Assembly: GCF_036014195.1 (NCBI RefSeq)
Contig: NZ_CP107918.1
Span: 7,378,001 to 7,442,000, forward strand
Length of the DNA stretch: 64,000 bases
Source: Streptomyces sp. NBC_00442
GTDB taxonomy: Bacteria; Actinomycetota; Actinomycetes; Streptomycetales; Streptomycetaceae
Direction: 5' to 3'
Each line of letters begins with the position of its first letter. Within the stretch, counting starts at the first letter, position 1. A program made the translations under genes and the position numbers. Under the pieces are notes generated by a model. It was not told the DNA's origin. It saw nothing but the letters and a program-made list of their open reading frames with translations, and did no database searches. This document shows positions 1-64,000 of this stretch, piece by piece.

Positions 1-287
1 ATGACGGAGGCGACCTGCTCGCGCCCGGGGTGGGTGTCGGCGCCGCCGAGCCCGTAGTGCGTCTCCACGCGCTGGACGACCAGGGGATGGCCGGTGATCC
101 ACAGGGTGACGGCCTGTCCGACGGTGGGAATGGGCAACGGGCCCTCGAACATGCCGAGTTCGACCGCCTCGGTGTCGCCCGTCGCATGGACGAACGTCAT
201 GATCTGACGGGTGCGGCCGAAGTCCTGCTCGGAGTCGACCTTGTCGCGGGCGGCGAGGGTGGAGGTGATGGCGTCGGGAAGGCTCAT
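1..287 (-). CDS. Hypothetical protein, C-terminus outside the window
   Basis: The minus strand is open from an ATG at 287 to the left edge, giving at least 95 residues starting MSLPDAITSTLAARD. An AGGA stretch lies about 9 bases upstream of the ATG, a reasonable ribosome binding site. The peptide looks soluble, with no signal peptide or membrane segment. I do not recognise the family. The 3' end is missing from the window, so length and function stay open. Confidence 0.55.
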   Translation of the reverse strand, partial: MSLPDAITSTLAARDKVDSEQDFGRTRQIMTFVHATGDTEAVELGMFEGPLPIPTVGQAVTLWITGHPLVVQRVETHYGLGGADTHPGREQVASV

Positions 288-438
288 GACGCCATCCTGC
301 CCCGTCGCGGGTCCGGGGCACGCCGCCGGTCGCCGGCGGCGGCCACCAACGGCCCCTTCTCACGCTCCTTGTCGGGCGGTATGTCGCTATATGTCCTAGG
401 TTTGTGTCGTCAGTGATCCCGACCAACAGGAGTTCGCC

Positions 439-633
439 GTGGGCGAGAGTGGCATGGACAAGGTCAAGGGCAAGGCGAAGGAAATGGCCGGCAAGGCCAC
501 CGGTAACGACCGGATGAAGTCCGAGGGCAAGACCGACCAGGCCAAGGGCAAGGCCAAGGACGCGATGGAGGGCGCCAAGGAGCGCGCCAAGGGCGTCAGC
601 GACTCCCTCGGCGACAAGCGCGACCGCTCCTGA
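439..633 (+). CDS. CsbD-family stress protein
   Basis: A 64-residue, Lys/Ala/Gly-rich hydrophilic protein beginning at GTG with AGGAG 9 bases upstream. The repeated K-x-K-x-K-A-K pattern (MDKVKGKAKEMAGKATGNDR, then KTDQAKGKAKDAMEGAKE) is the CsbD signature, and the length matches the family. CsbD proteins are small stress-induced proteins, usually in general-stress sigma factor regulons; their biochemical role is unknown. It is monocistronic, followed at once by a strong terminator hairpin. Confidence 0.85.
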   Translation: MGESGMDKVKGKAKEMAGKATGNDRMKSEGKTDQAKGKAKDAMEGAKERAKGVSDSLGDKRDRS

Positions 634-646
634 CCTGCGGTCCTCG

Positions 647-675
647 AGCCCCCGGCCGCTCCCTGGCCGGGGGCT
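647..675 (+). terminator. Intrinsic terminator hairpin after csbD-like gene
   Basis: A perfect 11-bp stem (AGCCCCCGGCC paired with GGCCGGGGGCT) with a 7-base loop, 13 bases after the CsbD stop codon. There is no U-tract, which is usual for Streptomyces. Confidence 0.75.
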
Positions 676-846
676 TCGCCGTGCGTTCCCGGCGCCCGGC
701 GGACAGGCCCAGTCCTTCCTCCGCGGACGGATGCGGGACCCGGGGGGAAACCGGTCAGGATTGGAGAAGCGTGGCCCCCGGGCCGTGGCTAACGTGGCGG
801 ACACGACACACCCCGGGCCGAGCGGCCCACGACGTCAGGAGTGACC

Positions 847-1200
847 ATGACCGGCTCAGCCACACAGGGAATCAAGACCGTGCTGCACCCCGTCACCGAC
901 CTCGCGGCGGCCAAGGCGGTGTACACCGCTCTGCTCGGCGTCGGACCGACGAGCGACGAGCCGTACTACGTCGGCTTCGAGGCCGAGGGCCAGCAGATCG
1001 GCCTGGTGCCGGGCGGCGCCGACCAGGGCATGACCTCGCCGGTGGCGTACTGGCACGTGCCGGACATCGAGGCGAAGCTCGCCGAGGTGACGGCCGCGGG
1101 CGCCAAGATCAAGGACGCCGCGCACGACGTGGGCGGCGGCCGTCTGGTGGCCACGTTCACCGACCCCGACGGCAACGTACTCGGCGTGATCCAGGGCTGA
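847..1200 (+). CDS. VOC (glyoxalase/bleomycin resistance) family protein
   Basis: A 117-residue single VOC domain. The N-terminal half has the typical D-x-x-x-A-K-x-x-Y-x-x-L-L-G core (DLAAAKAVYTALLGVGP), followed by the W-H-V-P-D-I strand. The C-terminal strand ends FTDPDGNVLGVIQG, the usual closing motif. Such proteins are metal-dependent lyases, isomerases or binding proteins; the substrate cannot be read from sequence. I chose the ATG at 847 because AGGAG sits 5 bases upstream; an in-frame GTG at 841 overlaps that ribosome site. Confidence 0.85.
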   Translation: MTGSATQGIKTVLHPVTDLAAAKAVYTALLGVGPTSDEPYYVGFEAEGQQIGLVPGGADQGMTSPVAYWHVPDIEAKLAEVTAAGAKIKDAAHDVGGGRLVATFTDPDGNVLGVIQG

Positions 1201-1401
1201 CGCCGGGGCCGGACCGACACCGGGGCGGCCAGGGTGAGTACCCGTCCGCCCCGCCCCGCCGAACCGTGGCCGGACGCGCATTGCCCGGCCCGCGTCCACG
1301 AAGTACAACCGTACGTACCGCTCGCGGCCGGGCGGATCGCGCCGGGCCGCGACATCCGACGAAGACCGCGCAGACGGCGCCGCCGAACCGATGCCGGACA
1401 G

Positions 1402-3804
<2,403 letters not shown>

Positions 3805-3808
3805 ACCG

Positions 3809-3860
3809 CACTCACCCCCGGGGCCTCCGGGCCCGCCCGGACTCGCCTCGGGGGTGAGTG
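3809..3860. terminator. Bidirectional terminator hairpin
   Basis: A 16-bp stem with one mismatch (CACTCACCCCCGGGGC against GCCTCGGGGGTGAGTG) and a 20-base loop lies between the converging UvrA-like gene and the small minus-strand gene that ends at 3891. Confidence 0.7.
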
Positions 3861-3890
3861 ACCGTCCAACGTGCTCGGTGGGAGCGGCAG

Positions 3891-4055
3891 TTATGCGGCT
3901 TCGTCGCGATGCCGCTCGACCACGAGGAACGCGTCGCTCTCCAGGTCCATCACGACCGTGGCGGCCCGGCCACGCCTCCTGAGCTGAGCTGCCAGCTCCT
4001 CGGCCGGCCAAGACCCACGCGGTCCACCAGCGGGAAAACGCCCAAGTACCGACAT
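3891..4055 (-). CDS. Small hypothetical protein
   Basis: A 54-residue protein starting MSVLGRFPAGGPRGSW, rich in Arg and Ala, with an amphipathic stretch (AEELAAQLRRRGRAATVV) and a basic/acidic tail. An excellent GGGAGG site lies about 8 bases upstream of the ATG, which favours real translation. It has no signal or membrane segment and I do not recognise a family. It is transcribed toward the terminator it shares with the UvrA-like gene. Confidence 0.55.
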   Translation of the reverse strand: MSVLGRFPAGGPRGSWPAEELAAQLRRRGRAATVVMDLESDAFLVVERHRDEAA

Positions 4056-4161
4056 CGAAGCAGCCTCCCTCGAACCCTCACGCATGGCGCGTGCTGAACT
4101 CCAGCGGTATCGGTGCGTCTGCCCTGGAACGGCCGGAGCATGCGCCGCCGGCCGCGTGTCC

Positions 4162-5121
4162 CTACCGTCCCGACGGGTCGGCGCCCGCGGGGACTTCGTA
4201 GATCTTCCCGTCCACACCCGAACGGTAGAGCCTGCCCGCGCCGAAGCCGTGATCGCCGTGTCCGTAGGTGATCTGCGTGGAGAGGTACAGGCCCGACTGC
4301 ACCGAGCAGAGCGCCCCCTGTTCGGCCCGCCAGATCTGGCCTGCGGCGTGGGTGGCGATCAGTGGGCGTCCCCGGCTGTCGAGGGTGAGACCGTCGGGAA
4401 GCGCGAGGGCGTCGGGCACCCCCGCGGGGATCCAGCGTCGAGGGTGGGCGGGGTCGTCGACGCCGATGCGATACAGGGCCGGTGCCACGGTCGTCTGGAT
4501 GACGTAGACCTGATCGCCGTCGGGTGAGACGGCGATGCCGTTCGGCTGCTGTACGTGGGCCCAGGCCGGGTCGACCTGTCCGCCGGGTGTGACACGGCCG
4601 ATGTTCCGGCCGCCCACGGTGGTGGTGTAGACGGTGCCGTCCGGTGCCAGGGCCACCCCGTCGATGCCGCTCAGGCCCGAGGCGTAGGTGCTGACCGCGC
4701 CGGAGTCGGGGTCCACTTCCAGGAGCTTGGAGACCGGAAGGAGGTCGCCGGTGAGGGAGTGCCCGATGTCGTTGCCGGTGCCGACGAGGAGCCGGCCGTC
4801 CGCGCGGACGACGATGCCGCCATCGGCCCCGATCGGTCCGGTGAGGGCGACGGGGCTGCTGCCCGGCTCGTCGATGCGGTAGACACGCCCGGTGAAGTAG
4901 GCGGTGGCGAACATCCGCCCCCGTGCGTCGACGGCGATCGACTCGGCCCAGTCGGGCAGTTGGGCGACCTGCACGGGGGCGGCGGCCGTGATGGCCCCGC
5001 ACGCGGGGGCCGCGTGGGCGGCGGCCGGTGGCGACAGGAGGGCGGCGGCCAGCGCGAGCGCCGGCAGTACGCTGCGGCGCGGCCCTCGTAACGCGGTGCG
5101 GAGCATGGTGGTCGGCCTCAT
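4162..5121 (-). CDS. Secreted SMP-30/NHL-type beta-propeller protein
   Basis: A 319-residue exported protein. Residues 1-38 form a Sec signal peptide (basic start, hydrophobic Ala/Leu core, AHAAPA cleavage region). The rest has repeating propeller strands such as SIAVDARGRMFAT, GIDGVALAPDGTVYTT, PNGIAVSPDGDQVYVI and DGLTLDSRGRPLIATH, the six-bladed pattern of SMP-30/gluconolactonase/LRE proteins. Cysteines near both ends may pair. Such proteins are calcium-dependent lactonases or sugar-binding proteins; the substrate is unknown. The YeaQ-like gene lies 170 bp upstream on the same strand. Confidence 0.8.
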   Translation of the reverse strand: MRPTTMLRTALRGPRRSVLPALALAAALLSPPAAAHAAPACGAITAAAPVQVAQLPDWAESIAVDARGRMFATAYFTGRVYRIDEPGSSPVALTGPIGADGGIVVRADGRLLVGTGNDIGHSLTGDLLPVSKLLEVDPDSGAVSTYASGLSGIDGVALAPDGTVYTTTVGGRNIGRVTPGGQVDPAWAHVQQPNGIAVSPDGDQVYVIQTTVAPALYRIGVDDPAHPRRWIPAGVPDALALPDGLTLDSRGRPLIATHAAGQIWRAEQGALCSVQSGLYLSTQITYGHGDHGFGAGRLYRSGVDGKIYEVPAGADPSGR

Positions 5122-5291
5122 CGATTCCCTTCCACGCAGGGCCTGTTCGGCGGTACTTCCCGTCCGGGATCTTCCGGCACCGTCGAGTGTGCGTCAGGCG
5201 GCCCGCGTGGCGCAGGCAGATGTACCGACTGGCCGAAGGCCCACTGCCGGGAAGGGTGCGGGCCCCCGGCGCGGCCTCGGTTCAGGCGTCC

Positions 5292-5573
5292 TCAGTTACG
5301 GCTGCGGCTGCCGACGAAGAGGCGGTAGAGGGCGAGCACGATGACCGAGCCGATGATCGCGGCGATCCACGTCGAGAGGTGGAAGAAGCCCTTGATGGAG
5401 TGGACGTGGAAGATGACCTTGCCGAGCCAGCCGCCGAGGAGGCCACCGACGATGCCGATGAGCATGGTGACGAGGCAGCCGCCCGGGTCCCTGCCAGGCA
5501 TGAGGGCTTTGGCGATGGCGCCGGCGAGAAGGCCGATCAGGATCCAGGCGATGATGCTCATGGCGCGTTCCAT
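5292..5573 (-). CDS. GlsB/YeaQ/YmgE-family stress membrane protein
   Basis: A 93-residue (or 89, from ATG 5561) integral membrane protein with three hydrophobic segments: IIAWILIGLLAGAIAKALM, then MLIGIVGGLLGGWLGKVIF, then WIAAIIGSVIVLALYRLF. The M-x-GRDPGG turn after segment one is typical of the YeaQ/YmgE (transglycosylase-associated) family, induced under acid or envelope stress. The length fits. Ribosome sites for both candidate ATGs are weak. A strong hairpin lies only 16 bases upstream of the longer start. Confidence 0.85.
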   Translation of the reverse strand: MERAMSIIAWILIGLLAGAIAKALMPGRDPGGCLVTMLIGIVGGLLGGWLGKVIFHVHSIKGFFHLSTWIAAIIGSVIVLALYRLFVGSRSRN

Positions 5574-5588
5574 CCCAACGTAGGTGGG

Positions 5589-5616
5589 CCCGCACCGCCG
5601 CGGACGGCGGTGCGGG
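5589..5616 (-). terminator. Perfect hairpin between alginate lyase and YeaQ-like genes
   Basis: A 12-bp perfect stem (CCCGCACCGCCG with CGGCGGTGCGGG) and a CGGA tetraloop. It could end the alginate lyase transcript, about 170 bp downstream of that stop, or be a 5' leader structure of the YeaQ-like gene, whose ATG is 16 bases away. Confidence 0.55.
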
Positions 5617-5789
5617 CGATGAAGTGTTCCGGGTGGCCGGGGGCCCTGTCGGGAAGAGTGCCCGGGGCGGGAACCGTTATGCCACTCGGGTCGTCCATTG
5701 GGGGGCCGCACGCCAGGGGCGGGTAGGCACCTGGGCGAATGCCGGATGCCGGATCCCCGGAGCTCGCTGTGAAAGCCGGGAGCCGGGGC

Positions 5790-6617
5790 TCAGCCGTGGG
5801 AGACGGAGAGCTTGTAGAACGCCACGCGCGCGCCCTTGGTCGTGCTGCTCGACGACGACTGGTTGTACGAGCCCGCCTTGAAGTACTGGCGGTAGCTGTT
5901 GAAGGAGGACGGGATCGCGTGGTGCGTGGTGCTCCCGTCGACCGTCAGATCGATGGTGTGGCCGCTGGATACGCCGATCGTGTAGCTCCAGGTCTTGCCC
6001 ACCGCCACCTTGCCCACCGTGTGGAGCGTCTGGCCGCCCGACGGTGAGTTCTCCGTGCCGAGGACGATGTCGCCGTTGGAGCGGTAGTACAGCTCGAGGA
6101 GCGGCTTGGTGGACGAGCCGCCCGTGCCCAGGTGGATCTGTCCGACGCACACGGTGGACGTCACCGACACCACCCGCAGGGTCGCGTCGAGCCGGTGGGT
6201 GCCGCCCAGCGGCCAGTTCGCGGCGCTGCCGTCGCGGTTCATCTCGCGCAGCTCGGAGCGCGCGTAGTTCGAGTTCGGGGTGGTGACGCCCTTCTCCGGG
6301 GCCCAGAACGTCATCGCGCCGTCGCGGGAGTCGCTGTAGAAGTACGCGTCCTGGAACCCGTTCGCTCCCTCGAGCCGGGATGAGGGGATCGTCGTGGGCG
6401 ATCCGGGGGAGCCCACCGGCTCCTGGAGTTCCCACACGGAGAGATCGAAGCTGCCACCGGGCGCCGCGGCGGCAGCGGCGCTGCCGGGAACGAAGCCGTT
6501 GTTTGCCGCAACTGGGTTGAGGTGTGGGGAAGTTGATGTCGCGGAGGGGGTGAAGGCGAGGCTGCCGACGGCGGCCGCGGCGGTGGCGAGGGGGATGAGG
6601 AGGGGCCGTATGCGCAT
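5790..6617 (-). CDS. Secreted polysaccharide lyase family 7 (alginate lyase)
   Basis: A 275-residue exported enzyme. The signal peptide is about residues 1-30 (MRIRPLLIPLATAAAAVGSL). The catalytic domain carries the PL7 hallmarks: YARSELREM (R-x-E-L-R), VGQIH (Q-I-H) and RQYFKAGSYNQ (Y-F-K-A-G-x-Y-x-Q), which supply the Arg, Gln, His and Tyr used in beta-elimination of alginate. Length fits a single-domain family member. The ATG at 6617 has GGGAAGG upstream; the ORF continues upstream but with poor third-position bias. An Ala/Ser-rich linker separates signal and domain. Confidence 0.9.
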   Translation of the reverse strand: MRIRPLLIPLATAAAAVGSLAFTPSATSTSPHLNPVAANNGFVPGSAAAAAAPGGSFDLSVWELQEPVGSPGSPTTIPSSRLEGANGFQDAYFYSDSRDGAMTFWAPEKGVTTPNSNYARSELREMNRDGSAANWPLGGTHRLDATLRVVSVTSTVCVGQIHLGTGGSSTKPLLELYYRSNGDIVLGTENSPSGGQTLHTVGKVAVGKTWSYTIGVSSGHTIDLTVDGSTTHHAIPSSFNSYRQYFKAGSYNQSSSSSTTKGARVAFYKLSVSHG

Positions 6618-6899
6618 GGGGGCCTTCCCTGAAGGGCGTGGGGGCGTGGGGGGTGAAGGCGAAGCGGTGCGCGGCGAGTCGGCGTCAGGCCGCATCGCTT
6701 TCCGCGTGTTCAACATGCTGAACATGAGGCTTGGATGTGAACGAGAAGACCGTAGAACTCCGGCGTGAACGCGTCAATAGGTCCGTACCATGGCGTTCGC
6801 CGAACCCCGGACCCTCCGGGGCGCGTTGGCGGCGCGGGGCTGCCGTTCGCCCGGCCGTTCGGGGGCGTGTGCGACGAAGCAGGGGGTACCCGGCGGGGC

Positions 6900-7541
6900 A
6901 TGGCATCAGAACCTCGGCACCAATCAGAGCCCCGGTCGGAACCCCGGCTCCAACGGCACACGTGGCGGGCGACGGCCGCGCGCGCCGCCGTCCTGATCGT
7001 GGGCTTCGTCTGCATGGTGGGCTTCGCGGTGCTGCTGGCCCGTGCCACGCTCGTCCCGTCGCCCGGATCCGTCCGTCTGACGCACACCAACCTGCGTCCG
7101 GGAGACTCGATCCGCGCCTATTTCGCCCAGCCCGACTGGCGGGACACGGTGAAGCAGGTCGGCGGCAACGTGGTGCTCGGCATGCCGTTCGGCGTGCTCC
7201 TGCCGGTGCTGTTTCCGAGGACCCGGGGGCTGCTGCGCGTGGTCGCGATGACCGCCTTCGTGATGCTGACCGTCGAGGTGGCCCAGGGACTCCTGGTCAC
7301 CGGGCGGGCCTTCGACATCGACGACGTCATCCTCAACTCGCTCGGCGCCTTCACCGGTTACCTGATTCTGGGCCGTCGGCTCGGTCGTGCGCTGCACCCG
7401 CGGCGGCGCCACTGGTGGCAGCGGCGCCGGGAGGAGGAGATCCCGGCGAGGGAGGCCGATGACGCGGGGGGACCCGTCGGCGAACGCCGGAGGCCGCGCC
7501 TGCCCGCGATCCTGCGCGGGGTGCGCAAGCAGGCCCCGTGA
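6900..7541 (+). CDS. VanZ-family membrane protein
   Basis: A protein of about 213 residues with a basic N-terminus, a first membrane helix (AAVLIVGFVCMVGFAVLLA), a conserved VanZ block NVVLGMPFGVLLPVLFP, a third helix, and the family motif V-E-V-A-Q...D-I-D-D-V-I-L-N-S-L-G followed by a last helix. The C-terminal ~60 residues are an Arg-rich cytoplasmic tail, longer than in most VanZ proteins. VanZ proteins give modest glycopeptide tolerance in some bacteria; here the role is unknown. The exact start is uncertain because no clear ribosome site precedes ATG 6900. Confidence 0.8.
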   Translation: MASEPRHQSEPRSEPRLQRHTWRATAARAAVLIVGFVCMVGFAVLLARATLVPSPGSVRLTHTNLRPGDSIRAYFAQPDWRDTVKQVGGNVVLGMPFGVLLPVLFPRTRGLLRVVAMTAFVMLTVEVAQGLLVTGRAFDIDDVILNSLGAFTGYLILGRRLGRALHPRRRHWWQRRREEEIPAREADDAGGPVGERRRPRLPAILRGVRKQAP

Positions 7542-7582
7542 CGGCTCGCTCGGCGCCCGGCACACGGACTCCGGCACACGGA

Positions 7583-7619
7583 CTCGGCGCACGACGGTCC
7601 ACGACCGTCGTGCGCCGAG
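7583..7619. terminator. Strong bidirectional terminator
   Basis: A perfect 17-bp stem (CTCGGCGCACGACGGTC with its complement) and a 3-base loop between the converging VanZ gene and the small gene ending at 7627. The left side also holds two copies of GGCACACGGACTC in tandem. Confidence 0.85.
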
Positions 7620-7626
7620 CGCGTGG

Positions 7627-7944
7627 TCACTCCGTGGTGATGCCCGTGATGACCGCGTCTCCGAGAGGTGCCTCGTCCTCGGCGTAGCCCGCCGTGCGCA
7701 GGGCGTCGGTGACGGTGCGGCGCGCGTCGTGCTCGGCGGCGACGGTGTCGTCGGCCTCCACCTCCAGGCGCACGCTGAAGGCCGAGGACCCGCTGTAGAA
7801 GGTGAGCATTTCCAGGTGCTCGGCCTCGCCGATGCGGGTGGCCCGCGGATCGGCGGGGCGCAGAGCCTGCTTGAGGGCCTGGGTCCGCTCCTCGGTGCGG
7901 TCGGCGAGGAGGGTTCCGGGGATCGTTACGACGTAGGTGGTCAT
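7627..7944 (-). CDS. Hypothetical protein
   Basis: A 105-residue soluble protein starting MTTYVVTIPGTLLADRTEER. Predicted beta-alpha-beta elements (hydrophobic strands YVVTIPG, MLTFYSG, FSVRLEVEA around charged helices) resemble a small ferredoxin-like fold, but I cannot assign a family. Codon use is normal for the neighbourhood. There is no good ribosome site; a CCTCCT motif precedes the ATG instead of its complement. The SpoIIE phosphatase stop lies 64 bp upstream on the same strand, so co-transcription is possible. Confidence 0.6.
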   Translation of the reverse strand: MTTYVVTIPGTLLADRTEERTQALKQALRPADPRATRIGEAEHLEMLTFYSGSSAFSVRLEVEADDTVAAEHDARRTVTDALRTAGYAEDEAPLGDAVITGITTE

Positions 7945-8008
7945 AACCGTAGGAGGTGCCCCGTCGACCCCCTCCGTACACCCCTGTCGTGGCGTGAACG
8001 ACGGAGCG

Positions 8009-10096
8009 TCAGTTCGCACGGCGTGACGGAGTGACCTGGGCGATCAGCAGGGCGATGTCGTCGTGGCGCTGGGGCGGCGGCAGTGCGGCAAGGAGCCGGT
8101 CGCAGGTCGCTTCGAGCGGCAGCCGGTGGTGGGTCAGCGCGTCGAGCAGGGCGCGCAGCCGGTCGTCGATGGGCTGGTCTCGGGTCTCCACCAGGCCATC
8201 GGTGTAGAGGACCAGCCGGTCACCGGGCGCGCAGTCGACGGTGGTGGCCCGGAAGGGCACGCCGCCGACGCCGAGGGGCGCCCCGGTCGGCAGCTGAAGG
8301 AAACGCGGGGCGCGGCCCGGCCGGTCCCAGATGGGCGGCAGGTGTCCGGCGAGGGCGATGCGGCACTCGGTGCGGTGGGGGTCGTAGACGGCGTACACAC
8401 AGGTGGCCGTGGTCTCCTCCAGCTCGGAGGTGATCCGGTCGAGGTGGTGCAGGACATCGGCCGGGTCGAGGTCGAGGCCGGCCAGGGTACGGGTGGCGGT
8501 GCGCAATTGGCCCATGGTGGCGGCGGCGTTGATGCCGTGACCCATGACGTCGCCGACCACCAGGGCCGTCTTGTCCCCCGCCACCGGGATGGCGTCGAAC
8601 CAGTCGCCACCGGCCTCGCCGATCGCCGCCGCGGGCTGGTAGCGGTAAGCCACGTCGAGCCCGGTGGGCTGGGGCGGTTGACGGGGCAGGAGGTGGCGCT
8701 GGAGGGCGAGGGCGGCGTGGCGCTGCTGCTGGAACCAGCGGGCGTTGTCGATGCAGACGGCGGCCCGGGTGGCGAGTTCGAGGGCCAGGACGGCGTCGTC
8801 GTGGGTGAAGGGCTGCGGGTTGCGGGCCCGCTTCAGGTCGAGGGCGCCCAGGACTTCGCCGCGCGCGATCAGCGGGACCGCCAGGTAGGAGTGGAGTCCG
8901 GCGCGGGCCAGCAGCCGCGCGGCTTCCTCGTCGCGGGCGATGTTCTTGAGGTCGCCCGCGCCGACGTGACTGACCAGGACCGGCCGTGCGGTGGTGACAC
9001 ACCGGGTGACCAGGCGCTCCGCGTTGTACTTCGCGATGTTGCCCGGCGTGTCGGCGGCCTGGAGCGCGTCGGTGGGGTAGGCCGACGCGACCGCCAGGGC
9101 CCGGATCGCCACGGGCCCCGACTCGGCGTCCTCGCCGGCGCCGCGGCCGTCCAGGACGGAGTCGAGGAGGTCCACGGCGGCGATGTCGGCGAAGTCGGTC
9201 ACCACGAGATCCGCGAGTTCATGGGCGGTACGGCTGAGATCCAGCGTGGTCCCTATGCGGACCGAGGCGCGGGCGATCAGGTCCAGGCGCCTGCGCGCCT
9301 CGGCGGCCTCGTTCGCCGCGTGGTACTGCTCGCTGACGTCCACGATCGAGATCGCGACGCCGAGGACGCGCGCCGCGGAGTCTTCGAGGCGGTAGTACGA
9401 CACGTTCCAGGCGTGCTCGGTCGTGTCGTCGGGTGTCCGGCCGATCGCGGTCTGGTCGAGCAGGGGCACGCCGGTCTCCAGGACCCGGCGCATCGCGGAC
9501 TCGATGGAGGCGGTGTCGAGGAACGGCAGGGCGTCGTGGACCGTCCGCCCCATGTGCTCGTCGGCGGGGACGCCGTTGATGCGGGCCAGGGTGGGGTTGA
9601 CCAGCACGTAGCGCAGATCGGTGTCGAGCACCGCGAGACCGATCGGCGACTGGGACACCAGGCGCACCGACAGCGCGAGGTCCCGCTCGACGGCGCGCAC
9701 CGTCGGCTCGTCGGTGGCGATGCCCAGCGCGTACAGGCTGCCGTGCTCGTCCTGGAGCCGCATGTTGCGGAACTCCACCATGCGCGTACGGCCGTCCTTG
9801 TGCCGGATGGGGAAGACGCCCGCCCACGTTCCGCCGCCGCTCATCACCCGGGCGAACAGGTCCAGGACGAGAGGGCGCTGCTCCTCGGAGACCAGCAGCT
9901 TGGCGGCGGAGTGGCCGAGGGCTTCCTGAGCGTCCCAGCCGAACAGTTCCTGGGCCTGCGGGCTCCACAGGGTGATCCGTCCGCCCTCGTCCAGCACGAT
10001 GGCGGCGACGCCCAGCACGTCCAGCAGACCGCCGGGCTCGGACGCGTCGACGCGCACGGGGCCGAGCCGCTCCCCGAAAACCTCGGATGCGTTCAT
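8009..10096 (-). CDS. PAS-PAS-GAF-SpoIIE (PP2C) serine phosphatase
   Basis: A 695-residue cytosolic signalling protein. Two PAS domains (about residues 20-135 and 140-260) are followed by a GAF domain (about 275-450) and a C-terminal PP2C-type SpoIIE phosphatase (about 475-690). The phosphatase carries the metal-site motifs EAGGDWFDA, VGDVMGHG, LYTDGLVE and a final DDIALLI. Such proteins dephosphorylate STAS anti-anti-sigma factors in partner-switch circuits. The STAS-ANTAR protein and two HATPase kinases elsewhere in the window could belong to the same type of circuit, but a direct link is inference. A winged-helix gene lies 176 bp upstream. Confidence 0.92.
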   Translation of the reverse strand: MNASEVFGERLGPVRVDASEPGGLLDVLGVAAIVLDEGGRITLWSPQAQELFGWDAQEALGHSAAKLLVSEEQRPLVLDLFARVMSGGGTWAGVFPIRHKDGRTRMVEFRNMRLQDEHGSLYALGIATDEPTVRAVERDLALSVRLVSQSPIGLAVLDTDLRYVLVNPTLARINGVPADEHMGRTVHDALPFLDTASIESAMRRVLETGVPLLDQTAIGRTPDDTTEHAWNVSYYRLEDSAARVLGVAISIVDVSEQYHAANEAAEARRRLDLIARASVRIGTTLDLSRTAHELADLVVTDFADIAAVDLLDSVLDGRGAGEDAESGPVAIRALAVASAYPTDALQAADTPGNIAKYNAERLVTRCVTTARPVLVSHVGAGDLKNIARDEEAARLLARAGLHSYLAVPLIARGEVLGALDLKRARNPQPFTHDDAVLALELATRAAVCIDNARWFQQQRHAALALQRHLLPRQPPQPTGLDVAYRYQPAAAIGEAGGDWFDAIPVAGDKTALVVGDVMGHGINAAATMGQLRTATRTLAGLDLDPADVLHHLDRITSELEETTATCVYAVYDPHRTECRIALAGHLPPIWDRPGRAPRFLQLPTGAPLGVGGVPFRATTVDCAPGDRLVLYTDGLVETRDQPIDDRLRALLDALTHHRLPLEATCDRLLAALPPPQRHDDIALLIAQVTPSRRAN

Positions 10097-10272
10097 CGTC
10101 GGCCCTTCGTCCGCCTGTCCGGTGCCTCACTCCTGTCCCAGCGCCTTCACCATCTTCTCCCCGTCCGGTCCGATTGGCAGACCATGTGGGGGCGGAGAAT
10201 CACGGCGAACACGGTGGGTGACCGCGATGCGCCCGCACGGGGAGGACCCCGTGCCGCATGGGAACAGGGCCG

Positions 10273-10656
10273 TCAGTGGGGCCGACCGGTCCGCGTCCCC
10301 GGTTCCCGGCCGGAATCGGAGTCGGAGTGCCGGGAGCGGGGCCGCTCGTCGCGCCGCTCGTCGTGCCTGGCCAGGAGCGCGAGCAGGGTGGCCACGGGAA
10401 GACCGGCCTCGGCGGGATGGCGCAGGGGGGCGCCCGGCTCGATGCGGTACGTGTTGGAGCGGCCGTGCCGGGTGTGGGAGAGGTGGCCCGTCTCTTCCAG
10501 ATCGGCGATGATCCGCTGCACGGCACGCTCGGTGAGTCTGCAGTGGGCCGCGATGTCACGTATGCGGGTCGAGGGGTCGTCGGCGATCGCCGCCAGGACG
10601 CGGGCGTGGTTCGTCAGAAACGTCCAGCCCGCGTGCGGCTCAGGTACGGCACCCAT
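10273..10656 (-). CDS. Winged helix-turn-helix regulator (paralogue A)
   Basis: A 127-residue regulator with an N-terminal wHTH: WTFLTNHARVLAAIADDP, RIRDIAAHCRLTERAVQRII as recognition region, then the wing with HTRHGRSNTYRIEP. The C-terminus is Arg/Ser-rich and probably disordered. It is clearly paralogous to the gene at 16600 (GWTFxTNHARVLAxIA, RIRDIAAHCRLTERAVQ). I chose ATG 10656 because a TACGCT -10 box ends 6 bases before it, implying leaderless translation; the paralogue has exactly the same spacing. The domain resembles MarR/ArsR-type small regulators; target unknown. Confidence 0.8.
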   Translation of the reverse strand: MGAVPEPHAGWTFLTNHARVLAAIADDPSTRIRDIAAHCRLTERAVQRIIADLEETGHLSHTRHGRSNTYRIEPGAPLRHPAEAGLPVATLLALLARHDERRDERPRSRHSDSDSGREPGTRTGRPH

Positions 10657-10662
10657 CCCCCG

Positions 10663-10682
10663 AGCGTATGACGGGGCATTCA
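10663..10682 (-). promoter_or_regulatory. Leaderless promoter of winged-helix paralogue A
   Basis: On the minus strand, TGAAT, 9 bases, then TACGCT, then 6 bases and the ATG at 10656. The same TGAAT-N9-TACGNT-N6-ATG order occurs before the paralogue at 16600. Confidence 0.6.
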
Positions 10683-10994
10683 CGCAAACAAATGGGGGAA
10701 TCGCAGGTCGTGCGTCCCTTGGCCGGCGGGGACCGTCGGAGCGGGCCTACGACAGCGGGGCCCCTTCGGGCGGCTTTGTGAAGCAGATCACATTTCGGAG
10801 GTGTGGCGTTCCGCCGGGCCGGGGGTGCCTAGAGACGCCGGGCAGGGAACGGATCACCCGCTACGAGGCCCCGTACACCATGGCGTACGTCCTCGAGCGC
10901 GGTGTGCCGCCGTCGCGGCCCGGCCCGGGGCGCCCCGCACACGGCGGACGGTGAGGGGCCCCGCGTTCCGCCCGGGGCGCGGCCGCTCGCCGTG
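10683..10994. other. Intergenic stretch without a recognised gene
   Basis: About 310 bp between the winged-helix promoter and the M1 peptidase terminator. Only short reading frames occur, with irregular third-position bias. I see no RNA gene, repeat or inverted repeat of note. Confidence 0.4.
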
Positions 10995-11038
10995 CCCGCC
11001 GCGAAGGACGCGCGGTGTGCGGTGTCCTGCGCGGCGGG
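10995..11038 (-). terminator. Terminator of the M1 peptidase gene
   Basis: A 15-bp stem with one mismatch (CCCGCCGCGAAGGAC against GTCCTGCGCGGCGGG) and a 14-base loop, starting 16 bases beyond the peptidase stop codon. Confidence 0.75.
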
Positions 11039-11054
11039 CCGGTGCGGGGTGGTG

Positions 11055-12917
11055 TCAGCCGTCGATGCGGTGCTGGGTCCAGAACGAGGTCAGGTCCGTG
11101 CTGGTGGCCGCCTGGGCGGCCGCCTTGAACTCGGCCGTGGTCGAGACGCCGTACCAGTGCGACGTGGCGTAGTCCTTGAGGAGTTTGGCCATGACGCTGT
11201 CACCGAGGACGCGGCGCAGGTCGTGCAGGGCGCACTTGCCGTAGCCGTAGACGACCGTCGAGTACCGCGAGGAGTGCGCGTCCCAGTACGCCATCGAGTT
11301 GGTGATCTTCTCGGCGGACGAGGCCCACGAGACGCTGTTCCAGCAGTTGGTGCCGGTCTGGTTCTGTGCCAGGTCGGTGGAGTAGTCCGCGAACGCCTCG
11401 TCGAGCCACGGGTTGTTGTACTCGTCGTCGCCGACGATCCCGTACCACCACTGGTGGCCTATCTCGTGCGTCAGGGCCGTGGTGGAGACCAGGTCGAGGA
11501 CGAATCCGGGGTATTCCATGCCACCGAACCAGTAGTTGTTGTCGATCACCGCGTCCAGCTCGCCGTAGGGGTAGGCGCCGAACCGGGCCGCGTGGGTGTC
11601 CACGGCGGACTTCGCGGTGGACAGCATCGACTGTGCGCTGGAGGAGCTGATGCCCGAGACCGAGTAGATGTTGATGGCGGTGCCGGCCGGTGAGGTGCCG
11701 GAGATCTTGCTGAACGGGCCGGCCGCCCAGGCGAAGTCGCGGACCTTGGAGGCGGTGGCCGTGGTCACGGTGCGCCCGCTGGAGCCGGGGGTGTCGACCG
11801 ATGTGCCGGTGGCCGGGACGAGCAGGCCGTTGGGGTGGTCCAGGGTCACCTTGAAGTCGGCGGCCAACGAGTAGAACGCCTCGCCGTTGTTGGTGTACGG
11901 ATCCAGGTGCCAGCCCGCGGCGTCACGGACGGCGAGGACGGGCAGGGCGTTGCCGATGTTGTTGAACGCCCCGTCGGCGCCGAAGCGGTCGGCGCCGCTC
12001 GGCACGGCGATGCCGAGGTCGAAGCCGATGGTGGCCGACTGGCCCTGGGGGAGCGGCGCGGGAAGGGTGACCTTGAGGGCGGTGCAGGCCACGGAGAGGT
12101 CGCCCGCGGTCCCGCCGGTCACGTTGGTGACCGTGATGGGCATGGCGGAGCAGGAGCCGTGGTAGTTGTCCCACAGCCTCAGGTACACCTCGCTCAGCGC
12201 GGTGGCGGAGGCGTTGGTGAAGGTCGCGCTCTCGTGTCCGGTCCAGTTGGTGCCGCTCGTGTTGCTGCTGAGGCTGACGGTGTACGAGGGCGCGGCCGGG
12301 GTGCGGGTCGAGTCACCGGGCGGGGTCGTGCCACCGGAGGTGTCGAGTGCGAGGTCGTCGAGGACGAAGCTCGTCTGGAGGCTGGAGTCCTCCGTGCCGG
12401 TGAAGGCGAGACTCACGGTCTGTCCCGCGAATCCCGACACGTCGATGGACTTCTGTACGTAGCCGGTGTTCTTGTCGAGGTTCGAGTACGTCGCCAGCGT
12501 CGTGCTGCCGATCTTCGCCGTGAGCTTGTCGTACGCCGTCGACGACGTGGTCTCCGCGGTGTCGATGTGCAGCCAGAAGGTGAGCTTCGCGGAGCTGCAT
12601 CCCGAGGGGATCGTGACGCTCTGGGAGAGCGTGTCGGTGTGTGTGCTGCCGACGCCGTCGAGCCAGGCGAAGTGGGTGCCGCCGTGCGCGCTCTCGCCCG
12701 CACGGTTGGTGATCACGCTGGTGGACGACTGGGTCCATGGTGAAGTACCGCTCTCGAAACCGCCGTTGGCGACGACCTGCGTCGGGGTGCAGGCCGCGGC
12801 GGTACGCGCCGCCGGGGCCGGAGCGGCCGACGCCGGGGTGGCGGGCAGAGAGACGGCAGCCAGCGCGGCGACCGCGAAGGCGGTCGCCGCGAGGGACTTG
12901 TGGGGGGTGGGTCTCAC
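11055..12917 (-). CDS. Secreted M1-family zinc metallopeptidase
   Basis: A 620-residue exported enzyme beginning at GTG 12917, with AAGGAG 6 bases upstream. A Sec signal peptide (about 1-33) is followed by a carbohydrate-binding-like beta-sandwich (CTPTQVVANGGFESGTSPW, about 40-190) and then the M1 peptidase region. The zinc site is HEIGH at 484-488 with the third ligand Glu507, spaced as in HExxH-x18-E; the substrate-binding motif is GGMEYPG. The N-terminal sandwich in place of a long lead domain marks a Streptomyces-type extracellular form. It probably degrades extracellular peptides. It diverges from the ABC operon. Confidence 0.9.
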   Translation of the reverse strand: MRPTPHKSLAATAFAVAALAAVSLPATPASAAPAPAARTAAACTPTQVVANGGFESGTSPWTQSSTSVITNRAGESAHGGTHFAWLDGVGSTHTDTLSQSVTIPSGCSSAKLTFWLHIDTAETTSSTAYDKLTAKIGSTTLATYSNLDKNTGYVQKSIDVSGFAGQTVSLAFTGTEDSSLQTSFVLDDLALDTSGGTTPPGDSTRTPAAPSYTVSLSSNTSGTNWTGHESATFTNASATALSEVYLRLWDNYHGSCSAMPITVTNVTGGTAGDLSVACTALKVTLPAPLPQGQSATIGFDLGIAVPSGADRFGADGAFNNIGNALPVLAVRDAAGWHLDPYTNNGEAFYSLAADFKVTLDHPNGLLVPATGTSVDTPGSSGRTVTTATASKVRDFAWAAGPFSKISGTSPAGTAINIYSVSGISSSSAQSMLSTAKSAVDTHAARFGAYPYGELDAVIDNNYWFGGMEYPGFVLDLVSTTALTHEIGHQWWYGIVGDDEYNNPWLDEAFADYSTDLAQNQTGTNCWNSVSWASSAEKITNSMAYWDAHSSRYSTVVYGYGKCALHDLRRVLGDSVMAKLLKDYATSHWYGVSTTAEFKAAAQAATSTDLTSFWTQHRIDG

Positions 12918-13137
12918 ACGGAACTCCTTGGAGGGGGCCGGGTTTCCGGCCTGCTCGATGGCCGCCCGCCGGCTTGGGTGCGCCGCAGGGCGACCGCGGA
13001 CGGTGTGCGTCGCGTGCACGATCGCTGAGGTGAGATGCCTTCCTGTGTCTCCCCGGGGCAGGGCGACAGCTGGGGGGAAGCTTCGCAGGTATGACCGGTC
13101 CATGCCAAGAGACATCTCGCCCGGCTCCCTGCGGACA

Positions 13138-13167
13138 TTGACAGGCTCGCGCCGCAGACACCATGAT
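13138..13167 (+). promoter_or_regulatory. Promoter of the ABC transporter/GntR operon
   Basis: TTGACA at 13138-13143 and CATGAT at 13162-13167, separated by 18 bases. The expected start site lies near 13174, inside the 24-bp palindrome. Confidence 0.55.
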
Positions 13168-13189
13168 TCCACTAGTTGACTAATGGAAT
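13166..13189. promoter_or_regulatory. 24-bp palindromic operator, probably for the YtrA-type GntR protein
   Basis: An inverted repeat beginning ATTCCACTAGTT and ending GACTAATGGAAT: 20 of 24 positions are symmetric, centred on TAGT-TG-ACTA. It covers the end of the -10 box and the likely transcription start, 17 bp before the first gene. Genes of the YtrA subfamily usually repress their own ABC operon, and the operon's third gene is such a regulator. Confidence 0.65.
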
Positions 13190-13206
13190 TGGTCGGGAGG
13201 GGGAGC

Positions 13207-14163
13207 ATGAGCGGCACAGTCGTATCCGGCAGGGGCAAGGGTGAAAGCGAGGACCAATGGGCCCTGGAGGCCCGCGGGCTCGGGAAGAAGTACCGTCGGG
13301 GGTGGGCCCTGCGGGAGGAGTCCTTCCGGATCCCGGCAGGCCGCGTCTGCGGCCTGGTGGGGCCCAACGGGGCAGGAAAAAGCACCCTGTTGGGGCTCGC
13401 CGCCCGCCTCGTCGAGCCGACGCGCGGCGAGTTGCGGATCTTCGGACGGCCGGTCGGTGACCCGTCCGTGATGCCCCGCTACGCCTACCTCGGCCAGGAC
13501 AAGCCGCTGTTCAAGCGGTTCACCGTGGCGGAGTGCCTGCGCATGGGCCAGGAGCTCAACCCCGGCTGGGACCAGGCCGCGGCCGAGCGGATCGTGCGGG
13601 AGGGACGGCTGTCGCCGGGTGCCCGGATCGGCAGCCTCTCCGGCGGCCAGCGCACCCGGGTCGCGTTCGCGCTCGCCTTCGGCAAGCGCCCCGACCTCCT
13701 GCTCCTGGACGAGCCGATGTCCGACCTCGACCCGCTGGCCCGCGACGAGATCGCCTCGCTGCTCATGTCGGAGGTGGCCGATCGCGGCACCACCGTGGTG
13801 ATGTCCTCCCATCTGCTCGCCGACCTCGAGCACACATGCGACTACCTCCTGGTGATGGCGGGCGGCCGCGTCCGCATGGCCGGCGACACCGACGAGCTGG
13901 TACCGCTGCACACCCTGGTCACCGGGGTCACGGTGGACGGCGGCCTGCCCGACGCGCTCGACGCGCACACGGTCATCGACGTCCGCGTCGCGGGGCGGCA
14001 GTTCACCGCCCTGGTCCGCCACGAAGGACCCCTCGGCTCCGCCTGGCAGCTCACGGAACCCAGCCTCGAAGAGGTGCTGCTCGGCTATCTCCGCCACCCG
14101 GAGGCACCCGCGCTGCTCTCCCCGACCGCCGTCCCCGGCCACCGAGAGGAGCGCGTGGCATGA
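13207..14163 (+). CDS. ABC transporter ATP-binding protein
   Basis: A 318-residue ATPase. Walker A is GPNGAGKST, the signature LSGGQRTRVAFAL, Walker B LLLLDEPMSDLDP with the H-loop SSHLL. The C-terminal ~90 residues form the extension seen in YtrB/BcrA-type exporters. ATG 13207 is chosen because GGGAGGGGGAGC directly precedes it; an in-frame ATG at 13183 lies inside the operator. The gene overlaps the permease by 4 bases (ATGA), so the two are translationally coupled. Likely role: export of, or defence against, a cell-envelope-active compound. Confidence 0.9.
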   Translation: MSGTVVSGRGKGESEDQWALEARGLGKKYRRGWALREESFRIPAGRVCGLVGPNGAGKSTLLGLAARLVEPTRGELRIFGRPVGDPSVMPRYAYLGQDKPLFKRFTVAECLRMGQELNPGWDQAAAERIVREGRLSPGARIGSLSGGQRTRVAFALAFGKRPDLLLLDEPMSDLDPLARDEIASLLMSEVADRGTTVVMSSHLLADLEHTCDYLLVMAGGRVRMAGDTDELVPLHTLVTGVTVDGGLPDALDAHTVIDVRVAGRQFTALVRHEGPLGSAWQLTEPSLEEVLLGYLRHPEAPALLSPTAVPGHREERVA

Positions 14164-15143
14164 GCACCCTCACCCGCGGCCCCGCCCCGCAGGACGTCAC
14201 GTACACCGAACGCCGACGGGTGCGCGGCCTCGCCTGGCTGATGGTGCGTCAGCACCGGGCGGTGCTCATCGCCTGCGCCGCGGCGACCCTCATCGGCGCG
14301 CTCTGGATGGTGCACGAGCGGTCCGTCGCGCTGGACGCCCTGCACGCGGCGGGCTGGCCCGCGAAGCCACGCGACGACATGGGCGGAGCCCCGCACCGCA
14401 TCGGCACGTCGTTCGCCCGCGTCGCCGCATACCTGGCGTATCTGCCGTTCCTGTTCGGTGTGTTCGTCGGCGCCCCCCTCATCGCGTCCGACCACGAGCA
14501 CGGCACCGCCCGGCTCGTCTCCACCCAGTCGGTGCCCCGGATGCGCTGGGTGCTGTGGAAACTGGGCTTCGCGCTCACCCTCGCCGTGGTGACCACCGGC
14601 ATCCTGGGCGGGGTGTTCGGCTGGTGGTGGCGGTCCGTGCGGTCCGTCATCGGCACTTCGTGGCTCGACGCCACGGTCTTCGACAACACCTTCCCCATGC
14701 TGATCGCCCTCACGGTGTTCACGACATCCCTGGGCATCCTGATCGGCGTGCTGATCCGGCGGGCGGTCGCCGCGATGGTCGTCACCTTCTTCACCTCGGC
14801 CGCCGCGCTGCTCGTCGCCGACCACCTCAGGACCCGGCTCGCCACCCCGCGACGGACCGCCGGCCCGCTCGGCGGTGAGCATCCCGCGGTGCTCAGCCAC
14901 GGCGTCGAGATCGACCAGTGGGTCGGCACCGCCTCCGGCAAGGTCTACGGCTGGGGCACGTGTGTGGACGATGCCGCACCGGACGCCTGCCGAGCCAGGC
15001 TCGGGATCGTCCACTCGGTGTGGGACTACTTCGGCGACGACCAGATGGCCACGATCCAGTGGACGGCATCGGGGCTGCTGCTCGGCGCCGCCGCGCTCAT
15101 GGTGGTCCTGGCCGTGTGGCGCGCGCGCCGCCAGGCGCTGTAG
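14160..15143 (+). CDS. ABC transporter permease
   Basis: A 327-residue membrane protein with about six hydrophobic segments (AVLIACAAATLIGALWMV near residue 35, AYLAYLPFLFGVFVGAPLI near 90, LTLAVVTTGILGGVFGWWW, MLIALTVFTTSLGILIGVLI, AAMVVTFFTSAAALLVA, and a last one near the C-terminus). The loop DHEHGTARLVSTQSVPR after the second segment is typical of ABC-2-type permeases. It partners the ATPase upstream, with which it overlaps, and is followed 102 bp later by the GntR gene. Confidence 0.88.
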   Translation: MSTLTRGPAPQDVTYTERRRVRGLAWLMVRQHRAVLIACAAATLIGALWMVHERSVALDALHAAGWPAKPRDDMGGAPHRIGTSFARVAAYLAYLPFLFGVFVGAPLIASDHEHGTARLVSTQSVPRMRWVLWKLGFALTLAVVTTGILGGVFGWWWRSVRSVIGTSWLDATVFDNTFPMLIALTVFTTSLGILIGVLIRRAVAAMVVTFFTSAAALLVADHLRTRLATPRRTAGPLGGEHPAVLSHGVEIDQWVGTASGKVYGWGTCVDDAAPDACRARLGIVHSVWDYFGDDQMATIQWTASGLLLGAAALMVVLAVWRARRQAL

Positions 15144-15245
15144 CCGTGCGGAGATCCGTATGATCGCGACGCGCCCGCCGGCGGGCACCGCGCGGCCGGC
15201 CGTGCACCCGGGAGTCACCAAGGTGAGGGGAAGGAGGCGGGTGCG

Positions 15246-15653
15246 ATGGTCGTGTTCCGCATAGAGCGCCGCAGCGGCGTGCCCGCGTACCTCCAGATCG
15301 TGCACCAGGTGGAGCAGGCCCTGCGCATGGGTGCGCTGAGCGAGGGCGACCGGCTGCCCACCGCGGCGCAGGTCGCCGCCGACACGAAGGTCAACCCCAA
15401 CACCACGCTCAAGGCCTACCGCGAGCTGGAGCGGGCCGGACACGTCGAGGTGCGGCAGGGCGCGGGCACCTTCATCACCCGCTCCCTCGCCGCACCCGGC
15501 GACGACCCCGACTCGCCGCTGCTCGCGCGGCTGGCCGACTGGATGCGGGAAGCGGCCGCCGCGGGCCTGACGGAGCAGGAGATCGCCCACCTCTTCGACG
15601 TGGTCCGCACCCGGATGTACCCGACGGAGCCCCCGGGGGTGCCTCCCTCGTGA
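15246..15653 (+). CDS. GntR-family regulator, YtrA subfamily
   Basis: A 135-residue regulator with an N-terminal GntR winged helix (PAYLQIVHQVEQALRMGALS, then DRLPTAAQVAADTKVNPNTTLKAYRELERAGHVEVRQGAGTFI in consecutive segments) and only a short two-helix C-terminal part. That small effector-less tail defines the YtrA subfamily. A strong AAGGAGG site precedes the ATG. As third gene of the ABC operon it most likely represses the operon through the palindrome at 13166-13189. Confidence 0.88.
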   Translation: MVVFRIERRSGVPAYLQIVHQVEQALRMGALSEGDRLPTAAQVAADTKVNPNTTLKAYRELERAGHVEVRQGAGTFITRSLAAPGDDPDSPLLARLADWMREAAAAGLTEQEIAHLFDVVRTRMYPTEPPGVPPS

Positions 15654-15673
15654 GGCGACCGGGCCGCGACGGA

Positions 15674-15703
15674 CCCCGGGCGTCACGCGTCACGCGCCCG
15701 GGG
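15674..15703 (+). terminator. Terminator of the ABC/GntR operon
   Basis: A perfect 9-bp stem (CCCCGGGCG with CGCCCGGGG) and a 12-base loop containing the repeat TCACGCG, 20 bp after the GntR stop. Confidence 0.65.
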
Positions 15704-15758
15704 AGCGGACGGGACCTGAACGCCCGTGGCCCGGCGGGCCCTTGTCCGCGTCGGCCGG

Positions 15759-16466
15759 TCAGCGGCCTTCCGCGGGAGCCGTGGTGCGGGCGCTTCCGTT
15801 CTCGCCGCGGCGTGAGGAGCCGGCCGATGCCTTGGCGACCGCGACGCACAGCCGTTCCCTCACTCCCTCGGGCAACGGCGTGCCCGCGGCGGACTCCACC
15901 ACCTGTTCGGCCAGGCTGCGCAACTTGATGTTGGTGTGCTGAGAGGTGGCGACCAGCACCTTCCACGCGTCGTCGGCGCTGACGGCGAAGGCGGCCATGA
16001 GGATGCCGCGCGCCAGGTCGATGGTTCCCCGGCTCTGCATCGCCCGGCGCAACTGCTCCAGTTCCCTGCGCAGTTCGGCGCTGGGATCGTCCGCCGGGGT
16101 GGTGGCGCGTCGAGCCGTGGCCCCGTGCGGGGCCACGGCCTCGGCCGGCGCCGCCACCGGGACGGATTCGGGCAGGGCCTGCTCCTTGAGGTTCAGCAGG
16201 AGCCTGAGGGCGGAGCAGTCGCAGAACTCGACTCCGTCGAGGTCCAGTTGGACGCCGTCGTCCGGCCCGGAGGGAGCGGGCCGCAGGATCTGCCGCAGTC
16301 TCTGATCCGCGCCGAGGTCGAGCTCTCCGCACACGCTGACCACCACGCGATCGCCGTCGGGGCGGCTGAAGACCGTCACCCCGGACAGCTGCGCCGGACC
16401 CGTTCGGCCTGGCCGCCGCCCGCAAGCCCCGGGCTGCCCGGATTCGGGCGATTCACCGTGCGGCAT
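15759..16466 (-). CDS. STAS-ANTAR fusion regulator
   Basis: A 235-residue protein joining two signalling domains. Residues ~28-105 are a STAS domain (VVVSVCGELDLGADQRLRQIL, LDLDGVEFCDCSALRLLLNL); the usual phosphorylated Ser/Thr position follows D-C-S. Residues ~130-195 are an ANTAR RNA-binding domain (LRRELEQLRRAMQSRGTIDLA, then the three-helix core with DDAWKVLVATSQ). STAS proteins switch anti-sigma kinases, while ANTAR domains bind paired hairpins in nascent RNA to prevent termination; having both in one chain suggests partner-switch control of antitermination. ATG 16466 has GGGGAG 6 bases upstream. Confidence 0.88.
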   Translation of the reverse strand: MPHGESPESGQPGACGRRPGRTGPAQLSGVTVFSRPDGDRVVVSVCGELDLGADQRLRQILRPAPSGPDDGVQLDLDGVEFCDCSALRLLLNLKEQALPESVPVAAPAEAVAPHGATARRATTPADDPSAELRRELEQLRRAMQSRGTIDLARGILMAAFAVSADDAWKVLVATSQHTNIKLRSLAEQVVESAAGTPLPEGVRERLCVAVAKASAGSSRRGENGSARTTAPAEGR

Positions 16467-16573
16467 GGCCATCTCCCCTGCGCACTAAGGCAGTTCCTCT
16501 CGCGAACAGGGTCGCGCGCAAGGACAACACACGTCAAGCGATACATGAAGTCTCGTTCCGGTATTCCTGAACA

Positions 16574-16593
16574 TGAATCCGCGGGCCTACGAT
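16574..16593 (+). promoter_or_regulatory. Leaderless promoter of winged-helix paralogue B
   Basis: TGAAT (16574-16578), 9 bases, TACGAT (16588-16593), 6 bases, then ATG 16600. The arrangement is identical to that before paralogue A at 10656. Confidence 0.6.
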
Positions 16594-16599
16594 GCGGCC

Positions 16600-16962
16600 A
16601 TGGGAGACGCGCGGCAGCCTCATACCGGATGGACGTTCATCACCAACCACGCGCGCGTGCTCGCGACCATCGCGGAGAACCAGAACGCGAGGATCCGGGA
16701 CATCGCCGCGCACTGCAGGCTCACGGAGCGCGCCGTGCAGAAGATCATTTCCGATCTGGAGCAGAGCGGCTTCCTGTCCCACGCCCGTGAAGGACGGGGC
16801 AATACCTACCGCATCGAGCCGGGAAAGATCCTGCGTCACCCCGCCGAGGCGGAGGCCGGGCTCACCGTGGCCTCCCTGCTCGGCCTTCTCGCCCAGGACG
16901 AGGCGCACCGTGCCGACCGGCCCCGCGGCGCCGCGGACCCGGACGACAGCGGCCGTCCCTGA
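16600..16962 (+). CDS. Winged helix-turn-helix regulator (paralogue B)
   Basis: A 120-residue regulator, paralogous to the gene at 10273-10656. The HTH core reads WTFITNHARVLATIAENQ, RIRDIAAHCRLTERAVQKII, and the wing AREGRGNTYRIEPG; the C-terminal 30 residues are charged and variable. It has the same leaderless promoter layout as its paralogue. It diverges from the STAS-ANTAR gene, 133 bp apart, so the two may be co-regulated. Target and ligand are unknown. Confidence 0.82.
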   Translation: MGDARQPHTGWTFITNHARVLATIAENQNARIRDIAAHCRLTERAVQKIISDLEQSGFLSHAREGRGNTYRIEPGKILRHPAEAEAGLTVASLLGLLAQDEAHRADRPRGAADPDDSGRP

Positions 16963-17108
16963 CGCCCCGCCGCGCCCCGTGGCCGGGGCTTCGGTGGTGT
17001 CGGCCTGATCTCGTGGGTGACGCTGGCCGGTTTGCGAGCTGGTCCTGGCCCGTCCGCGCCGAGAGGATGCTCCCCTGCCGGGTGGGGCCATCGAAAGGGC
17101 GGGAGCAG

Positions 17109-18698
17109 ATGCGCATACGAAGAAGCGGGTTGCGGGAAAAGAGGGGCGGGGCGCTCGGTCGCGGCACGGTCGCGCTGGCGATCGCCTGTGCCGGGCTGGC
17201 GGGGATGCCCGCGGCGGCGCAGGCCGCACAGGCCACGCCGGCCGTACGGACGGCGCCCGCCACGGTCGCGGCCGCCTCCACGGCATGCGGCGCGGACACC
17301 GGCGCACAAGGTCTCGCGAGCTCGCCCGTCTCCGACAGCCTGGTCTCGGTGGACCGGGCGGACGGCCGGATCGCACAGTTCCAGCTCTTCTACGACGCCA
17401 CGGCGACCAGGGGCTTGCCCTTCGTCTGGCATCGCGAACAGGCCGCGCCGGGCGGCGCGTACGGGGCATGGCGGCGCGTGAGCGCGGCGACCGTCGGCCC
17501 CAAGAGCTACTCCATCGCCGCGATGGAGAACTCCGCGGGCGGCCTGGAGCTGCTGTTCTCCACCTACGGCACGTTCTGCCACTCCGTCGAGAACGCCGGT
17601 GCGAGCGGCTGGAGCGTCCCCGACGCGTTCGGGCTCGCCCCGGCCCCGTACCACGGTGGAGTCGTCCTGTTCAAGGAACGCGACGGCAGCATCGACGCGT
17701 TCGCCTCCGGCGCGGGGAACGGCAGCACCATGGAGGTGCGCCACCAGCAGAGCGCCGGATCCGGCTGGGGCCCGGTGCTGGCCACCGGCCCGGTCCCCGG
17801 CCAGGACGTCGGCCTCGGCCAGCCCGGCACCGTGGAGCAACTCGCCGACGGCAGGCTGCACGTGACGGCCCGGGAATGGAACCGCGACCGCACGTGGGAG
17901 ACCTATCAGGCGCTGCCCGGCGGAGGATGGGGCCCGTGGACGCTGATGACCCCGGGTGCGGCGCCGGTCGCGCACCAGCTCACCGCCGCGGCCGCGGGAC
18001 CGCGGCTGACGGTGAGCCGGACCACCGGCCTGCGGGACGGCGACATCGTCACGTTCACCATCGCGGGCGGCCCGCCGAAGGACTACGTATGGGTCAAGGA
18101 GTGCGCTCCCTCGGCCTCCGCGACCACCTGTGACGACGACACCGGCCGCCAGTTCCGCGTGTACCCCGACGGCACGTACCAGCTCTCTCCGAAGAAGCTG
18201 TACGCCCAACTCGCCACCACGGCAGGGTCGTTCGACTGCAGGACCGCGTCGTCGGCCAACCCGTGCTCGCTGGCCCTCACCGACAACAACGGGGCGCTCC
18301 TGACCACCGTCCCGCTGCGCTTCGCCCCGCACGGGGACCTGGAGGCGCCGCCCACCGTGAAGGTGAACCCGGACACAGGCCTGGTGGACGGCCAGGCGGT
18401 GCGGGCGACAGGCAAGCGCTACGAACCGCAGTACCACGTCCTGATCATGGAGTGTGTCACCGGCGCCGCCGATACCCTTGGCTGCCGCCCCCGGTCGAGG
18501 CCGCCGGCCACGTCCGACACCGGGCGCGTGGACGAGACGGTGACCCTGTCGGCGACGTTCACCGCCATCGACGGCCGCTCCATCGACTGCCGTGCCGTGA
18601 ACGCGTGCGAGCTGGTGGTCTTCGGCACCAGGGTCCGCGGCCCCGAAACGGTCCGCCACCCGCTCGCCTTCGCCCTGCCGGCGGCCACGGGAAGCTGA
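17109..18698 (+). CDS. Secreted protein with propeller-like region and two neocarzinostatin-like domains
   Basis: A 529-residue exported protein. The signal peptide runs to about residue 40 (TVALAIACAGLAGMPAAAQAA). Residues ~55-290 contain repeated aromatic/Gly strands (FQLFYDATATRGLPFVWHRE, LFSTYGTF, VLFKERDGSIDAFA) resembling lectin-like propeller blades. Then come two repeats that start V-S-x-T-T-G-L-x-D-G and V-N-P-D-T-G-L-V-D-G and carry paired cysteines (KEC...TTC, MEC...LGC), matching the neocarzinostatin/macromomycin apoprotein fold. That fold binds enediyne chromophores in known members, but no enediyne genes are present, so binding another ligand is more likely. GGGAG precedes the ATG. 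Confidence 0.7.
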   Translation: MRIRRSGLREKRGGALGRGTVALAIACAGLAGMPAAAQAAQATPAVRTAPATVAAASTACGADTGAQGLASSPVSDSLVSVDRADGRIAQFQLFYDATATRGLPFVWHREQAAPGGAYGAWRRVSAATVGPKSYSIAAMENSAGGLELLFSTYGTFCHSVENAGASGWSVPDAFGLAPAPYHGGVVLFKERDGSIDAFASGAGNGSTMEVRHQQSAGSGWGPVLATGPVPGQDVGLGQPGTVEQLADGRLHVTAREWNRDRTWETYQALPGGGWGPWTLMTPGAAPVAHQLTAAAAGPRLTVSRTTGLRDGDIVTFTIAGGPPKDYVWVKECAPSASATTCDDDTGRQFRVYPDGTYQLSPKKLYAQLATTAGSFDCRTASSANPCSLALTDNNGALLTTVPLRFAPHGDLEAPPTVKVNPDTGLVDGQAVRATGKRYEPQYHVLIMECVTGAADTLGCRPRSRPPATSDTGRVDETVTLSATFTAIDGRSIDCRAVNACELVVFGTRVRGPETVRHPLAFALPAATGS

Positions 18699-18718
18699 GC
18701 ACGTCCCGCGTGCCGTTC

Positions 18719-18749
18719 CCGGCCCCGCCGTGCACGACGGCGGGGCCGG
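18719..18749. terminator. Bidirectional terminator hairpin
   Basis: A perfect 13-bp stem (CCGGCCCCGCCGT with its complement) and a 5-base loop, 20 bp after the neocarzinostatin-domain gene and before the converging small secreted protein gene. Confidence 0.8.
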
Positions 18750-18815
18750 CCCTCACCCGGGGGCCGGACAGCGCGTCCCGCACGGGGCGTACCCCACCGA
18801 CCCGGGCCGCATCGC

Positions 18816-19022
18816 TCAGGGATGGCTGCCGAGCTGCGGGTTGTTGCCGCTGAGCACGTGGTGTTCGGCGAGCACCTGGCAGAGCCCGACATGCACGCCG
18901 ATGCCGGCGCAGTTGTCGTCGGCAGCGGGGGAGGGGGTGCGGGCAGCGGCCGGGCCGGCCGGCGACAGACAGGCGCACAGGGCGAGGACTACGGCGGCGA
19001 GGGAGGTACGCGTGGAGAACAT
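18816..19022 (-). CDS. Small secreted protein
   Basis: A 68-residue protein with a Sec signal peptide (MFSTRTSLAAVVLALCACLS, cleavage near AAA) leaving a mature peptide of about 38 residues that contains two cysteines (DNCAGIGVHVGLC). The mature part ends HHVLSGNNPQLGSHP. Short size, two Cys and Gly/His/Asn content recall small Streptomyces surface or extracellular peptides, but I cannot place it in the chaplin, rodlin or bacteriocin families. The ribosome site is weak. It lies 47 bp downstream of the DUF6215-like gene and may share its transcript. Confidence 0.6.
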   Translation of the reverse strand: MFSTRTSLAAVVLALCACLSPAGPAAARTPSPAADDNCAGIGVHVGLCQVLAEHHVLSGNNPQLGSHP

Positions 19023-19069
19023 GCGCTGCCCAACGACCGGCTCCGCTCGCCGACACTCCCTGCGTGCGG

Positions 19070-19780
19070 TCAGCCGTTGGCCACCCACCTCGGGACCGAC
19101 GGCAGCACCTTCTCGGCGACGCGCAGCAGCACCGCTTCGTCCGGGACCGTGCCGTCCTCGCGGAACAGGGTGACCTCGAACGAGCCGCCGCTGTCCTTGG
19201 CGTCCTGGGCCACGGACAGCACACGCGTCGGGACCCCGGGACCGGTGGAGGAGTCGGTCCCGTCGACACGGAAGCGGATGCTGATGGTGTGGCTCGAGTA
19301 GAGGACGGCGGGGCGGTCCAGTACCGTCCGCGGTTGTGCACCGCTCCCCAGGTGCACGGCCGACCCGGCCACCGGAAGCCGGTCGTAGGTGGCCGCGAGC
19401 GCCACGGTGTACGTCTCGAACTGGACCTGGGCCGAAGGGGTGGCGATGTCCGTGCCCAGGAGCTTCATCGAGCCGTCACCACCGCTCGCCGACTTCGCGA
19501 TCTGCCCCGGTGTGCCGAGGAGTTCGGCCAGGTCGGGGCGGTTGAGCGCGGTGCAGAGCTGAGCGCCGGACACGACCTTCGCATCGGCCGCGCCGTGCGT
19601 CCTCCCGGGCTTCTCGCTCTCGCACGCGGCGGGTTTCGACAGGCCCTGCGGCCGCGAGGCGCCGTCCCCGGACGACACCCACCACAGACCTCCGCAGAGC
19701 GCCGCCACCGCGGCTATCGCCGCCACGGCCTGAACCGCCGGGCGCCCGTCCTCGACCGGCTCGCCGCTACCTTCTGTCAT
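19070..19780 (-). CDS. Membrane-anchored DUF6215-like protein
   Basis: A 236-residue protein with a short cytoplasmic start, one transmembrane helix (residues ~15-37, AVQAVAAIAAVAALCGGLWW) and an extracytoplasmic domain. The motifs KVVSGAQLCTALNRPDLAEL, LLGTPG, FETYTVALAATYDRLPVAGS and TISIRFRVDG match, from memory, a Streptomyces family labelled DUF6215. Two cysteines flank the start of the outer domain. No function is known. It is divergent from the GatB/YqeY gene. Confidence 0.7.
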   Translation of the reverse strand: MTEGSGEPVEDGRPAVQAVAAIAAVAALCGGLWWVSSGDGASRPQGLSKPAACESEKPGRTHGAADAKVVSGAQLCTALNRPDLAELLGTPGQIAKSASGGDGSMKLLGTDIATPSAQVQFETYTVALAATYDRLPVAGSAVHLGSGAQPRTVLDRPAVLYSSHTISIRFRVDGTDSSTGPGVPTRVLSVAQDAKDSGGSFEVTLFREDGTVPDEAVLLRVAEKVLPSVPRWVANG

Positions 19781-19887
19781 GTCCCCCGCCTGCTGTGATC
19801 CCCCGACACGTGCCCGCGGACCCTAACCCGTGATCACCGGCGCGGCAAGGCAGGTTCCGGGCGGAGCGCTCGGGGCCGAGATGTCCG

Positions 19888-19917
19888 TTGCGGTGGCCGA
19901 GGCCCCGCCCGTAGGGT
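19888..19917 (+). promoter_or_regulatory. Probable leaderless promoter of the GatB/YqeY gene
   Basis: TTGCGG at 19888-19893, an 18-base spacer, TAGGGT at 19912-19917, then 6 bases to ATG 19924. No ribosome site precedes the ATG. Confidence 0.5.
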
Positions 19918-19923
19918 CGGGCC

Positions 19924-20286
19924 ATGTCCCTGCGAGTACGTCTGCGTCAAGCCCTGCCCGAAGCCATGCGCGCCCGCGACAAGGCCGCTGTGAGCGCGCT
20001 GCGTTCGACGCTGGCGGCGTTGGACAACGCCGAGGCGGTGCCGGTCGGCGCGGAGGAGCTGCGCGGCGTGGCGGTCGAGGATTCGCCCGTCGGCGTCGGT
20101 GTCACCGAAGCGGCACGGCGTGAGCTGACCGAGCCCGAGACGGCCGACATCGTCCGCGCGGAAATCGCCGAACGTCTCGCGGCAGCGGCCCAGTTGACCA
20201 CCCCGGCACACGCCGGCCACGCCGCGCGCCTCCAGGAGGAAGTGGCTGTACTGCACCGGTTCCTCGACGAGCCCGACGCGCGGTAG
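19924..20286 (+). CDS. GatB/YqeY-domain protein
   Basis: A 120-residue helical protein of the YqeY type: LRVRLRQALPEAMRARDKAAVSALRSTLAALDNAEA at the start is the conserved helix pair. YqeY resembles the tRNA-binding tail of GatB, part of the amidotransferase that makes Gln-tRNA or Asn-tRNA, but stands alone here; its own function is undefined. It is slightly shorter than the usual ~150 residues. It ends 55 bp before a very strong terminator. Confidence 0.8.
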   Translation: MSLRVRLRQALPEAMRARDKAAVSALRSTLAALDNAEAVPVGAEELRGVAVEDSPVGVGVTEAARRELTEPETADIVRAEIAERLAAAAQLTTPAHAGHAARLQEEVAVLHRFLDEPDAR

Positions 20287-20341
20287 ACGGCCGAAGGTCC
20301 GTCAAGTGCGACGCTGATGTGCTGCCCGACTGGCCTGTGAA

Positions 20342-20377
20342 TCAGGGGAGTTCGGGCCGTGCGCCGAACTCCCCTGA
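20342..20377. terminator. Bidirectional terminator hairpin
   Basis: A perfect 14-bp stem (TCAGGGGAGTTCGG with CCGAACTCCCCTGA) and an 8-base loop between the converging GatB/YqeY and amine oxidase genes. Confidence 0.9.
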
Positions 20378-20384
20378 CGTGACG

Positions 20385-22409
20385 TCAGCGCCCGGAATGC
20401 ACTTCGAGCGCCGCGCGCACCGCCGATTCCAGGGCTCCCTCGATCCAGGCCGGCTTCAAGGACGTGTGGTCCCCGGCGAAGTGGAGCGGGCCCTCCGGGG
20501 TGGCGATGTCGGGGAACAGTTCGGTGTGCTGGCCGGGCAGGAGCACGGAGGCCTCGCCATAGGCGTACGGGTCGCGCGCCCAGCTCTGGGTCCGGCCCGC
20601 GCCGGTGTAGAAGATCTCGATTCGTTGACCGTAGATCTCCTGGAGCCCAGCCAGGGCGTGGGGGTAGCGGGCGTCGTCGTCGAAGGAGTCCCAGCGCATC
20701 GCGTCGTCGGCCCAGGTGTAGGAAGCGAGCACGACGCCGCCCTGGCTGCCGGCCACGGGGTGGGACGGGTTGAAGGTGAAGCGGTTGGGGTTGTCGCTCA
20801 CCGAGCCCCCGCCGAAGCTGCCCACGGCTCCCGGCTGGTCACGGGTCACGGAGCGGTACGCGGCGTAGTAGGCGCGCTGACTGCCGGAGAGGCGCTCACC
20901 GGTGACCGAGTCGTGCCGGCCGAGCAGGCTGCCGTCGTCGGGGGCCAGGCCCCTGCGGTAGGAGTCGTACAACCCCGGCCCGATCGTGGCGAGTTCCCGC
21001 TTCCAGTCCTCCTCGCCGAACTCCCACCAGCGCCGGCTGAACTCGAGAAGCACCTTCGTGGCGCTGTCGTAGTGGAGCTCGGTGACGGCCCTGCGCTTGC
21101 CGTACGACATGAGGGGTGCGACCTGGATGTGCCGCAGCCCCGAGAACGGCACGGTGAGGATGGCGAGGTCGGCGCTGAACTGCTCGCGCACCGGCGCGCC
21201 TTCGCGGCCCTCGGACACCGTGTCGATCCACACGTGCGGTCCGTCGGCGCTCACATGAGGTGTGTCGGTGTGGGGCCGTGCCGGGTCCCAGTACTCGATC
21301 CTGGTGACGCGGCGGTCGAAGTGGATGCAGTCGCCGACCTCCTTGAGCAGGGCGTCGGGCAGCGCCGCGGTGCCGCCGCGAAGCTCCCAGAACGCCGTGT
21401 CGGGGCTGATGAGCGCCGCGTCGAGGAAGCTGTGGATGAAGGAGAGCGGGAGGCGTGAGGTGAGGTCCTCCAGGCAGCCGATCAAATCGATGGTGGCGTC
21501 GTCGAGCTTGGCGTACTCGCTCAGGAAGCGGCGCATCGACCAGTCACCGAAGCGTTCGACGACGCGCGCCCACCCGGCCACCATCTCCTCGGCCGGCTTG
21601 TCCACGCGGCGCCCGTCGGGACCGACCGTGCTGAACTCGTCCCGCACCGGTGCCAGGGCGTCGCTCAGGATCTTGCCGGAGGGAACGTCCCACAACGCGG
21701 GGGGCACACCGAACGAGCGGTTCACCCGTCGCGGACCGCGCGCGTAGTCGGCCCGCCGGACCCGCAGGCCGTTGACATGGATCCAGGTTCGCAGCGCGGG
21801 GCTGTCGTCGGCGTTCTGATCGACCAGCCGGAACCTCTGCCGCGCCACTCCCAGACGATCGATGAGAGCCATGACCAGGGGATGGCTCCCCGGAATCCGC
21901 ATGGCGCCGGCCTCCGCGTACTGGCGCGGGTCGGCGAACGGCTGCTCGGCGTGCTCGTGGCCACCGGTCCTGAAGGTCTTGATCCTCCCGCCCGCGCGGT
22001 TGCCGTTCGCCTCCACGAGCGTGACCTCGTGACCGGCGCGACGCAGCAGCAGGGCGGCGACCAGTCCCGCGGGACCGGCCCCCACCACCAGGACCTTCTT
22101 GCGGGGAGCCGCCGACCTGGGAAGTCCGCTGCCCACCAGGACCTGGCGATAGGACGGGACGAGGTCGCGGCCGTCGGGGCCCCGCATCAGCAGGGCGTGC
22201 GCGACGGCGAGACAGCGCTGCGACAGCGACGCGGATGCGGCGGGGGCCAGGCCGGATGCCGTGGCCGTGGCGGCGACCGAGGTCGCGGGCGCGGCCGTTG
22301 CGGGAGTCGCCGCGACGGCGGCGACGGCCGTGGCCGCGCCGACGGTGAAACCGCGTCGGGACAGGGAGACGGGCCGGGAGGAAGTCCCGGACGGCTGAGG
22401 CGAGTGCAT
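20385..22409 (-). CDS. Tat-exported flavin amine oxidase (L-amino-acid-oxidase-like)
   Basis: A 674-residue enzyme. Residues ~18-55 form a twin-arginine signal ([17 protein letters not shown]). The FAD-binding start is [28 protein letters not shown], closed by the GGR motif ([10 protein letters not shown]). The C-terminal flavin motif lies in [18 protein letters not shown] followed by [24 protein letters not shown], the usual amine-oxidase ending. It would oxidise an amino acid or amine outside the membrane, releasing peroxide and ammonia. The length suits extracellular LAAOs. ATG 22409 is picked because it begins the Tat peptide. Confidence 0.88.
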
Positions 22410-22611
22410 GGCATCACCATGCCGTCCGGCACCGAGGCCGCCGGACCGGGCGCGCGCACCCACCCACCCCTCATTGACTCACATGGCGTACGTCCGGGGG
22501 TGCTTCGGGTGAGGCGCGCCACCGGGGTGCGACGGAGCCTCGGCCGGACTCTTCGCCGGCCGGCGTGCGGCCCGGCAGGTTTCGCCGTGACGGGCCCGAG
22601 CCGCGCCCCGC

Positions 22612-22938
22612 CTACTGTCCGTTGAGCGCGCGCCGCAGCTGCGCCTTGTCCATGCCGGAGCGGCCGTGGATGTTGCGGCGCTGGGCCTCGGCGTAGAGCT
22701 GGTCGTAGGTCTGGCCCTGCGCTCCGCTGCGCGAGCGCAGGCCCCCGCGCCTGGACGAGGACATGTCCTTGGTGGAACTCCTGCTCGCGGTCTTGGACTC
22801 ACCCGATCGAGCCCGCTCCTTGTTGACGGTCCGTGCGGCAATCTCCTTGGCGCGCTTCGTACTCTCGCCCCTGTCCTCGGCGCTCTCCTTGATGTGCTCG
22901 TACTGACGTTCCCGCTTCGGGCTGGATCCGCTGGGCAT
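22612..22938 (-). CDS. Small basic protein with Rho-N-like C-terminus
   Basis: A 108-residue highly charged protein. The N-terminal 75 residues are Lys/Arg/Glu/Ser-rich and low-complexity (SPKRERQYEHIKESAEDRGE). The last ~35 (TYDQLYAEAQRRNIHGRSGM, then DKAQLRRALNGQ) match the helix-extended-loop-helix of Rho N-terminal-like domains. Streptomyces homologues are often labelled plasmid stabilisation protein without proof. An AAGGAG site 5 bases before the ATG fixes the start. Probably a nucleic-acid-associated stress protein; that is inference. Confidence 0.75.
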   Translation of the reverse strand: MPSGSSPKRERQYEHIKESAEDRGESTKRAKEIAARTVNKERARSGESKTASRSSTKDMSSSRRGGLRSRSGAQGQTYDQLYAEAQRRNIHGRSGMDKAQLRRALNGQ

Positions 22939-23228
22939 GTCGTCTCCTTGGCTGTCCCGGTGACCGGACATCACCTTCACCTTGTGCCGCCGCCAGTCGC
23001 TCCGCAATCGGGAGGCGGTTCGACGGCTGAGCCGTCATGAAGGGCCGGCCATCAACGGGCGGCGAGGACTCGGCGATGCCGGCCCGGGTCAGGACGACCG
23101 CACTGCGCGCGTACCCCGGGCCCGCGCGCCGAACACGCCGTTCTCGGTGAGGAGCGCCAGGACGGCGGTGGCTCCGGCACGGTGGGCACGGTGGTGGAGG
23201 TGCGGCGATGTGGGCACGGCGGCGTGAC

Positions 23229-24272
23229 TCAGGGCGCCGTGGACAGGTCGCACCAAGCGATGCAGTTCTCCCGGAGGCTGCCCATGACCAGGCGCCCGTC
23301 GCGCTCTGCGACCGACGTCGTCATGCGGAACCGCCGCCCGGCGCCGTGCAGTTCACGCACGATCCGGTCGTGTTCGTCGACCTCGATCACACGGGCGCCG
23401 GAGGCCGGCGGCGCCGGCAGCCGCCGGGCGGCCGCGGCCACGGTCCGGCGGACGCGGGGGGCGGCACGGTGCAGCCACTCCAGTGCAGGTGTTCGCGGCC
23501 CGGCGAGTGCGACCCACCATCCTCCGCCCGTGCCGCGGGACACATTGTCCGGGAACCCCGGCAGGGCGTCGGCCGGGGTGTCCCGGCGGCCCGCGCCGGG
23601 ACCGGTGAGCCACAGCCGGGTGAGACGGCAGGCGCCGGTCTCGGCCACGATCACGTGTGATGCGTCGGGTGCGAGCGCCACCCCGTTCGCGAACTGCAGT
23701 CCGTCCAGGAGCACTTGGGGTTCGCCGCCGGGCGCCAGTCGCACCAGGAGGCCGGACGGCTCGTGCTCCAGGATGTCGGACAGCCAGTCGTCGAGTCCGT
23801 GACGGCGGCTGGAAACCGTGAAGTAGACCGTGCCGTCGGCGGCCGCCGTCGCATTGCTGCAGAACCGCAGGGGCGCCCCGGCCACGCGATCGGCGAGCAC
23901 CTCCGCCCCGGACCCGCGCGGCCCGTCCGGGTCGAGCCTGAGCAGCCCCCGTTGCGCGTCGCACACCAACAGGCGCCCGTCGGGCAGGACTTCGAGCCCG
24001 AGCGGCCGTCCGTGGGTGAGGCCGACCTCCTCGATCTCGGCCCCGCGGCCGAGCGCGGGAAGGGTGATGCGCAGTATCCGTCCGTCGCTCACGCCGGTCA
24101 GGACGCGCCCGGAGCCGTCGAAGACGACGTCCTCCGGGCCGACGGCGCCCAGGGCGACCCGGTGCAGTGGCGGTAACGCCGCGGGGCCGGGACGGTCCGC
24201 CGCCGCAGGCCGGCGCCTCACGCGGCGCGGCCCGGACACCGGGCCCGAAGGCTGGGCTTCATGTCGTCTCAC
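23229..24272 (-). CDS. SMP-30/strictosidine-synthase-like lactonase with a TTA codon
   Basis: A 347-residue protein of the six-bladed propeller class: GPEDVVFDGSGRVLTG, LGLEVLPDGRLLVCDAQRGL, FCSNATAAADGTVYFT, FANGVALAPDASHVIVAET, PGFPDNVSRGTGGGWWVAL. The pattern fits strictosidine-synthase-like calcium esterases/lactonases. There is no signal peptide. GTG 24272 overlaps the upstream CDGSH stop (GTGA); an in-frame GTG at 24239 is the alternative. A TTA leucine codon lies at 24174-24176 in the conserved LPPL segment, so translation may depend on bldA tRNA. It is the last gene of a four-gene operon. Confidence 0.78.
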   Translation of the reverse strand: MRRHEAQPSGPVSGPRRVRRRPAAADRPGPAALPPLHRVALGAVGPEDVVFDGSGRVLTGVSDGRILRITLPALGRGAEIEEVGLTHGRPLGLEVLPDGRLLVCDAQRGLLRLDPDGPRGSGAEVLADRVAGAPLRFCSNATAAADGTVYFTVSSRRHGLDDWLSDILEHEPSGLLVRLAPGGEPQVLLDGLQFANGVALAPDASHVIVAETGACRLTRLWLTGPGAGRRDTPADALPGFPDNVSRGTGGGWWVALAGPRTPALEWLHRAAPRVRRTVAAAARRLPAPPASGARVIEVDEHDRIVRELHGAGRRFRMTTSVAERDGRLVMGSLRENCIAWCDLSTAP

Positions 24273-24472
24273 TCCTGGCTGCGGCGCCGGTGGCTGGTGT
24301 CGCACCACGGATAGCGCCGGCTGCGACGGCAGGTGCACAGGGCCACCATGCAACGCTCCGAGACGGCCGTGGTGCCGTCCTCCAGGACCACCTCCACGGG
24401 GCCCTCGACGAGCAGCGGCCCTTCGCGCTGCATGTGAACGCGCCGGGTGGCGTCAGACGGGTCGTTCGGCAC
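24269..24472 (-). CDS. CDGSH-type iron-sulfur protein
   Basis: A 67-residue single-domain protein. The cluster motif is C-T-C-x2-S-x3-P-W-C-D-T-S-H (CTCRRSRRYPWCDTSH), giving the three Cys and one His ligands of a [2Fe-2S] CDGSH cluster, with Thr in place of Gly as is common in actinobacteria. It overlaps the methyltransferase upstream by 20 bp and the lactonase-like gene downstream by 4 bp, so all are coupled. It could deliver electrons or iron-sulfur clusters to the diiron-type enzyme that heads the operon. Confidence 0.88.
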   Translation of the reverse strand: MPNDPSDATRRVHMQREGPLLVEGPVEVVLEDGTTAVSERCMVALCTCRRSRRYPWCDTSHRRRSQE

Positions 24473-25106
24473 GGATGACCACCAGCTCTTCCATCGTGTC
24501 GTCGTCGCTGATCAGCCCCTGTTCCACCAGCCAGGCACGGCGGGAACGCAGGACCGGTCCGAACGGGATGGACCGCCGGCCGGCCACCGCCGCCTTCAGT
24601 CCCTGCTCCCGCAGTTCGAGAAGGGTCGCCTGCGGGTCGCTGAGTGCCGAATGCACGATCAGGAGGACGCCCCCGGGACGCAGCAGCCGGGGAGCCTCCC
24701 GGCAGATGCGGCCCAGCAGCAGGCGCCCGTCGTGCCCGGCGTCCCAGGCTCGGGCGGCGCCGCGCTCGGGGACGGTGGGGGAGAGGGCGGGAACATAGGG
24801 CGGGTTGCTCAGGATGAGGTCGTAGGCGCGCCCCACGAGGGGGGAGAGGAGATCGCCGCGCACGACCCGGACGGGCAGACCTGCCAGGCGTGCGTTGAGG
24901 CGGGTGCTGATCACCGCACGCCTGGAGATGTCGACCGCGGTGACCCGGGCGCCGAGACGGGCGGCCGCGAGGGCGAGCGCGCCGGTGCCGGTACCGATGT
25001 CCAGAACCTCGGCGCCCTCGGGCACCGCTTCGTCGTGCAACGCGTCGGCCAGCAGGTCGGTGTCGTCCTGCGGGTCGTAGACGCCGGGGAGAGCGATGAG
25101 AGTCAC
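24453..25106 (-). CDS. HemK-like SAM-dependent methyltransferase
   Basis: A 217-residue class I methyltransferase. The SAM motif is EVLDIGTGTGALALAAARLG, the acidic end of strand 2 is VTAVDISRRAV, and the catalytic motif LSNPPYVP matches the N-P-P-Y signature of N5-glutamine methyltransferases (HemK/PrmC/Mtq2). It lacks the N-terminal helical domain of PrmC, so it resembles the short HemK2 form. It starts at GTG 25106 with GGGAG close upstream, 70 bp after the iron-containing redox enzyme gene, and overlaps the CDGSH gene. Confidence 0.85.
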   Translation of the reverse strand: MTLIALPGVYDPQDDTDLLADALHDEAVPEGAEVLDIGTGTGALALAAARLGARVTAVDISRRAVISTRLNARLAGLPVRVVRGDLLSPLVGRAYDLILSNPPYVPALSPTVPERGAARAWDAGHDGRLLLGRICREAPRLLRPGGVLLIVHSALSDPQATLLELREQGLKAAVAGRRSIPFGPVLRSRRAWLVEQGLISDDDTMEELVVIRAERPV

Positions 25107-25176
25107 GTCTCCCGAGTACCCGGCAATTCGTGATAGATCCGCGCGAATATGTGTTTAGCGGAATAATCCCTTGGGG

Positions 25177-26178
25177 CTACTGGGGGAGCGGGGTCCGCAG
25201 TGAGGAGTTCCGGGCCTTCCAGTGCCCCAGCAGATGGTCCCCGAACCGGTCCTCGAGGAACACGGTGGCGTCGATGCCGAACACGACGTCCGCGGCGAGC
25301 TCCGGCTCCTGCTCCAGAAGGCCGCCGATCACCTCGTGCCGCACGACCTGTTCGTGCACCGCGTCGGCCTCCACGTGCTCGGTGTAGAAGAACTCCGCGG
25401 CCGGGCCTCCGCCGGCGCGCTTCATCGCGAGGGCCATGCGTCGCGAGGACGGCGAGGAGGTGACCTCCAGCGTGGCGAAATGACCGAGCAGCGCCCCGCG
25501 CAGCCCGCGGCGGAGCCCGAGGAGCGACATGAGGTTCACCGTGGCCAGCATCTCGGACGACGCGGCGTCCACATAGCGTCCGTACGCCGGGTCGAGCCCC
25601 AGGTCCTCCATCAGGTCCGCGAAGAGCCGGGCGTGCACCCGCTCGGCGCGGCCGCCGCCCCACTCGTCGAACTCGACCGCCGCCATGCCCGCCTTCGCCC
25701 GGCCCCACAGCCGCGGCAGTACCCAGGCATGCGGATCGGCTTCCTTGAGGTGGTAGAGCGAACGCTGGACCGCGTACTCGCGCAGCTGCCACAGCTCACC
25801 CCCGTCCTGGAGGAAGTGGGACACGCCGGTGCCGTGGACCGGCTCGACGAGAAGTTCGGCGAAGGCGTCGTCGACATCGTGGTCCCGCGTGGCGTCCTGG
25901 CGCAGCGCGTCGAGGAAACGGCTCTCCATCAGGCCGCGCAGCGCGATCAGCCCGGGGTCCCACTCGTACGCGTCGCCCACGCCGTCGAAGCCCCGGTAGT
26001 GCAGCTCGTAGCCGGCGTACAGGGCGAGCTGGAGATCGTCGCCGTACGGTGCCGCGCGGTCGACGGCGCTCTTGTCGGGGAGCCGGGTCGTCGCGCCGCG
26101 CAGATAGCCGACGAGGCCCGCGGACAGCTCACCACGGGTAACCGGGAGGGCGGGGCTTCGGTGCGCGCTGATGGTCAT
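25177..26178 (-). CDS. Iron-containing redox enzyme (heme-oxygenase-like diiron oxidase fold)
   Basis: A 333-residue all-helical protein. Candidate metal ligands are in ELHYRGFD (Glu, His) and in the later helices with AAEFFYTEHVEADAVHEQVV (E-x2-E-H-x2-D-x2-H), the pattern of the iron-containing redox family within the heme-oxygenase-like diiron oxidases. Members oxidise amino acids, fatty acids or amines in diverse pathways. It heads an operon with a HemK-like methyltransferase, a CDGSH protein and a lactonase-like propeller. The 70-bp gap after it is AT-richer than its surroundings. Confidence 0.82.
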   Translation of the reverse strand: MTISAHRSPALPVTRGELSAGLVGYLRGATTRLPDKSAVDRAAPYGDDLQLALYAGYELHYRGFDGVGDAYEWDPGLIALRGLMESRFLDALRQDATRDHDVDDAFAELLVEPVHGTGVSHFLQDGGELWQLREYAVQRSLYHLKEADPHAWVLPRLWGRAKAGMAAVEFDEWGGGRAERVHARLFADLMEDLGLDPAYGRYVDAASSEMLATVNLMSLLGLRRGLRGALLGHFATLEVTSSPSSRRMALAMKRAGGGPAAEFFYTEHVEADAVHEQVVRHEVIGGLLEQEPELAADVVFGIDATVFLEDRFGDHLLGHWKARNSSLRTPLPQ

Positions 26179-26292
26179 GATCTACGCCTACCCGGTGAGC
26201 GGCAGGTGCAACAGGGGCCGGGGTGGGGGAAGGGCGCGAGGAGTACACCGGTGAGACCCGTCTCCACCCGAAGCGTCGGCGCCCCGGCGTGC

Positions 26293-26760
26293 TCAGCCGG
26301 GCCCGTGCGGGCCCGCGGCCCCTGCCGCCGTGCCCGCGACGCGCATCTCGAACCACACGGTCTTGCCCTGCCCGCGCGGCATCCAGCCCCACGCCGCGGA
26401 GAGCTTCTGCAACAGGTGGAGGCCGTGACCGGAGGCGCGGGCCGGACGGTGCGGGCCGTCCGGGCGGGGCCGGTCCTGGCTGCGGTCGCTCACGGCCACC
26501 CAGAGCCTGCCGCCGCGGCGGTCGAGGTGGAGTTCGTACGGCTCACCGCCGTGCACGCACGCGTTGGTGACCACTTCGGACACCAGGAGCAGCGTGTCCG
26601 CGACCGTCGTGCCGTGCTCGGGTCCGGGCGCCCCGAACCACTCGTCGAGCACCTGACGGGTGAGATCTCGGCACTGCGCCACCACACCCGGCCCGTCCGC
26701 CAGGCTGAACCAGCGGCCCCGTCGCACGCGCTGCGCTACCTGCCCACCATTCATGCGCAT
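26293..26760 (-). CDS. HATPase anti-sigma-like kinase (RsbW/SpoIIAB type)
   Basis: A 155-residue single GHKL ATPase domain. The N-box is LLLVSEVVTNACVHGG, and the G1/G2 region is ASGHGLHLLQKLSAAWGW with the closing GKTVWFEM. There is no dimerisation domain, the usual form of the many Streptomyces RsbW-like kinases. It lies divergent to a SigB/F-type sigma factor, 140 bp away, so it may be that factor's anti-sigma. Start ATG 26760 or 26754 cannot be told apart. Confidence 0.82.
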   Translation of the reverse strand: MRMNGGQVAQRVRRGRWFSLADGPGVVAQCRDLTRQVLDEWFGAPGPEHGTTVADTLLLVSEVVTNACVHGGEPYELHLDRRGGRLWVAVSDRSQDRPRPDGPHRPARASGHGLHLLQKLSAAWGWMPRGQGKTVWFEMRVAGTAAGAAGPHGPG

Positions 26761-26900
26761 CGCGCGCCCCGGGATACGCCGGCTGAACCGCATTCGGCAC
26801 CAAACTCCGCCAATCGGGCATAAAGTGGTGGCAGCGCTCGGACGACGGGCCCCCGCCATACGGCGGGCCGGGCCCCCGCCTCCGTCGAAGGAGTCCGCTC

Positions 26901-27773
26901 ATGCCCATGGCCGGACAGGTTCGCCCAGCACCACCGCCGTACGGGCCGACGTCCCTCGTCAGGCGCCGGGCGCTCGGAGACATCCCCGACGTGCCACGCC
27001 CCCAGGACCTCAGCACCCAGGACGCCCGGACCCTCTCGGAAACCCTGTTCGGGCGGCTGGCCGAGCTCGACGAGGGCACGCCGGAGTACGCCTGCGTGCG
27101 CAACACCCTGGTGGAACTCAATCTCAGCCTGGTCAGGTTCGCCGCGCGCCGCTTCCGCAACCGAGCCGAGCCGGCCCAGGACATCTTCCAGGTCGGCACC
27201 ATCGGCCTCATCAAGTCGATCAACCGGTTCGACGTGTCCCGCGGCGTCGATTTCGCCTCGTTCGCCCTCCCCACGATCACCGGAGAGATGAAGCGGTTCT
27301 TCCGTGACACCAGCTGGGCCGTGCAGGTACCGCGCCGGCTACAGGAACTGCGTCTGCGGCTGGCGGGGGCCTGCGACGCACTCGGACAGGAGCTGGGCAG
27401 ACCGCCCACGACGGCGGAACTCGCCGCCCACCTGCGGATCACCGAAGCCGAAGTGGCCGAGGGAGAGCGGGCGTCCAATGCGTACACGGCCCGCTCGCTC
27501 GACCTCACCGACGACGACAGCGGAGCCACCGCCGTCATGCGCACCCTGGGAAGGGAGGACCCCTCGTTCGACGTCATCGAGTGCCTCGACTCCCTCAAGC
27601 CACTCATCACGGCCCTCACCGACCGCGAGCGCACGATCCTCTCGCTGCGCTTCGTCGACGAACTGACCCAGGCGGAGATCGGCGACAGAGTGGGGCTCTC
27701 GCAGATGCACGTCTCCCGCCTGCTGGCCCAGATCACGAACCGACTGCGCACCGGCCTCCTCACCGAGGGCTGA
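26901..27773 (+). CDS. SigB/SigF-type RNA polymerase sigma factor
   Basis: A 290-residue group 3 sigma factor. Region 2 has LVELNLSLVRFAARRFRNR, DIFQVGTIGLIKSINRFD and FASFALPTITGEMKRFFRD; region 3 includes WAVQVPRRLQELRLRLAGA; region 4 has LTDRERTILSLRFVDELTQA and GDRVGLSQMHVSRLLAQI. These match the SigB/F/G subfamily for stress or developmental genes. AAGGAG lies 7 bases before the ATG. It is flanked on both sides by HATPase kinase genes; the downstream one converges 2 bp away. Confidence 0.93.
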   Translation: MPMAGQVRPAPPPYGPTSLVRRRALGDIPDVPRPQDLSTQDARTLSETLFGRLAELDEGTPEYACVRNTLVELNLSLVRFAARRFRNRAEPAQDIFQVGTIGLIKSINRFDVSRGVDFASFALPTITGEMKRFFRDTSWAVQVPRRLQELRLRLAGACDALGQELGRPPTTAELAAHLRITEAEVAEGERASNAYTARSLDLTDDDSGATAVMRTLGREDPSFDVIECLDSLKPLITALTDRERTILSLRFVDELTQAEIGDRVGLSQMHVSRLLAQITNRLRTGLLTEG

Positions 27774-27775
27774 CG

Positions 27776-28231
27776 CTAACCGGGCGGCCCCGTCCGGGAT
27801 CCGTGAGAGGGCAGGGCCATCTCCAGCCACACCGTCTTGCCCGCCGCCGAGGGCACCGAGCCCCAGCTGCCCGCGAGCCGGTCCAGCATCATCAGGCCGT
27901 GTCCGCCGGGCATCGAGGGCACGTGGGGGCGGCGCGTGGGAACGGCGTGGCTGCTGTCGCTCACCTCGGCCCGCAGGCGGCCGTCGGCGTGACGCAGGAC
28001 GAGTTCGCGGGGGCCACCGGCGTGCAGGCAGGCATTGGTGACGACCTCGGAGACCAGAAGCAGCACATCGTCCACCCGCTCGGCATCCGCCGCGTCGGCG
28101 GTCGAGGTCCACCCCCAGTCGTCCAGGGCGTCGGCGGCGAAATCCCGGCAGCGGGTGACCACACCCTTCACACCGAACAGGGCCAGACGGCGGATCTGGC
28201 TTCGCCCGGCGAGTCCTGTGCCGCTCATCAT
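27776..28231 (-). CDS. HATPase anti-sigma-like kinase, second copy
   Basis: A 151-residue GHKL ATPase domain. The N-box LLLVSEVVTNACLHAGG and the G box MPGGHGLMMLDRLAGSWGS with GKTVWLEMALP match the kinase at 26293, so the two are paralogues around one sigma factor gene. The stop codon lies 2 bp from that of the sigma factor, tail to tail, with no hairpin between them. GGAG precedes two adjacent ATGs (28231, 28228). Confidence 0.82.
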   Translation of the reverse strand: MMSGTGLAGRSQIRRLALFGVKGVVTRCRDFAADALDDWGWTSTADAADAERVDDVLLLVSEVVTNACLHAGGPRELVLRHADGRLRAEVSDSSHAVPTRRPHVPSMPGGHGLMMLDRLAGSWGSVPSAAGKTVWLEMALPSHGSRTGPPG

Positions 28232-28536
28232 CGCTCTCCGCTACCTCGACTGCCGCGCCGCGGACGCGACGCGCGGTGGCTCCACGCTGCCCTGGTCCCG
28301 TTCGCCCCTGCGGTGGGCACACCCGGGCGGCCATCACCGCGGACACGAGGGCGCCGGCTCACTTCGCCGCGAGCCGCTCACACGTCCTGAGCGGGCATGA
28401 CCCGAGTCCGGGGCGGGATGACCCGTTAGGGAGAGTGCCCAATAGTCGGCGCTCTAGTTGCCCCTTCCCGCGACAAGACGGAAGTCGTCCGTCCCGCGCG
28501 GAAGCGGTGCGGCGACAGCGGGCCTCCAGGAGCTGG
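28232..28536. other. Intergenic region before the GBL island
   Basis: About 300 bp between the HATPase start and the first ARE-like palindrome. It should contain the kinase promoter. No gene, RNA or repeat was recognised; short frames here lack the local codon bias. Confidence 0.4.
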
Positions 28537-28565
28537 TTAAAAAACCGCGAAGCTGGTTTGATAAC
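28537..28565. promoter_or_regulatory. ARE-like operator before the first GBL-receptor-like gene
   Basis: An AT-rich inverted repeat with core AAAAAACCGCGAAGCTGGTT followed by TGAT: half-sites AAACC and GGTTT around an 8-base centre. It lies 32 bp before ATG 28598. AREs are targets of ArpA/ScbR-type receptors. AGCTGGTT also occurs as a direct repeat overlapping the site. Confidence 0.6.
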
Positions 28566-28597
28566 TCCACTGCAGTCCAGCCCGAGGAGCCACCGGT

Positions 28598-29257
28598 ATG
28601 AAACAGGAACGTGCCGTGCGCACCCGTCAGTCGCTGATCCGCTCGGCGGCCGAGTCCTTCGAGCGGCACGGATACGTCCAGGCCAGGCTGGCCGACATCA
28701 GTACCAACGCGGGCGTCAGCCTGGGTGCCCTCCACTTCCACTTCGAGAACAAGGCGGCGGTGGCCGCCGCGGTGGAGACCACCGCGGCCGCGAGCCTGCG
28801 GCGGGCCGGCCGGCTCGCCCAACGCCCCGGTATGAACGCCCTGCAGCGGCTGACCCGGACCTCGCAGGCCTTGGCCGACCAGCTGCATCGCGACGTCGTG
28901 TCGCGCGCCGGCCTGCGGCTGAGCGGCGACACCGCCCGGCTCAGCCGGGTGGACCTGCGTCAGGAATGGCAGGCGTGCGTACGGCAGTTGCTGACGGAGG
29001 CGCGCGACGAGCGGCTGCTCGTCGAGCATGTGGACCTGACGGCCATGGTCGCCACCATCGTCGCGGCGACCACCGGCTTCGGTCTGCTCGGCCGCAAGGA
29101 TCCCCGCTGGGTCTCCCCGGCCTCGCTCGCCGGTTTCTGGCGGCTGGTCATGCCGTGCCTGGCGGCCCCCGCGCCCGCCCAAGCCCTCGGCGAGGTCGTG
29201 GCGATCGGAGCGAGGGCCGGCGCCCCCGAGCACGATTTCCTGGCGGCAACGGGCTGA
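28598..29257 (+). CDS. TetR-family GBL receptor homologue (first copy)
   Basis: A 219-residue regulator with the ScbR/ArpA-type N-terminus (KQERAVRTRQSLIRSAAESF, recognition region ISTNAGVSLGALHFHFENK). The C-terminal ligand domain is divergent, so it may be a pseudo-receptor that binds antibiotics or other ligands rather than GBLs. An ARE-like palindrome just upstream suggests control by itself or by the ScbR-type receptor at 31281. GAGGAG lies 8 bases before the ATG. It converges with the next receptor-like gene, 7 bp apart. Confidence 0.87.
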   Translation: MKQERAVRTRQSLIRSAAESFERHGYVQARLADISTNAGVSLGALHFHFENKAAVAAAVETTAAASLRRAGRLAQRPGMNALQRLTRTSQALADQLHRDVVSRAGLRLSGDTARLSRVDLRQEWQACVRQLLTEARDERLLVEHVDLTAMVATIVAATTGFGLLGRKDPRWVSPASLAGFWRLVMPCLAAPAPAQALGEVVAIGARAGAPEHDFLAATG

Positions 29258-29264
29258 GCGGCCG

Positions 29265-30032
29265 CTAGCGCCGCGACGGAGCCGTACCCCCCGGTGATCC
29301 CACCGCCCCGGTCAGCGAGAGCGGCCGGGGGAGGGGGTGCTCGGCCGAACTTCCCGGTGCCGCAGGGGAGGTGACCGGGCGCCCGGCGGCCACACGCGGC
29401 GCTCCCGCGGGAGCGCCCGACGCGGTGCCCGAGGCCATGAGGCGGTCGAGGGCGGACTCCTGCGCGAGACGCGGAAGCAGCAGCTCCCAGAAGGCGGTCA
29501 GCGTGGCCGCGGACAGCCACTGCGCGTCGTCGCCGCCCAGCGCCTCGAACCCGGTCACCGCGGCCACCACAGCAGGCGCCGCGTCCTCGGTGGACACGTC
29601 CGGCGCCAGCGCCCCCTCACGGCGGGCCCGCGCGAACACCGCCTCCACCCAGTCCTGCCACGTGCGGTGCAGATCGCCGCTCACGCCGGTCGACTCCGGG
29701 CTGCCGCCGAGGCCGAACCCGGCCCGCAGCACCACGTCCTGGTGGAAGCCGCGCACCAGGGCGTGGCTGGCGTCGATGAGTAACTGCAAGGGGCATTCCT
29801 GGGCCGGAGCCCCGTCGGTGATCTGCCACAGCCGCTGCGCCGCCGTCTCCCACACCGCCCCCGCCAGCGCGGCCTTGCTGGCGAAGTGGAAGTGCAACGC
29901 GCCATTGCTCACACCCGCCCGGGAGCTGATGGTGGCGAGTGACGCCGTCTCGAACCCCTCCCGGTCGAACAGCTCGGCGGCGGACTCGATCAACGTGTTG
30001 CGCGTGCGTACCGCGCGTTCCTGTCTGGCCAT
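29265..30032 (-). CDS. TetR-family GBL receptor homologue with a TTA codon (second copy)
   Basis: A 255-residue regulator: ARQERAVRTRNTLIESAAELF and ISSRAGVSNGALHFHFASK are the DNA-binding hallmarks shared with ScbR/ArpA proteins. The C-terminal ~50 residues (Pro/Ala/Gly-rich) extend past the normal fold and are probably disordered. A TTA codon at 29781-29783 (in PLQLLIDASHAL) makes translation potentially bldA-dependent. A perfect ARE palindrome lies about 150 bp upstream at 30181-30203. GGAG sits 7 bases before ATG 30032. Confidence 0.87.
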   Translation of the reverse strand: MARQERAVRTRNTLIESAAELFDREGFETASLATISSRAGVSNGALHFHFASKAALAGAVWETAAQRLWQITDGAPAQECPLQLLIDASHALVRGFHQDVVLRAGFGLGGSPESTGVSGDLHRTWQDWVEAVFARARREGALAPDVSTEDAAPAVVAAVTGFEALGGDDAQWLSAATLTAFWELLLPRLAQESALDRLMASGTASGAPAGAPRVAAGRPVTSPAAPGSSAEHPLPRPLSLTGAVGSPGGTAPSRR

Positions 30033-30151
30033 CAAGGCGCTCCATTACTGCGCAGGGGTAGCCGTCTTCGCCCGATACGGCGGACCGTCGTCGTGTGCAG
30101 CCGGAACACGCGCGCGCCCCGGTACCGGGGCGCGCGGACGCAAGGCGCCAT
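30032..30151 (-). CDS. Possible 39-residue leader ORF overlapping the receptor-like start
   Basis: An ORF beginning MAPCVRAPRYRGARVF, Arg-rich, whose TGA shares its A with the ATG of the receptor-like gene (TGATG). The reading frame runs through the 26-bp palindrome. There is no clear ribosome site, so translation is doubtful; the one-base overlap is the main reason to list it. Confidence 0.2.
   Translation of the reverse strand: MAPCVRAPRYRGARVFRLHTTTVRRIGRRRLPLRSNGAP
30111..30136. terminator. 26-bp perfect palindrome
   Basis: CGCGCGCCCCGGTACC continuing to its exact complement, with no spacer. It lies 66 bp beyond the stop of the TetR gene at 30202 and upstream of the next receptor-like gene, so it may end the former's transcript or form a leader hairpin of the latter. 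Confidence 0.55.
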
Positions 30152-30180
30152 GGCGTACCCGGTCAGCGGAACCGAGACTA

Positions 30181-30203
30181 CCAAACCGTTCGTGCGGTTT
30201 TCT
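30181..30203. promoter_or_regulatory. Near-perfect ARE palindrome
   Basis: The core is AAACCGTTCGTGCGGTTT (30183-30200): 6-bp arms AAACCG/CGGTTT around TTCGTG. This is the best ARE match in the window. It abuts the TAG stop of the TetR gene at 30202 and precedes the receptor-like gene that starts at 30032. Confidence 0.72.
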
Positions 30204-31014
30204 ATGGCCGGGGGGAGGGGGGTGAGCCGTCGGCGCCGGTCGGCGTCGAGGTCTGGTTCGCCCCCTGCCCGGTCGAATCCCCGGTGCGTCCGAGCCGCGC
30301 CTCGAGACCGTCCAGGAATCGCTCCAGGCCGTACAGGAAGTTCGTGTCCCGGCTGGTCCGCGGATCCCTGCCCCGCTGGTCGGCGTACCCCTTCTGGAGC
30401 CGCGGATAGGCCTGGGCGGCCCGCTCGGCCGCGGGCCACAGCCGCTCCACCCACTCCTGTTCGGTCTGTCCGCCGCGGGCGAGCATGGTCAGCCAGGCAG
30501 CCTCGCTGATCGCCGTGCCCGTGACGTACGCGAAGAGGGCGCGCACCGCGTGGTCCGACTCGTCCAGCGGGAACCCGGCCTCCTCGAACGTCGCGATCAT
30601 GCGATCCGACAGCCGCATGAGATTGGGCCCGAGGTAGGCCACCCCGACCTCGCCGAGCAGGGAGGCGATCCACGGGTGTTGGAGGATCATCGCCCTCACG
30701 CCGTGGGCGCGCGCCGTCGTGGCCTCGCGCCAGTGCGCCGACTGCTCGGCGTCCGGTTCTTCGAGCTCGCCGTAGACCTCGTCCACCACGAGCTCGATGA
30801 GCTCGTCCTTGTTGGCCACGTGCCGGTAGAGCGACGTGGCTCCCGCATCGAGACGGGTGCCGAGCTTGCGCATGCTCAGGGCGTCGATCCCCTCGGCATC
30901 CAGCAGGCGAACGGCCTCCGCGACGATCTGTTCCCGGCTCAGCGCCGGCTGTTCCCGCCGCCCCCGCGGCCGGGTCCACACCGACGGAATCGGCTGCTGG
31001 TCGTCGCTCGGCAT
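30202..31014 (-). CDS. TetR-family regulator with TetR-type C-terminal domain
   Basis: A 270-residue regulator. The HTH is LSREQIVAEAVRLLDAEGID, LSMRKLGTRLDAGATSLYRHVANKDEL across the two segments, typical of the TetR/TetR_C class that includes tetracycline-type repressors, distinct from the GBL receptors. The C-terminal domain has the expected long helices (HPWIASLLGEVGVAYLGPNL). The last 35 residues are low-complexity. GAGGAGG lies 4 bases before ATG 31014. A 19-bp palindrome about 100 bp upstream (31111-31129) is a likely self-operator. Confidence 0.85.
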   Translation of the reverse strand: MPSDDQQPIPSVWTRPRGRREQPALSREQIVAEAVRLLDAEGIDALSMRKLGTRLDAGATSLYRHVANKDELIELVVDEVYGELEEPDAEQSAHWREATTARAHGVRAMILQHPWIASLLGEVGVAYLGPNLMRLSDRMIATFEEAGFPLDESDHAVRALFAYVTGTAISEAAWLTMLARGGQTEQEWVERLWPAAERAAQAYPRLQKGYADQRGRDPRTSRDTNFLYGLERFLDGLEARLGRTGDSTGQGANQTSTPTGADGSPPSPRP

Positions 31015-31110
31015 CGGGCCTCCTCGTCCGCGTACGGAACTCGTCCCGTACGCACCTCTATGGGCGGGCCATGGCGGGCGCCCGGTGCGAGCGCACGCGC
31101 CCCGATCCGG

Positions 31111-31129
31111 GTGCGTACACTGTTCGCAC
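31111..31129. promoter_or_regulatory. 19-bp palindrome, candidate TetR operator
   Basis: GTGCGTACACTGTTCGCAC has 8 of 9 arm positions paired, the length and odd symmetry usual for TetR-family sites. It lies about 97 bp upstream of the TetR gene that starts at 31014. A CGTACGG/CCGTACG inverted pair occurs nearer the gene. Confidence 0.45.
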
Positions 31130-31280
31130 CAGCGTACAGCCCGTAACAGGCAGGGAGGTCTTCTTCCGGTGGGAGACCCGTGGAGGGCTCGACCGTGGGG
31201 AGGCGGAGGCCCGGCGGACCTGTCCGCGCGGAGGAGCCGGGGGGTGTCACGGCGACGGCCCCGCGCCGGTCGTACGTGGC

Positions 31281-31982
31281 TCAGCCGGCGGTCGAGGCCA
31301 GCTCGCTCGCGGCGCGTTCCTTGGCTTCCGCCTGCGCCTGCGCCAGGTTCCGCTTGGCCTCGGCGTAGACGTGCGCGCCGCGCTCGGCGGACATGTCCAC
31401 GGAGGTCAGCACGGAGGAGATCACTACGCTCGGCAGAATGTGCCGCAGCAGGGTGGTCACTCGCTGCCCCAGATCCTGGTAGCTGCTCAGCGCGTGCGAC
31501 ATCGCCTGTATCCCGGCGTACGAGCCCACCAGGACGTCGGCCGTCTCGTCCGTCACCACGTGCGGCAGGAGTTCGCCCTGCTGCCGCGCCTCGTGCAGCA
31601 GACCGCGCATCATCTCGCCCCAGGCAAGGAACGGCCCGGTCCGATCGAGCCCCGAGGCCTGCTGGTCCAGCGTCAGATGCACGCTGGCCCGCACCATCTG
31701 GCTGGTCTGCAGCCGGTGGGTGAACAGCACGATCACGTCGACGACTTCTTGGATCTTGCACGGGCGGAAGGGAACGGTCAGTCCCTCGTCCTGCTCGTCG
31801 AGCAGCCCCAGCGCCAAGTGCTCCTTGGACTGGAAGTGGAAGTACAGCGCGCCCTTGGTGACGCCCGCCTCGTTCAGGATCTCGGAGATGGTGGCGGCCT
31901 GGTAGCCGCGCTCCTCGAACACCTTGGCAGCAGCTTCGAGGATCGACCGTCGGGTACGGATTGCTCTGTCCTGTTTGGCCAC
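31281..31982 (-). CDS. scbR: Gamma-butyrolactone receptor, ScbR/ArpA type
   Basis: A 233-residue receptor very close to the ScbR/BarA/FarA group: AKQDRAIRTRRSILEAAAKV, GYQAATISEILNEAGVTKGA, LYFHFQSKEHLALGLLDEQ, and in the ligand domain ASVHLTLDQQASGLDRTGPF and GELLPHVVTDETADVLVGSY. In this family, GBL binding releases DNA. GTG 31982 is used because GGAGGGAGG sits just upstream and VAKQDRA aligns with known starts. An ARE lies 42 bp upstream in the space shared with the divergent NmrA-type reductase. Confidence 0.93.
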   Translation of the reverse strand: MAKQDRAIRTRRSILEAAAKVFEERGYQAATISEILNEAGVTKGALYFHFQSKEHLALGLLDEQDEGLTVPFRPCKIQEVVDVIVLFTHRLQTSQMVRASVHLTLDQQASGLDRTGPFLAWGEMMRGLLHEARQQGELLPHVVTDETADVLVGSYAGIQAMSHALSSYQDLGQRVTTLLRHILPSVVISSVLTSVDMSAERGAHVYAEAKRNLAQAQAEAKERAASELASTAG

Positions 31983-32023
31983 TGTCCTCCCTCCGGGTCT
32001 ATGAACCTTTCGGAGGTCCATGC

Positions 32024-32048
32024 AAAAAAACCGTCAAGTTCGTATCTT
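32024..32048. promoter_or_regulatory. ARE-like operator between scbR-like and reductase genes
   Basis: Begins AAAAAAACCGTCAAG and ends TTCGTATCTT: half-sites A-x-A-x-x-C-G around a 7-base centre. Its place in the divergent space suits simultaneous repression of the receptor gene and the reductase gene. Confidence 0.65.
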
Positions 32049-32103
32049 ACAGTGTCAACCATCCGCAGGGCGCGGCGCTTCCTCAGCCATTTTGGGAGAG
32101 AAC

Positions 32104-32154
32104 ATGACCGGAAACGTGGACCCGAACAGCGTCCCCGAGGGCCGTCGCCGGTGA
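32104..32154 (+). CDS. 16-codon leader ORF overlapping the reductase start
   Basis: ATG ... TGA encoding MTGNVDPNSVPEGRRR. GGGAG lies 5 bases before the ATG, a better ribosome site than that of the reductase itself, and the stop overlaps the GTG start of the reductase (GTGA). It is either a translated leader or the true N-terminus separated by a one-base frameshift. Confidence 0.4.
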   Translation: MTGNVDPNSVPEGRRR

Positions 32155-33059
32155 TCCTCATAACCGGAGCGACCGGCACCGTCGGCCGGCTGGTGCTCGA
32201 CCGCCTTCCCGCCGACCGGGACGTACGCGCCCTGACGCGGAATCCGTCCCGCGTCACCACGATCCACCCCCGCGCCGAGGTCGTCCAGGGCGACTACGCG
32301 GACCGGACCTCTCTCGAACGTGCCCTGCGCGGGGTGCGCAGCGCCCTGCTCGTCACCACCAGCGTGACGGGCGACGACGACGCGCGGTTCCTGGCGGCCG
32401 CCCGCGCCGCGGGAGTTCAGCACATAGTGAAGCTCTCCGCGGCCGCTGTCCAGGAGCCGGATGCCGACGACCTCATCACGTCCTGGCAACGCACCAACGA
32501 AGAGCTGCTTCGTTCGAGTGGGATCGCGTGGACCATGCTGCGACCGCGCTCCTTCATGTCCAACACCCTGTCGTGGGCGTCGGCCATACGCTCCGAAGGG
32601 GTGGTGCGCGCGTTGTACGGCGCATCGGCCAACGTGTGCGTCGATCCTCGCGACATCGCCGATGTCGCCGTCGAGGCGCTCACCGGGAGCGGACACCACG
32701 GGCAGGCGTACACGCTCACCGGGCCCGAGGCGATCACCGCCGTCGAGCAGACCAGCCTGCTCGCCCACGTGCTGGACACCCCACTGCGCTTCGAGGAACT
32801 CTCGCCCGACGACGCCCTCACGGCGTGGTCGCGACGGTATCCCGAGGCGGTGGCGCAGGCGCTGCTGCGGGGTGCGGAGCGCCAACGGGCCGGTGCCAAG
32901 CGGGAGGTGGACGCCACCTTGTCGGCCATCACCGGTCGCCCCGCCCGGTCCTACGCCACATGGGCCGCCGACCACGCCGGGGCTTTCGCGGCGCCGATAG
33001 GGGCCGGGGCCGCGCGGCCGGGCGGGCCGGCCGGGGCCGCGACGACCGGGACGGACTGA
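32151..33059 (+). CDS. NmrA-like NAD(P)-binding reductase of the GBL island
   Basis: A 302-residue atypical SDR. The dinucleotide motif is ILITGATGTVGRLVLDRLPA, followed by ALTRNPSR at the adenosine-ribose site and VVQGDYADRTSLERALRGV. There is no YxxxK pair, as in NmrA/HSCARG proteins, and the last ~30 residues are Ala/Gly-rich. Divergent from the ScbR-type gene and converging on the AfsA-type gene, it may reduce a GBL precursor, like the BarS/ScbB/JadW2 reductases of other clusters, although those belong to different SDR branches. The start may lie at GTG 32151 or involve the upstream 16-codon ORF. Confidence 0.82.
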   Translation: MILITGATGTVGRLVLDRLPADRDVRALTRNPSRVTTIHPRAEVVQGDYADRTSLERALRGVRSALLVTTSVTGDDDARFLAAARAAGVQHIVKLSAAAVQEPDADDLITSWQRTNEELLRSSGIAWTMLRPRSFMSNTLSWASAIRSEGVVRALYGASANVCVDPRDIADVAVEALTGSGHHGQAYTLTGPEAITAVEQTSLLAHVLDTPLRFEELSPDDALTAWSRRYPEAVAQALLRGAERQRAGAKREVDATLSAITGRPARSYATWAADHAGAFAAPIGAGAARPGGPAGAATTGTD

Positions 33060-33099
33060 GGCAGCCGTGATGGCCGTGGTGAACAGCTCCGGCGTACCG

Positions 33100-34104
33100 T
33101 CACGGGTGGGCGTCGGCCGCGGCGATCACGCAACTGAAGACCTGCTCGCCGTTCTGGGTTCCGGTCACCAGAACGGCGACCTCCTGCGGGCCGCCCGGCA
33201 CCCGGCAGGCCTCGATCGTGCACGGGGCGTCCAGCTCGGTGTAGCGCAGGAACTCGCTCTCGACACGCGACGGCAGCAAGGGCGAGTGCTGGGGGTCCGA
33301 CCGCAGCAGCAGCGCGGTCGCGGCCTGCCGGGCGGCCTCCAGGAGAACCATTCCCGGTACGTGGTCGACCGGGTGGTCGAAGAGTATGGGGTGGCGCGTG
33401 TCCACCCGCAGACGCCATCGGTCGGCCTCGTTCGCGGGGGACAGGACCACGTCCATGGGCGACATGCGGCCCACGCTCTGCGGCGAGACCGGAGCCGTCA
33501 GCTGGGGCGCGGCCCCCTCGCCGGAGCGCCGGCGGTCGCCGCGGAGCCGTCGGTACACCTCCGGGGCTACGCACGTGTACATGGCGCCACCGGTGGCGAC
33601 GATCTCGCCGTCCCGGCGGATCACCGCGTCGTAGCGGGTCCCGGCGAAGGCCTGTCTGCGCCACTTCGTTTCGCTGCACGTGACGTGCAGGTCGAGCGCC
33701 GCCGGGGTGTCACCCACGAGCAGCTGACCGGGCCGCATGGAGACGGTCAGGTCCTTCATCATGAATTGATGACCGAGCGGAACGGTGAATTCCGCGTGAG
33801 CCAGCAGAGAACCGACTTGGCGGATTGTTTCAGTGACCATCAAAGGGTCGTAACGGGCGCCGCTGAGGGGTGCGTAGAAGCTGTGGCTCCGGGGCAGCTG
33901 GGCCTTGATTCGGAATGTGGTGTCGTCGAGCCGCTCCCAGCCGGTGAGCAGCACCTCCGCCACGGCGGCCCGGTGCACGAATTCCTGGGGAACTGTCGTA
34001 GTGAGATCGGGATAGCGGAACATGGGGGGCGCGATGGCCCCTGTACCCTCGATCGCTGTCGACAGGTCCGCCGGCGAATGGAAGCGGAACGTGCTTGTGG
34101 ACAT
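33100..34104 (-). CDS. afsA: AfsA/ScbA-type gamma-butyrolactone synthase
   Basis: A 334-residue protein with two AfsA hotdog repeats: first PQEFVHRAAVAEVLLTGW and DPLMVTETIRQVGSLLAH with HQFMMKDL, second DHPVDHVPGMVLLEAARQAA with the matching FLRYTELD strand. Family members condense a beta-ketoacyl-ACP with dihydroxyacetone phosphate to start GBL assembly. GGGGGAG precedes the ATG. An ARE-like site 70 bp upstream suggests control by the ScbR-type receptor. It converges with the NmrA reductase, 40 bp apart. Confidence 0.93.
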   Translation of the reverse strand: MSTSTFRFHSPADLSTAIEGTGAIAPPMFRYPDLTTTVPQEFVHRAAVAEVLLTGWERLDDTTFRIKAQLPRSHSFYAPLSGARYDPLMVTETIRQVGSLLAHAEFTVPLGHQFMMKDLTVSMRPGQLLVGDTPAALDLHVTCSETKWRRQAFAGTRYDAVIRRDGEIVATGGAMYTCVAPEVYRRLRGDRRRSGEGAAPQLTAPVSPQSVGRMSPMDVVLSPANEADRWRLRVDTRHPILFDHPVDHVPGMVLLEAARQAATALLLRSDPQHSPLLPSRVESEFLRYTELDAPCTIEACRVPGGPQEVAVLVTGTQNGEQVFSCVIAAADAHP

Positions 34105-34173
34105 GACTCCCCCAGGATCCGCGCTTCAAGCGAGGCGAGAAGGAACGTGGGACGGCCTCTCGCAAGCTCGAAG

Positions 34174-34195
34174 ATACATACCAGCCGGTTTAATT
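34174..34195. promoter_or_regulatory. ARE-like operator before the afsA-type gene
   Basis: Reads GATACATACCAGCC then GGTTTAAT: half-sites ACATACC and GGTTTAA, in the position expected for receptor control of the synthase. Confidence 0.6.
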
Positions 34196-34307
34196 TCCAG
34201 CCTTGGCGGCTTTCACGTCCATCAAAAAGTGGCGCATCCGCTCCATCTCCCCGCTGCGGCCGGGCTGCCCTCCGAGGCCGGATTCAGGACGGGCCGAAGG
34301 GGCCGGT

Positions 34308-34313
34308 TAGAGT
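34308..34313 (+). promoter_or_regulatory. -10 box of a probable leaderless gene
   Basis: TAGAGT followed by CCCGGC and then ATG 34320; no ribosome site. The same TANNNT-N6-ATG layout recurs at other genes in the window. Confidence 0.45.
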
Positions 34314-34319
34314 CCCGGC

Positions 34320-34658
34320 ATGAGCAGCGCAGTGGACGAAGGCCCGAAGAACCGGGCTGCGGACGTGAGTGTCACGGCGGCCGTGGCGGGAGTGATGGCG
34401 GCCACCGGGAGCCTTGCCACCGGCACGCTGTTCCTGCCGCTCACCGTGGGATGGGTCGTCCTCATCCTGCTGTCCACGCTGGTCGCGATCATCTCCGGCC
34501 ACATCGGCCGCAGCCGGGCACGACGCCGGGGGCTTCCGGGTCGATGGCTCGCCCTCGCCTCGCTCGTGACGGCCTATCTGACCCTGCTCTATGTCCTGCT
34601 CGTGGTGCTGTTGCTGATCGGTGTCGTCGTCGGACTGGGCGCGATCGTCGACAGCTGA
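34320..34658 (+). CDS. DUF4190-like small membrane protein
   Basis: A 112-residue protein with three hydrophobic segments: VAGVMAATGSLATGTLFLPL, VGWVVLILLSTLVAIISGHIGR and LASLVTAYLTLLYVLLVVLLLIGVVV in successive stretches. The loop I-S-G-H-I-G-R-S-R-A-R-R-R-G between the second and third segments is the DUF4190 hallmark. Function is unknown. It lies between the GBL island and the methylisoborneol locus and converges with the methyltransferase gene across a hairpin. Confidence 0.72.
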   Translation: MSSAVDEGPKNRAADVSVTAAVAGVMAATGSLATGTLFLPLTVGWVVLILLSTLVAIISGHIGRSRARRRGLPGRWLALASLVTAYLTLLYVLLVVLLLIGVVVGLGAIVDS

Positions 34659-34677
34659 GGGCCGCCCCTCCCGACGA

Positions 34678-34707
34678 GGTCCGGCACGCCGCGTGGGGTG
34701 CCGGACC
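34678..34707. terminator. Bidirectional terminator hairpin
   Basis: A perfect 10-bp stem (GGTCCGGCAC with GTGCCGGACC) and a 10-base loop between the converging DUF4190-like and methyltransferase genes. Confidence 0.75.
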
Positions 34708-34737
34708 GCCGGAAGTGGTCGGCTGCCTGCGGGTCCG

Positions 34738-35616
34738 TCAGACGCGGTCGGCCGCGATGAGGACGTACTGGAACGAGCCGTCCTTGTAGGAGTTGATGAA
34801 CGCCTCCTCGATGCCCGTGACGAGCGACGAGGTGGCCCGGAGCTCCCAGTACGGCAGGGTCTCGGGCGTCAGGTCGATGACCGCCTGCGGGACCAGGCGG
34901 TTGTCGGCCATGGCCCGCAGGTATTCACGACGCGAGTGGATGTTGCACTCGAAGTGCGCGTTGATCTGCGAGACCCACTTGGACGGCTGGCCGTACTTGG
35001 GGTTCCAGCAACCGGTGATCGTCACGTACCGGCCGCCGGGGGCGAGGATGCGGGCGTGCTCGGCGAACAGGTCGTGCAGATCGACGTACATGCTCGACTC
35101 GTTGTTCCACGAGCCCGCGGCCTCTCCGGTCGTGAACGGCATGTCCAGCATGTTGCAGACCCGGGACCGCACCGAGCTGTCGATCCCGAGGTCGCGGGCG
35201 CGCTGGTTGGCGAAGTCGGCCTGCTTGGCCGAGAGCGTGACGCCCTCGACCCTGCACCCGAAGCGCTGATGGGCCATGACCATGGAGCCGCCCCGGCCGC
35301 AGCCGGCGTCCACCAGGGTGGCGCCGGGGGCGACGGGCCCGACGTGGTCCAGGAGCAGGTCCGACTGGGCGGACTCCAGGCGGTGGAGCTCCGCGATCAG
35401 CTTCGTGTCCCGGTCGGTGGCGCCCGGCGCTGCGAGCGCCGAGTGGTCGACATCGCCGATGCCGTAGTGGTGGTGGTACAGGCCGTCGACATCGCCGAGG
35501 CGCAGGTTCACCGGCCGGGCCTCGTGGTCCCAGTAACGGGCGATGTCGTCCTGGTAGGGCGTGGCAGGACCGGGGATCGTAGCGGTGCTGGTGGTGGGTT
35601 CGACGTTCGTGGACAC
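34738..35616 (-). CDS. Geranyl diphosphate 2-C-methyltransferase
   Basis: A 292-residue SAM methyltransferase. The N-terminus has YQDDIARYWDHEARPVNLRL and LYHHHYGIGD, characteristic of GPP C-methyltransferase; motif I is LVDAGCGRGGSMVMAHQRFG, and NNESSMYVDL lies in the active-site region. It adds a methyl group at C2 of geranyl diphosphate, the first step to 2-methylisoborneol, and the adjacent upstream gene is the matching cyclase, 16 bp away. It starts at GTG 35616 behind AAAGGAA. Confidence 0.93.
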   Translation of the reverse strand: MSTNVEPTTSTATIPGPATPYQDDIARYWDHEARPVNLRLGDVDGLYHHHYGIGDVDHSALAAPGATDRDTKLIAELHRLESAQSDLLLDHVGPVAPGATLVDAGCGRGGSMVMAHQRFGCRVEGVTLSAKQADFANQRARDLGIDSSVRSRVCNMLDMPFTTGEAAGSWNNESSMYVDLHDLFAEHARILAPGGRYVTITGCWNPKYGQPSKWVSQINAHFECNIHSRREYLRAMADNRLVPQAVIDLTPETLPYWELRATSSLVTGIEEAFINSYKDGSFQYVLIAADRV

Positions 35617-35632
35617 GGTGGGTTTCCTTTGC

Positions 35633-36970
35633 TTACCAGAAGTCGGGCAGTGTGTAGCGGTAGCTGTTGGTCTGATGCCAGTGGTGGTTGCCGTCGACCC
35701 ACGCCGCCACTCCGTGCAGGAACCGGACCACTTGGGGCGCGGGGCAGGCGACGGCCAGGGCGGATGCCTCGGCTTCGAAGTCGTGCATGAGCTCGTTGTG
35801 GACCTCGACCGCCTTGAGGTACGCCTCGCGGGGCCCGCAGCTCTCGCTCTCGGCGATGACCACCGGCAGGTTCAGATGGCGCCCGGGGGCGTCGAGTTCC
35901 TTGGTGTAGGAGTAGAGGTCGTTGACGATGGTGGTGGCGTTGGAGGCGAGCGCGATGACTCTCTGCATGGCGGGCCTGGCATGCAGGTCGGCGGGCAGCT
36001 CGTAGCCGCCGACGGTGTCGGTGATGGTCGGGCAGGGGCGGAAGTTGTTGAACTGACGCATCGCCAGGTACTCCCAGACCTCGGGCATGTACTCCGTCTG
36101 CGCCCACGCGGCCTCGGCGAGGTAGCCCAGGTGCAGACGGGCCATGTCGTGCCGGTAGCGGTCGGCCTGTGAGGCGCTGGCGGCCTCGACGAAGTACTCC
36201 ATGGCCGACCGGTAGGCCCGGCGCGGGGCGTCGCTGAACAGCGACTGAGCCCAGGTCGCCGTGTGTTCCCGCGTGGTGTGGAGCGGGTCGAGAGCGGTGT
36301 GCGCCAGCAGGAGGCGCCCGCCGAGACCCACGGGCGAGCCCCCGTGGTCCTCGCAGTAGCAGTCGTCGAGCGCGTTCTCCGCGGCCATCAGCCGTGTCGC
36401 GAGCATCAGGTGGTCGACGGTCGGGGCGTCGGGGTGGCAGGCCACCATGTAGCGGCCGAGGGCGAACCCGTCGAACTGGTCCTCCCACTCCGGCGGATAC
36501 AGCTCGACCTCGTGCACCGCCCAGTCCTTGATCCTGCGGCTCACCTCCGCCACCCGCACCGGGTCGGGCTCCGCCACCGGATGGTGGTAGAGACCCGGCA
36601 CCGCGGTGCCGCCCGCCTGCGTTTCGATACGGGGCGCAAGGCGCAGGCCGCTCGTTCCCAGCCCGCTGGGGCCGCGCAGGACACGTTCCAGGACCTCGGG
36701 GCTCATGGGCGTCACGCCGTGTGGCCCCGCCGCGGGCAGTTCCGCGAAGCCCGTGTCGTCCGGCAGCGCGCAGGGCTCGGTGACGCGGTCCGCGCCGACG
36801 CCCACGGGCGGGGCGGCGGCCGGTCCGGCGCCCGGAACCGCGGGCGGATCCGGGGCGTCGGCCGAGAGCGGCGGGCAGGTGCCGTCGGCGACGGCCGGCG
36901 CGACGGGTTCCGCTGTCGTGACCTGCGGGACCATGTGCACCTGCACTGGACTGAGGTCGGGGACGGGCAT
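35633..36970 (-). CDS. 2-Methylisoborneol synthase (terpene cyclase)
   Basis: A 445-residue class I terpene cyclase. Residues 1-115 are a Pro/Ala-rich disordered lead, usual for this family. The metal motif is DDCYCED at 202-208 (D-D-x4-D variant) and the NSE triad starts at Asn350 (NDLYSYTKE). The product is inferred from these motifs and from the adjacent geranyl diphosphate methyltransferase: 2-methylisoborneol, an earthy volatile. AAGGAG precedes overlapping ATGs, and the in-frame one is 36970. The EshA shell gene lies upstream. Confidence 0.93.
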   Translation of the reverse strand: MPVPDLSPVQVHMVPQVTTAEPVAPAVADGTCPPLSADAPDPPAVPGAGPAAAPPVGVGADRVTEPCALPDDTGFAELPAAGPHGVTPMSPEVLERVLRGPSGLGTSGLRLAPRIETQAGGTAVPGLYHHPVAEPDPVRVAEVSRRIKDWAVHEVELYPPEWEDQFDGFALGRYMVACHPDAPTVDHLMLATRLMAAENALDDCYCEDHGGSPVGLGGRLLLAHTALDPLHTTREHTATWAQSLFSDAPRRAYRSAMEYFVEAASASQADRYRHDMARLHLGYLAEAAWAQTEYMPEVWEYLAMRQFNNFRPCPTITDTVGGYELPADLHARPAMQRVIALASNATTIVNDLYSYTKELDAPGRHLNLPVVIAESESCGPREAYLKAVEVHNELMHDFEAEASALAVACPAPQVVRFLHGVAAWVDGNHHWHQTNSYRYTLPDFW

Positions 36971-37414
36971 CCATTGCTCCTTGCGTGAGGCGGATTGTTC
37001 CGAGCGCGCCCACCGTGCGCGGAAGGAGTGCGGGACCGGTGAGCCGGGCGCGCGGACGGTGGGGGAGCGGTCGCCACCGGAAGAGGGCCGAGGTCCCGCC
37101 AACGCCGCTCTCGGCAGCGGCACTTGATGCCTCTGCCGCTCAGCGGGCCGCGTGGCGGCGGGCGGGCATCCCGTGGCCGACGCCGCCGGTCGGCGCAGGA
37201 CGACGGGAGGGCGGGCGACGGCGGGGACAGCCATGGGGGGGGTGAGCACCCAGGGGGTCCGGCAGCCTCCATGCGGCACTACACCGGCACCGACACGACA
37301 CCGGCACGCAGGAACGGAGCCGAGCCGATACGCGTGGCTCAACTGGAGCCCATGGCGGACCGGTTGGAAGAGCGCAGGCACCGTGGGCCCTGCTCGTGAC
37401 CTCCCCGGCCGGGG
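36971..37414. other. 444-bp intergenic region upstream of the cyclase
   Basis: No gene recognised. It should hold the cyclase promoter. A 10-base direct repeat ACACCGGCAC (37281-37290 and 37298-37307, 17-bp period) and a run of eight G near 37230 are the only visible structures. Its reading frames lack normal codon bias. Confidence 0.4.
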
Positions 37415-37450
37415 CGGCGGGCGACGGCTCGTCGTGGCCGTCGCCCGCCG
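37415..37450 (-). terminator. Terminator of eshA
   Basis: A perfect 14-bp stem (CGGCGGGCGACGGC with its complement) and an 8-base loop, starting 61 bp after the EshA stop. It suggests the shell gene and the cyclase are separate transcripts. Confidence 0.75.
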
Positions 37451-37511
37451 GCCCCGCCGGCCCTCGCGGGCGGGCACCGGTGGACCAACAGCTGGTGGGC
37501 AGACCCGTGGG

Positions 37512-38924
37512 TCACCGCCAGCGGCTGACTTCCACGTTCTCCAGGACGCCCAGCGCGTCGGGCACCAGGATGGCGGCCGAGTAGTAGGCCGTGACCAGGT
37601 ACGAGATGATCGCCTGCTCGTCGATGCCCATGAAGCGCACGGACAGGCTCGGCTCGATCTCGTCCGGGATGCCCGACTGGCGCAGACCGATGACGCCCTG
37701 TTGGTCCTCGCCGGTACGCATGCAGATGATCGACGTCGTCCGCGTGTCACTCAGCGGGATCTTCCCGCAGGGGTAGATCGGCACTCCGCGCCAGGCCGGG
37801 AGGCGATGTCCGTCGATCTCGACGGACTCGGGCACGAGGCCGCGCTTGTTGCACTCACGGCCGAAGGCGGCGATCGCCTTGGGGTGGGCGAGGAAGAGCT
37901 TGGAGCCGCGGCGGCGCGAGAGCAGCTCGTCCATGTCGTCGGGGCTCGGCACGCCGTCGTGCGGCTGGATCCGCTGCCCGTAGTCGCAGTTGGTGAGCAG
38001 GCCGAACTCGGGGTTGTTGATGAGTTCGTGTTCCTGGCGCTCGCGCAGTGCCTCGACGGTCAGCCTGAGCTGGTGCTCGGTCTGGTTCATCGGCTGGTTG
38101 TAGAGGTCCGCGACCCGGCTGTGGACCTTCAGCACGGTCTGCGCGACGGAGAGTTCGTACTCGCGGGGCGAGCTCTCGTAGTCGACGTACGTGTGGGGGA
38201 TGACCGCTTCGCCGATGTGGCCCGCGGAGAGGTCGATCGCCGCCTCGCCGTACTTGTTGGTCGCCCGGTCCGGCTGGTCGGAGAGGTCGCCGAGGTGTTG
38301 GTTCAGGCTCTCGGAGCGCTCGGCGAGGTTGAGGACGTCCGACCTGGTGAGCTCCAGCACCGTACAGGCCGTGGTGGCGCGGACGGTGTGCTCCCACTGG
38401 GCCTCGGGGTCCACCAGCGCGCGCTCACCGAAGTAGGCGCCGTCCGCGAGGAATCCCAGCTCCGTCTCGTCGCCGTACTGGCCGGTGCCGACCTTCGCCA
38501 CCCTGCCGTGCGCCAGCAGGAACACCCGGTCGGTCGGCGACCCGGCGTTCGCGATGACCTCACCGGCGGCGAACTCGTGCTGCGCGCAGCGGTTCGCCAG
38601 CTCCGTCAGGGCTTCCTCGTCGTCGTAGTCGCGCAGTGCGGGCAGCTCGCTCAGCTCCGCGGGGATGACCTGTACGCGGCCGCCGGTCTGAATGAACTCG
38701 ACCCGGCCGTCCCCGACGGTGTAGCTCAGCCGCCTGTTGACCCGGTACGTACCACCTTGCACCTGGACCCACGGCAGTTTCCGCAGCAGCCAACGGGAGC
38801 TGATCTCCTGCATCTGGGGGGCGGACTTGGTGGTGGTCGCCAAGTTCCGTGCGGCGGCTGTCCCGAGACTCTGCTGGCCACGCGTGGCCGCTCCTGCCGT
38901 CTCCGCACCCGTATCGACCGACAT
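37512..38924 (-). CDS. eshA: EshA: family 2B encapsulin shell protein with cyclic-nucleotide-binding domain
   Basis: A 470-residue protein. The HK97-like encapsulin parts are the N-terminal arm ([20 protein letters not shown]) and the C-terminal half ([60 protein letters not shown]). A Crp-type cyclic-nucleotide-binding domain is inserted at about 105-225 ([20 protein letters not shown], then [15 protein letters not shown]). Family 2B encapsulins are known to sit next to terpene cyclases; the methylisoborneol synthase with its long disordered N-terminus is the likely cargo. EshA of other species affects development and antibiotic production. Confidence 0.92.
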
Positions 38925-39193
38925 GACTCCCCAATCCCTGATTTACGCTGGCATTTCACCCTGGCATGCTGCGACTTCAGCGTGACAGAGGAAAGGGGAG
39001 CCGCCCATTCCCCAGACGGTGCATAGTGGAGCGCCCCGTTCGATAGGTGAGCGAGCGGGCCGCGGCGGCCGTAAACATGCCACGCGTAGATTTGGCGCAA
39101 TCCCGCCACGGTCGGGAACGGCCTTGCTGACGTGCGTACTTGGGGAGGGGGCGGGCCGCGCTGGTGCGAGGGTGGATCACTGTGGGGCTCGCG

Positions 39194-39655
39194 TCACCAC
39201 GCGAACCAGCCCGGGGTCGCCGTGTAGTCCTGCGGTGCGTAGTCGCACACGGCTCCGTCGAACGGCTCGGCCACGGTGAGGCGTTGCGCCTGCCGTTCGC
39301 CGGCAGCGTCCACGGTGTCGGCGGCCACCAGCAGTGCCAGGACGGTCACCAGACAGCCGGCGACGAGTCGGCGCGAGGCCACCGCGCCGCGGGAATCCGC
39401 GACGATCGCGCAGGCGATCGAGACGACCGGGGCGGCCGCGACGAGGGCCAGGGCGGTCAGCGTCAGGTGGTTCAGGTGGGCGGAGTGGTGGCACAGCGTA
39501 TACCGGCGCCCCGTCCGCGCCCCCTGCCAGCGTTCCCAGAAGGCGATCGCGCCGAACAGACAGCCCGCGGCGACCAGTTGCCAGGAATGAAAGGTGTAGC
39601 GGTGCGTGGTGTCAGGTTCCGGTATGTCCGCGCCCGTGGTGGGTGTGCCGCCCAT
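39194..39655 (-). CDS. Hypothetical membrane protein
   Basis: A 153-residue protein with a first hydrophobic stretch near 25-42 (WQLVAAGCLFGAIAFW), a pair of helices (HLTLTALALVAAAPVVSIACAIVA and LVAGCLVTVLALLVAADTV) and an outside C-terminal tail with one Cys. I do not recognise a family. A good AGGGGGAG site precedes the ATG. It stands alone between eshA and the SCO4402-like gene on the same strand. Confidence 0.6.
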   Translation of the reverse strand: MGGTPTTGADIPEPDTTHRYTFHSWQLVAAGCLFGAIAFWERWQGARTGRRYTLCHHSAHLNHLTLTALALVAAAPVVSIACAIVADSRGAVASRRLVAGCLVTVLALLVAADTVDAAGERQAQRLTVAEPFDGAVCDYAPQDYTATPGWFAW

Positions 39656-39757
39656 TGCTCCCCCTGTCCGATAGAGCCCGCACCCATGATTACGGGCGTC
39701 TTGCCATGGCCGATCAGGACCGTGCTCTCGACGCTCCGCCGGTCCCGCGCCGGTGGC

Positions 39758-40162
39758 TCAGGCCCCGGATCCGCTCGGCCGCGCCGCGGCCTTGAGGTCG
39801 TTGGTCACCATCACCTGGGCCAGCCTGGCCGCGATAGCGACGACGGACTCCCACGCGGGGGCCTGGATGTAGTCCTCGTCCGGGGCGTCCCGGCCCACGG
39901 CGGACTCCACGACGCCGTAGGCCTCTCCCAGCTGTCGCATCAGGGTGACCTCCTCCTCCGTGCGCAGACTCCGGCCCAGCCAGGGCGCGGGGTCGGCGGC
40001 GTCGCAGAAGTCGTCGAAAAGAACGGTGACCACGTAGGTCAGCGTCTCGAACTCCTCCCGGCACAGCCACACTTCTCGCTGCCACGAAGGGGTCGCGAGG
40101 GCGAGGACCGCCGGCACGAGATGGAGCCGGAAGACGGGGAATTCGATGCCGTGATCTGCCAC
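39758..40162 (-). CDS. SCO4402-like hypothetical protein
   Basis: A 134-residue soluble protein. The pattern VPAVLALATPSWQREVWLCR, then LTYVVTVLFDDFCDAADPAPW and EEEVTLMRQLGEAYGVV resembles, from memory, the Streptomyces SCO4402 family of unknown function. GGAG lies upstream of the ATG. Before the transposon inserted, this gene was divergent with the inositol-monophosphatase-like gene now at 43982, with about 150 bp between them. Confidence 0.6.
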   Translation of the reverse strand: MADHGIEFPVFRLHLVPAVLALATPSWQREVWLCREEFETLTYVVTVLFDDFCDAADPAPWLGRSLRTEEEVTLMRQLGEAYGVVESAVGRDAPDEDYIQAPAWESVVAIAARLAQVMVTNDLKAAARPSGSGA

Positions 40163-40304
40163 TCCGTGAGTGTACTGATCCGTACTGATCCCCGAATCCC
40201 GGCTCTTGCCCGGCGCATCGTGGTCGGACGACAGCTCCGCACGCCCCCGGTGCGGCGCAACGGTTCACCGATCGCCAAAACCGTCCTCGGCGCCGCGGGC
40301 GGGC

Positions 40305-40309
40305 CAGTA
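40305..40309 (+). repeat. Left target-site duplication CAGTA
   Basis: Five bases CAGTA directly before the left inverted repeat, repeated exactly at 43967-43971. A 5-bp duplication is the Tn3-family standard. Confidence 0.85.
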
Positions 40310-40347
40310 GGCCCTGTCCTCGTATAGCTGCGGCCAGGTGGCGAGTA
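40310..40347 (+). repeat. Left 38-bp terminal inverted repeat
   Basis: Begins GGCCCTGTCCTCGTATAGC, then TG, then CGGCCAGGTGGCGAGTA. It matches the right end in 36 of 38 positions. Confidence 0.88.
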
Positions 40348-40433
40348 ACGCTGAGTGATATTCCGGGCTGTCGTTTCCCCTTGTTGGCCGTCTCGTTGAG
40401 CTGAATGGGTGATCTCGGCGAGAGGGCGGGCGG

Positions 40434-41180
40434 GTGCGGCAGGATTGGGAGCCGGAAGACCTGATCGAGGTCTGGACGCCACTCGAAGACGACATGAAGA
40501 AGGTACGGACAAGTCGGGGGCGACCGGCTCGGGTTCGCGCTGCTGCTGAAGTTCTTCGAGGTGGAGGCCCGGTTCCCGGAGTCGGCCGGGGAGGTTCCGG
40601 CCGCCGCGGTGGAGTACGTGGCCCAGCAGGTGAAAGTGCCGGCGGAGGCGTGGGCGGCGTACGACTGGCAGGGTGATCGGATCAAGCGGCATCGCAAGGA
40701 GATCCGGGCTGCGTACGGATTCCGGCCGAACACCGAGGAGGACCAGGAACGGCTGGCCGGGTGGCTGACTGCTGAGCTGTGCCCGGTGGAGCTGTCGCGG
40801 GACCGGCTGGCGGCCGCGGTGGTGGCCCGCTGCCGGAACGACTGCATCGAGCCACCAGCTCCGGGACAGGTGAAGCGGTTGGTCGGCAAGGCGATCAGGG
40901 ACTTCGAGGCGCAGTTTTGCCACAGCACGCTGGCCCGGCTCAGCCGCTCGACCTGCTCGCGGCTGGAGGAACTGATCGCAGGCGACACGGTCCAGGGAGT
41001 CGACGGCGCCGGATCCGTGGCCGGCGGCGGCCGGTCGCACTTCACCCCTGGACCCACGTGAATCCCTACGGCCGGTTCGAGCTGGACATGAGCAGACACC
41101 TCGACCTGGACCTGACCGACCGGGCCGCCGTGCCCGCGCCGCGCGCCCCCGAGGGCAGACCAGCGGCGGCCCCGGAGTGA
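40434..41180 (+). pseudogene. Tn3-family transposase remnant (DUF4158 N-terminus plus C-terminal tail)
   Basis: A GTG at 40434 opens with MRQDWEPEDLIEVWTPLEDD, the DUF4158 start of actinobacterial Tn3 transposases. Between about 40500 and 40535 the frame shifts; the new frame reads GDRLGFALLLKFFEVEARFP and continues to about residue 170 (LARLSRSTCSRLEELIAGD). The coding sense then jumps to THVNPYGRFELDMSRHLDLD in another frame, the usual C-terminal tail of these ~1000-residue enzymes. The catalytic DDE core is therefore absent: an internal deletion of more than 2 kb plus a frameshift. Confidence 0.8.
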
Positions 41181-41325
41181 GGAACTGGGGCTCGGATCGC
41201 CTACGAACAGCATCTGGCCACCAGCACCCTCGTCGCATAACGACGCGAACAGGTGTCCACTTCACTGGGCAAGGCCCGACCGGAACTTCATGGTTCCGCG
41301 CCTCACCGCGTCCATGGCAGATACC

Positions 41326-41940
41326 TCAGGTGGTCAGACCGGCGCTGGTCAGCCAGATGTGTTCGCATGTCGCCGACGCATCTTGGAGCTTCTCGCGGGA
41401 TTCCTGTGAGGCGTGGTAGAAGGTCCGTTCGATCATCCAGCACAGGGCGCGTGCCATCGCCGGGGCCTGGTCCGGTGCAGTGCCGGCCTGGACGCCGGCG
41501 CGTTCCAGGACGGCGGTGATAGCCGCGATGAACAGGTCAGCCGTGTGGTTCCACAGCTCGCCGATCTCCGGCACGGTCAACGACAGGTCGATCGCCGTGC
41601 GCATGACCAGGCCGTGCTCATTCCACAACTCGACCGTGCGCTGCATGGCTGCGGCGATGGCCCGGCGCGGCTCGTCGGCCTCCGCGGTGGCCCTCGACCG
41701 CTCCCACAGGTGCTCGACGGTTCGGGCCACGAGTGCCGTGACCACTTCTTGCTTGGATCCGTAGTAGAAGTACAGCGCGCCGCGGGTGATGCCGGCGCCC
41801 TGGGCGATGTCGGCGACGGTCATGGCGTCGTAGCCCTTGTGCGCCAGCAGGGCCTCGCAGGTGTCGAGGATGGCCCGCTCCCGGGCGTCGCCCTTGCGCT
41901 CGGCGGCGCGACGGCTCCGCGCGGGGTGGTGGCCGGGCAT
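41326..41940 (-). CDS. TetR-family regulator, transposon passenger
   Basis: A 204-residue regulator. The HTH is ILDTCEALLAHKGYDAMTVA, DIAQGAGITRGALYFYYGSK; the C-terminal ligand domain has LVMRTAIDLSLTVPEIGELW and ALCWMIERTFYHASQE, resembling EthR-type repressors. Its ATG shares one base with the stop of the SDR gene (TGATG), so the two are translationally coupled. It probably represses the SDR-TetR transcript in response to a small molecule that the SDR modifies. Confidence 0.85.
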   Translation of the reverse strand: MPGHHPARSRRAAERKGDARERAILDTCEALLAHKGYDAMTVADIAQGAGITRGALYFYYGSKQEVVTALVARTVEHLWERSRATAEADEPRRAIAAAMQRTVELWNEHGLVMRTAIDLSLTVPEIGELWNHTADLFIAAITAVLERAGVQAGTAPDQAPAMARALCWMIERTFYHASQESREKLQDASATCEHIWLTSAGLTT

Positions 41941-42788
41941 CAGAGCTGCGCGCCGTCGGCGAAGTCGGTCGTACGGGAGAGTGTCTCCCATGCGCGGATG
42001 TCCTCGTCCACGGCCGTGCGGGCGGCGGTGACCAGTCGCAGCGCGTCCGAGCCCAGGACGAGGTGGGCCGGCGGGCGCTCGACCGAAGTGATGTGCACGA
42101 GGGCGTCCCCGGCTTTGGCTGGGTTGCCCAGCTGGTTGCCGCTGGCCTTCTGTCGCGCTTCGCGGATGGGGGTGAACAGCTCGTCGTAGTCATCGACGGT
42201 CCGCGCGGCGCGTGTCATGGACCGTCCGGCCCAGTCGGTGCGGAAGGAGCCGGGCTCGATCGCCGTCACGTGGATGCCGAACTGCGCGACTTCCTTGCCC
42301 AGCGCCTCGAGGATGCCTTCCAGGGCGAACTTGCTGCCACAGTAGGCGGACATGCCGGGCACGGCCATGAGCCCGCCCATGGAGGTGACGGCCATCAGGT
42401 GTCCGCGGCGACGTCGGCGCATGTGGGGCAGCGCCGCCCGCAGCGTGGCCACCGCCCCGAACACGTTGACCTCGAACTGCCGCCGCACCTCGGCCAGCGG
42501 GGTTTCCTCGAAGGTTCCCTCCAGGCCGTAGCCGGCGTTGGCGACGACGACATCCAAAGGGCCGACGCTCTGCTCCACCTCCGCGACCACACGGGGGACG
42601 GCGTCATCGTCCGTCACGTCCAGCAGGTAACCGTGAGCGTTACCGGGCCTGAGCCCTTCGAAGGCCCGCAGGTCCTCCTCGGAGCGGACTGTGCCGACGA
42701 CGGTATGACCTGCGGCCAGGGCAGCCTCGGCGAAGGCACGTCCGAGGCCCGTGCTGACGCCGGTGATGAGCCAGTTCTGCTCTTGCAC
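41940..42788 (-). CDS. Short-chain dehydrogenase/reductase, transposon passenger
   Basis: A 282-residue classical SDR: cofactor motif WLITGVSTGLGRAFAEAALA (TGxxxGLG), structural NAG in VVANAGYGLEG, Ser in AVTSMGG, and the catalytic YCGSK (Y-x-x-x-K). The C-terminal part (PGSFRTDWAGRSM) follows the usual pattern. It starts at GTG 42788 with GGAGG close upstream. The substrate is unknown. It is co-transcribed with the TetR gene; two copies of TGTCGATT in its upstream region are a candidate operator. Confidence 0.88.
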   Translation of the reverse strand: MQEQNWLITGVSTGLGRAFAEAALAAGHTVVGTVRSEEDLRAFEGLRPGNAHGYLLDVTDDDAVPRVVAEVEQSVGPLDVVVANAGYGLEGTFEETPLAEVRRQFEVNVFGAVATLRAALPHMRRRRRGHLMAVTSMGGLMAVPGMSAYCGSKFALEGILEALGKEVAQFGIHVTAIEPGSFRTDWAGRSMTRAARTVDDYDELFTPIREARQKASGNQLGNPAKAGDALVHITSVERPPAHLVLGSDALRLVTAARTAVDEDIRAWETLSRTTDFADGAQL

Positions 42789-42849
42789 TGTTCCTCCAGA
42801 GAGGTCTTGCGAGGAGCCGGGCCGCTCCTTCACCAGAAAGTCTACACAG

Positions 42850-42878
42850 TGTCGATTTTTACCGTCACCATGTCGATT
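42850..42878. promoter_or_regulatory. Direct repeats TGTCGATT in the SDR/resolvase intergenic region
   Basis: TGTCGATT occurs at 42850-42857 and 42871-42878, 21 bp apart, two helical turns. It could be the operator of the passenger TetR or part of the resolvase res site. Confidence 0.4.
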
Positions 42879-42918
42879 CTGGTAGTGCTCAAGGGATGGA
42901 GTACTCAAGGTCATCCGC

Positions 42919-43830
42919 GTGCCCCGCACCGCCCGAATCGGCGCCGCCAAGGCCCAGCAGCCAGGCCGTCAACCAGAACCGCACCCCGATCACCACAGGG
43001 ACACCCAGCGAGAAGAGGACCCGGGCACCTCCAGCCGCCTCCACCCTCTCCAGCGCCCGAAGTTCCGAGCGCTCCTCGACTACGCCCGGCCCGGCGACAC
43101 CGTGCACATCTCCGAGATGTTCCGCCTCGTACGCGGAACCGGCCACCTCCTTGACGTACTCGACGTCCTCCACCGCGACCGCCTTGCCCTGCGCATCCAC
43201 GACGGGGCGTTCTCCGCGATGGATCTCACCGCCCGCCACCAGCGCACCGGAGAACCGCTGTCCACGGTGAAGTTCGTGGTACAGACCCTCGCGGCCGCCG
43301 GCGAACTCCAGCGCGACCTCCAGCGAGAGCTGACCTACGACGGACTGCGCGCCGCCGAGACCAAAGGCAACAAGGGAGGACGCCGCCCCGCTGTGGCGGC
43401 CGACGAGACCGGCGCCGTGCGCACCGCGTACCTGGAAGGCCGCTCCATCGCCGCCCTCGCCCGCGACCACGGTGTCAGCCGCGGCGCCATCCGCACAGCT
43501 GTAGCCGACCTCCTGCCCGAGCACACGGCCGCCGACCCTGACGCCTCCGCCCGGGAACTGCCGGTCACCCTCGACATGCCGGGCAAGGTCGCCGACTTCC
43601 TCCGCGCCGCCGAGCTGGACGACATCGAGCGGGCCGCGCTCGACCAGGGCGTGACCGTACGGCGCGGCCTGGGCTACACCCTGCGGGTCAGCGCCGTCCC
43701 CGGCGTGCACCGTCAGCTTCTTGACCGCTGCCAGCCGCTCGACGGCGGCCACGGCGCGGTCCCGGCTCAGCGCAAGGCCCGCCGCGAGTACGAGAACCGC
43801 GTCAGCGCGCTCGCACCGACCGGACCATGA
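42919..43830 (+). pseudogene. Serine resolvase (TnpR-like) with damaged N-terminus
   Basis: From about 43060 the frame encodes a standard resolvase body: RPKFRALLDYARPGDTVHIS, MFRLVRGTGHLLDVLDVLHR, STVKFVVQTLAAAGELQRDL, KGNKGGRRPAV and an HTH (RSIAALARDHGVSRGAIRTA). The upstream part of this frame lacks the RVST-type catalytic serine segment; a resolvase-like TTGTPSEK stretch appears in another frame at about 43000. So the catalytic serine region seems frameshifted away. A ~95-residue C-terminal extension of unknown role follows the HTH. It could be an intact divergent protein, but an inactive one is more likely. Confidence 0.65.
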
Positions 43831-43928
43831 TCGTTCTCAGCGCCAGCCGCTGTAGCAGTCCCGAGGCTGTAAACGACGCTCGGCGCTGATAGACCGCCGA
43901 GACCGCAGCCCAGAACGCTACACAGGGC

Positions 43929-43966
43929 TACTCGCCACCTGGCCGTGGCTATACGAGGACAGGGCC
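43929..43966 (-). repeat. Right 38-bp terminal inverted repeat
   Basis: The reverse complement of this end begins GGCCCTGTCCTCGTATAGC, then CA, then CGGCCAGGTGGCGAGTA, matching the left end at 36 of 38 positions. Confidence 0.88.
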
Positions 43967-43971
43967 CAGTA
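43967..43971 (+). repeat. Right target-site duplication CAGTA
   Basis: Identical to 40305-40309. Its last two bases are also the first two of the TAGTGT -10 box of the next gene. Confidence 0.85.
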
Positions 43972-43975
43972 GTGT
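43970..43975 (+). promoter_or_regulatory. -10 box of the IMPase-like gene at the transposon edge
   Basis: TAGTGT, 6 bases, then ATG 43982: a leaderless layout. The -35 region now falls within the transposon's right inverted repeat. Confidence 0.5.
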
Positions 43976-43981
43976 GACCGC

Positions 43982-44779
43982 ATGATCACCTCATACGCGT
44001 GCCTCGACGACACCGAGGTCGCGATAGCGGCGGCGCGCGCCGGAGCGGACGTGGTGCGCGGCATGTATGGCGGGCGACTCGCCCGTGTGGACAAGGGTGC
44101 CGGGGACTTCGCCACCGCGGCCGACTTGGCGGCGGAGGAGGCCATCCTCGGCGTCATCCGTGCGGCACGGCCCGATGACGGGATGCTCGGCGAAGAGGGC
44201 GGCCGCCAGGGGGCCGCCGACTCCGCGCGGGAGTGGCTGGTGGATCCTCTGTGCGGCACCCTGAACTATGCCGTCGGGAACATGCTGGTGGCCGTCAACG
44301 TGGCGCTGCGCGGCGGGTCGGCGGCCGTGGCCGACCCGTTCGCGGACGAGGTCTTCGTTACCGACGGGCAGAGCGCCTGGGTGCGCCACGAGGGCTCCGA
44401 CACGCCCCTCGCACCCACCCCGGCGACCCGGCTTGTGGACCTCAACCTGGACCCGCCCTTCCCCGGCGCCCCCGGGTTCCGTGCCGTGGACGTGCTGGCC
44501 CACGCCGGATTCGCGGCACGGTTCCGCCCGCGCGTGGTGTCCACGAGCCTGGCGCTGGCCTGGGTCGCGGCCGGCAAGCGGGCGGCGTACCTCACCGATG
44601 GGGGCGACCTGTCCGGGAGCGTGCACTTCGCCGCCGGAATAGCGTTGTGCCGGGCCGCCGGCTGTGTGGTCACCGGCATCGACGGGGCTCCCGTCGGCCC
44701 GCAGGGCCGGGGCCTCGTGGTGGCCGCCGACGCCGAGACCCACGGGCAGCTGATGTCGATCATCAAAGGGCGGGGCTGA
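43982..44779 (+). CDS. Inositol-monophosphatase-family protein with altered metal motif
   Basis: A 265-residue member of the IMPase/FBPase fold: AAEEAILGVIRAARPDDGML with GEEGG (first metal Glu pair), then WLVDPLCGTLNYAVGNML. In active enzymes that motif is D-P-x-D-G-T; here residue 91 is Cys instead of Asp. The late WDxAAG element reads SVHFAAGIALCRAAG, with no W-D. Loss of two metal ligands suggests altered chemistry or a non-catalytic role. The promoter is interrupted by the Tn3 element directly upstream. Confidence 0.8.
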   Translation: MITSYACLDDTEVAIAAARAGADVVRGMYGGRLARVDKGAGDFATAADLAAEEAILGVIRAARPDDGMLGEEGGRQGAADSAREWLVDPLCGTLNYAVGNMLVAVNVALRGGSAAVADPFADEVFVTDGQSAWVRHEGSDTPLAPTPATRLVDLNLDPPFPGAPGFRAVDVLAHAGFAARFRPRVVSTSLALAWVAAGKRAAYLTDGGDLSGSVHFAAGIALCRAAGCVVTGIDGAPVGPQGRGLVVAADAETHGQLMSIIKGRG

Positions 44780-44848
44780 GGCGCGCCCCGAAGTCCGGGC
44801 GTTCCGCCCTGCCTCGCCCCGGCGGGGTGAGCGGTCCGCGCATGCCGC

Positions 44849-45334
44849 TCAACGGGGCTTCGGCCGGGCGGAAACGCCCGGCACGGAGGGCGGCCGGGCG
44901 GAAACGCTCGGCGTGGAGGGCGGGCAGGCGTCGAGGGGGCGGCTGGTCACGTGCGCGGCGCCCAGCGCCGTGAAGGTGTAACACTGCGCCCAGCCGGAAG
45001 TCGCGACCTGCACCACGAGATCGGTGCGGTTGGCTTCGCGGGTCAGCGACAACGGGGGCCGGTCGCCCAGGACTTGGGCCACTTCCCGATCGGTGAGCAC
45101 GCCATCGGCGTCGGCTCGTTCCAGGGCGCCCCTGAGCTGTTCGGCGGCCGACACGACAGAGTTCTTCCCGTCACGGTCATGCTCCGCCTGGACGTGGTGC
45201 AGCGTGAGGAAGATCCAGGCCAGCAGACCCACGGCGAGCAGGAAACAGACCAGAAGGATCATGCCGAGACAGCCGGCCGTCCGGGCGAGAGGCCCGGACG
45301 GCCGGCTGTCATGGCCTTGAGCGGCAGGAATCAC
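44849..45334 (-). CDS. Hypothetical single-pass membrane protein
   Basis: A 161-residue protein: a short N-terminus, one membrane helix (CLGMILLVCFLLAVGLLAWIF, about 23-43), an extracytoplasmic region of ~85 residues with one Cys pair (CYT...DAC), and a Pro/Ser-rich tail built on a ~30-bp DNA repeat present twice (SVSARPPSVPGVSARP). GTG 45334 lies 4 bases after the stop of the large SGNH protein gene, so translation is probably coupled. I do not recognise a family. Confidence 0.65.
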   Translation of the reverse strand: MIPAAQGHDSRPSGPLARTAGCLGMILLVCFLLAVGLLAWIFLTLHHVQAEHDRDGKNSVVSAAEQLRGALERADADGVLTDREVAQVLGDRPPLSLTREANRTDLVVQVATSGWAQCYTFTALGAAHVTSRPLDACPPSTPSVSARPPSVPGVSARPKPR

Positions 45335-45338
45335 CCGG

Positions 45339-48300
45339 TCATGTTCCCGTATAGCCCGTGTCCTTCAAGACCTTTTCCACGAAGTGCTCGTACCCCGATG
45401 TGCCCGCATTGTTGGGGTGGAAGGCCTCGCGGCTCAGGCAGGACTGACCGATGCCGGGCGCCGAGATGCATTTGGAGTAGGGGTCGCCCGGGTGAAAGTC
45501 TCCGTCACCGTTGGGCCCCAGCACGATCTTGTTGATCCACTCCTCGCTGTCACAGCCGCCGTGCCCGACGAACCAGTCGATCGGGTTGGCATACGTCACG
45601 TTGTAACCCATGCCCTTGAGCTCGTCCACCTCCTGTTTCTGGGAGGTGTCCATGTAGTTGGCGAGCGTGGCCAGAGCGGCCGCCTCGCTGCCGTCGAAGA
45701 ACCAGGAGCCCGTGCACTTGACCGTACGGCTGAGCACCTCCGGATATCCGACCAGGACGACCCTGGCGTTCGGGGCACGCTGAGTGATGACCCGGAGGGT
45801 GTTGCCGATGTCCGTCTTCGTCTTGTCGATCAGTCCCTTGTATTTGGTGAGGAACTCGTCGGTGGCGCAGTTCGTCGGGAACGCGCAGTCGCTGACCGCG
45901 TCGACGAAGGCACCGTAGTTGTTGCCCCCGGCGGTGAGGGTCACCAGCGTGGTGTCCTTCGTCAGGACGCCGGAGTCGGTTTGCGGTATCTCCCGGAACT
46001 CGCCTTCGGCGGCGGAGACATCACCGGTCTGCCAGTAGGCGGTGGTGGCGCGTCCGTCGACCTCGGTCGACCAGGCGCCGGAACAGGCGACGAATCCCAG
46101 CTCCGCACTCGGACTGAAGTTGTCGGACAGTGTCGCCAGGTTCGCGGGCATGCCCGGCAGCACCAGCTTGCGCGGCCAGGCGTTGGCGCTGCGGCGACAG
46201 GCGTTCCAGTTGATGGTGCCGTGGTCCTGGTCGGTCGAGCTGTCGTACGCGCCCGCTCCCTCTCCGGAGGAGTAGGAGTCACCCAGGGAGGCCACGATGT
46301 GCTGCGGCTTGGCGGACAGCCACTGGAAACCGACCGCGTCCCAGGCGATGTCGTTGTCGGCCTGGCCCTCAGCGGTGTAGTTGGACAGCGTCACGCCCTG
46401 GAAGTCGGATCCGGCGGTGAAGTGGTAGATCCCCAGACTCACCCACTTGTTCTCGTGGGAAATGGCGTTGATGGTCCTGTTGTGGGTGGTGCCGTCACCC
46501 AGGTGGATGGTGTAGACGGCTTGCTGACTCGCGGATCCCGTGTCGGGCAGGTGCACCAGCACGCGAGTCCACGACGTGCGCTGGGAGTTGAGCTTCCAGG
46601 TGCCCGTCGCCGCCATCGTTCCGCCGGCAGTGCCCGGATTGATGTCGGGGTCGCTGACGCTCGCGGACGCTCCGTGGGCGAAGTCACGGGCGTGGGCGTA
46701 CCAGAAGTGGTCGCCGAACCCGCCGCCGATCTGATGGAGATCACCCTTGGCCTCGTAGTGCCCCTGGGAGTCGGCGTTGAACTGGAGCCCGAAGGTGCCG
46801 GAGTTGGTCCAGCCCGTTTTGCCGCAGCCATCGGTGAACGTGGGAACGCTGCTGGGCACGTCGTCCACGATCGTGGCCCCCAGACCGGCGTTGTCGCACA
46901 TCGTGCCCGGTCCGTTGTTGCCGTTGCCGAGTTCGGGCTTGAGCGTCTTGTAGGTCAGGTACTCGTGCCCGCAGCTGGTGGGGCAGTCGACCTTCCACGT
47001 GGTCTGCGCGGCGTGGTACCAGAACGGGGGGTCGCAGGTCGGCCCCTTGTGGTCGAGTTCGCAGCGCGGCGGGGCGGTGGGGTCGCAGGCGTTCTCCGTC
47101 GGCTTGCAGAAGACGTCGACGCCGGGTTTGACGGTGGAGCGGGTGGCGTCGGAGCTCCACCAGGCGGGGGAGTAGCCGGCGGTGTTGCCCTTGTTGGCGA
47201 CGCCGGTGTCGGCATAGGAGCGGCCGGTGTCGATGGGCCAGGCGCCCCAGCCCAGGACCTTCTCCTCGTACGACCACTGCTGCGGATGGGCGGCGTCCGC
47301 GTAGCTGTTGCCGTCGAGGAAGGCGTGCCGGCTCACCGGGTAGATGGGGTTGGAGGGGTTGTTGAGGTATCCGAGGCCCCAGGGGGCGGTCGGGTTGGCC
47401 GGCTGGTAGTAGTTCATGCCGGAGTTGTAGTTCCACAGGGCGGCGAACCAGTTCTCCGGGGCCGCGGGGTCGTCGGTGTTCAGTTTGATGGCGTTGGGCT
47501 GGGGGCCGACGGTGTGGAGTTCGTTCCACTTCTGCGAGAGCGTCCGGGCGGCGACGGCGATGTTGGAGGTGTAGTCGAGCGCGATGGCCTTCTGCTGGGC
47601 GGCCGGCAGCTCGTTGGGATCGCCGGTCTTCATGCCGTCGGTCTGCTGTCCGATGCCGTATCCGCAGTCGGCCTTGGACCAGTCGATCTGCCAGTGGTCC
47701 TGGGGGTCCTTGGGGGCGCTGGGGTGGCCGTAGAAGCCGTTGGTGCTGGCCAGGGTCGAGCTGGTCTGGCCGGGCAGGGCGCCGCCTTCGGCCTGCCACA
47801 GGTTGGACTCCTGGGTCAGTACGCCGAGCAGGACCTGGGCGGGGATGCGGCCGCCGCTGGTTCCGGCGAGCGCGGGCAGCGGGAACATGCCCTGCGGGTC
47901 GACCGTGCCCAGGCCGTCGGCGGCGCGCCAGCCGCCCTGGCGGACGTAGGCGCTGGTGAGACTGCCCCGGATGGCCATGTCGGCGGCCCACTCGACCTGG
48001 TTGGGGGTCGGCTGGTAGGCCTGCTGCTTCGGGTCGTTGCGCGGCATGGAGCAGACGCGGTCGGTGTCGATGGTGGAGTTGGGGTCACCGGCCGCGGCCT
48101 TGGCGAGCCCGTTCGTGCCCTTCGCTCCTGCGGTCCGGGAACCACCGGTGAGGGCGGGCGAGGCGTTCTTGCCCGTGGCCTTGGGGGTCGCGCCGTCCTG
48201 GCCGGCGGTGAAGGTGATCTTCTTGCCGGTGGACGGCACCTCGGTGGTGACTTGCAGGGGCGCGGCCGCGTCCCACGCGGTGGCCGCGAGCGGGTTGCTG

Positions 48301-49376
48301 ACGTGGCTGCGCAGGCTCTTGGAGACCGCCTGGTCGATGGCGAGGGCGCCGGTGGAGGACACCGTGGCGTCCGCGGCGACCTTCAGCCGTGTCACCGGTG
48401 CGGGCAGCGCGGTGGTGGAGGCGGGCGTGCCGGTGAGGAAGACCCGCCCGGACGTGCCGGCCGCGAGACCCACACTGCCCGTCGGCCCCTGGGCGAACGT
48501 GGTGGTGCGGCCCTTGATGGTGCGGTGGGCGCTGACCGTCCCGCCGGAACGGTCGAGGAAGCTGACGCCGCCTTCGCCGTCGGCCCGCAGCTGGAAGGCG
48601 GGGCCCGAGGTGGTGGTGAGTTCGGTGGCGTGGTCGCCGCGGTCGAAGGAGACCAGCCGGCCGGCGGCGGCGCCCACGACGGTGTCGCCGACGGGGACCG
48701 CCGAGGTGACCTGGAGGTTCTCGGTCTGCTGGTGCGTGACGGTGGCGGTCGTGGTGTCCACCGTCAACAGGCGGGTCTGCGTGTCCTGGTCGCCGCCGAT
48801 CTGGGTCAGGACGGCGGACTCGCCCGAGCCGCAGCCCGGGTTGAAGTAGGCCAGCGTCACCGTGTCGGCCAGCTTGGTCACCTTGCCGTCGGTGAGGTCG
48901 ACGACGGCGGCGAAGCCGCCGTGCTCCATCAGGTCGGGCTTGTTGGTGAAGTCGCGCGGGGCGTAGACGACGACGGCCCGCTTGCCGGATCCGGTCACGC
49001 ACGCGTTCCCGATCCACAGGTCGGTGCCGAAGCCGGGCTCGGACAGCGTGGCCACCGAACGCCACTGGTAGGCCTTGTTGCTGTCGGCGGCCATCACATG
49101 CAGTCCGGAGCCGTCGCCGGCCACCGTCACCGCACGGTCGGCGGACTGCTTCCACGCCTTGGGCAGGACACCGTCCGGGGCGAGCACCCGGGAGGAGTCC
49201 TCCTGACGCGGCGGCTTCGGCTGCCCGGCCCCGCCCGCACCGTCCGGTGCCGCGGCGGGCGCCGTCCGTCCGGCCGGCTGTCCTGCCCAGGCCTGGCCGC
49301 CCTGGGTCGGACCGAGGACCGCCAGGGCGACCGTGGCCACGGCCAGGGGTATGCGTGCTCTGTGTTTCGATCTCAA
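45339..49376 (-). CDS. Giant secreted protein: propeller-like region, lytic-transglycosylase-like domain, golvesin-like domain, SGNH hydrolase
   Basis: A 1,345-residue exported protein with a Sec signal (~1-31). Residues ~70-390 repeat propeller-like strands. About 445-760 fits the SLT lysozyme fold: Glu523 in TQESN, YGIGQ (573-577) and NYNSG (~649-653) mirror the E-S, G-L-M-Q and Y-N-A-G motifs. Then come a Cys-rich linker, a golvesin/Xly-type sandwich (~910-1010) and an SGNH hydrolase with the block-I serine 1034 (GDSYSSGEG), block III TAGGNNYG, and His1320 (EAFHPN, Glu in the usual Asp place). This suggests combined cell-wall cleavage and ester removal. Confidence 0.8.
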   Translation of the reverse strand: MRSKHRARIPLAVATVALAVLGPTQGGQAWAGQPAGRTAPAAAPDGAGGAGQPKPPRQEDSSRVLAPDGVLPKAWKQSADRAVTVAGDGSGLHVMAADSNKAYQWRSVATLSEPGFGTDLWIGNACVTGSGKRAVVVYAPRDFTNKPDLMEHGGFAAVVDLTDGKVTKLADTVTLAYFNPGCGSGESAVLTQIGGDQDTQTRLLTVDTTTATVTHQQTENLQVTSAVPVGDTVVGAAAGRLVSFDRGDHATELTTTSGPAFQLRADGEGGVSFLDRSGGTVSAHRTIKGRTTTFAQGPTGSVGLAAGTSGRVFLTGTPASTTALPAPVTRLKVAADATVSSTGALAIDQAVSKSLRSHVSNPLAATAWDAAAPLQVTTEVPSTGKKITFTAGQDGATPKATGKNASPALTGGSRTAGAKGTNGLAKAAAGDPNSTIDTDRVCSMPRNDPKQQAYQPTPNQVEWAADMAIRGSLTSAYVRQGGWRAADGLGTVDPQGMFPLPALAGTSGGRIPAQVLLGVLTQESNLWQAEGGALPGQTSSTLASTNGFYGHPSAPKDPQDHWQIDWSKADCGYGIGQQTDGMKTGDPNELPAAQQKAIALDYTSNIAVAARTLSQKWNELHTVGPQPNAIKLNTDDPAAPENWFAALWNYNSGMNYYQPANPTAPWGLGYLNNPSNPIYPVSRHAFLDGNSYADAAHPQQWSYEEKVLGWGAWPIDTGRSYADTGVANKGNTAGYSPAWWSSDATRSTVKPGVDVFCKPTENACDPTAPPRCELDHKGPTCDPPFWYHAAQTTWKVDCPTSCGHEYLTYKTLKPELGNGNNGPGTMCDNAGLGATIVDDVPSSVPTFTDGCGKTGWTNSGTFGLQFNADSQGHYEAKGDLHQIGGGFGDHFWYAHARDFAHGASASVSDPDINPGTAGGTMAATGTWKLNSQRTSWTRVLVHLPDTGSASQQAVYTIHLGDGTTHNRTINAISHENKWVSLGIYHFTAGSDFQGVTLSNYTAEGQADNDIAWDAVGFQWLSAKPQHIVASLGDSYSSGEGAGAYDSSTDQDHGTINWNACRRSANAWPRKLVLPGMPANLATLSDNFSPSAELGFVACSGAWSTEVDGRATTAYWQTGDVSAAEGEFREIPQTDSGVLTKDTTLVTLTAGGNNYGAFVDAVSDCAFPTNCATDEFLTKYKGLIDKTKTDIGNTLRVITQRAPNARVVLVGYPEVLSRTVKCTGSWFFDGSEAAALATLANYMDTSQKQEVDELKGMGYNVTYANPIDWFVGHGGCDSEEWINKIVLGPNGDGDFHPGDPYSKCISAPGIGQSCLSREAFHPNNAGTSGYEHFVEKVLKDTGYTGT

Positions 49377-49464
49377 CGTTGCTCCACGACTGGGTGGGGG
49401 GGAATGTGGCGCGGGCCCCGCAGCGCGGCCTCTTCCGGCCCGCCCTGCTGGCCCATCGGGGGGA

Positions 49465-50370
49465 CTATCGGGCCGTAGCGGCCGCGGACGCCTTGCCGAC
49501 CATGTCCTTGTTGGCCTCTCGCACCCCGTTCAGGGCCGCCTGGTTCGCCTTGATGGCCTTCGTCTGAAGGGCCGCCTCCGCGTCGAACCACGTCTTCTCC
49601 ACGTGGGCCCGGGTACGGCACGCGACATCGGCCGTGGCCGTCGCGATTTCCAGGTCCGTCACGGTGCGGGGGTCGTTGAAGCGCGGGTCGTCGTTCGCGT
49701 CCATGGGTTTGGCGTACGCGTAGCCCTTGCCCTTCATGCAGGCGGACCACTGCGCGAAGGCCGCCGTCACCTTCGGGTCCTTCGCGGACTGCACGTACGA
49801 GTCGCCCTTGATCCGCTCCACCAGGTCCGACGACGTCACGGCGGGCACGGTGGCACCGGCCGACTGGGCGCACCCCTGCAACGTGGCCGGGTCGGCACCG
49901 GACTTGTCCACCGCGCCGGCCATCATGGCCCGGTCGTAGGCCTGTTGCTCGGCGGCGTCGGGGTGGTAGCCGCGCTTCGCCACCTGGGCGGCGTCGTGGA
50001 TCCCGTACCGCCAGTCCGTCACGGTCTTGCCGCCGAGGACGGGAAGGTCGGGCGCCGGAACCCACTTCGGGAAACCGGCCCTCTTCATGCAGGCGGCGAT
50101 CACGCTGTCCCGGGTGCTGCCCACCAGGCGTGCGTCGGCCCTGGAGACCAGGTAGGTCTCGATGGGCAGCCGCCACGACGCGGGATCATCCGGATCACCC
50201 GCCGCCGACGGCGCCGCCGGAGCGCCATCGGCACGCGGCTCCGCCCCGGCCACCGGACTGCCGCTCCTGGAGGACGAGTTGGCGGACAGCGCCCCCACAG
50301 TGACGGCCCCCACCGCCGCCGCGGCCATCACCGGAATCGCTATGCGTACCAGCGTCCTGCTGGGATTCAT
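49465..50370 (-). CDS. Secreted or membrane-anchored hypothetical protein
   Basis: A 301-residue protein with an N-terminal signal/anchor (LVRIAIPVMAAAAVGAVTVGAL), a Ser/Pro linker, and a helical outer domain with four cysteines (AACMKRAGF, LQGCAQSAG, SACMKGKGY, VACRTRA). The paired C-M-K-x-x-G-[FY] elements look like an internal duplication. I do not recognise the family. GGGAG and AAGGA precede ATG 50370. It lies 49 bp after the small secreted gene and 88 bp before the giant SGNH protein, as one likely transcript. Confidence 0.65.
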   Translation of the reverse strand: MNPSRTLVRIAIPVMAAAAVGAVTVGALSANSSSRSGSPVAGAEPRADGAPAAPSAAGDPDDPASWRLPIETYLVSRADARLVGSTRDSVIAACMKRAGFPKWVPAPDLPVLGGKTVTDWRYGIHDAAQVAKRGYHPDAAEQQAYDRAMMAGAVDKSGADPATLQGCAQSAGATVPAVTSSDLVERIKGDSYVQSAKDPKVTAAFAQWSACMKGKGYAYAKPMDANDDPRFNDPRTVTDLEIATATADVACRTRAHVEKTWFDAEAALQTKAIKANQAALNGVREANKDMVGKASAAATAR

Positions 50371-50419
50371 TCCTTTTCTCCCCTGTTCTTGTCCACGGAC
50401 GGAAACGGTGAGGTCGGCA

Positions 50420-50899
50420 TCAGGAGGTCCACTGGAATGACGCGTTCTCGTTGTAGACATTCCGGAAGCGATCGTCGTTCTGCTGGGGGCCGATCGCGTC
50501 CTGGTTCCCCTTGTAGCCGCTGTTGTAATACACCCGGGCGGTCCACTTGTTGTGGGTGTTGTCGGCGGAGGCCGCATTGTTCTTGATGTGCTGGGCGGAG
50601 CCGGCCGCGCCGCCTCCGCAGAACAGCAACGGGTGGACATGACCGTCGCCCGGCCGCAGCGCGTCGAAGTCGTAGACGCTGTAGCCGATGTTCCGGTACG
50701 AACCGCCCTCGCCCGAGTTGTAGTAGATGTGGAATGCGAACGGCGAGTTGTACGGGGCTCCGCACAGGACCGAGTTGCTTTCTCCCAGGTTCAACGTGTC
50801 GCCGTCCGGCGGCATGGGCACCGGGGTGTCCGCCACCGCGGGGCCTGCCAGGAGCAGCGCCGCCGCCAGGCCGGCCAGCGCCGATATCGCTCTGCGCAT
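50420..50899 (-). CDS. Small secreted hypothetical protein
   Basis: A 159-residue exported protein: signal peptide MRRAISALAGLAAALLLAGP to about residue 24, then a beta-rich mature domain with two cysteines (SVLCGAPYN, LLFCGGG) and aromatic strands (FAFHIYYNSGEGGSYRNIGY, WTARVYYNSGYKG). The repeated YYNSG motif suggests two similar halves. A related domain could bind carbohydrate, but I cannot name a family. It heads the block of secreted genes that includes the giant SGNH protein. Confidence 0.65.
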   Translation of the reverse strand: MRRAISALAGLAAALLLAGPAVADTPVPMPPDGDTLNLGESNSVLCGAPYNSPFAFHIYYNSGEGGSYRNIGYSVYDFDALRPGDGHVHPLLFCGGGAAGSAQHIKNNAASADNTHNKWTARVYYNSGYKGNQDAIGPQQNDDRFRNVYNENASFQWTS

Positions 50900-51132
50900 G
50901 TCTGTTCGTTCCCTCTCGGTAGGAAAAGTGTGCTGCCCCGCGCAATGGAGGAAGCAAGCGGCTTCCTTTTCCAAGAGCCCCTTCACCGGGCGGAAGTCGC
51001 CGGTTCCTCGTGGCCGGGCCGGTTGCACATTCCTGACCGTGGCGCATGGGGGAGCGGCCAAACGGTAGCCGTCGCCCAGGAAAGTAGGAACGGCCTGAAA
51101 GAACCGGCGTGGCCGACATCGCCCGTTGCCCT
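50900..51132. other. Intergenic region upstream of the secreted-protein operon
   Basis: It should contain the operon promoter. A short hairpin GGAAGC-AAGCG-GCTTCC occurs near 50952. No gene recognised. Confidence 0.4.
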
Positions 51133-51163
51133 CCGGCAGCGGCGGCACCCATTCCGCTGCCGG
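51133..51163 (-). terminator. Terminator of the polyprenyl/MpaB operon
   Basis: A perfect 10-bp stem (CCGGCAGCGG with CCGCTGCCGG) and an 11-base loop, 108 bp after the MpaB-like stop. The gap between contains ATTCCGATGGG twice (51185 and 51225). Confidence 0.6.
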
Positions 51164-51270
51164 TCGCAGGCATGGCCTGCACCGATTCCGATGGGGGTGG
51201 AGTGACGTATGGGGCGAACTATTCATTCCGATGGGCCGAGAACTGGCTTATTCCGCCCCCGTCGAAGGGC

Positions 51271-52434
51271 CTACGGCAGAACCGTCGCCGCCGGCGGCGT
51301 CCACCGATGGGTGCGGGGCACCGCGTTGGGGATTCCGTAGTCCTTCTTGAGTTTTTCAGGGATCGCGTAGTGCATGACGCGCCCCCGGGTCAGGGAGGAC
51401 AGCTCGAAGACGGCGGTGAGGTGGCCGATGCGGTCGAGCGCCCAGGCTCCGAACGGCGAACGGTCCTCGATGGTTTCCAGGACGCCCAGCAGGTGCGGGA
51501 CGGCCTTGACCACCGTGTCCCAGGGCGTGCGGGACACCTGGAGCCAGTCCGCGCAGATGTCTCCGACGAGATGGCGGATGAGCGCGGAGACGATCGGGTC
51601 GAAGAACGTCCCCGGGACGATCTCCTCGTACAGGTCGACGAGTTGGCGGGTCAGCTCCGCACCCTCGTCGGAGGGACCCATGTGCCGGAGCATGTACCGG
51701 TCGAGGAACGCGCGGGCCTCGTCGAGGGACGTGGGAACCGCGTCCTGGTCGACGCCGAGCATGGCGCCGACCACGCGCCACGCGTAGTAATAGGCCTCCG
51801 CGCCCTCCGTCGACATGTGGATGCCGAGCCGGTGCAGGCTGTCGAGGACGAGCATGGAGAAGAACATCTGCCCGCCGATCAGATCCTCCTGACAGATCGG
51901 CGTGCCGAGCGCGTCGACGTCCCAACGGTTCTCACGGATGAGGTGATGACGGATGGACGCGTGCAGGAGACGGACCTTCTGCGCCGCCGGAATGAAGCGT
52001 CCGCCGGCTTCGAAGGCGTCGGGCTGCATCAGGTAGACGGTGAACTGCCCGGTCTCCGCCATCCGCTTCGACGGATACTTCAGGCCGTGGGTCGCCGACA
52101 GCAGCTTCGCCACATGCGGGACGACATAGCAGGCCGGCATGGCGGCGAAGGAGAGTGCGGTGGAGATGTGCACGTTGTTGTCGATGAAGAACAGCCGCGC
52201 CTTCTCCATCTCGTCCCAGTCCACCCACGCGGGCGGAACACTCGTGGCGTGCAGGTACTCGCGGGCGACGGCCGGCAGGCCGTCCGGCAGCGGGGCGCCG
52301 GTCGTGGACACGTAGCGCATCAACGTGTTGAAGGTGCCCACCTCCCCGCGCGCGAAGAGTTCGGCGACCGTGGCGTCGGCGAGTTCGTCACCGGCCGTCC
52401 GCAGAGCGTTCATCGAGGCCTCGGTGCAGATCAT
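51271..52434 (-). CDS. MpaB/Lcp-family (DUF2236) oxygenase
   Basis: A 387-residue helical protein. RLFFIDNNVHISTALSFAAM, KVRLLHASIRHHLIRENRWD and LGTPICQEDLIGGQMFFSML match the DUF2236 core shared by latex-clearing protein Lcp and the MpaB oxygenases, which use heme b to cleave isoprenoid double bonds. Candidate heme and active-site residues are the His and Arg/Lys of the R-H-H and KVR segments. Unlike Lcp there is no export signal, so it would act inside the cell. The adjacent polyprenyl synthetase may provide its substrate. GAAGGAG precedes the ATG. Confidence 0.85.
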   Translation of the reverse strand: MICTEASMNALRTAGDELADATVAELFARGEVGTFNTLMRYVSTTGAPLPDGLPAVAREYLHATSVPPAWVDWDEMEKARLFFIDNNVHISTALSFAAMPACYVVPHVAKLLSATHGLKYPSKRMAETGQFTVYLMQPDAFEAGGRFIPAAQKVRLLHASIRHHLIRENRWDVDALGTPICQEDLIGGQMFFSMLVLDSLHRLGIHMSTEGAEAYYYAWRVVGAMLGVDQDAVPTSLDEARAFLDRYMLRHMGPSDEGAELTRQLVDLYEEIVPGTFFDPIVSALIRHLVGDICADWLQVSRTPWDTVVKAVPHLLGVLETIEDRSPFGAWALDRIGHLTAVFELSSLTRGRVMHYAIPEKLKKDYGIPNAVPRTHRWTPPAATVLP

Positions 52435-52477
52435 GGCGGGGCTCCTTCAAGGAATACGGGACTGCGCTGCGGCGGAG

Positions 52478-53533
52478 TCAGGACACGCGGACCGCCGCGG
52501 AGTGCGCCAGCGTCGTCAGGGCGGTGGCCGCCGGCGCCGGTACCTGGAGGTCGTGGAGCACGCCGAGGGCCTCTTCGACACGTGCGCCGATCATGTGCTC
52601 CACGCGGTCGGGGGCACCGATGCGGCGCATCGTCGCGCGGACCGTGTCCAGGCCCTCCCGGTCGAGATCGATCCGGCCCAGCAGCGTGCGCAACAGCTCC
52701 CGCTCGGCTCCGTCGGCCAGGCGCCAGGTCTCGGCGAGCAGGGCGGTGGGCCGCTGACCGCGTACGTCGTCGGCGTTGGCCTTGCCGGTGTGCCCGGGGT
52801 CGCCGAACAGGCCGAGCAGATCGTCCCGCAGCTGAAACGCCTCGCCGAGCGGCAGCCCGTACGCGCAGTAGCCCTCGCGCAGCCGGGCACCCGCGCCGGC
52901 CAGGGCGCCACCGATCAACAGGGGCTGTTCCACGGTGTACTTGGCGGTCTTGTAGCGGACCACTTTCAGGGACGCCGTGGTGTCCGGCTCGGCACCGGTC
53001 CGCAGGATCTCCAGGCACTCGCCCGCGATGAGTTCGCGCGCCATCACCCACCACAGCGGGCGGGCACGCGCCAGATACGCGGCCGGCAGACCGCTGGTGG
53101 TGAACAGCTGTCCCGCCAGGGCCATCAGCAGGTCGCCCACCAGCATCGCCAGTGACCTCGCCGCCGGGTCGGCCCGAGGGCCCCGACGTACGGCGCCGCG
53201 CAGGGCGATGTGCGCGGTGGGCCGCCCGTGACGCAGCGGGCTGTCGTCGATGAGGTCGTCGTGTACGACGGCCGCGGCGTGCACCAGCTCCATGGAGGCC
53301 GCCGCCCGTACCAGTGCGTCGCTGTCGGGCTGCCCCGCAGCACGCCAACCCCAGTAGCAGAACGCCGCGCGCAGCCGTTTGCCGTCCGCGAGCGCCGTCT
53401 CCATCTGCTCGGCCACCGGGTCGAGGAGCGGATCGATCGCCGCGAAACGGTCGGCCTCCTCGGCGACGAACCCGCTCACGACGTCATCGACACGGGACTT
53501 GAACGCGGCCGGGTCCCACCGCTCAGACGTCAT
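52478..53533 (-). CDS. Polyprenyl (isoprenyl) diphosphate synthase
   Basis: A 351-residue trans-prenyltransferase. The first Asp-rich motif is HDDLIDDS, starting at Asp92 with two residues between aspartate pairs; the second is LRDDLLGLFGD at Asp237-238. GKRLRAAFCYWGW precedes the first motif. The two residues before the first motif (V-H) imply a medium to long product, but chain length cannot be fixed. The start overlaps the 94-residue gene by 11 bp, and the MpaB-like gene follows 43 bp later. No quinone or carotenoid genes are close by. Confidence 0.9.
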   Translation of the reverse strand: MTSERWDPAAFKSRVDDVVSGFVAEEADRFAAIDPLLDPVAEQMETALADGKRLRAAFCYWGWRAAGQPDSDALVRAAASMELVHAAAVVHDDLIDDSPLRHGRPTAHIALRGAVRRGPRADPAARSLAMLVGDLLMALAGQLFTTSGLPAAYLARARPLWWVMARELIAGECLEILRTGAEPDTTASLKVVRYKTAKYTVEQPLLIGGALAGAGARLREGYCAYGLPLGEAFQLRDDLLGLFGDPGHTGKANADDVRGQRPTALLAETWRLADGAERELLRTLLGRIDLDREGLDTVRATMRRIGAPDRVEHMIGARVEEALGVLHDLQVPAPAATALTTLAHSAAVRVS

Positions 53534-53807
53534 CGTCCGCCGTCCGGGCCACGACGCGCCGGGCGAGGATTTCGAGATGGGCCGGAGGCACATCGCCGTA
53601 CCGGCCGAGGACCAGGCGCCCCCGCGCCATCAAGTCGTGCTCGGCCTCCGCTGCCAGGTCGGCGGCGTCCGAGCGGCGCAGCAGTCCCCGGACGGTTCCC
53701 AGGGCGGTGGCCGCCGTACTCACCGCCAGATCCGCGAGTCCGGCGGCCAGCAGCACCGCCCGCCGGTCCATCCCCGAGGGCCGTCCAGGTTCCTGCGTCA
53801 TGCCCAT
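53523..53807 (-). CDS. Small hypothetical protein of the polyprenyl operon
   Basis: A 94-residue protein with a weakly hydrophobic segment (AVLLAAGLADLAVSTAATAL) followed by a charged helical region (DLAAEAEHDLMARGRLVLGR) and DVPPAHLEILARRVV. I do not recognise it. It is the first gene of the operon and overlaps the polyprenyl synthase start by 11 bp. Two starts, 53807 and 53801, share a GGAGGAC site; the second has the better spacing. Confidence 0.6.
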   Translation of the reverse strand: MGMTQEPGRPSGMDRRAVLLAAGLADLAVSTAATALGTVRGLLRRSDAADLAAEAEHDLMARGRLVLGRYGDVPPAHLEILARRVVARTADDDV

Positions 53808-53905
53808 GTCCTCCGCTGTCCTCCGCCCGCTCGGTCGGCGCCCGTCCCGCCCGCTCCGTGTCGCCGATCATGACGGTGCAGCAGGCGCGAAGTGGGAGGA
53901 ACTCA

Positions 53906-53919
53906 CGATCGAGTGATCG
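53906..53919. promoter_or_regulatory. Inverted repeat, candidate operator (site 1)
   Basis: CGATCGAGTGATCG, 6-bp arms with one mismatch, in the space between the polyprenyl operon and the divergent quinone oxidoreductase gene. It matches site 2 in its right arm. Confidence 0.4.
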
Positions 53920-53969
53920 GATCGCTCTTCCGTACGGGTGCGGATGCGGCGGCACCGGATCCGGCGGTG

Positions 53970-53983
53970 CGATCATGTGATCG
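53970..53983. promoter_or_regulatory. Inverted repeat, candidate operator (site 2)
   Basis: CGATCATGTGATCG has perfect 6-bp arms CGATCA/TGATCG. It lies 64 bp from site 1, about six helical turns. Confidence 0.45.
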
Positions 53984-54046
53984 TTCGGGATCGTGTGTGG
54001 TTCGCGGCGCTGCCCATCCGGCTGCCGGATCCGAGATCGGAGTCGC

Positions 54047-54952
54047 ATGATGAAAGCTGTGCGTTTCAGCGCGTTCGGGGGACCCGAGGTCCTTGAGATC
54101 GTGGATCTGCCCGCGCCGCGTCCGGGGCGGGGCGAGGTCCGGATCGCGGTGCGCGCGGCCGGCGTCAATCCGAGCGACTGGAAGAAGCGTCAGGGCCTGA
54201 TGGACGAGGAACTCCCGCAGACCTTGGGCTACGAGGCCGCCGGTGTCGTCGACGAAATCGGCGAGGGCGTCGTGGACGTCGCCGTCGGTGACCGCGTGTT
54301 CGGCTTCTGCGAACAGGGTGCGGCCCAGGCCGAGTCTGCGGTGCTGTCCCCCTACGCGCCGATTCCGCCGGCGCTTGGCTTCCCGGGCGCCGCAGCCCTT
54401 CCGGCCGCCATCGAGACGGCCACGCGCGCACTCGACCGGCTCGGTGTCGTGCACGGCGCCACCCTGCTCGTCAACGGCGCTTCAGGAGGGGTCGGCAGCG
54501 CCGCCGTGCAGCTCGCCGTGGTCCGTGGCGCCCGCGTGATCGGCACCGCGGGCCCTGCGAACCACGCCTACCTCCGCTCCCTTGGCGCCGAGCCCGTCGC
54601 CTATGGCGAGGGGCTCGTGGAGCGGGTTCGCACGCTCGCGTCCGACGGCGTCGATCTCGCGCTCGATGTCGCGGGGAGTGGCGTACTGCCCGAACTCATC
54701 GAGCTCGCCGGCGGCCCCGCCAACGTCGTGACGATCGCGGACTTCGCCGGCGCGCGGCGCCACGGGGTCGTGTTCAGCCGTGGGGACGACGGCCGCGCGG
54801 TCCATGTGCTCGCCGAGATCGGACAGCTGATCGAGGCGGGACACTTCGCACTTCCGGTCCCCCGCACATACGCGCTCACCGACGTCGCCCAGGCGCACCG
54901 CGTCGGCGAGAACGGTCAAGTGCGGGGGAAAATCGTGCTGTTGGTGAACTGA
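54047..54952 (+). CDS. Zinc-independent NADP-dependent quinone oxidoreductase
   Basis: A 301-residue MDR-superfamily enzyme. The GroES-like half includes VRFSAFGGPEVLEIVDLPAP and AAGVNPSDWKKRQG; the nucleotide-binding motif is LVNGASGGVGSAAVQLAV. There are no zinc-ligand cysteines, which places it with zeta-crystallin-type quinone reductases. GGAG is 4-7 bases before adjacent ATGs (54047, 54050). It is divergent from the polyprenyl operon and may share its operators. Confidence 0.88.
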   Translation: MMKAVRFSAFGGPEVLEIVDLPAPRPGRGEVRIAVRAAGVNPSDWKKRQGLMDEELPQTLGYEAAGVVDEIGEGVVDVAVGDRVFGFCEQGAAQAESAVLSPYAPIPPALGFPGAAALPAAIETATRALDRLGVVHGATLLVNGASGGVGSAAVQLAVVRGARVIGTAGPANHAYLRSLGAEPVAYGEGLVERVRTLASDGVDLALDVAGSGVLPELIELAGGPANVVTIADFAGARRHGVVFSRGDDGRAVHVLAEIGQLIEAGHFALPVPRTYALTDVAQAHRVGENGQVRGKIVLLVN

Positions 54953-55033
54953 GCCACCCTGGTTGAGCAGCGATGGGCGTCGAATGGTGGTCCGGGACGA
55001 GGGAAGCGCTTCGCCCGCGGGCCCGGTTCCGGG

Positions 55034-55651
55034 TCACAGGCAGGCGAGGAGACCTTCGAGCGGAGGCGGCGTCAGATCGGGGGCGAGCGCTTCGACGAGC
55101 AGATGGCCGTAGCGGATCTTGCGGCCCTTCTTCGTACTCAGGAAGCGCCGCGTCTGCTGGTGCCGGGACCGGCCGTGCTGAGCGGGCTGGCGCCGGAAGG
55201 TCTGCCAGGCCCGCAGATCGCCCTCGGCCCGTACGACCTCCTCCACCCGCGCGGTGCCCAGCGCCCGGATGAGTTCGTCCTCCAGATCCCGCTCGCACAC
55301 GAAGAACGCGTCGAGCGCTGCCCCCGCCTCCCGCAGGGCGCGCTCGTAGAAGCGCCGCTCACCCGCGTCGCAGAGCCCAACAAGGCGCAGGGCAAGGCCG
55401 GTTGGACCCACCAGGTTGGCGTAGCGGCCCACGCTCATCGCTCCGCCCATCGATACGACGCAGATGCCCTCGGCCGCAAGGTCGCGTCCGCGCAGCTCCG
55501 CGAGCGTCTCCACGGCGGCCACATCGCTCGGGCCCTCCACGAGCATGGCCGTCCGCACCCGCAGCCGCTCGGCGAGATCGCTCGCCGCCTCGCCGCTGCC
55601 ACCGCTCGCCCAGTCACTGAGCGCGTTCTGGAACGCCCGCATGTCCGCCAT
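55034..55651 (-). CDS. Stand-alone TOPRIM-domain protein (OLD-like)
   Basis: A 205-residue protein. The TOPRIM Glu is in AMLVEGPSDVAAVETLAELR, the next strand is GICVVSMGGAMSVGRYANLV, and the Asp motif is VGLCDAGER. This is the TOPRIM form found at the end of OLD-family nucleases, here without an ATPase. The C-terminal ~80 residues are basic (FRRQPAQHGRSRHQQTRRF, then KKGRKIRYGHLLVEALAP). It may cut or bind nucleic acid. CAGACT followed by 6 bases and ATG 55651 fits leaderless initiation. Confidence 0.78.
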   Translation of the reverse strand: MADMRAFQNALSDWASGGSGEAASDLAERLRVRTAMLVEGPSDVAAVETLAELRGRDLAAEGICVVSMGGAMSVGRYANLVGPTGLALRLVGLCDAGERRFYERALREAGAALDAFFVCERDLEDELIRALGTARVEEVVRAEGDLRAWQTFRRQPAQHGRSRHQQTRRFLSTKKGRKIRYGHLLVEALAPDLTPPPLEGLLACL

Positions 55652-55964
55652 GGAGCGAGTCTGCACCTACGGTGAGGGTGACTGCTCGCCCTTTTCGACG
55701 CCGGCTCAGCTCATGGTGACGTCGTCGTACGGAGATGTGGAAGACCCCGAACCCGCCCTCACCGCTCCGGATCTGCACATGGTGATGTGCTGTGCGCTGT
55801 GCACCATTACCTGTACGCCGTGCTGAGCTGCGCTGTATATGGGGAGTCGAACCCCCGCGTTGCTCTTCACGCGCCACGGGTGGGCCGGAAAACCGCCGGC
55901 CCTCGGCGTGTGCACGCCTCCGGAGCAGCTACCTGCTCCACATCGTCACGATCCGCCGGACCGC
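55652..55964. other. 313-bp intergenic region
   Basis: No gene recognised. It contains a T-arm-like sequence at 55843-55858 on the minus strand (GGGGGTTCGACTCCCC) without the rest of a tRNA, and an AT-richer stretch near 55790-55840. Confidence 0.4.
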
Positions 55965-56435
55965 TCAGTCCAGCAGGTCGACCTCCCAGTTCGCGCGCTG
56001 GATCCGTACGTCGACCTCGCGGATCTCCTTGGCGAGCAGGTCCGCCCGCGCGCGCAGTTCCGCGACCGGGAGCGCGGAGAGCATCATGAGCTCGGAGCGC
56101 AGCTGCCGGCCGTATCCCCGGTCACCCGTGCCCGCTGCCGCGTCCGCTGCCGAGGTGATCACCGAGTGGCGCAGGCGCAGGACGTCCCGGCGCGCCAGGG
56201 CGTCGGTCAGTGTGCCGTCCTGACCCATCTCCACCGTGGAGTTGGTCCGGTTGATCCGGCGGATCAACGCTTCGAGCGTCGCCAGCACCTCGTCGGACTC
56301 GGCCAGCAATTCGGTGGCGTTCTCGGCGGGAGTCTCCCCCTCCTGGTAACGCGCGCTCCCCACGACGCGTGCCCGCAACTGCTCCACGCGGCGTGTCGCC
56401 TCCGCGCGTTCTGCCAGTGCCTCAGCGAGCTTCAC
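55965..56435 (-). CDS. DIP1984-family (septicolysin-like) protein
   Basis: A 156-residue all-helical, charged protein: KLAEALAERAEATRRVEQLR at the start, ETPAENATELLAESDEVLAT and LIRRINRTNSTVEMGQDGTL in the middle, and LADLLAKEIREVDVRIQRANWEVDLL-type heptads at the end. N-R-T-N and the closing I-Q-x-x-N-W-x-x-D-L are family hallmarks. The old name septicolysin does not prove a toxin role; function is unknown. It begins at GTG 56435 with GGAGG 8 bases upstream, and a TATACT box lies about 45 bp further upstream. Confidence 0.82.
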   Translation of the reverse strand: MKLAEALAERAEATRRVEQLRARVVGSARYQEGETPAENATELLAESDEVLATLEALIRRINRTNSTVEMGQDGTLTDALARRDVLRLRHSVITSAADAAAGTGDRGYGRQLRSELMMLSALPVAELRARADLLAKEIREVDVRIQRANWEVDLLD

Positions 56436-56646
56436 CGGCCCCACCTCCCCTCTCTTCGCTCTTCGTGCTCGAACGAGTATATGGATGCCTACCTGGGGGA
56501 ACGCCACCGGATTTGGACCGGCGAGGGCCGCGCAGTGCTCGGCCGGTTCGCGGTTCCAGCGGGGCGTGTCGATCATCATGGCCTTGTGCGAACCGGCCAA
56601 CCGCGCTGCCGGACATTCCTTCGGGTCGGCGCCGGCGGCCGCTGCT

Positions 56647-57552
56647 TCAGGGGAGGGTGGCGCGCGCCGGCTCACGTACCGATGCCGCCACATGGTCACG
56701 GAACCAGCGGTGCCCGGGGTCGCCGGAGTTGCGCGGGTGCCAGGCCATGCCGAGGTCGAGCGGCGCCACGTCGAGGGGAATGGGGAAGGTGCGCAGCCCG
56801 AGTGCGGACGTGGCGTCGGGCAGCCAGCCGGGGAGGGTGAGCGCGACGAGGTCGCTTTCGCGGGCCAGGAGCATCGCGCTCGTGTGGGTGGGCACCACCA
56901 CGGCGATCCGACGGCGAAGGCCCTGCTCGGCGAGGGCGCTGTCGATGGGACCCAGGCGCTTGCCGAGGCGGGAGATGCCGATGTGGTCGACCGCCGCGAA
57001 GGCGCGGACATCGATCGGGCGGTCGAAGAGCGGATGCCCGGCGCGGGCGATGCCGACCAGAGGCAAGCGGGTGAGCGGCCGCGTCAGGATCTCGGGGTCG
57101 AGATGCCCGAGGACGCCCAGCTCGATGTCGACCGTGCCCTGCCGCAAAGCGGGCCCGCCCTCGCCGGACTCCGGCAGGAAGACCACGTCCACGTGGGGGG
57201 CCTCGGCCTTCATCCGGTCGGTCAGGGTCCCTGCGAGGCCGACGAGGAGCAGCTCCGCGGCCTGCAGCGTGAAGGTGCGCTGAAGGTGCACGGCCTCGAA
57301 CCCGGCCCCGGGCCGCAGGACATTGTCGCAGCCGCGCAGCAACGCGCCCACCTCGTCGCGCAGTTCAAGAGCGCGCGGGGTGGGCACCATGCCCTGGCCC
57401 GCACGCACCAGCAGGGGGTCACCGACGGTCCTGCGGAGCCTCGCCAGGGAGCGGCTGACCACCGCCGGTGAGGTACCGAGACGCTCGGCGGCTCGGCTCA
57501 CGCTGTTCTCCTGGAGCAGCGCGTCCAGGACACGCAGCAGATTGAGATCCAT
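56647..57552 (-). CDS. LysR-family regulator
   Basis: A 301-residue LysR protein. The HTH is DLNLLRVLDALLQENSVSRA, AERLGTSPAVVSRSLARLRR; the effector domain follows the usual two-lobed pattern (FTLQAAELLLVGLAGTL, VDIELGVLGHLDPEI, HTSAMLLARESDLVALTLPG). It resembles the NodD/NahR-type branch in its N-terminus. GGAG lies 8 bases before ATG 57552. It is divergent to the YncE-like/NmrA-like pair with 142 bp between, and probably controls it. Confidence 0.9.
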   Translation of the reverse strand: MDLNLLRVLDALLQENSVSRAAERLGTSPAVVSRSLARLRRTVGDPLLVRAGQGMVPTPRALELRDEVGALLRGCDNVLRPGAGFEAVHLQRTFTLQAAELLLVGLAGTLTDRMKAEAPHVDVVFLPESGEGGPALRQGTVDIELGVLGHLDPEILTRPLTRLPLVGIARAGHPLFDRPIDVRAFAAVDHIGISRLGKRLGPIDSALAEQGLRRRIAVVVPTHTSAMLLARESDLVALTLPGWLPDATSALGLRTFPIPLDVAPLDLGMAWHPRNSGDPGHRWFRDHVAASVREPARATLP

Positions 57553-57694
57553 TGGGAAGCTCCTGAACTGCATTTTTACGTTTGAGTCAACTATTGCGTG
57601 CCTATCTTTGCATTGTTGCGAGGGTCTTGGGCGGCGAGAGTGATGGAGTCAGCGCGAACGCCTGACAACCCCTCGGTTCGATCAAGGAGTTCCC

Positions 57695-58750
57695 ATGCCG
57701 CAGTCCGCGCGCGCCGACCGTGAGGGCGACGTTCTGGCCGTGGTGAGCCAGAGCGGACCCACGGTCTCGTTCTTCGACGCCGCCTCGGACCGCCACCTCG
57801 ACACCCTCGAAGTCCCGTGCTCACCGCATGAGTTGTGCTTCGACCCCACCCAGCGGCTGCTGTGGTGCACGACCGCCTACGCATCGGGCTACTACCACGC
57901 GAACAGCGGCCGGCGCACCGAGCTGACCGTCATCGACCCCGACACCCGCCGCATCGTCGAGATCATCGACCTCGCCCCGGAACACGGGCCCCACGGATTG
58001 GCGCTCGACACCGTGCGCAAGCGCCTCTACGTCAGCGTGGAGGGTTCGGCGCAGCGCCCCGGCGGCGTCGTCGTCATCGACACGCAGACCCGGCGCCCGC
58101 TGGGCCGGATCGACACGGACGCGCCCGGCCCGCACTGGTTCGTCATCGACGCCGCGGGACGGAACGGCTACGCCGCCAACAAGGAGGCGCCGTTCGTCTC
58201 GGTCGTCGACCTCGAAGGAGGCGTGCTCACCGCGAAGGTCGAAGTGCCCGGGAGCGAAGGGATCGCCGTCTCGCCCGACGGGACGCTCGTCTACGTCGCC
58301 GCGCCGTACGGAGGTTCCTTCGACGCCGACCCCGCAGAGCGACCGGCGACCGGGGTCCGCGTCATCGACACCCGCACCAACGAGGTCGTCGCCACCCTGC
58401 CCACCCAGGACATCGTCCTGCCGGTCCACATGACGTCGACAGGCAAGCTGCTCGTCGCCGAGATGCGCAGCGAACTCGACCCGGCGTCCGCTCTGGGACG
58501 CCACACACCCGGCACGCTCACGGTGTTCTCGGGCCACACCCACGAGCAGCTGGGCCAACTGGACGTGGGACTGTGCCCGTTGACCATCTGCTCGTCGCCG
58601 GACGGCCGCATCGGGTACGTCGCGTGCGTCGCCTCCTCCACCGTCGACATCGTCGACCTGGACACGCTGAGCACCATCGGCCGCCTCGACATCGCCATGC
58701 GCGGGGAGGCGGGCGCCCACGGGCTCGCCTACATCCCGCGCCCCGCGTGA
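57695..58750 (+). CDS. YncE-like beta-propeller protein
   Basis: A 351-residue cytosolic seven-bladed propeller with YVTN-type repeats: VSQSGPTVSFFDAASDRHLD, LTVIDPDTRRIVEIIDLAPE, GLALDTVRKRLYVSVEG, VVVIDTQTRRPLGRIDTD, GIAVSPDGTLVYVAAPYGGS, VRVIDTRTNEVVATLPTQDI and TVDIVDLDTLSTIGRLDIAM. There is no signal peptide, unlike most YncE proteins. It may be a lactonase or a ligand-binding protein. AAGGAG precedes the ATG. It is first in a two-gene operon under likely LysR control. Confidence 0.83.
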   Translation: MPQSARADREGDVLAVVSQSGPTVSFFDAASDRHLDTLEVPCSPHELCFDPTQRLLWCTTAYASGYYHANSGRRTELTVIDPDTRRIVEIIDLAPEHGPHGLALDTVRKRLYVSVEGSAQRPGGVVVIDTQTRRPLGRIDTDAPGPHWFVIDAAGRNGYAANKEAPFVSVVDLEGGVLTAKVEVPGSEGIAVSPDGTLVYVAAPYGGSFDADPAERPATGVRVIDTRTNEVVATLPTQDIVLPVHMTSTGKLLVAEMRSELDPASALGRHTPGTLTVFSGHTHEQLGQLDVGLCPLTICSSPDGRIGYVACVASSTVDIVDLDTLSTIGRLDIAMRGEAGAHGLAYIPRPA

Positions 58751-58791
58751 CGTCCCGCACCCGCTACACCCTCCGCGACAGAAGGATTCAC

Positions 58792-59676
58792 ATGTACGTC
58801 ATCACCGCCCCCACCAGCACGATCGGCCGCGACGTCGTCGCCGGCCTGCTCGACCGGGGCACCCCCTTGCGGCTCGTCGTCCGGGACGCCGAGCGGCTCG
58901 CACCCGAGGTGCGCGAACGCGTCGAGGTCGTCGAGGGTTCCCACGGCGACCCCGCCGTCATCGACCGGGCGTGCACGGGCGCCGAGGCCGTGTTCTGGCT
59001 CGCGCCGGGCGACTCGTCGGCGTCGAGCGTCCACGCCGCGTACGTCGACTTCACCCGGCCCGCCTGCGAGGCGTTCGTACGCCACGGCGTCCGCCGGGTG
59101 GTGGGCATCTCCGCGCTCGGCCGGGGCACGCCGCAGGCCGCGCACGCCGGCCCGGTGACCGCGTCCCTGGCGATGGACGATCTGATCGGAGCCTCCGGCG
59201 TCCCCTACCGGGCGGTCACCTGCCCCTCGTTCATGCACAACCTGCTGCACCAGGTCGGCGCGCTGAAGGAGCAGGGCATGTTCTTCCTGATGGCGGACCC
59301 GGATCTGAAGTCCCCGATGGTCGCCTCGCGCGACATCGCCGCCACCGCCACGCGCCTGCTGCTCGACGACTCGTGGGGCGGATCCGGCGAGGTCGCCTGC
59401 CTCGGCCCGGAGGACCTGACGCCCACCGACATGGCCGAGACCCTCTCCGACGTCCTCGGCAGGAGCATCGGCTACCGGCAGGTTCCCGGTGAGGCGCTCA
59501 AGGAGCGCCTCACCGGCTTCGGTTCGAGCGAGGCGATGGCACAGGCGATGGTCGACATGTTCGACGCCAAGAACCAGGGCATGGACAAGGCCGAGCCGCG
59601 CACGGCGGAGTCGACGACCGCGACCACGTTCCGGCAATGGTGCGAGGAGGCCGTCAAGCCGGCCGTGCTCTCCTGA
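58792..59676 (+). CDS. NmrA-like NAD(P)-binding protein
   Basis: A 294-residue atypical SDR. The cofactor motif is VITAPTSTIGRDVVAGLLDR (T-A-P-T-S-T-I-G in place of T-G-A-T-G-x-x-G), followed by LRLVVRDAERL and VEGSHGDPAVIDRA. No YxxxK catalytic pair is present. It resembles NmrA/azoreductase-like proteins that sense or reduce with NAD(P)H. AAGGA lies 5 bases before the ATG, 41 bp after the propeller gene. Confidence 0.85.
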   Translation: MYVITAPTSTIGRDVVAGLLDRGTPLRLVVRDAERLAPEVRERVEVVEGSHGDPAVIDRACTGAEAVFWLAPGDSSASSVHAAYVDFTRPACEAFVRHGVRRVVGISALGRGTPQAAHAGPVTASLAMDDLIGASGVPYRAVTCPSFMHNLLHQVGALKEQGMFFLMADPDLKSPMVASRDIAATATRLLLDDSWGGSGEVACLGPEDLTPTDMAETLSDVLGRSIGYRQVPGEALKERLTGFGSSEAMAQAMVDMFDAKNQGMDKAEPRTAESTTATTFRQWCEEAVKPAVLS

Positions 59677-59801
59677 CCACCGCCCCGCAGCGCCCGGGGC
59701 CCCGCGACCGGACACGGGAAACCGTGGACCGTGCGGGGCCGGGGCGCCGCCGGGCACCGTGCGGGCACGCGGCGGCCGGACGCGGTCGGCGGGATGGGCG
59801 G

Positions 59802-60869
59802 TCAGTCCGCCTCGGCCTCGATCAGGCAGTAAGGGGCGGCTTCCGTCAGCGGCGTGACCGACGTGACGGACAGCCGCGCCCCGCGGCACACCGTCTCGAA
59901 ATCCTGCCGGGTGCGCTCCCTGCCGCCCACGTTCACCAGCATGTTGAGATCGCTCAGACAGGTGATTCCGCCGTCGAGGGCATGGCCGTCGGCGTCGGTG
60001 CCGACGGACTCGGGGAGCACCGGCTCCACGATCAGAACGCGGCCGCCGGCCGGCAGCACCTCCCGGCAGTGGCGCAGGATCGTGACCGCCTGATCGTCCG
60101 ACCAGTCGTGCAGCACGCTCTTGATCAGGTACAGGTCCGAGCCCTCGGGGACGGCAAGGAAGAAGTCCCCGGCGACAAGAGCGCACCGATCCGCCAGCCC
60201 GTGCTCGTGCAGGGTCGCCGGCGCCTGCGCGAGCCCTTCCACCGTGTCGTGCACGACGCCGGTGAGGCGTGGGTGCACGCTCAGGATCCCGGCCAGGACG
60301 GTTCCCGCTCCGCCGCCGATGTCGGTGACCGAACGGAACCGGCCGAAGTCGTAGGCGTGCGGCAGCGCGAGCGCGGCCGCACCCGAGGCCTGGCTCATCG
60401 CCGCGTTGAACGCCGCCGACAATTGCGGGTGTTGGGCGAGATGGCTGAAGAAGTCCGTGCCGAAGACCCCGTCGAACGCGACCTCCCCGGTGCGGACGCT
60501 GTCGTCCAGGTGCTCCCAGGCCCGGATGGCCACCGGGTCGGTGAACACCCGCACGAAAGAGGTGAGCGAGTGAGGATGGCGGGGGTCGAGGAGCGCACCC
60601 GCGGGCGTCGTCGAGTAGGACCCGGGGGAGTCCTGTTCGAGCATGCCGAGAGCGGCCAGGGCGCGCAGCAGCCGGGTCATGTGCCGCGGCTCGGTGCCCG
60701 CTTCGGCGGCGATGTCGTCCCCGCGCCGTGGCGCCTCGCCCACCAGCTCGAACACCCTCAGCCGTACGGCCGCCCGCAGGGTCTGCGCCGCCATGCTTCC
60801 GAAGGCCGTCCGGACGATCAGATGGCGGTCGGCCGCCGCGTCTGCTGCTCGGGTCTCGGTGGTTGTCAC
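59802..60869 (-). CDS. SAM-dependent O-methyltransferase (hydroxyneurosporene/DmpM type)
   Basis: A 355-residue enzyme with an N-terminal dimerisation winged helix (VFELVGEAPRRGDDIAAEAG, TRLLRALAALGMLEQDSPGS) and a C-terminal SAM domain: SVTDIGGGAGTVLAGILSVH, VAGDFFLAVPEGSDLYLIKS with VLHDWSDDQAVTILRHC. The H-D-W at the active site contains the catalytic His of plant-type and antibiotic O-methyltransferases. It starts at GTG 60869. It lies 60 bp after the AraC regulator gene on the same strand. The substrate is not deducible. Confidence 0.87.
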   Translation of the reverse strand: MTTTETRAADAAADRHLIVRTAFGSMAAQTLRAAVRLRVFELVGEAPRRGDDIAAEAGTEPRHMTRLLRALAALGMLEQDSPGSYSTTPAGALLDPRHPHSLTSFVRVFTDPVAIRAWEHLDDSVRTGEVAFDGVFGTDFFSHLAQHPQLSAAFNAAMSQASGAAALALPHAYDFGRFRSVTDIGGGAGTVLAGILSVHPRLTGVVHDTVEGLAQAPATLHEHGLADRCALVAGDFFLAVPEGSDLYLIKSVLHDWSDDQAVTILRHCREVLPAGGRVLIVEPVLPESVGTDADGHALDGGITCLSDLNMLVNVGGRERTRQDFETVCRGARLSVTSVTPLTEAAPYCLIEAEAD

Positions 60870-60929
60870 GTGTGTCTGCCTCTCGTCGTCGTCCGGTGGG
60901 CATGCGAGCCGTAACGGTCCGGGCCACGG

Positions 60930-61757
60930 TCAGCCGCCGGGTGTCGCCCGGGACACCAGGGCGCCGGGCGTGCACCCCGCGAAGGCCAGTACGTCACGGT
61001 GGAGATGGGGCTGGTCGGCGTATCCGCACGCGAGGGCGACGTCGCCGGGGCTCGTGCCCGCGCACAGCGCTCGGGCGGCTCGGTCGAAGCGCACCAGCAT
61101 GGCCGCCCGCTTGGGCGTCATCCCCACTTGGGCGGTGAACCTGGACCACAACCGCTTCCGGCTCCATCCGCAGTACGCCGCGAGGTCGTCGACCCGTACG
61201 CGGCCTCCACTGGCCACGATGTGAGCCCAGACGGCCGCGACTTCGGGCGCCATCGAGGGCGCCCGCTCGGCTCGCCCGCGCAGGAACGCGTCCATGAGCG
61301 GAAGGCGTTCCCGCCACGACGACAGGTCCGCCAACCGCTCGCGCAGCTGCCGCTCGTGCCGCCCCCACAGCTCCTCAAGTGCCGTCACAGAGCTGGCCAG
61401 TTCGCCCGGAGAGGCGCCCAGCAGCGCATACGCGGCCGGAGGCGAGAGGTGCATCTCGATGCACTCGACGCGTTCGCCCCTGATGCGGGCCGCACCCGGT
61501 ATCGGCGACGCGGCGAAGCTCGCCAGGGGCCGGTTTCCGCGGGCACCCTCGATGGTGAACGGGGCGTCCCCGAGCCCGATGACGACCACCACGGCGGGCC
61601 GCGGAAGCACCAGCTTGTCGAGACCGGCCGCGACGCGGTCGCGGAACCCCGCCATCCGGACGCCGTGGAGGGAGGCGCCACCGAGAGGGCGGGCGACCTC
61701 CCAGCCCTTCTCGGTATCGCGTTCCCAGGGCGTGGACCCCGTGCCGTAGCTGCGCAT
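60930..61757 (-). CDS. AraC-family regulator
   Basis: A 275-residue regulator: an N-terminal cupin-like sensing domain (RPAVVVVIGLGDAPFTIEG, PGAARIRGERVECIEMHLSP) and the C-terminal double HTH (VDDLAAYCGWSRKRLWSRFT, PKRAAMLVRFDRAARALCAG, VALACGYADQPHLHRDVLAF). The last motif is the usual G-Y-x-D-Q-x-H-x-x-R/H-D form. It probably activates or represses the O-methyltransferase just downstream. No ribosome site is evident before ATG 61757. Confidence 0.88.
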   Translation of the reverse strand: MRSYGTGSTPWERDTEKGWEVARPLGGASLHGVRMAGFRDRVAAGLDKLVLPRPAVVVVIGLGDAPFTIEGARGNRPLASFAASPIPGAARIRGERVECIEMHLSPPAAYALLGASPGELASSVTALEELWGRHERQLRERLADLSSWRERLPLMDAFLRGRAERAPSMAPEVAAVWAHIVASGGRVRVDDLAAYCGWSRKRLWSRFTAQVGMTPKRAAMLVRFDRAARALCAGTSPGDVALACGYADQPHLHRDVLAFAGCTPGALVSRATPGG

Positions 61758-62136
61758 GCCCCCAGAGTCCCGGACCGCGGCGGTCCTGTCTTGGACGAAA
61801 GTTCCCGCGGGCCGGCGGACTTCCGCCCGTCCCAGCCGGGTTGTCGCCGCCGGCCGGCCGGACCATCACCGTGGCGCCCACTCACGTGACACGGCGACAC
61901 GCCGCGCAGCCGCATGCGCCGCGCGCGGCGGAGCACCAGGGAAAGTTGTCGCACGTACGCCGCGCACCGGATGCCGATGCCGGTGCCGGTGCTCCGGCAG
62001 CACTCCGCACATCGCACATCGCTGGTGCGGAACCACCGACGACGCACAGGTACCCATGAACTCAAAGAGGCGGGGGCCCGAACAACCGGGCCGCCGAAGT
62101 CGCGGATTCGGTTCGGGAAGCGTGGAGACCGAACGC
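61758..62136. other. 379-bp divergent intergenic region
   Basis: It holds the promoters of the AraC and MFS genes. The MFS frame stays open through 62056 but third positions are only about 63% G/C before 62137, against over 90% after, so I treat it as noncoding. No RNA or repeat was recognised. Confidence 0.45.
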
Positions 62137-63696
62137 ATGGTGCGGGCGCTGCTGCGCCGGCGCAAGAAGTCGCTGCATCCCGACGACGTGAAGGTCGCCG
62201 ACAAGCCCGCCGTCCGGCGCGCCGTGTCGGCCGCCGCGCTCGGCAACACGATGGAGTGGTTCGACTTCGGTGTCTACGCCTACGTCGCCGCCACGCTCGG
62301 CAAGGTCTTCTTCCCGTCGAGCTCACCGGGCGCCCAGGTCATCTCGACGTTCGCGACGTTCGCCGCGGCGTTCCTGGTCCGGCCGATCGGCGGCCTCGTG
62401 TTCGGGCCGCTCGGCGACCGGGTCGGACGCCAGAAGGTCCTCGCCGTCACCATGATCATGATGGCGATCAGCACCTTCGCCGTGGGCTTCCTGCCCGGCT
62501 ACAAGTCGATCGGCCTCGCCGCGCCCGTCCTGCTGCTCCTGTGCCGGCTGGTCCAGGGCTTCTCCACCGGCGGCGAGTACGCCGGAGCCACCACCTACAT
62601 CGCCGAGTACTCACCCGACCGGATCCGGGGCTTCCTCGGCAGCTGGCTCGACTTCGGCACCTTCATCGGATACTCCCTCGGCTCCGGCCTGGTCACGGTC
62701 CTGACCGGTGTCCTCTCCGAGGACCAGATGGTCGACTGGGGATGGCGGATCCCGTTCTACGTCGCGGGACCGCTCGGCCTCATCGGGCTCTACATGCGGC
62801 TCAGGCTCGACGAGACACCCGCGTTCCAGGAGGCGGAGGAACGGGGACGGCAGGCGGCGGCCCGGAGCGGGCCCACCTCCGAGGAGGACGAGCGGCTGGA
62901 ACAGGCCCGCATGTCGGGGAAGGGGCGCCTCAAGGAGGTCTTCACCCACCACTGGCAGGCCATGCTCGTCTGCATCGGGCTCGTCCTGCTCTACAACGTC
63001 ACCAACTACATGGTGACGTCCTATCTGCCGACCTACATGAGCTCGACCCTCGGCGAATCCGAACTCACCGCCCAGCTCCTCGTGCTCGGCACCATGGTGC
63101 TCGTCGTCCTCTCCATCACCGCGGTCGGCCGCTCCTCGGACCGCTTCGGGCGCCGGCCGCTGTTCCTGTGGGGCGGGATCGCGATGGTGGTGTTCTCGAT
63201 CCCGGTCTTCCAGCTCATCCGGCAGGGCGGCATCGTGTTCCCCGCGATCGGCTGCGCCGTGCTCGGGCTGTTCCTGGTGTGCTTCGCGGGGACGAGCGCG
63301 GCGACCCTGCCCGCCCTCTTCCCCACGCATCTGCGCTACGGCGGCCTTTCGCTCGCGTTCAACTTCTCCGTGTCCCTGTTCGGCGGCACCACCCCCCTGG
63401 TGGCGTCCGCCCTGGTGAACGCGACCGGCAACGAACTCGTACCCGCCTACTACCTCATGGCCGCGGGCGTGATCGGCGTGATCTCGGCCCTGTTCCTGCG
63501 CGAGACCGCGGGCCTGCCCCTGCGGGGCTCGTCGGCCATGGTCGAATCGGAGGAGGAGGCGCGCGAGTTGGTCGCGCGCAGCCGTACGCACGCGGGGCGC
63601 CGTGCGCGTGACGTCTGGCTCCAACTGCGCCAGGGGCACCTGCCGCACCTGCCCCACCGCTCCGAGAAGTGGGACGACAAGGACCGGCGCGACTGA
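62137..63696 (+). CDS. MFS transporter, ProP-like (metabolite:H+ symporter family)
   Basis: A 519-residue permease with 12 predicted helices. The family signatures are ALGNTMEWFDFGVYAYVAAT in helix 1, GPLGDRVGRQKVLAVTMIMM in loop 2-3, LCRLVQGFSTGGEYAGATTY in helix 4, and GRSSDRFGRRPLFLWGG in loop 8-9. This pattern is that of ProP and related MHS symporters that take up proline, betaine or organic acids. The C-terminal ~65 residues are charged and cytoplasmic. ATG 62137 is chosen from GGAG upstream and the third-position jump; ATG 62056 is the longer alternative. Confidence 0.87.
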   Translation: MVRALLRRRKKSLHPDDVKVADKPAVRRAVSAAALGNTMEWFDFGVYAYVAATLGKVFFPSSSPGAQVISTFATFAAAFLVRPIGGLVFGPLGDRVGRQKVLAVTMIMMAISTFAVGFLPGYKSIGLAAPVLLLLCRLVQGFSTGGEYAGATTYIAEYSPDRIRGFLGSWLDFGTFIGYSLGSGLVTVLTGVLSEDQMVDWGWRIPFYVAGPLGLIGLYMRLRLDETPAFQEAEERGRQAAARSGPTSEEDERLEQARMSGKGRLKEVFTHHWQAMLVCIGLVLLYNVTNYMVTSYLPTYMSSTLGESELTAQLLVLGTMVLVVLSITAVGRSSDRFGRRPLFLWGGIAMVVFSIPVFQLIRQGGIVFPAIGCAVLGLFLVCFAGTSAATLPALFPTHLRYGGLSLAFNFSVSLFGGTTPLVASALVNATGNELVPAYYLMAAGVIGVISALFLRETAGLPLRGSSAMVESEEEARELVARSRTHAGRRARDVWLQLRQGHLPHLPHRSEKWDDKDRRD

Positions 63697-63704
63697 GCCG
63701 GTGG

Positions 63705-63736
63705 CCGGCCGGGCGCCACGACCGGGGCCCGGCCGG
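63705..63736 (+). terminator. Terminator after the MFS gene
   Basis: A perfect 10-bp stem (CCGGCCGGGC with GCCCGGCCGG) and a 12-base loop, starting 9 bp after the stop codon. Confidence 0.65.
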
Positions 63737-63804
63737 GAGGCGGTGCGGCGCGCCCGGCGCGCGGGGGCGGTACGGGCGGTGCCCGTGGAGTTACCGTCGA
63801 TGCC

Positions 63805-64000
63805 ATGGATCGTGATCTTCGCGGCTGGTGGCCGTGTCTGCTCAGCGGCGCGGTGTTCGCCGTGTGCATGGCCGGCACCACGCTGCCGACCCCTCTATAC
63901 GGCCTCTACCAGGGGAAGTTCGGATTCTCCGAGCTCACCGTCACCGTGGTGTACGCCGTGTACGCCTTCGGTGTCATCGGTGTGCTGCTGCTCGCGGGCA
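63805..64000 (+). CDS. MFS transporter, N-terminus only (continues beyond the window)
   Basis: The last 196 bases encode MDRDLRGWWPCLLSGAVFAV and a first helix, then TTLPTPLYGLYQGKFGFSEL and a second helix (VTVVYAVYAFGVIGVLLLAG). The T-P-L-Y-x-x-Y-x-x-x-F-x-F-S pattern is common in actinobacterial drug-type MFS exporters. A TACCGT box ends 7 bases before the ATG with no ribosome site, consistent with leaderless initiation. The remainder is outside the window. Confidence 0.7.
   Translation, partial: MDRDLRGWWPCLLSGAVFAVCMAGTTLPTPLYGLYQGKFGFSELTVTVVYAVYAFGVIGVLLLAG

Follow-up and report, generated by a model that had tools for sequence, protein, structure and literature searches.

A probable non-autonomous Tn3-family transposon with an intact TetR-SDR passenger operon in Streptomyces

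Introduction

How did a two-gene TetR-SDR operon come to lie between long terminal inverted repeats in the genome of Streptomyces sp. NBC_00442, and is the structure that holds it still a transposon? The accessory genes of Streptomyces are highly mobile, and the vehicles that carry them are seldom caught. The window considered here, meaning the whole stretch of 64,000 nucleotides that was analysed, contains a 3,657-bp interval for which an initial annotation had proposed a complete Tn3-family transposon with a TetR-SDR passenger. With a probability of about 0.88, we consider it to be a non-autonomous, passenger-carrying Tn3-family transposon that was inserted by transposition and was, later or earlier, internally deleted. 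Since this one copy has both ends and the scar of its insertion, and a relative has the empty site, it becomes possible to link a common, regulated oxidoreductase operon with a lineage of transposons.

Ends, target-site duplication and empty site

The 38-bp terminal inverted repeats, placed by direct reading, recomputation and a genome pattern search, lie at 40310..40347 (forward strand) and 43929..43966 (reverse strand); the 36 of 38 identities claimed for them, as well as the element length, came out the same when recomputed. Both are flanked by CAGTA, at 40305..40309 on the left and 43967..43971 on the right, and the element therefore has two traits of the Tn3 family, terminal inverted repeats of ~38 bp and a 5-bp target-site duplication. 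A chance inverted repeat was also considered and was ruled out by two controls: among 1500 random 38-mers of the window compared with their inverted partners, two scored at least 33/38, both overlapping the element ends, and the best partner away from the ends reached 31/38; and in the 7.73-Mb genome, with up to 3 mismatches and two positions left free, the end was found exactly twice and its reversed control pattern 0 times.

The insertion point has a DUF7945 gene on one side and an inositol-monophosphatase-like gene on the other, and strains without the element would be expected to read GGGCGGGC-CAGTA-GT. A related strain with a single CAGTA had been predicted, and such an empty site is present in G304, a related genome (gyrB 97%), where the exact match to the left of CAGTA extends for 8 bp only and is weak further out because the neighbouring genes on that side differ. 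Among the first 41 genomes searched, several possessed the right-flank gene, with unrelated left flanks and no empty site, and in the loci first retrieved, with 1.5 kb on each side, the DUF7945 gene never adjoined the phosphatase gene; the empty site was located only after G304 had been recognised as a close relative. Together, the ends, the duplication and the empty site show transposition into this site, in the course of which a Tn3-type element would have moved in between the two genes and duplicated CAGTA.

Internal deletions

The claim of completeness holds for the boundaries and fails for the contents. DUF4158 fragments, a resolvase body and the TetR-SDR pair were all confirmed as domains, and yet most of tnpA, the N-terminus of tnpR and a res-like site have been deleted. 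The 5' remnant of tnpA (40434..41046, forward strand) covers the DUF4158 region (Pfam E 3.3e-19), has a frameshift at ~40507-40520 and is 79-84% identical at the DNA level to six relatives with an intact tnpA. It stops at a deletion junction (41047) where 2,285 bp are missing relative to the related elements L117, L092 and L125 and one filler base is present, and alignment to relatives indicates that this deletion takes nearly all of the DDE domain. Beyond it, the same kind of alignment delimits a 3' remnant of tnpA (41048..41180, forward strand), followed by downstream sequence (41181..41274) that is common to the copies in S. mirabilis and S. diastatochromogenes, with 41048-41274 matching these at 90%. 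At the second junction (43010..43011), the 314 bp missing relative to G611 take in ~34 codons from the start of tnpR as well as the res-like site, and the serine resolvase remnant that follows (43012..43830, forward strand) is without the N-terminal segment, which we take to be the part holding the catalytic serine. In addition, a search of the element for the res-like dyad that L184, L098 and L126 have upstream of tnpR gave no match when up to 3 substitutions were allowed.

Two further traits of the family, a tnpA with the DDE domain PF01526 and an intact tnpR with its res site, are therefore absent here, the former being represented by the DUF4158 N-terminal and short C-terminal remnants only. 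Because the relatives possess the full domain, we class the element as a non-autonomous derivative rather than an autonomous Tn3 transposon, and it shares with non-autonomous Tn3 elements of the MIC or TIME type the trait of matching ends without a functional transposase. The deletions are evident in the aligned sequences, and the loss of most of tnpA, together with the N-terminus of tnpR and the res-like site, would mean that this copy can neither move nor resolve cointegrates by itself. Two internal deletions and the frameshift, which may have preceded or followed insertion, would account for this state. Since the ends still match a lineage with apparently autonomous members, a transposase acting in trans could, in principle, still mobilise the copy.

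A lineage with the same family of ends

It had been conceivable that these ends would be found only here. Instead, ends of the same family (GGCCCTGTTCTCGTATAGC...) occur in 13/392 genomes of the genus, our own included, and they delimit 15 other elements, all of which are flanked by perfect 5-bp duplications. When 20 distinct end pairs were examined, leaving aside loci with one detected end only, 16 (the window element among them) had a perfect duplication, in 15 different sequences, and four had none (L075, on the same contig as L099, L095, L096 and L114). A solo left end in G000 (C1:55259-55304) has no partner end in the surrounding 17 kb. Six of the 15 other elements (L117, L098, L121, L092, L094 and L100) encode an intact Tn3 transposase of ~1,015 aa, and all six, when scanned, had full DDE_Tnp_Tn3 and DUF4158 domains, with NCBIfam Tn3 scores of 806 bits for L117 and 828 bits for L098 (cut-off 500). 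The assignment to the Tn3 family is thus borne out by ends that recur elsewhere with their own duplications and by the DDE transposase of intact relatives.

Two of these elements have ends of the same subfamily as the window copy and perfect 5-bp duplications, but different cargo. L117 (Streptomyces sp. AC512_CC834, 5,832 bp) carries a MarR regulator and an SDR rather than a TetR-SDR pair and, unlike in the window copy, its tnpA is intact and its resolvase retains the N-terminal domain; in L127 (Embleya sp. NBC_00888, 6,677 bp), a fragment of tnpA with DUF4158 is accompanied by genes for LysR, an epoxide hydrolase, an SDR-like protein and an FAA hydrolase, again not TetR-SDR. Judging from the relatives, the ancestral order would have been left end, tnpA, the TetR-SDR operon on the opposite strand, res, tnpR and right end.

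The passenger operon

The passenger itself is intact and under purifying selection, with dN/dS of 0.11-0.25 and no stop codons in any of the 11 homologues compared. The upstream gene encodes an SDR oxidoreductase of the PRK06180 type (41940..42788, reverse strand, 282 aa) and is followed by that of an EthR-like TetR-family regulator (41326..41940, reverse strand, 204 aa). An alignment of 13 sequences, the window included, revealed a conserved block upstream of the SDR gene (42840..42879, reverse strand), a candidate promoter/operator, and the gene order, the EthR-like class of the regulator and this block suggest that the pair is probably an autoregulated bicistron, in which the TetR repressor would bind upstream of the SDR gene and a small ligand, reduced or oxidised by the SDR, might release it. 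The right part of the cargo segment (42896..43009) is common to G360, G304, G235 and G611. The operon was found at 83-95% DNA identity in 31/391 other genomes of the genus searched, or 32/392 (roughly 8%) with our own counted.

Tn3 remnants adjoin this cargo in 11 of the 34 loci examined in other genomes, most of them at the same junctions; the TetR-SDR pair, a passenger here, is not unique to this copy. The 34 loci comprise 25 with wide flanks and 9 viewed with 1.5 kb on each side; the wide loci were hand-picked from hit lists, matches extending past the operon first, so the fraction, which includes G294 (one of the narrow loci) and a 40-bp tail piece in G242 (wide set), is not an unbiased rate. 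Outside this count stand the cargo copies in G077, G032 and G002 and a second copy in G364, as well as, among others, G438, G425, G461, G617, G500, G554, G396, G398, G401, G393 and a second copy in G619. The junction of the tnpA tail with the cargo is common at the nucleotide level to G360, G136, G137, G246 and G573, only its last part is found in G348 and G611, and tail pieces lie close by in G235, G242 and G294; the cargo adjoins tnpR sequence in G304, G573 and G611, in differing genomic settings. Junctions common to different settings argue that they are older than the window insertion, and the remnants elsewhere argue that the cargo was already a passenger before it. Two matches to the ends near wide cargo loci differ at 7 of 24 positions and seem fortuitous. 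Among the 25 listed of 343 matching plasmid records, none spanned 80% of the element.

Discussion

Did the lineage also disperse the operon? We hold it to be an even bet that Streptomyces and its relatives harbour an undescribed Tn3 lineage which has, time and again, taken up small operons of a regulator and an enzyme in the space between tnpA and res-tnpR, and which helped to disperse the TetR-SDR operon; the window copy would then be the best-preserved fossil of this vehicle. Somewhat short of even odds, we would place the possibility that the operon owes its spread chiefly to homologous recombination, to plasmids or to elements of another kind, and that the Tn3 link goes back to one early capture whose remnants hitchhiked. 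Consistent with such a history, no Tn3 remnant was detected at 23/34 cargo loci of other genomes (9/34 being those viewed with 1.5 kb on each side) or at any of three plasmid loci, where no such ends lie within 8 kb either, so that many copies may have spread otherwise; in a comparison of 23 loci, flanks also differ between most of them, six flank pairs sharing at least 300 bp. However, the 11 loci with remnants speak against it, and erosion over time would strip the ends from older copies.

It is unlikely that the element is instead a mobile cassette of the MIC or TIME type, actively moving in trans in its deleted form, even though neither the ends nor the duplication are damaged and two short relatives, L077 (911 bp, with a GNAT acetyltransferase gene) and L079 (1,363 bp), are bounded by ends with duplications and have no intact transposase gene. 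A PF01526 search detected no Tn3 DDE transposase in its own genome, which has only one pair of these ends, and the 25 wide, 9 narrow and 3 plasmid loci yielded no second copy of the TetR-SDR pair enclosed by both ends. Finally, that an ordinary Tn3 element came first and the operon entered later at this site, never having travelled in the transposon, is very improbable, since the many genomes with cargo in which neither Tn3 remnants nor these ends were detected, and the internal rearrangements of the window element, are outweighed by tail-cargo junctions common to several genomes and by cargo beside tnpR in different settings.

As a non-autonomous passenger-carrying transposon, the element can be set beside two described systems, in each case by description and not by end sequence. 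Tn4556 of Streptomyces fradiae is a class II transposon of 6,625 bp that is active in Streptomyces (PMC6403206); like the window element it has 38-bp ends, 5-bp duplications and two passenger genes, and its layout is similar, with tnpA (994 aa) lying towards the left end and a resolvase towards the right, but its cargo is a methyltransferase and an isoprenyl diphosphate transferase, its TnpR is of the PF00589 type (PMC6403206), and the window copy has neither an intact tnpA nor an intact tnpR. Similarly, the work on TIMEs and mosaic non-autonomous Tn3 elements of Pseudomonas describes 38-bp Tn3-type ends, 5-6 bp duplications and no transposase, with other genes and a resolvase as possible contents (PMC4133298). 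The window element resembles TIMEs in being non-autonomous with Tn3-type ends, and differs in its host and in that its transposase gene is internally deleted, not lacking; TIME transposition was shown experimentally (PMC4133298), whereas the window element is known here from its sequence. Among the publication matches listed, mostly titles and the starts of abstracts, none on this transposon or its cargo was recognised, and a TetR-SDR passenger of such an element is apparently undescribed. Alongside Tn4556, the lineage might be of use as a genetic tool, and its other cargo includes streptogramin-inactivation-like genes, cation efflux, a reductive-aminase-like enzyme and an acetyltransferase.

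A well-bounded element with a deleted interior

The unit at window 40310-43966 is a real, well-bounded and internally deleted Tn3-family element. Its 38-bp ends (40310-40347, plus strand; 43929-43966, minus strand) pair with 36/38 identity between two copies of CAGTA, and direct reading and recomputation both placed them where the initial annotation had put them. With up to three mismatches allowed, the end occurs at two places only in the 7.73-Mb genome, both the element's own, and a reversed control pattern gave no match there at the same tolerance; of 1,500 random 38-mers of the window, two reached at least 33/38 against an inverted partner, both overlapping the element ends, the next best inverted match in the window being 31/38. 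The second-strongest inverted similarity sampled joins 10369-10631 to 16626-16893, about 6 kb apart, at 29-31/38 per 38-mer. Towards the other chromosome end, at C1:55259-55304 (fetched locus L088, 8260-8305), lies a solo end copy, one base short, with no partner end in the fetched stretch.

The boundaries had been called complete, and this holds for the ends but not for the interior, which has deletions in tnpA and ahead of and within tnpR. The order from left to right is end, tnpA 5' remnant, tnpA 3' remnant, TetR and SDR genes (41326-42788, minus strand, SDR upstream, one base in common), tnpR remnant and right end, so that the proposed TetR-SDR passenger does sit between the two transposition genes, and a domain search recovered the reported DUF4158 transposase fragment in the tnpA 5' remnant. 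That remnant has a frameshift near 40507-40520, and the tnpA deletion junction, with one filler base, is at 41046/41048. Compared with the copies L117 (from Streptomyces sp. AC512_CC834), L092 and L125, the window has lost 2,285 bp here; against L120 and L105 the deletion measures 2,281 and 2,283 bp, respectively. Since the DDE domain of the L117 transposase spans residues 590-980 and the window remnants correspond to residues 1-207 and 965-1012 only, nearly the whole domain has been lost. The window tnpR is without the segment reading YKRVSTDQQ in L098 and L126, which we take to hold the catalytic serine of serine recombinases. Genome G611 (locus L184) has, behind the same cargo, 314 bp that are missing from the window and contain the dyad TGTCGTCA-N10-TGACGACA and the start of tnpR; related dyads precede tnpR in L098 and L126 (2 and 3 substitutions), and no such dyad was found in the window element, L117 or L105, the latter two having resolvases of a different length. 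The dyad is a likely res site of this tnpR type, and restoring both deletions suggests an ancestor that would have measured about 6.25 kb. Another fragment of the same tnpR type, internally deleted and 81-85% identical, lies elsewhere in the genome at C1:6024584-6024882 (L089 8585-8883).

The empty site in a close relative

Among 22 selected cargo-bearing genomes compared by gyrB, G304 is the close relative (97% identity; the other 21 at most 89%), and its locus is syntenic, with the encapsulin gene at 92%, the 39194-39666 gene at 79% and the phosphatase gene at 85%. At the element's position it reads GGGCGGGC-CAGTA-GT, immediately 5' of the phosphatase gene, and this is the uninterrupted site with one CAGTA that the initial annotation had predicted for a related genome, with an exact left match of just 8 bp because other genes stand for the DUF7945 gene further left in G304. 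About 3.3 kb with other genes occupies the place of window 39667-40309 there, and some 6.5 kb (window 44773-51267) is absent from the G304 locus (L191 14152/14252).

The phosphatase start codon is 10-15 bp downstream of the insertion. A TAGTGT box overlapping CAGTA (window 43967-43982; TAGTCT in G304) looks like a candidate -10 element of a leaderless promoter, in which case the transposon end would have taken the place of the -35 region.

A transposon lineage with varied cargo

Ends of this family are not confined to the one genome, occurring in 13 of 392 genus genomes, own included, at up to three mismatches, and of the 30 DUF4158 loci drawn from the genome collection all but L112 and L119 (28 loci) show an end when as many as 11/38 mismatches are allowed. 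A perfect 5-bp duplication flanks 16 of 20 distinct end pairs (the window element, L076, L077, L079, L092, L093, L094, L098, L100, L102, L103, L105, L117, L120, L121 and L127, the last from Embleya sp. NBC_00888; not L075, on the same contig as L099, nor L095, L096 and L114), GTCAC being used twice and 14 other sequences once each. tnpA is intact in all six domain-scanned copies (L117, L098, L121, L092, L094, L100), split or shortened by ORF calls in L093, L102, L103, L105 and L120, found only as its 5' part in L076 and L127, and at most a short stretch in L077 and L079.

By Pfam assignment of the scanned proteins, the relatives carry MarR and SDR genes (L117); LysR, epoxide hydrolase, SDR-like and FAA hydrolase genes (L127); cation efflux (L105); a lipase-like protein (L103); two tandem dehydrogenase-like ORFs (the one scanned being reductive-aminase-like), an alpha/beta hydrolase and a SARP-type regulator (L076); and a GNAT acetyltransferase, the only called ORF of L077 (7917-8827, 911 bp, both ends, GTCAC duplication). 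L102 (9743-17689, Streptomyces griseus NRRL WC-3645), also with a 5-bp duplication, has a virginiamycin-B-lyase-like and a hexapeptide transferase gene, a streptogramin-inactivation-like pair.

Tn4556 (PMC6403206) is an earlier example of an active Tn3-type element from Streptomyces that has ends of 38 bp, carries two passenger genes and makes 5-bp duplications, and TIMEs, which have 38-bp Tn3 ends and no transposase gene, do transpose (PMC4133298). A 19-letter piece of the end was not found in the literature text searched, and no Tn3 element with such cargo was among the matches listed for Streptomyces, DUF4158 and TetR/short-chain-dehydrogenase literature. The value of the finding lies in a transposon lineage together with a traceable cargo.

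Distribution, transfer and function of the passenger

The passenger is apparently undescribed though common. When the two best candidates per genome were scored, 31 of the 391 other genomes of the genus had a TetR-SDR copy matching along at least some 1.47 kb, with DNA identities of 83-95%. If every match with E no higher than 1e-60 is counted, the figures are 61 of 392 genus genomes and 55 of 372 from an overlapping order-wide draw (own included in both), and at least three plasmid records carry the cargo at 87-89%, two annotated, as TetR regulator plus oxidoreductase. Among 34 cargo loci of other genomes (25 with wide flanks, 9 with 1.5 kb each side), Tn3 sequence adjoins the cargo in 11: the tnpA-tail/cargo junction is contiguous in G360, G136, G137, G246 and G573, its last part only remains in G348 and G611, a tail piece lies close by in G235, G242 and G294 (tnpA residues 801-1003 in G294), and in G304 the cargo is fused to a fragment of DUF4158, with tnpR sequence on the cargo's other side in G304, G573 and G611. 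Around these 34 loci there were no ends of the element's family, bar two chance-like matches (7/24 mismatches), and the flanks of 23 loci (19 of the 34, three plasmid loci and the window) are mostly different, six pairs sharing at least 300 bp.

Of the 22 genomes compared, 17 resemble the window more closely in the cargo than in gyrB (for example G242, 95 vs 88; G573, 94 vs 87; G619, 93 vs 85), the difference being one rounded point in G353, G222 and G292. The reverse holds in G304, G246, G223, G072 and G235, most markedly in the closest relative, G304 (88 vs 97). This discordance argues for movement of the cargo by horizontal transfer. Across the 11 homologues compared, neither passenger protein has stops and dN/dS is 0.11-0.25, which places the passenger under selection while the transposition genes of the window copy have decayed.

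EthR is the solved structure most similar to the TetR protein, the SDR protein matches best 3m1a, a putative dehydrogenase, and the PRK06180 family, and a block at 42840-42879 is conserved in 13 aligned cargo copies, window included. The likeliest reading is an autoregulated SDR-TetR operon that would act on a small carbonyl or alcohol compound.

Also in the window, at 35508-38924, a Family 2A encapsulin shell gene (SrpI-like, cNMP-binding domain) adjoins a terpene-synthase-looking ORF, in a putative pair that resembles the 2-methylisoborneol synthase-encapsulin pair.
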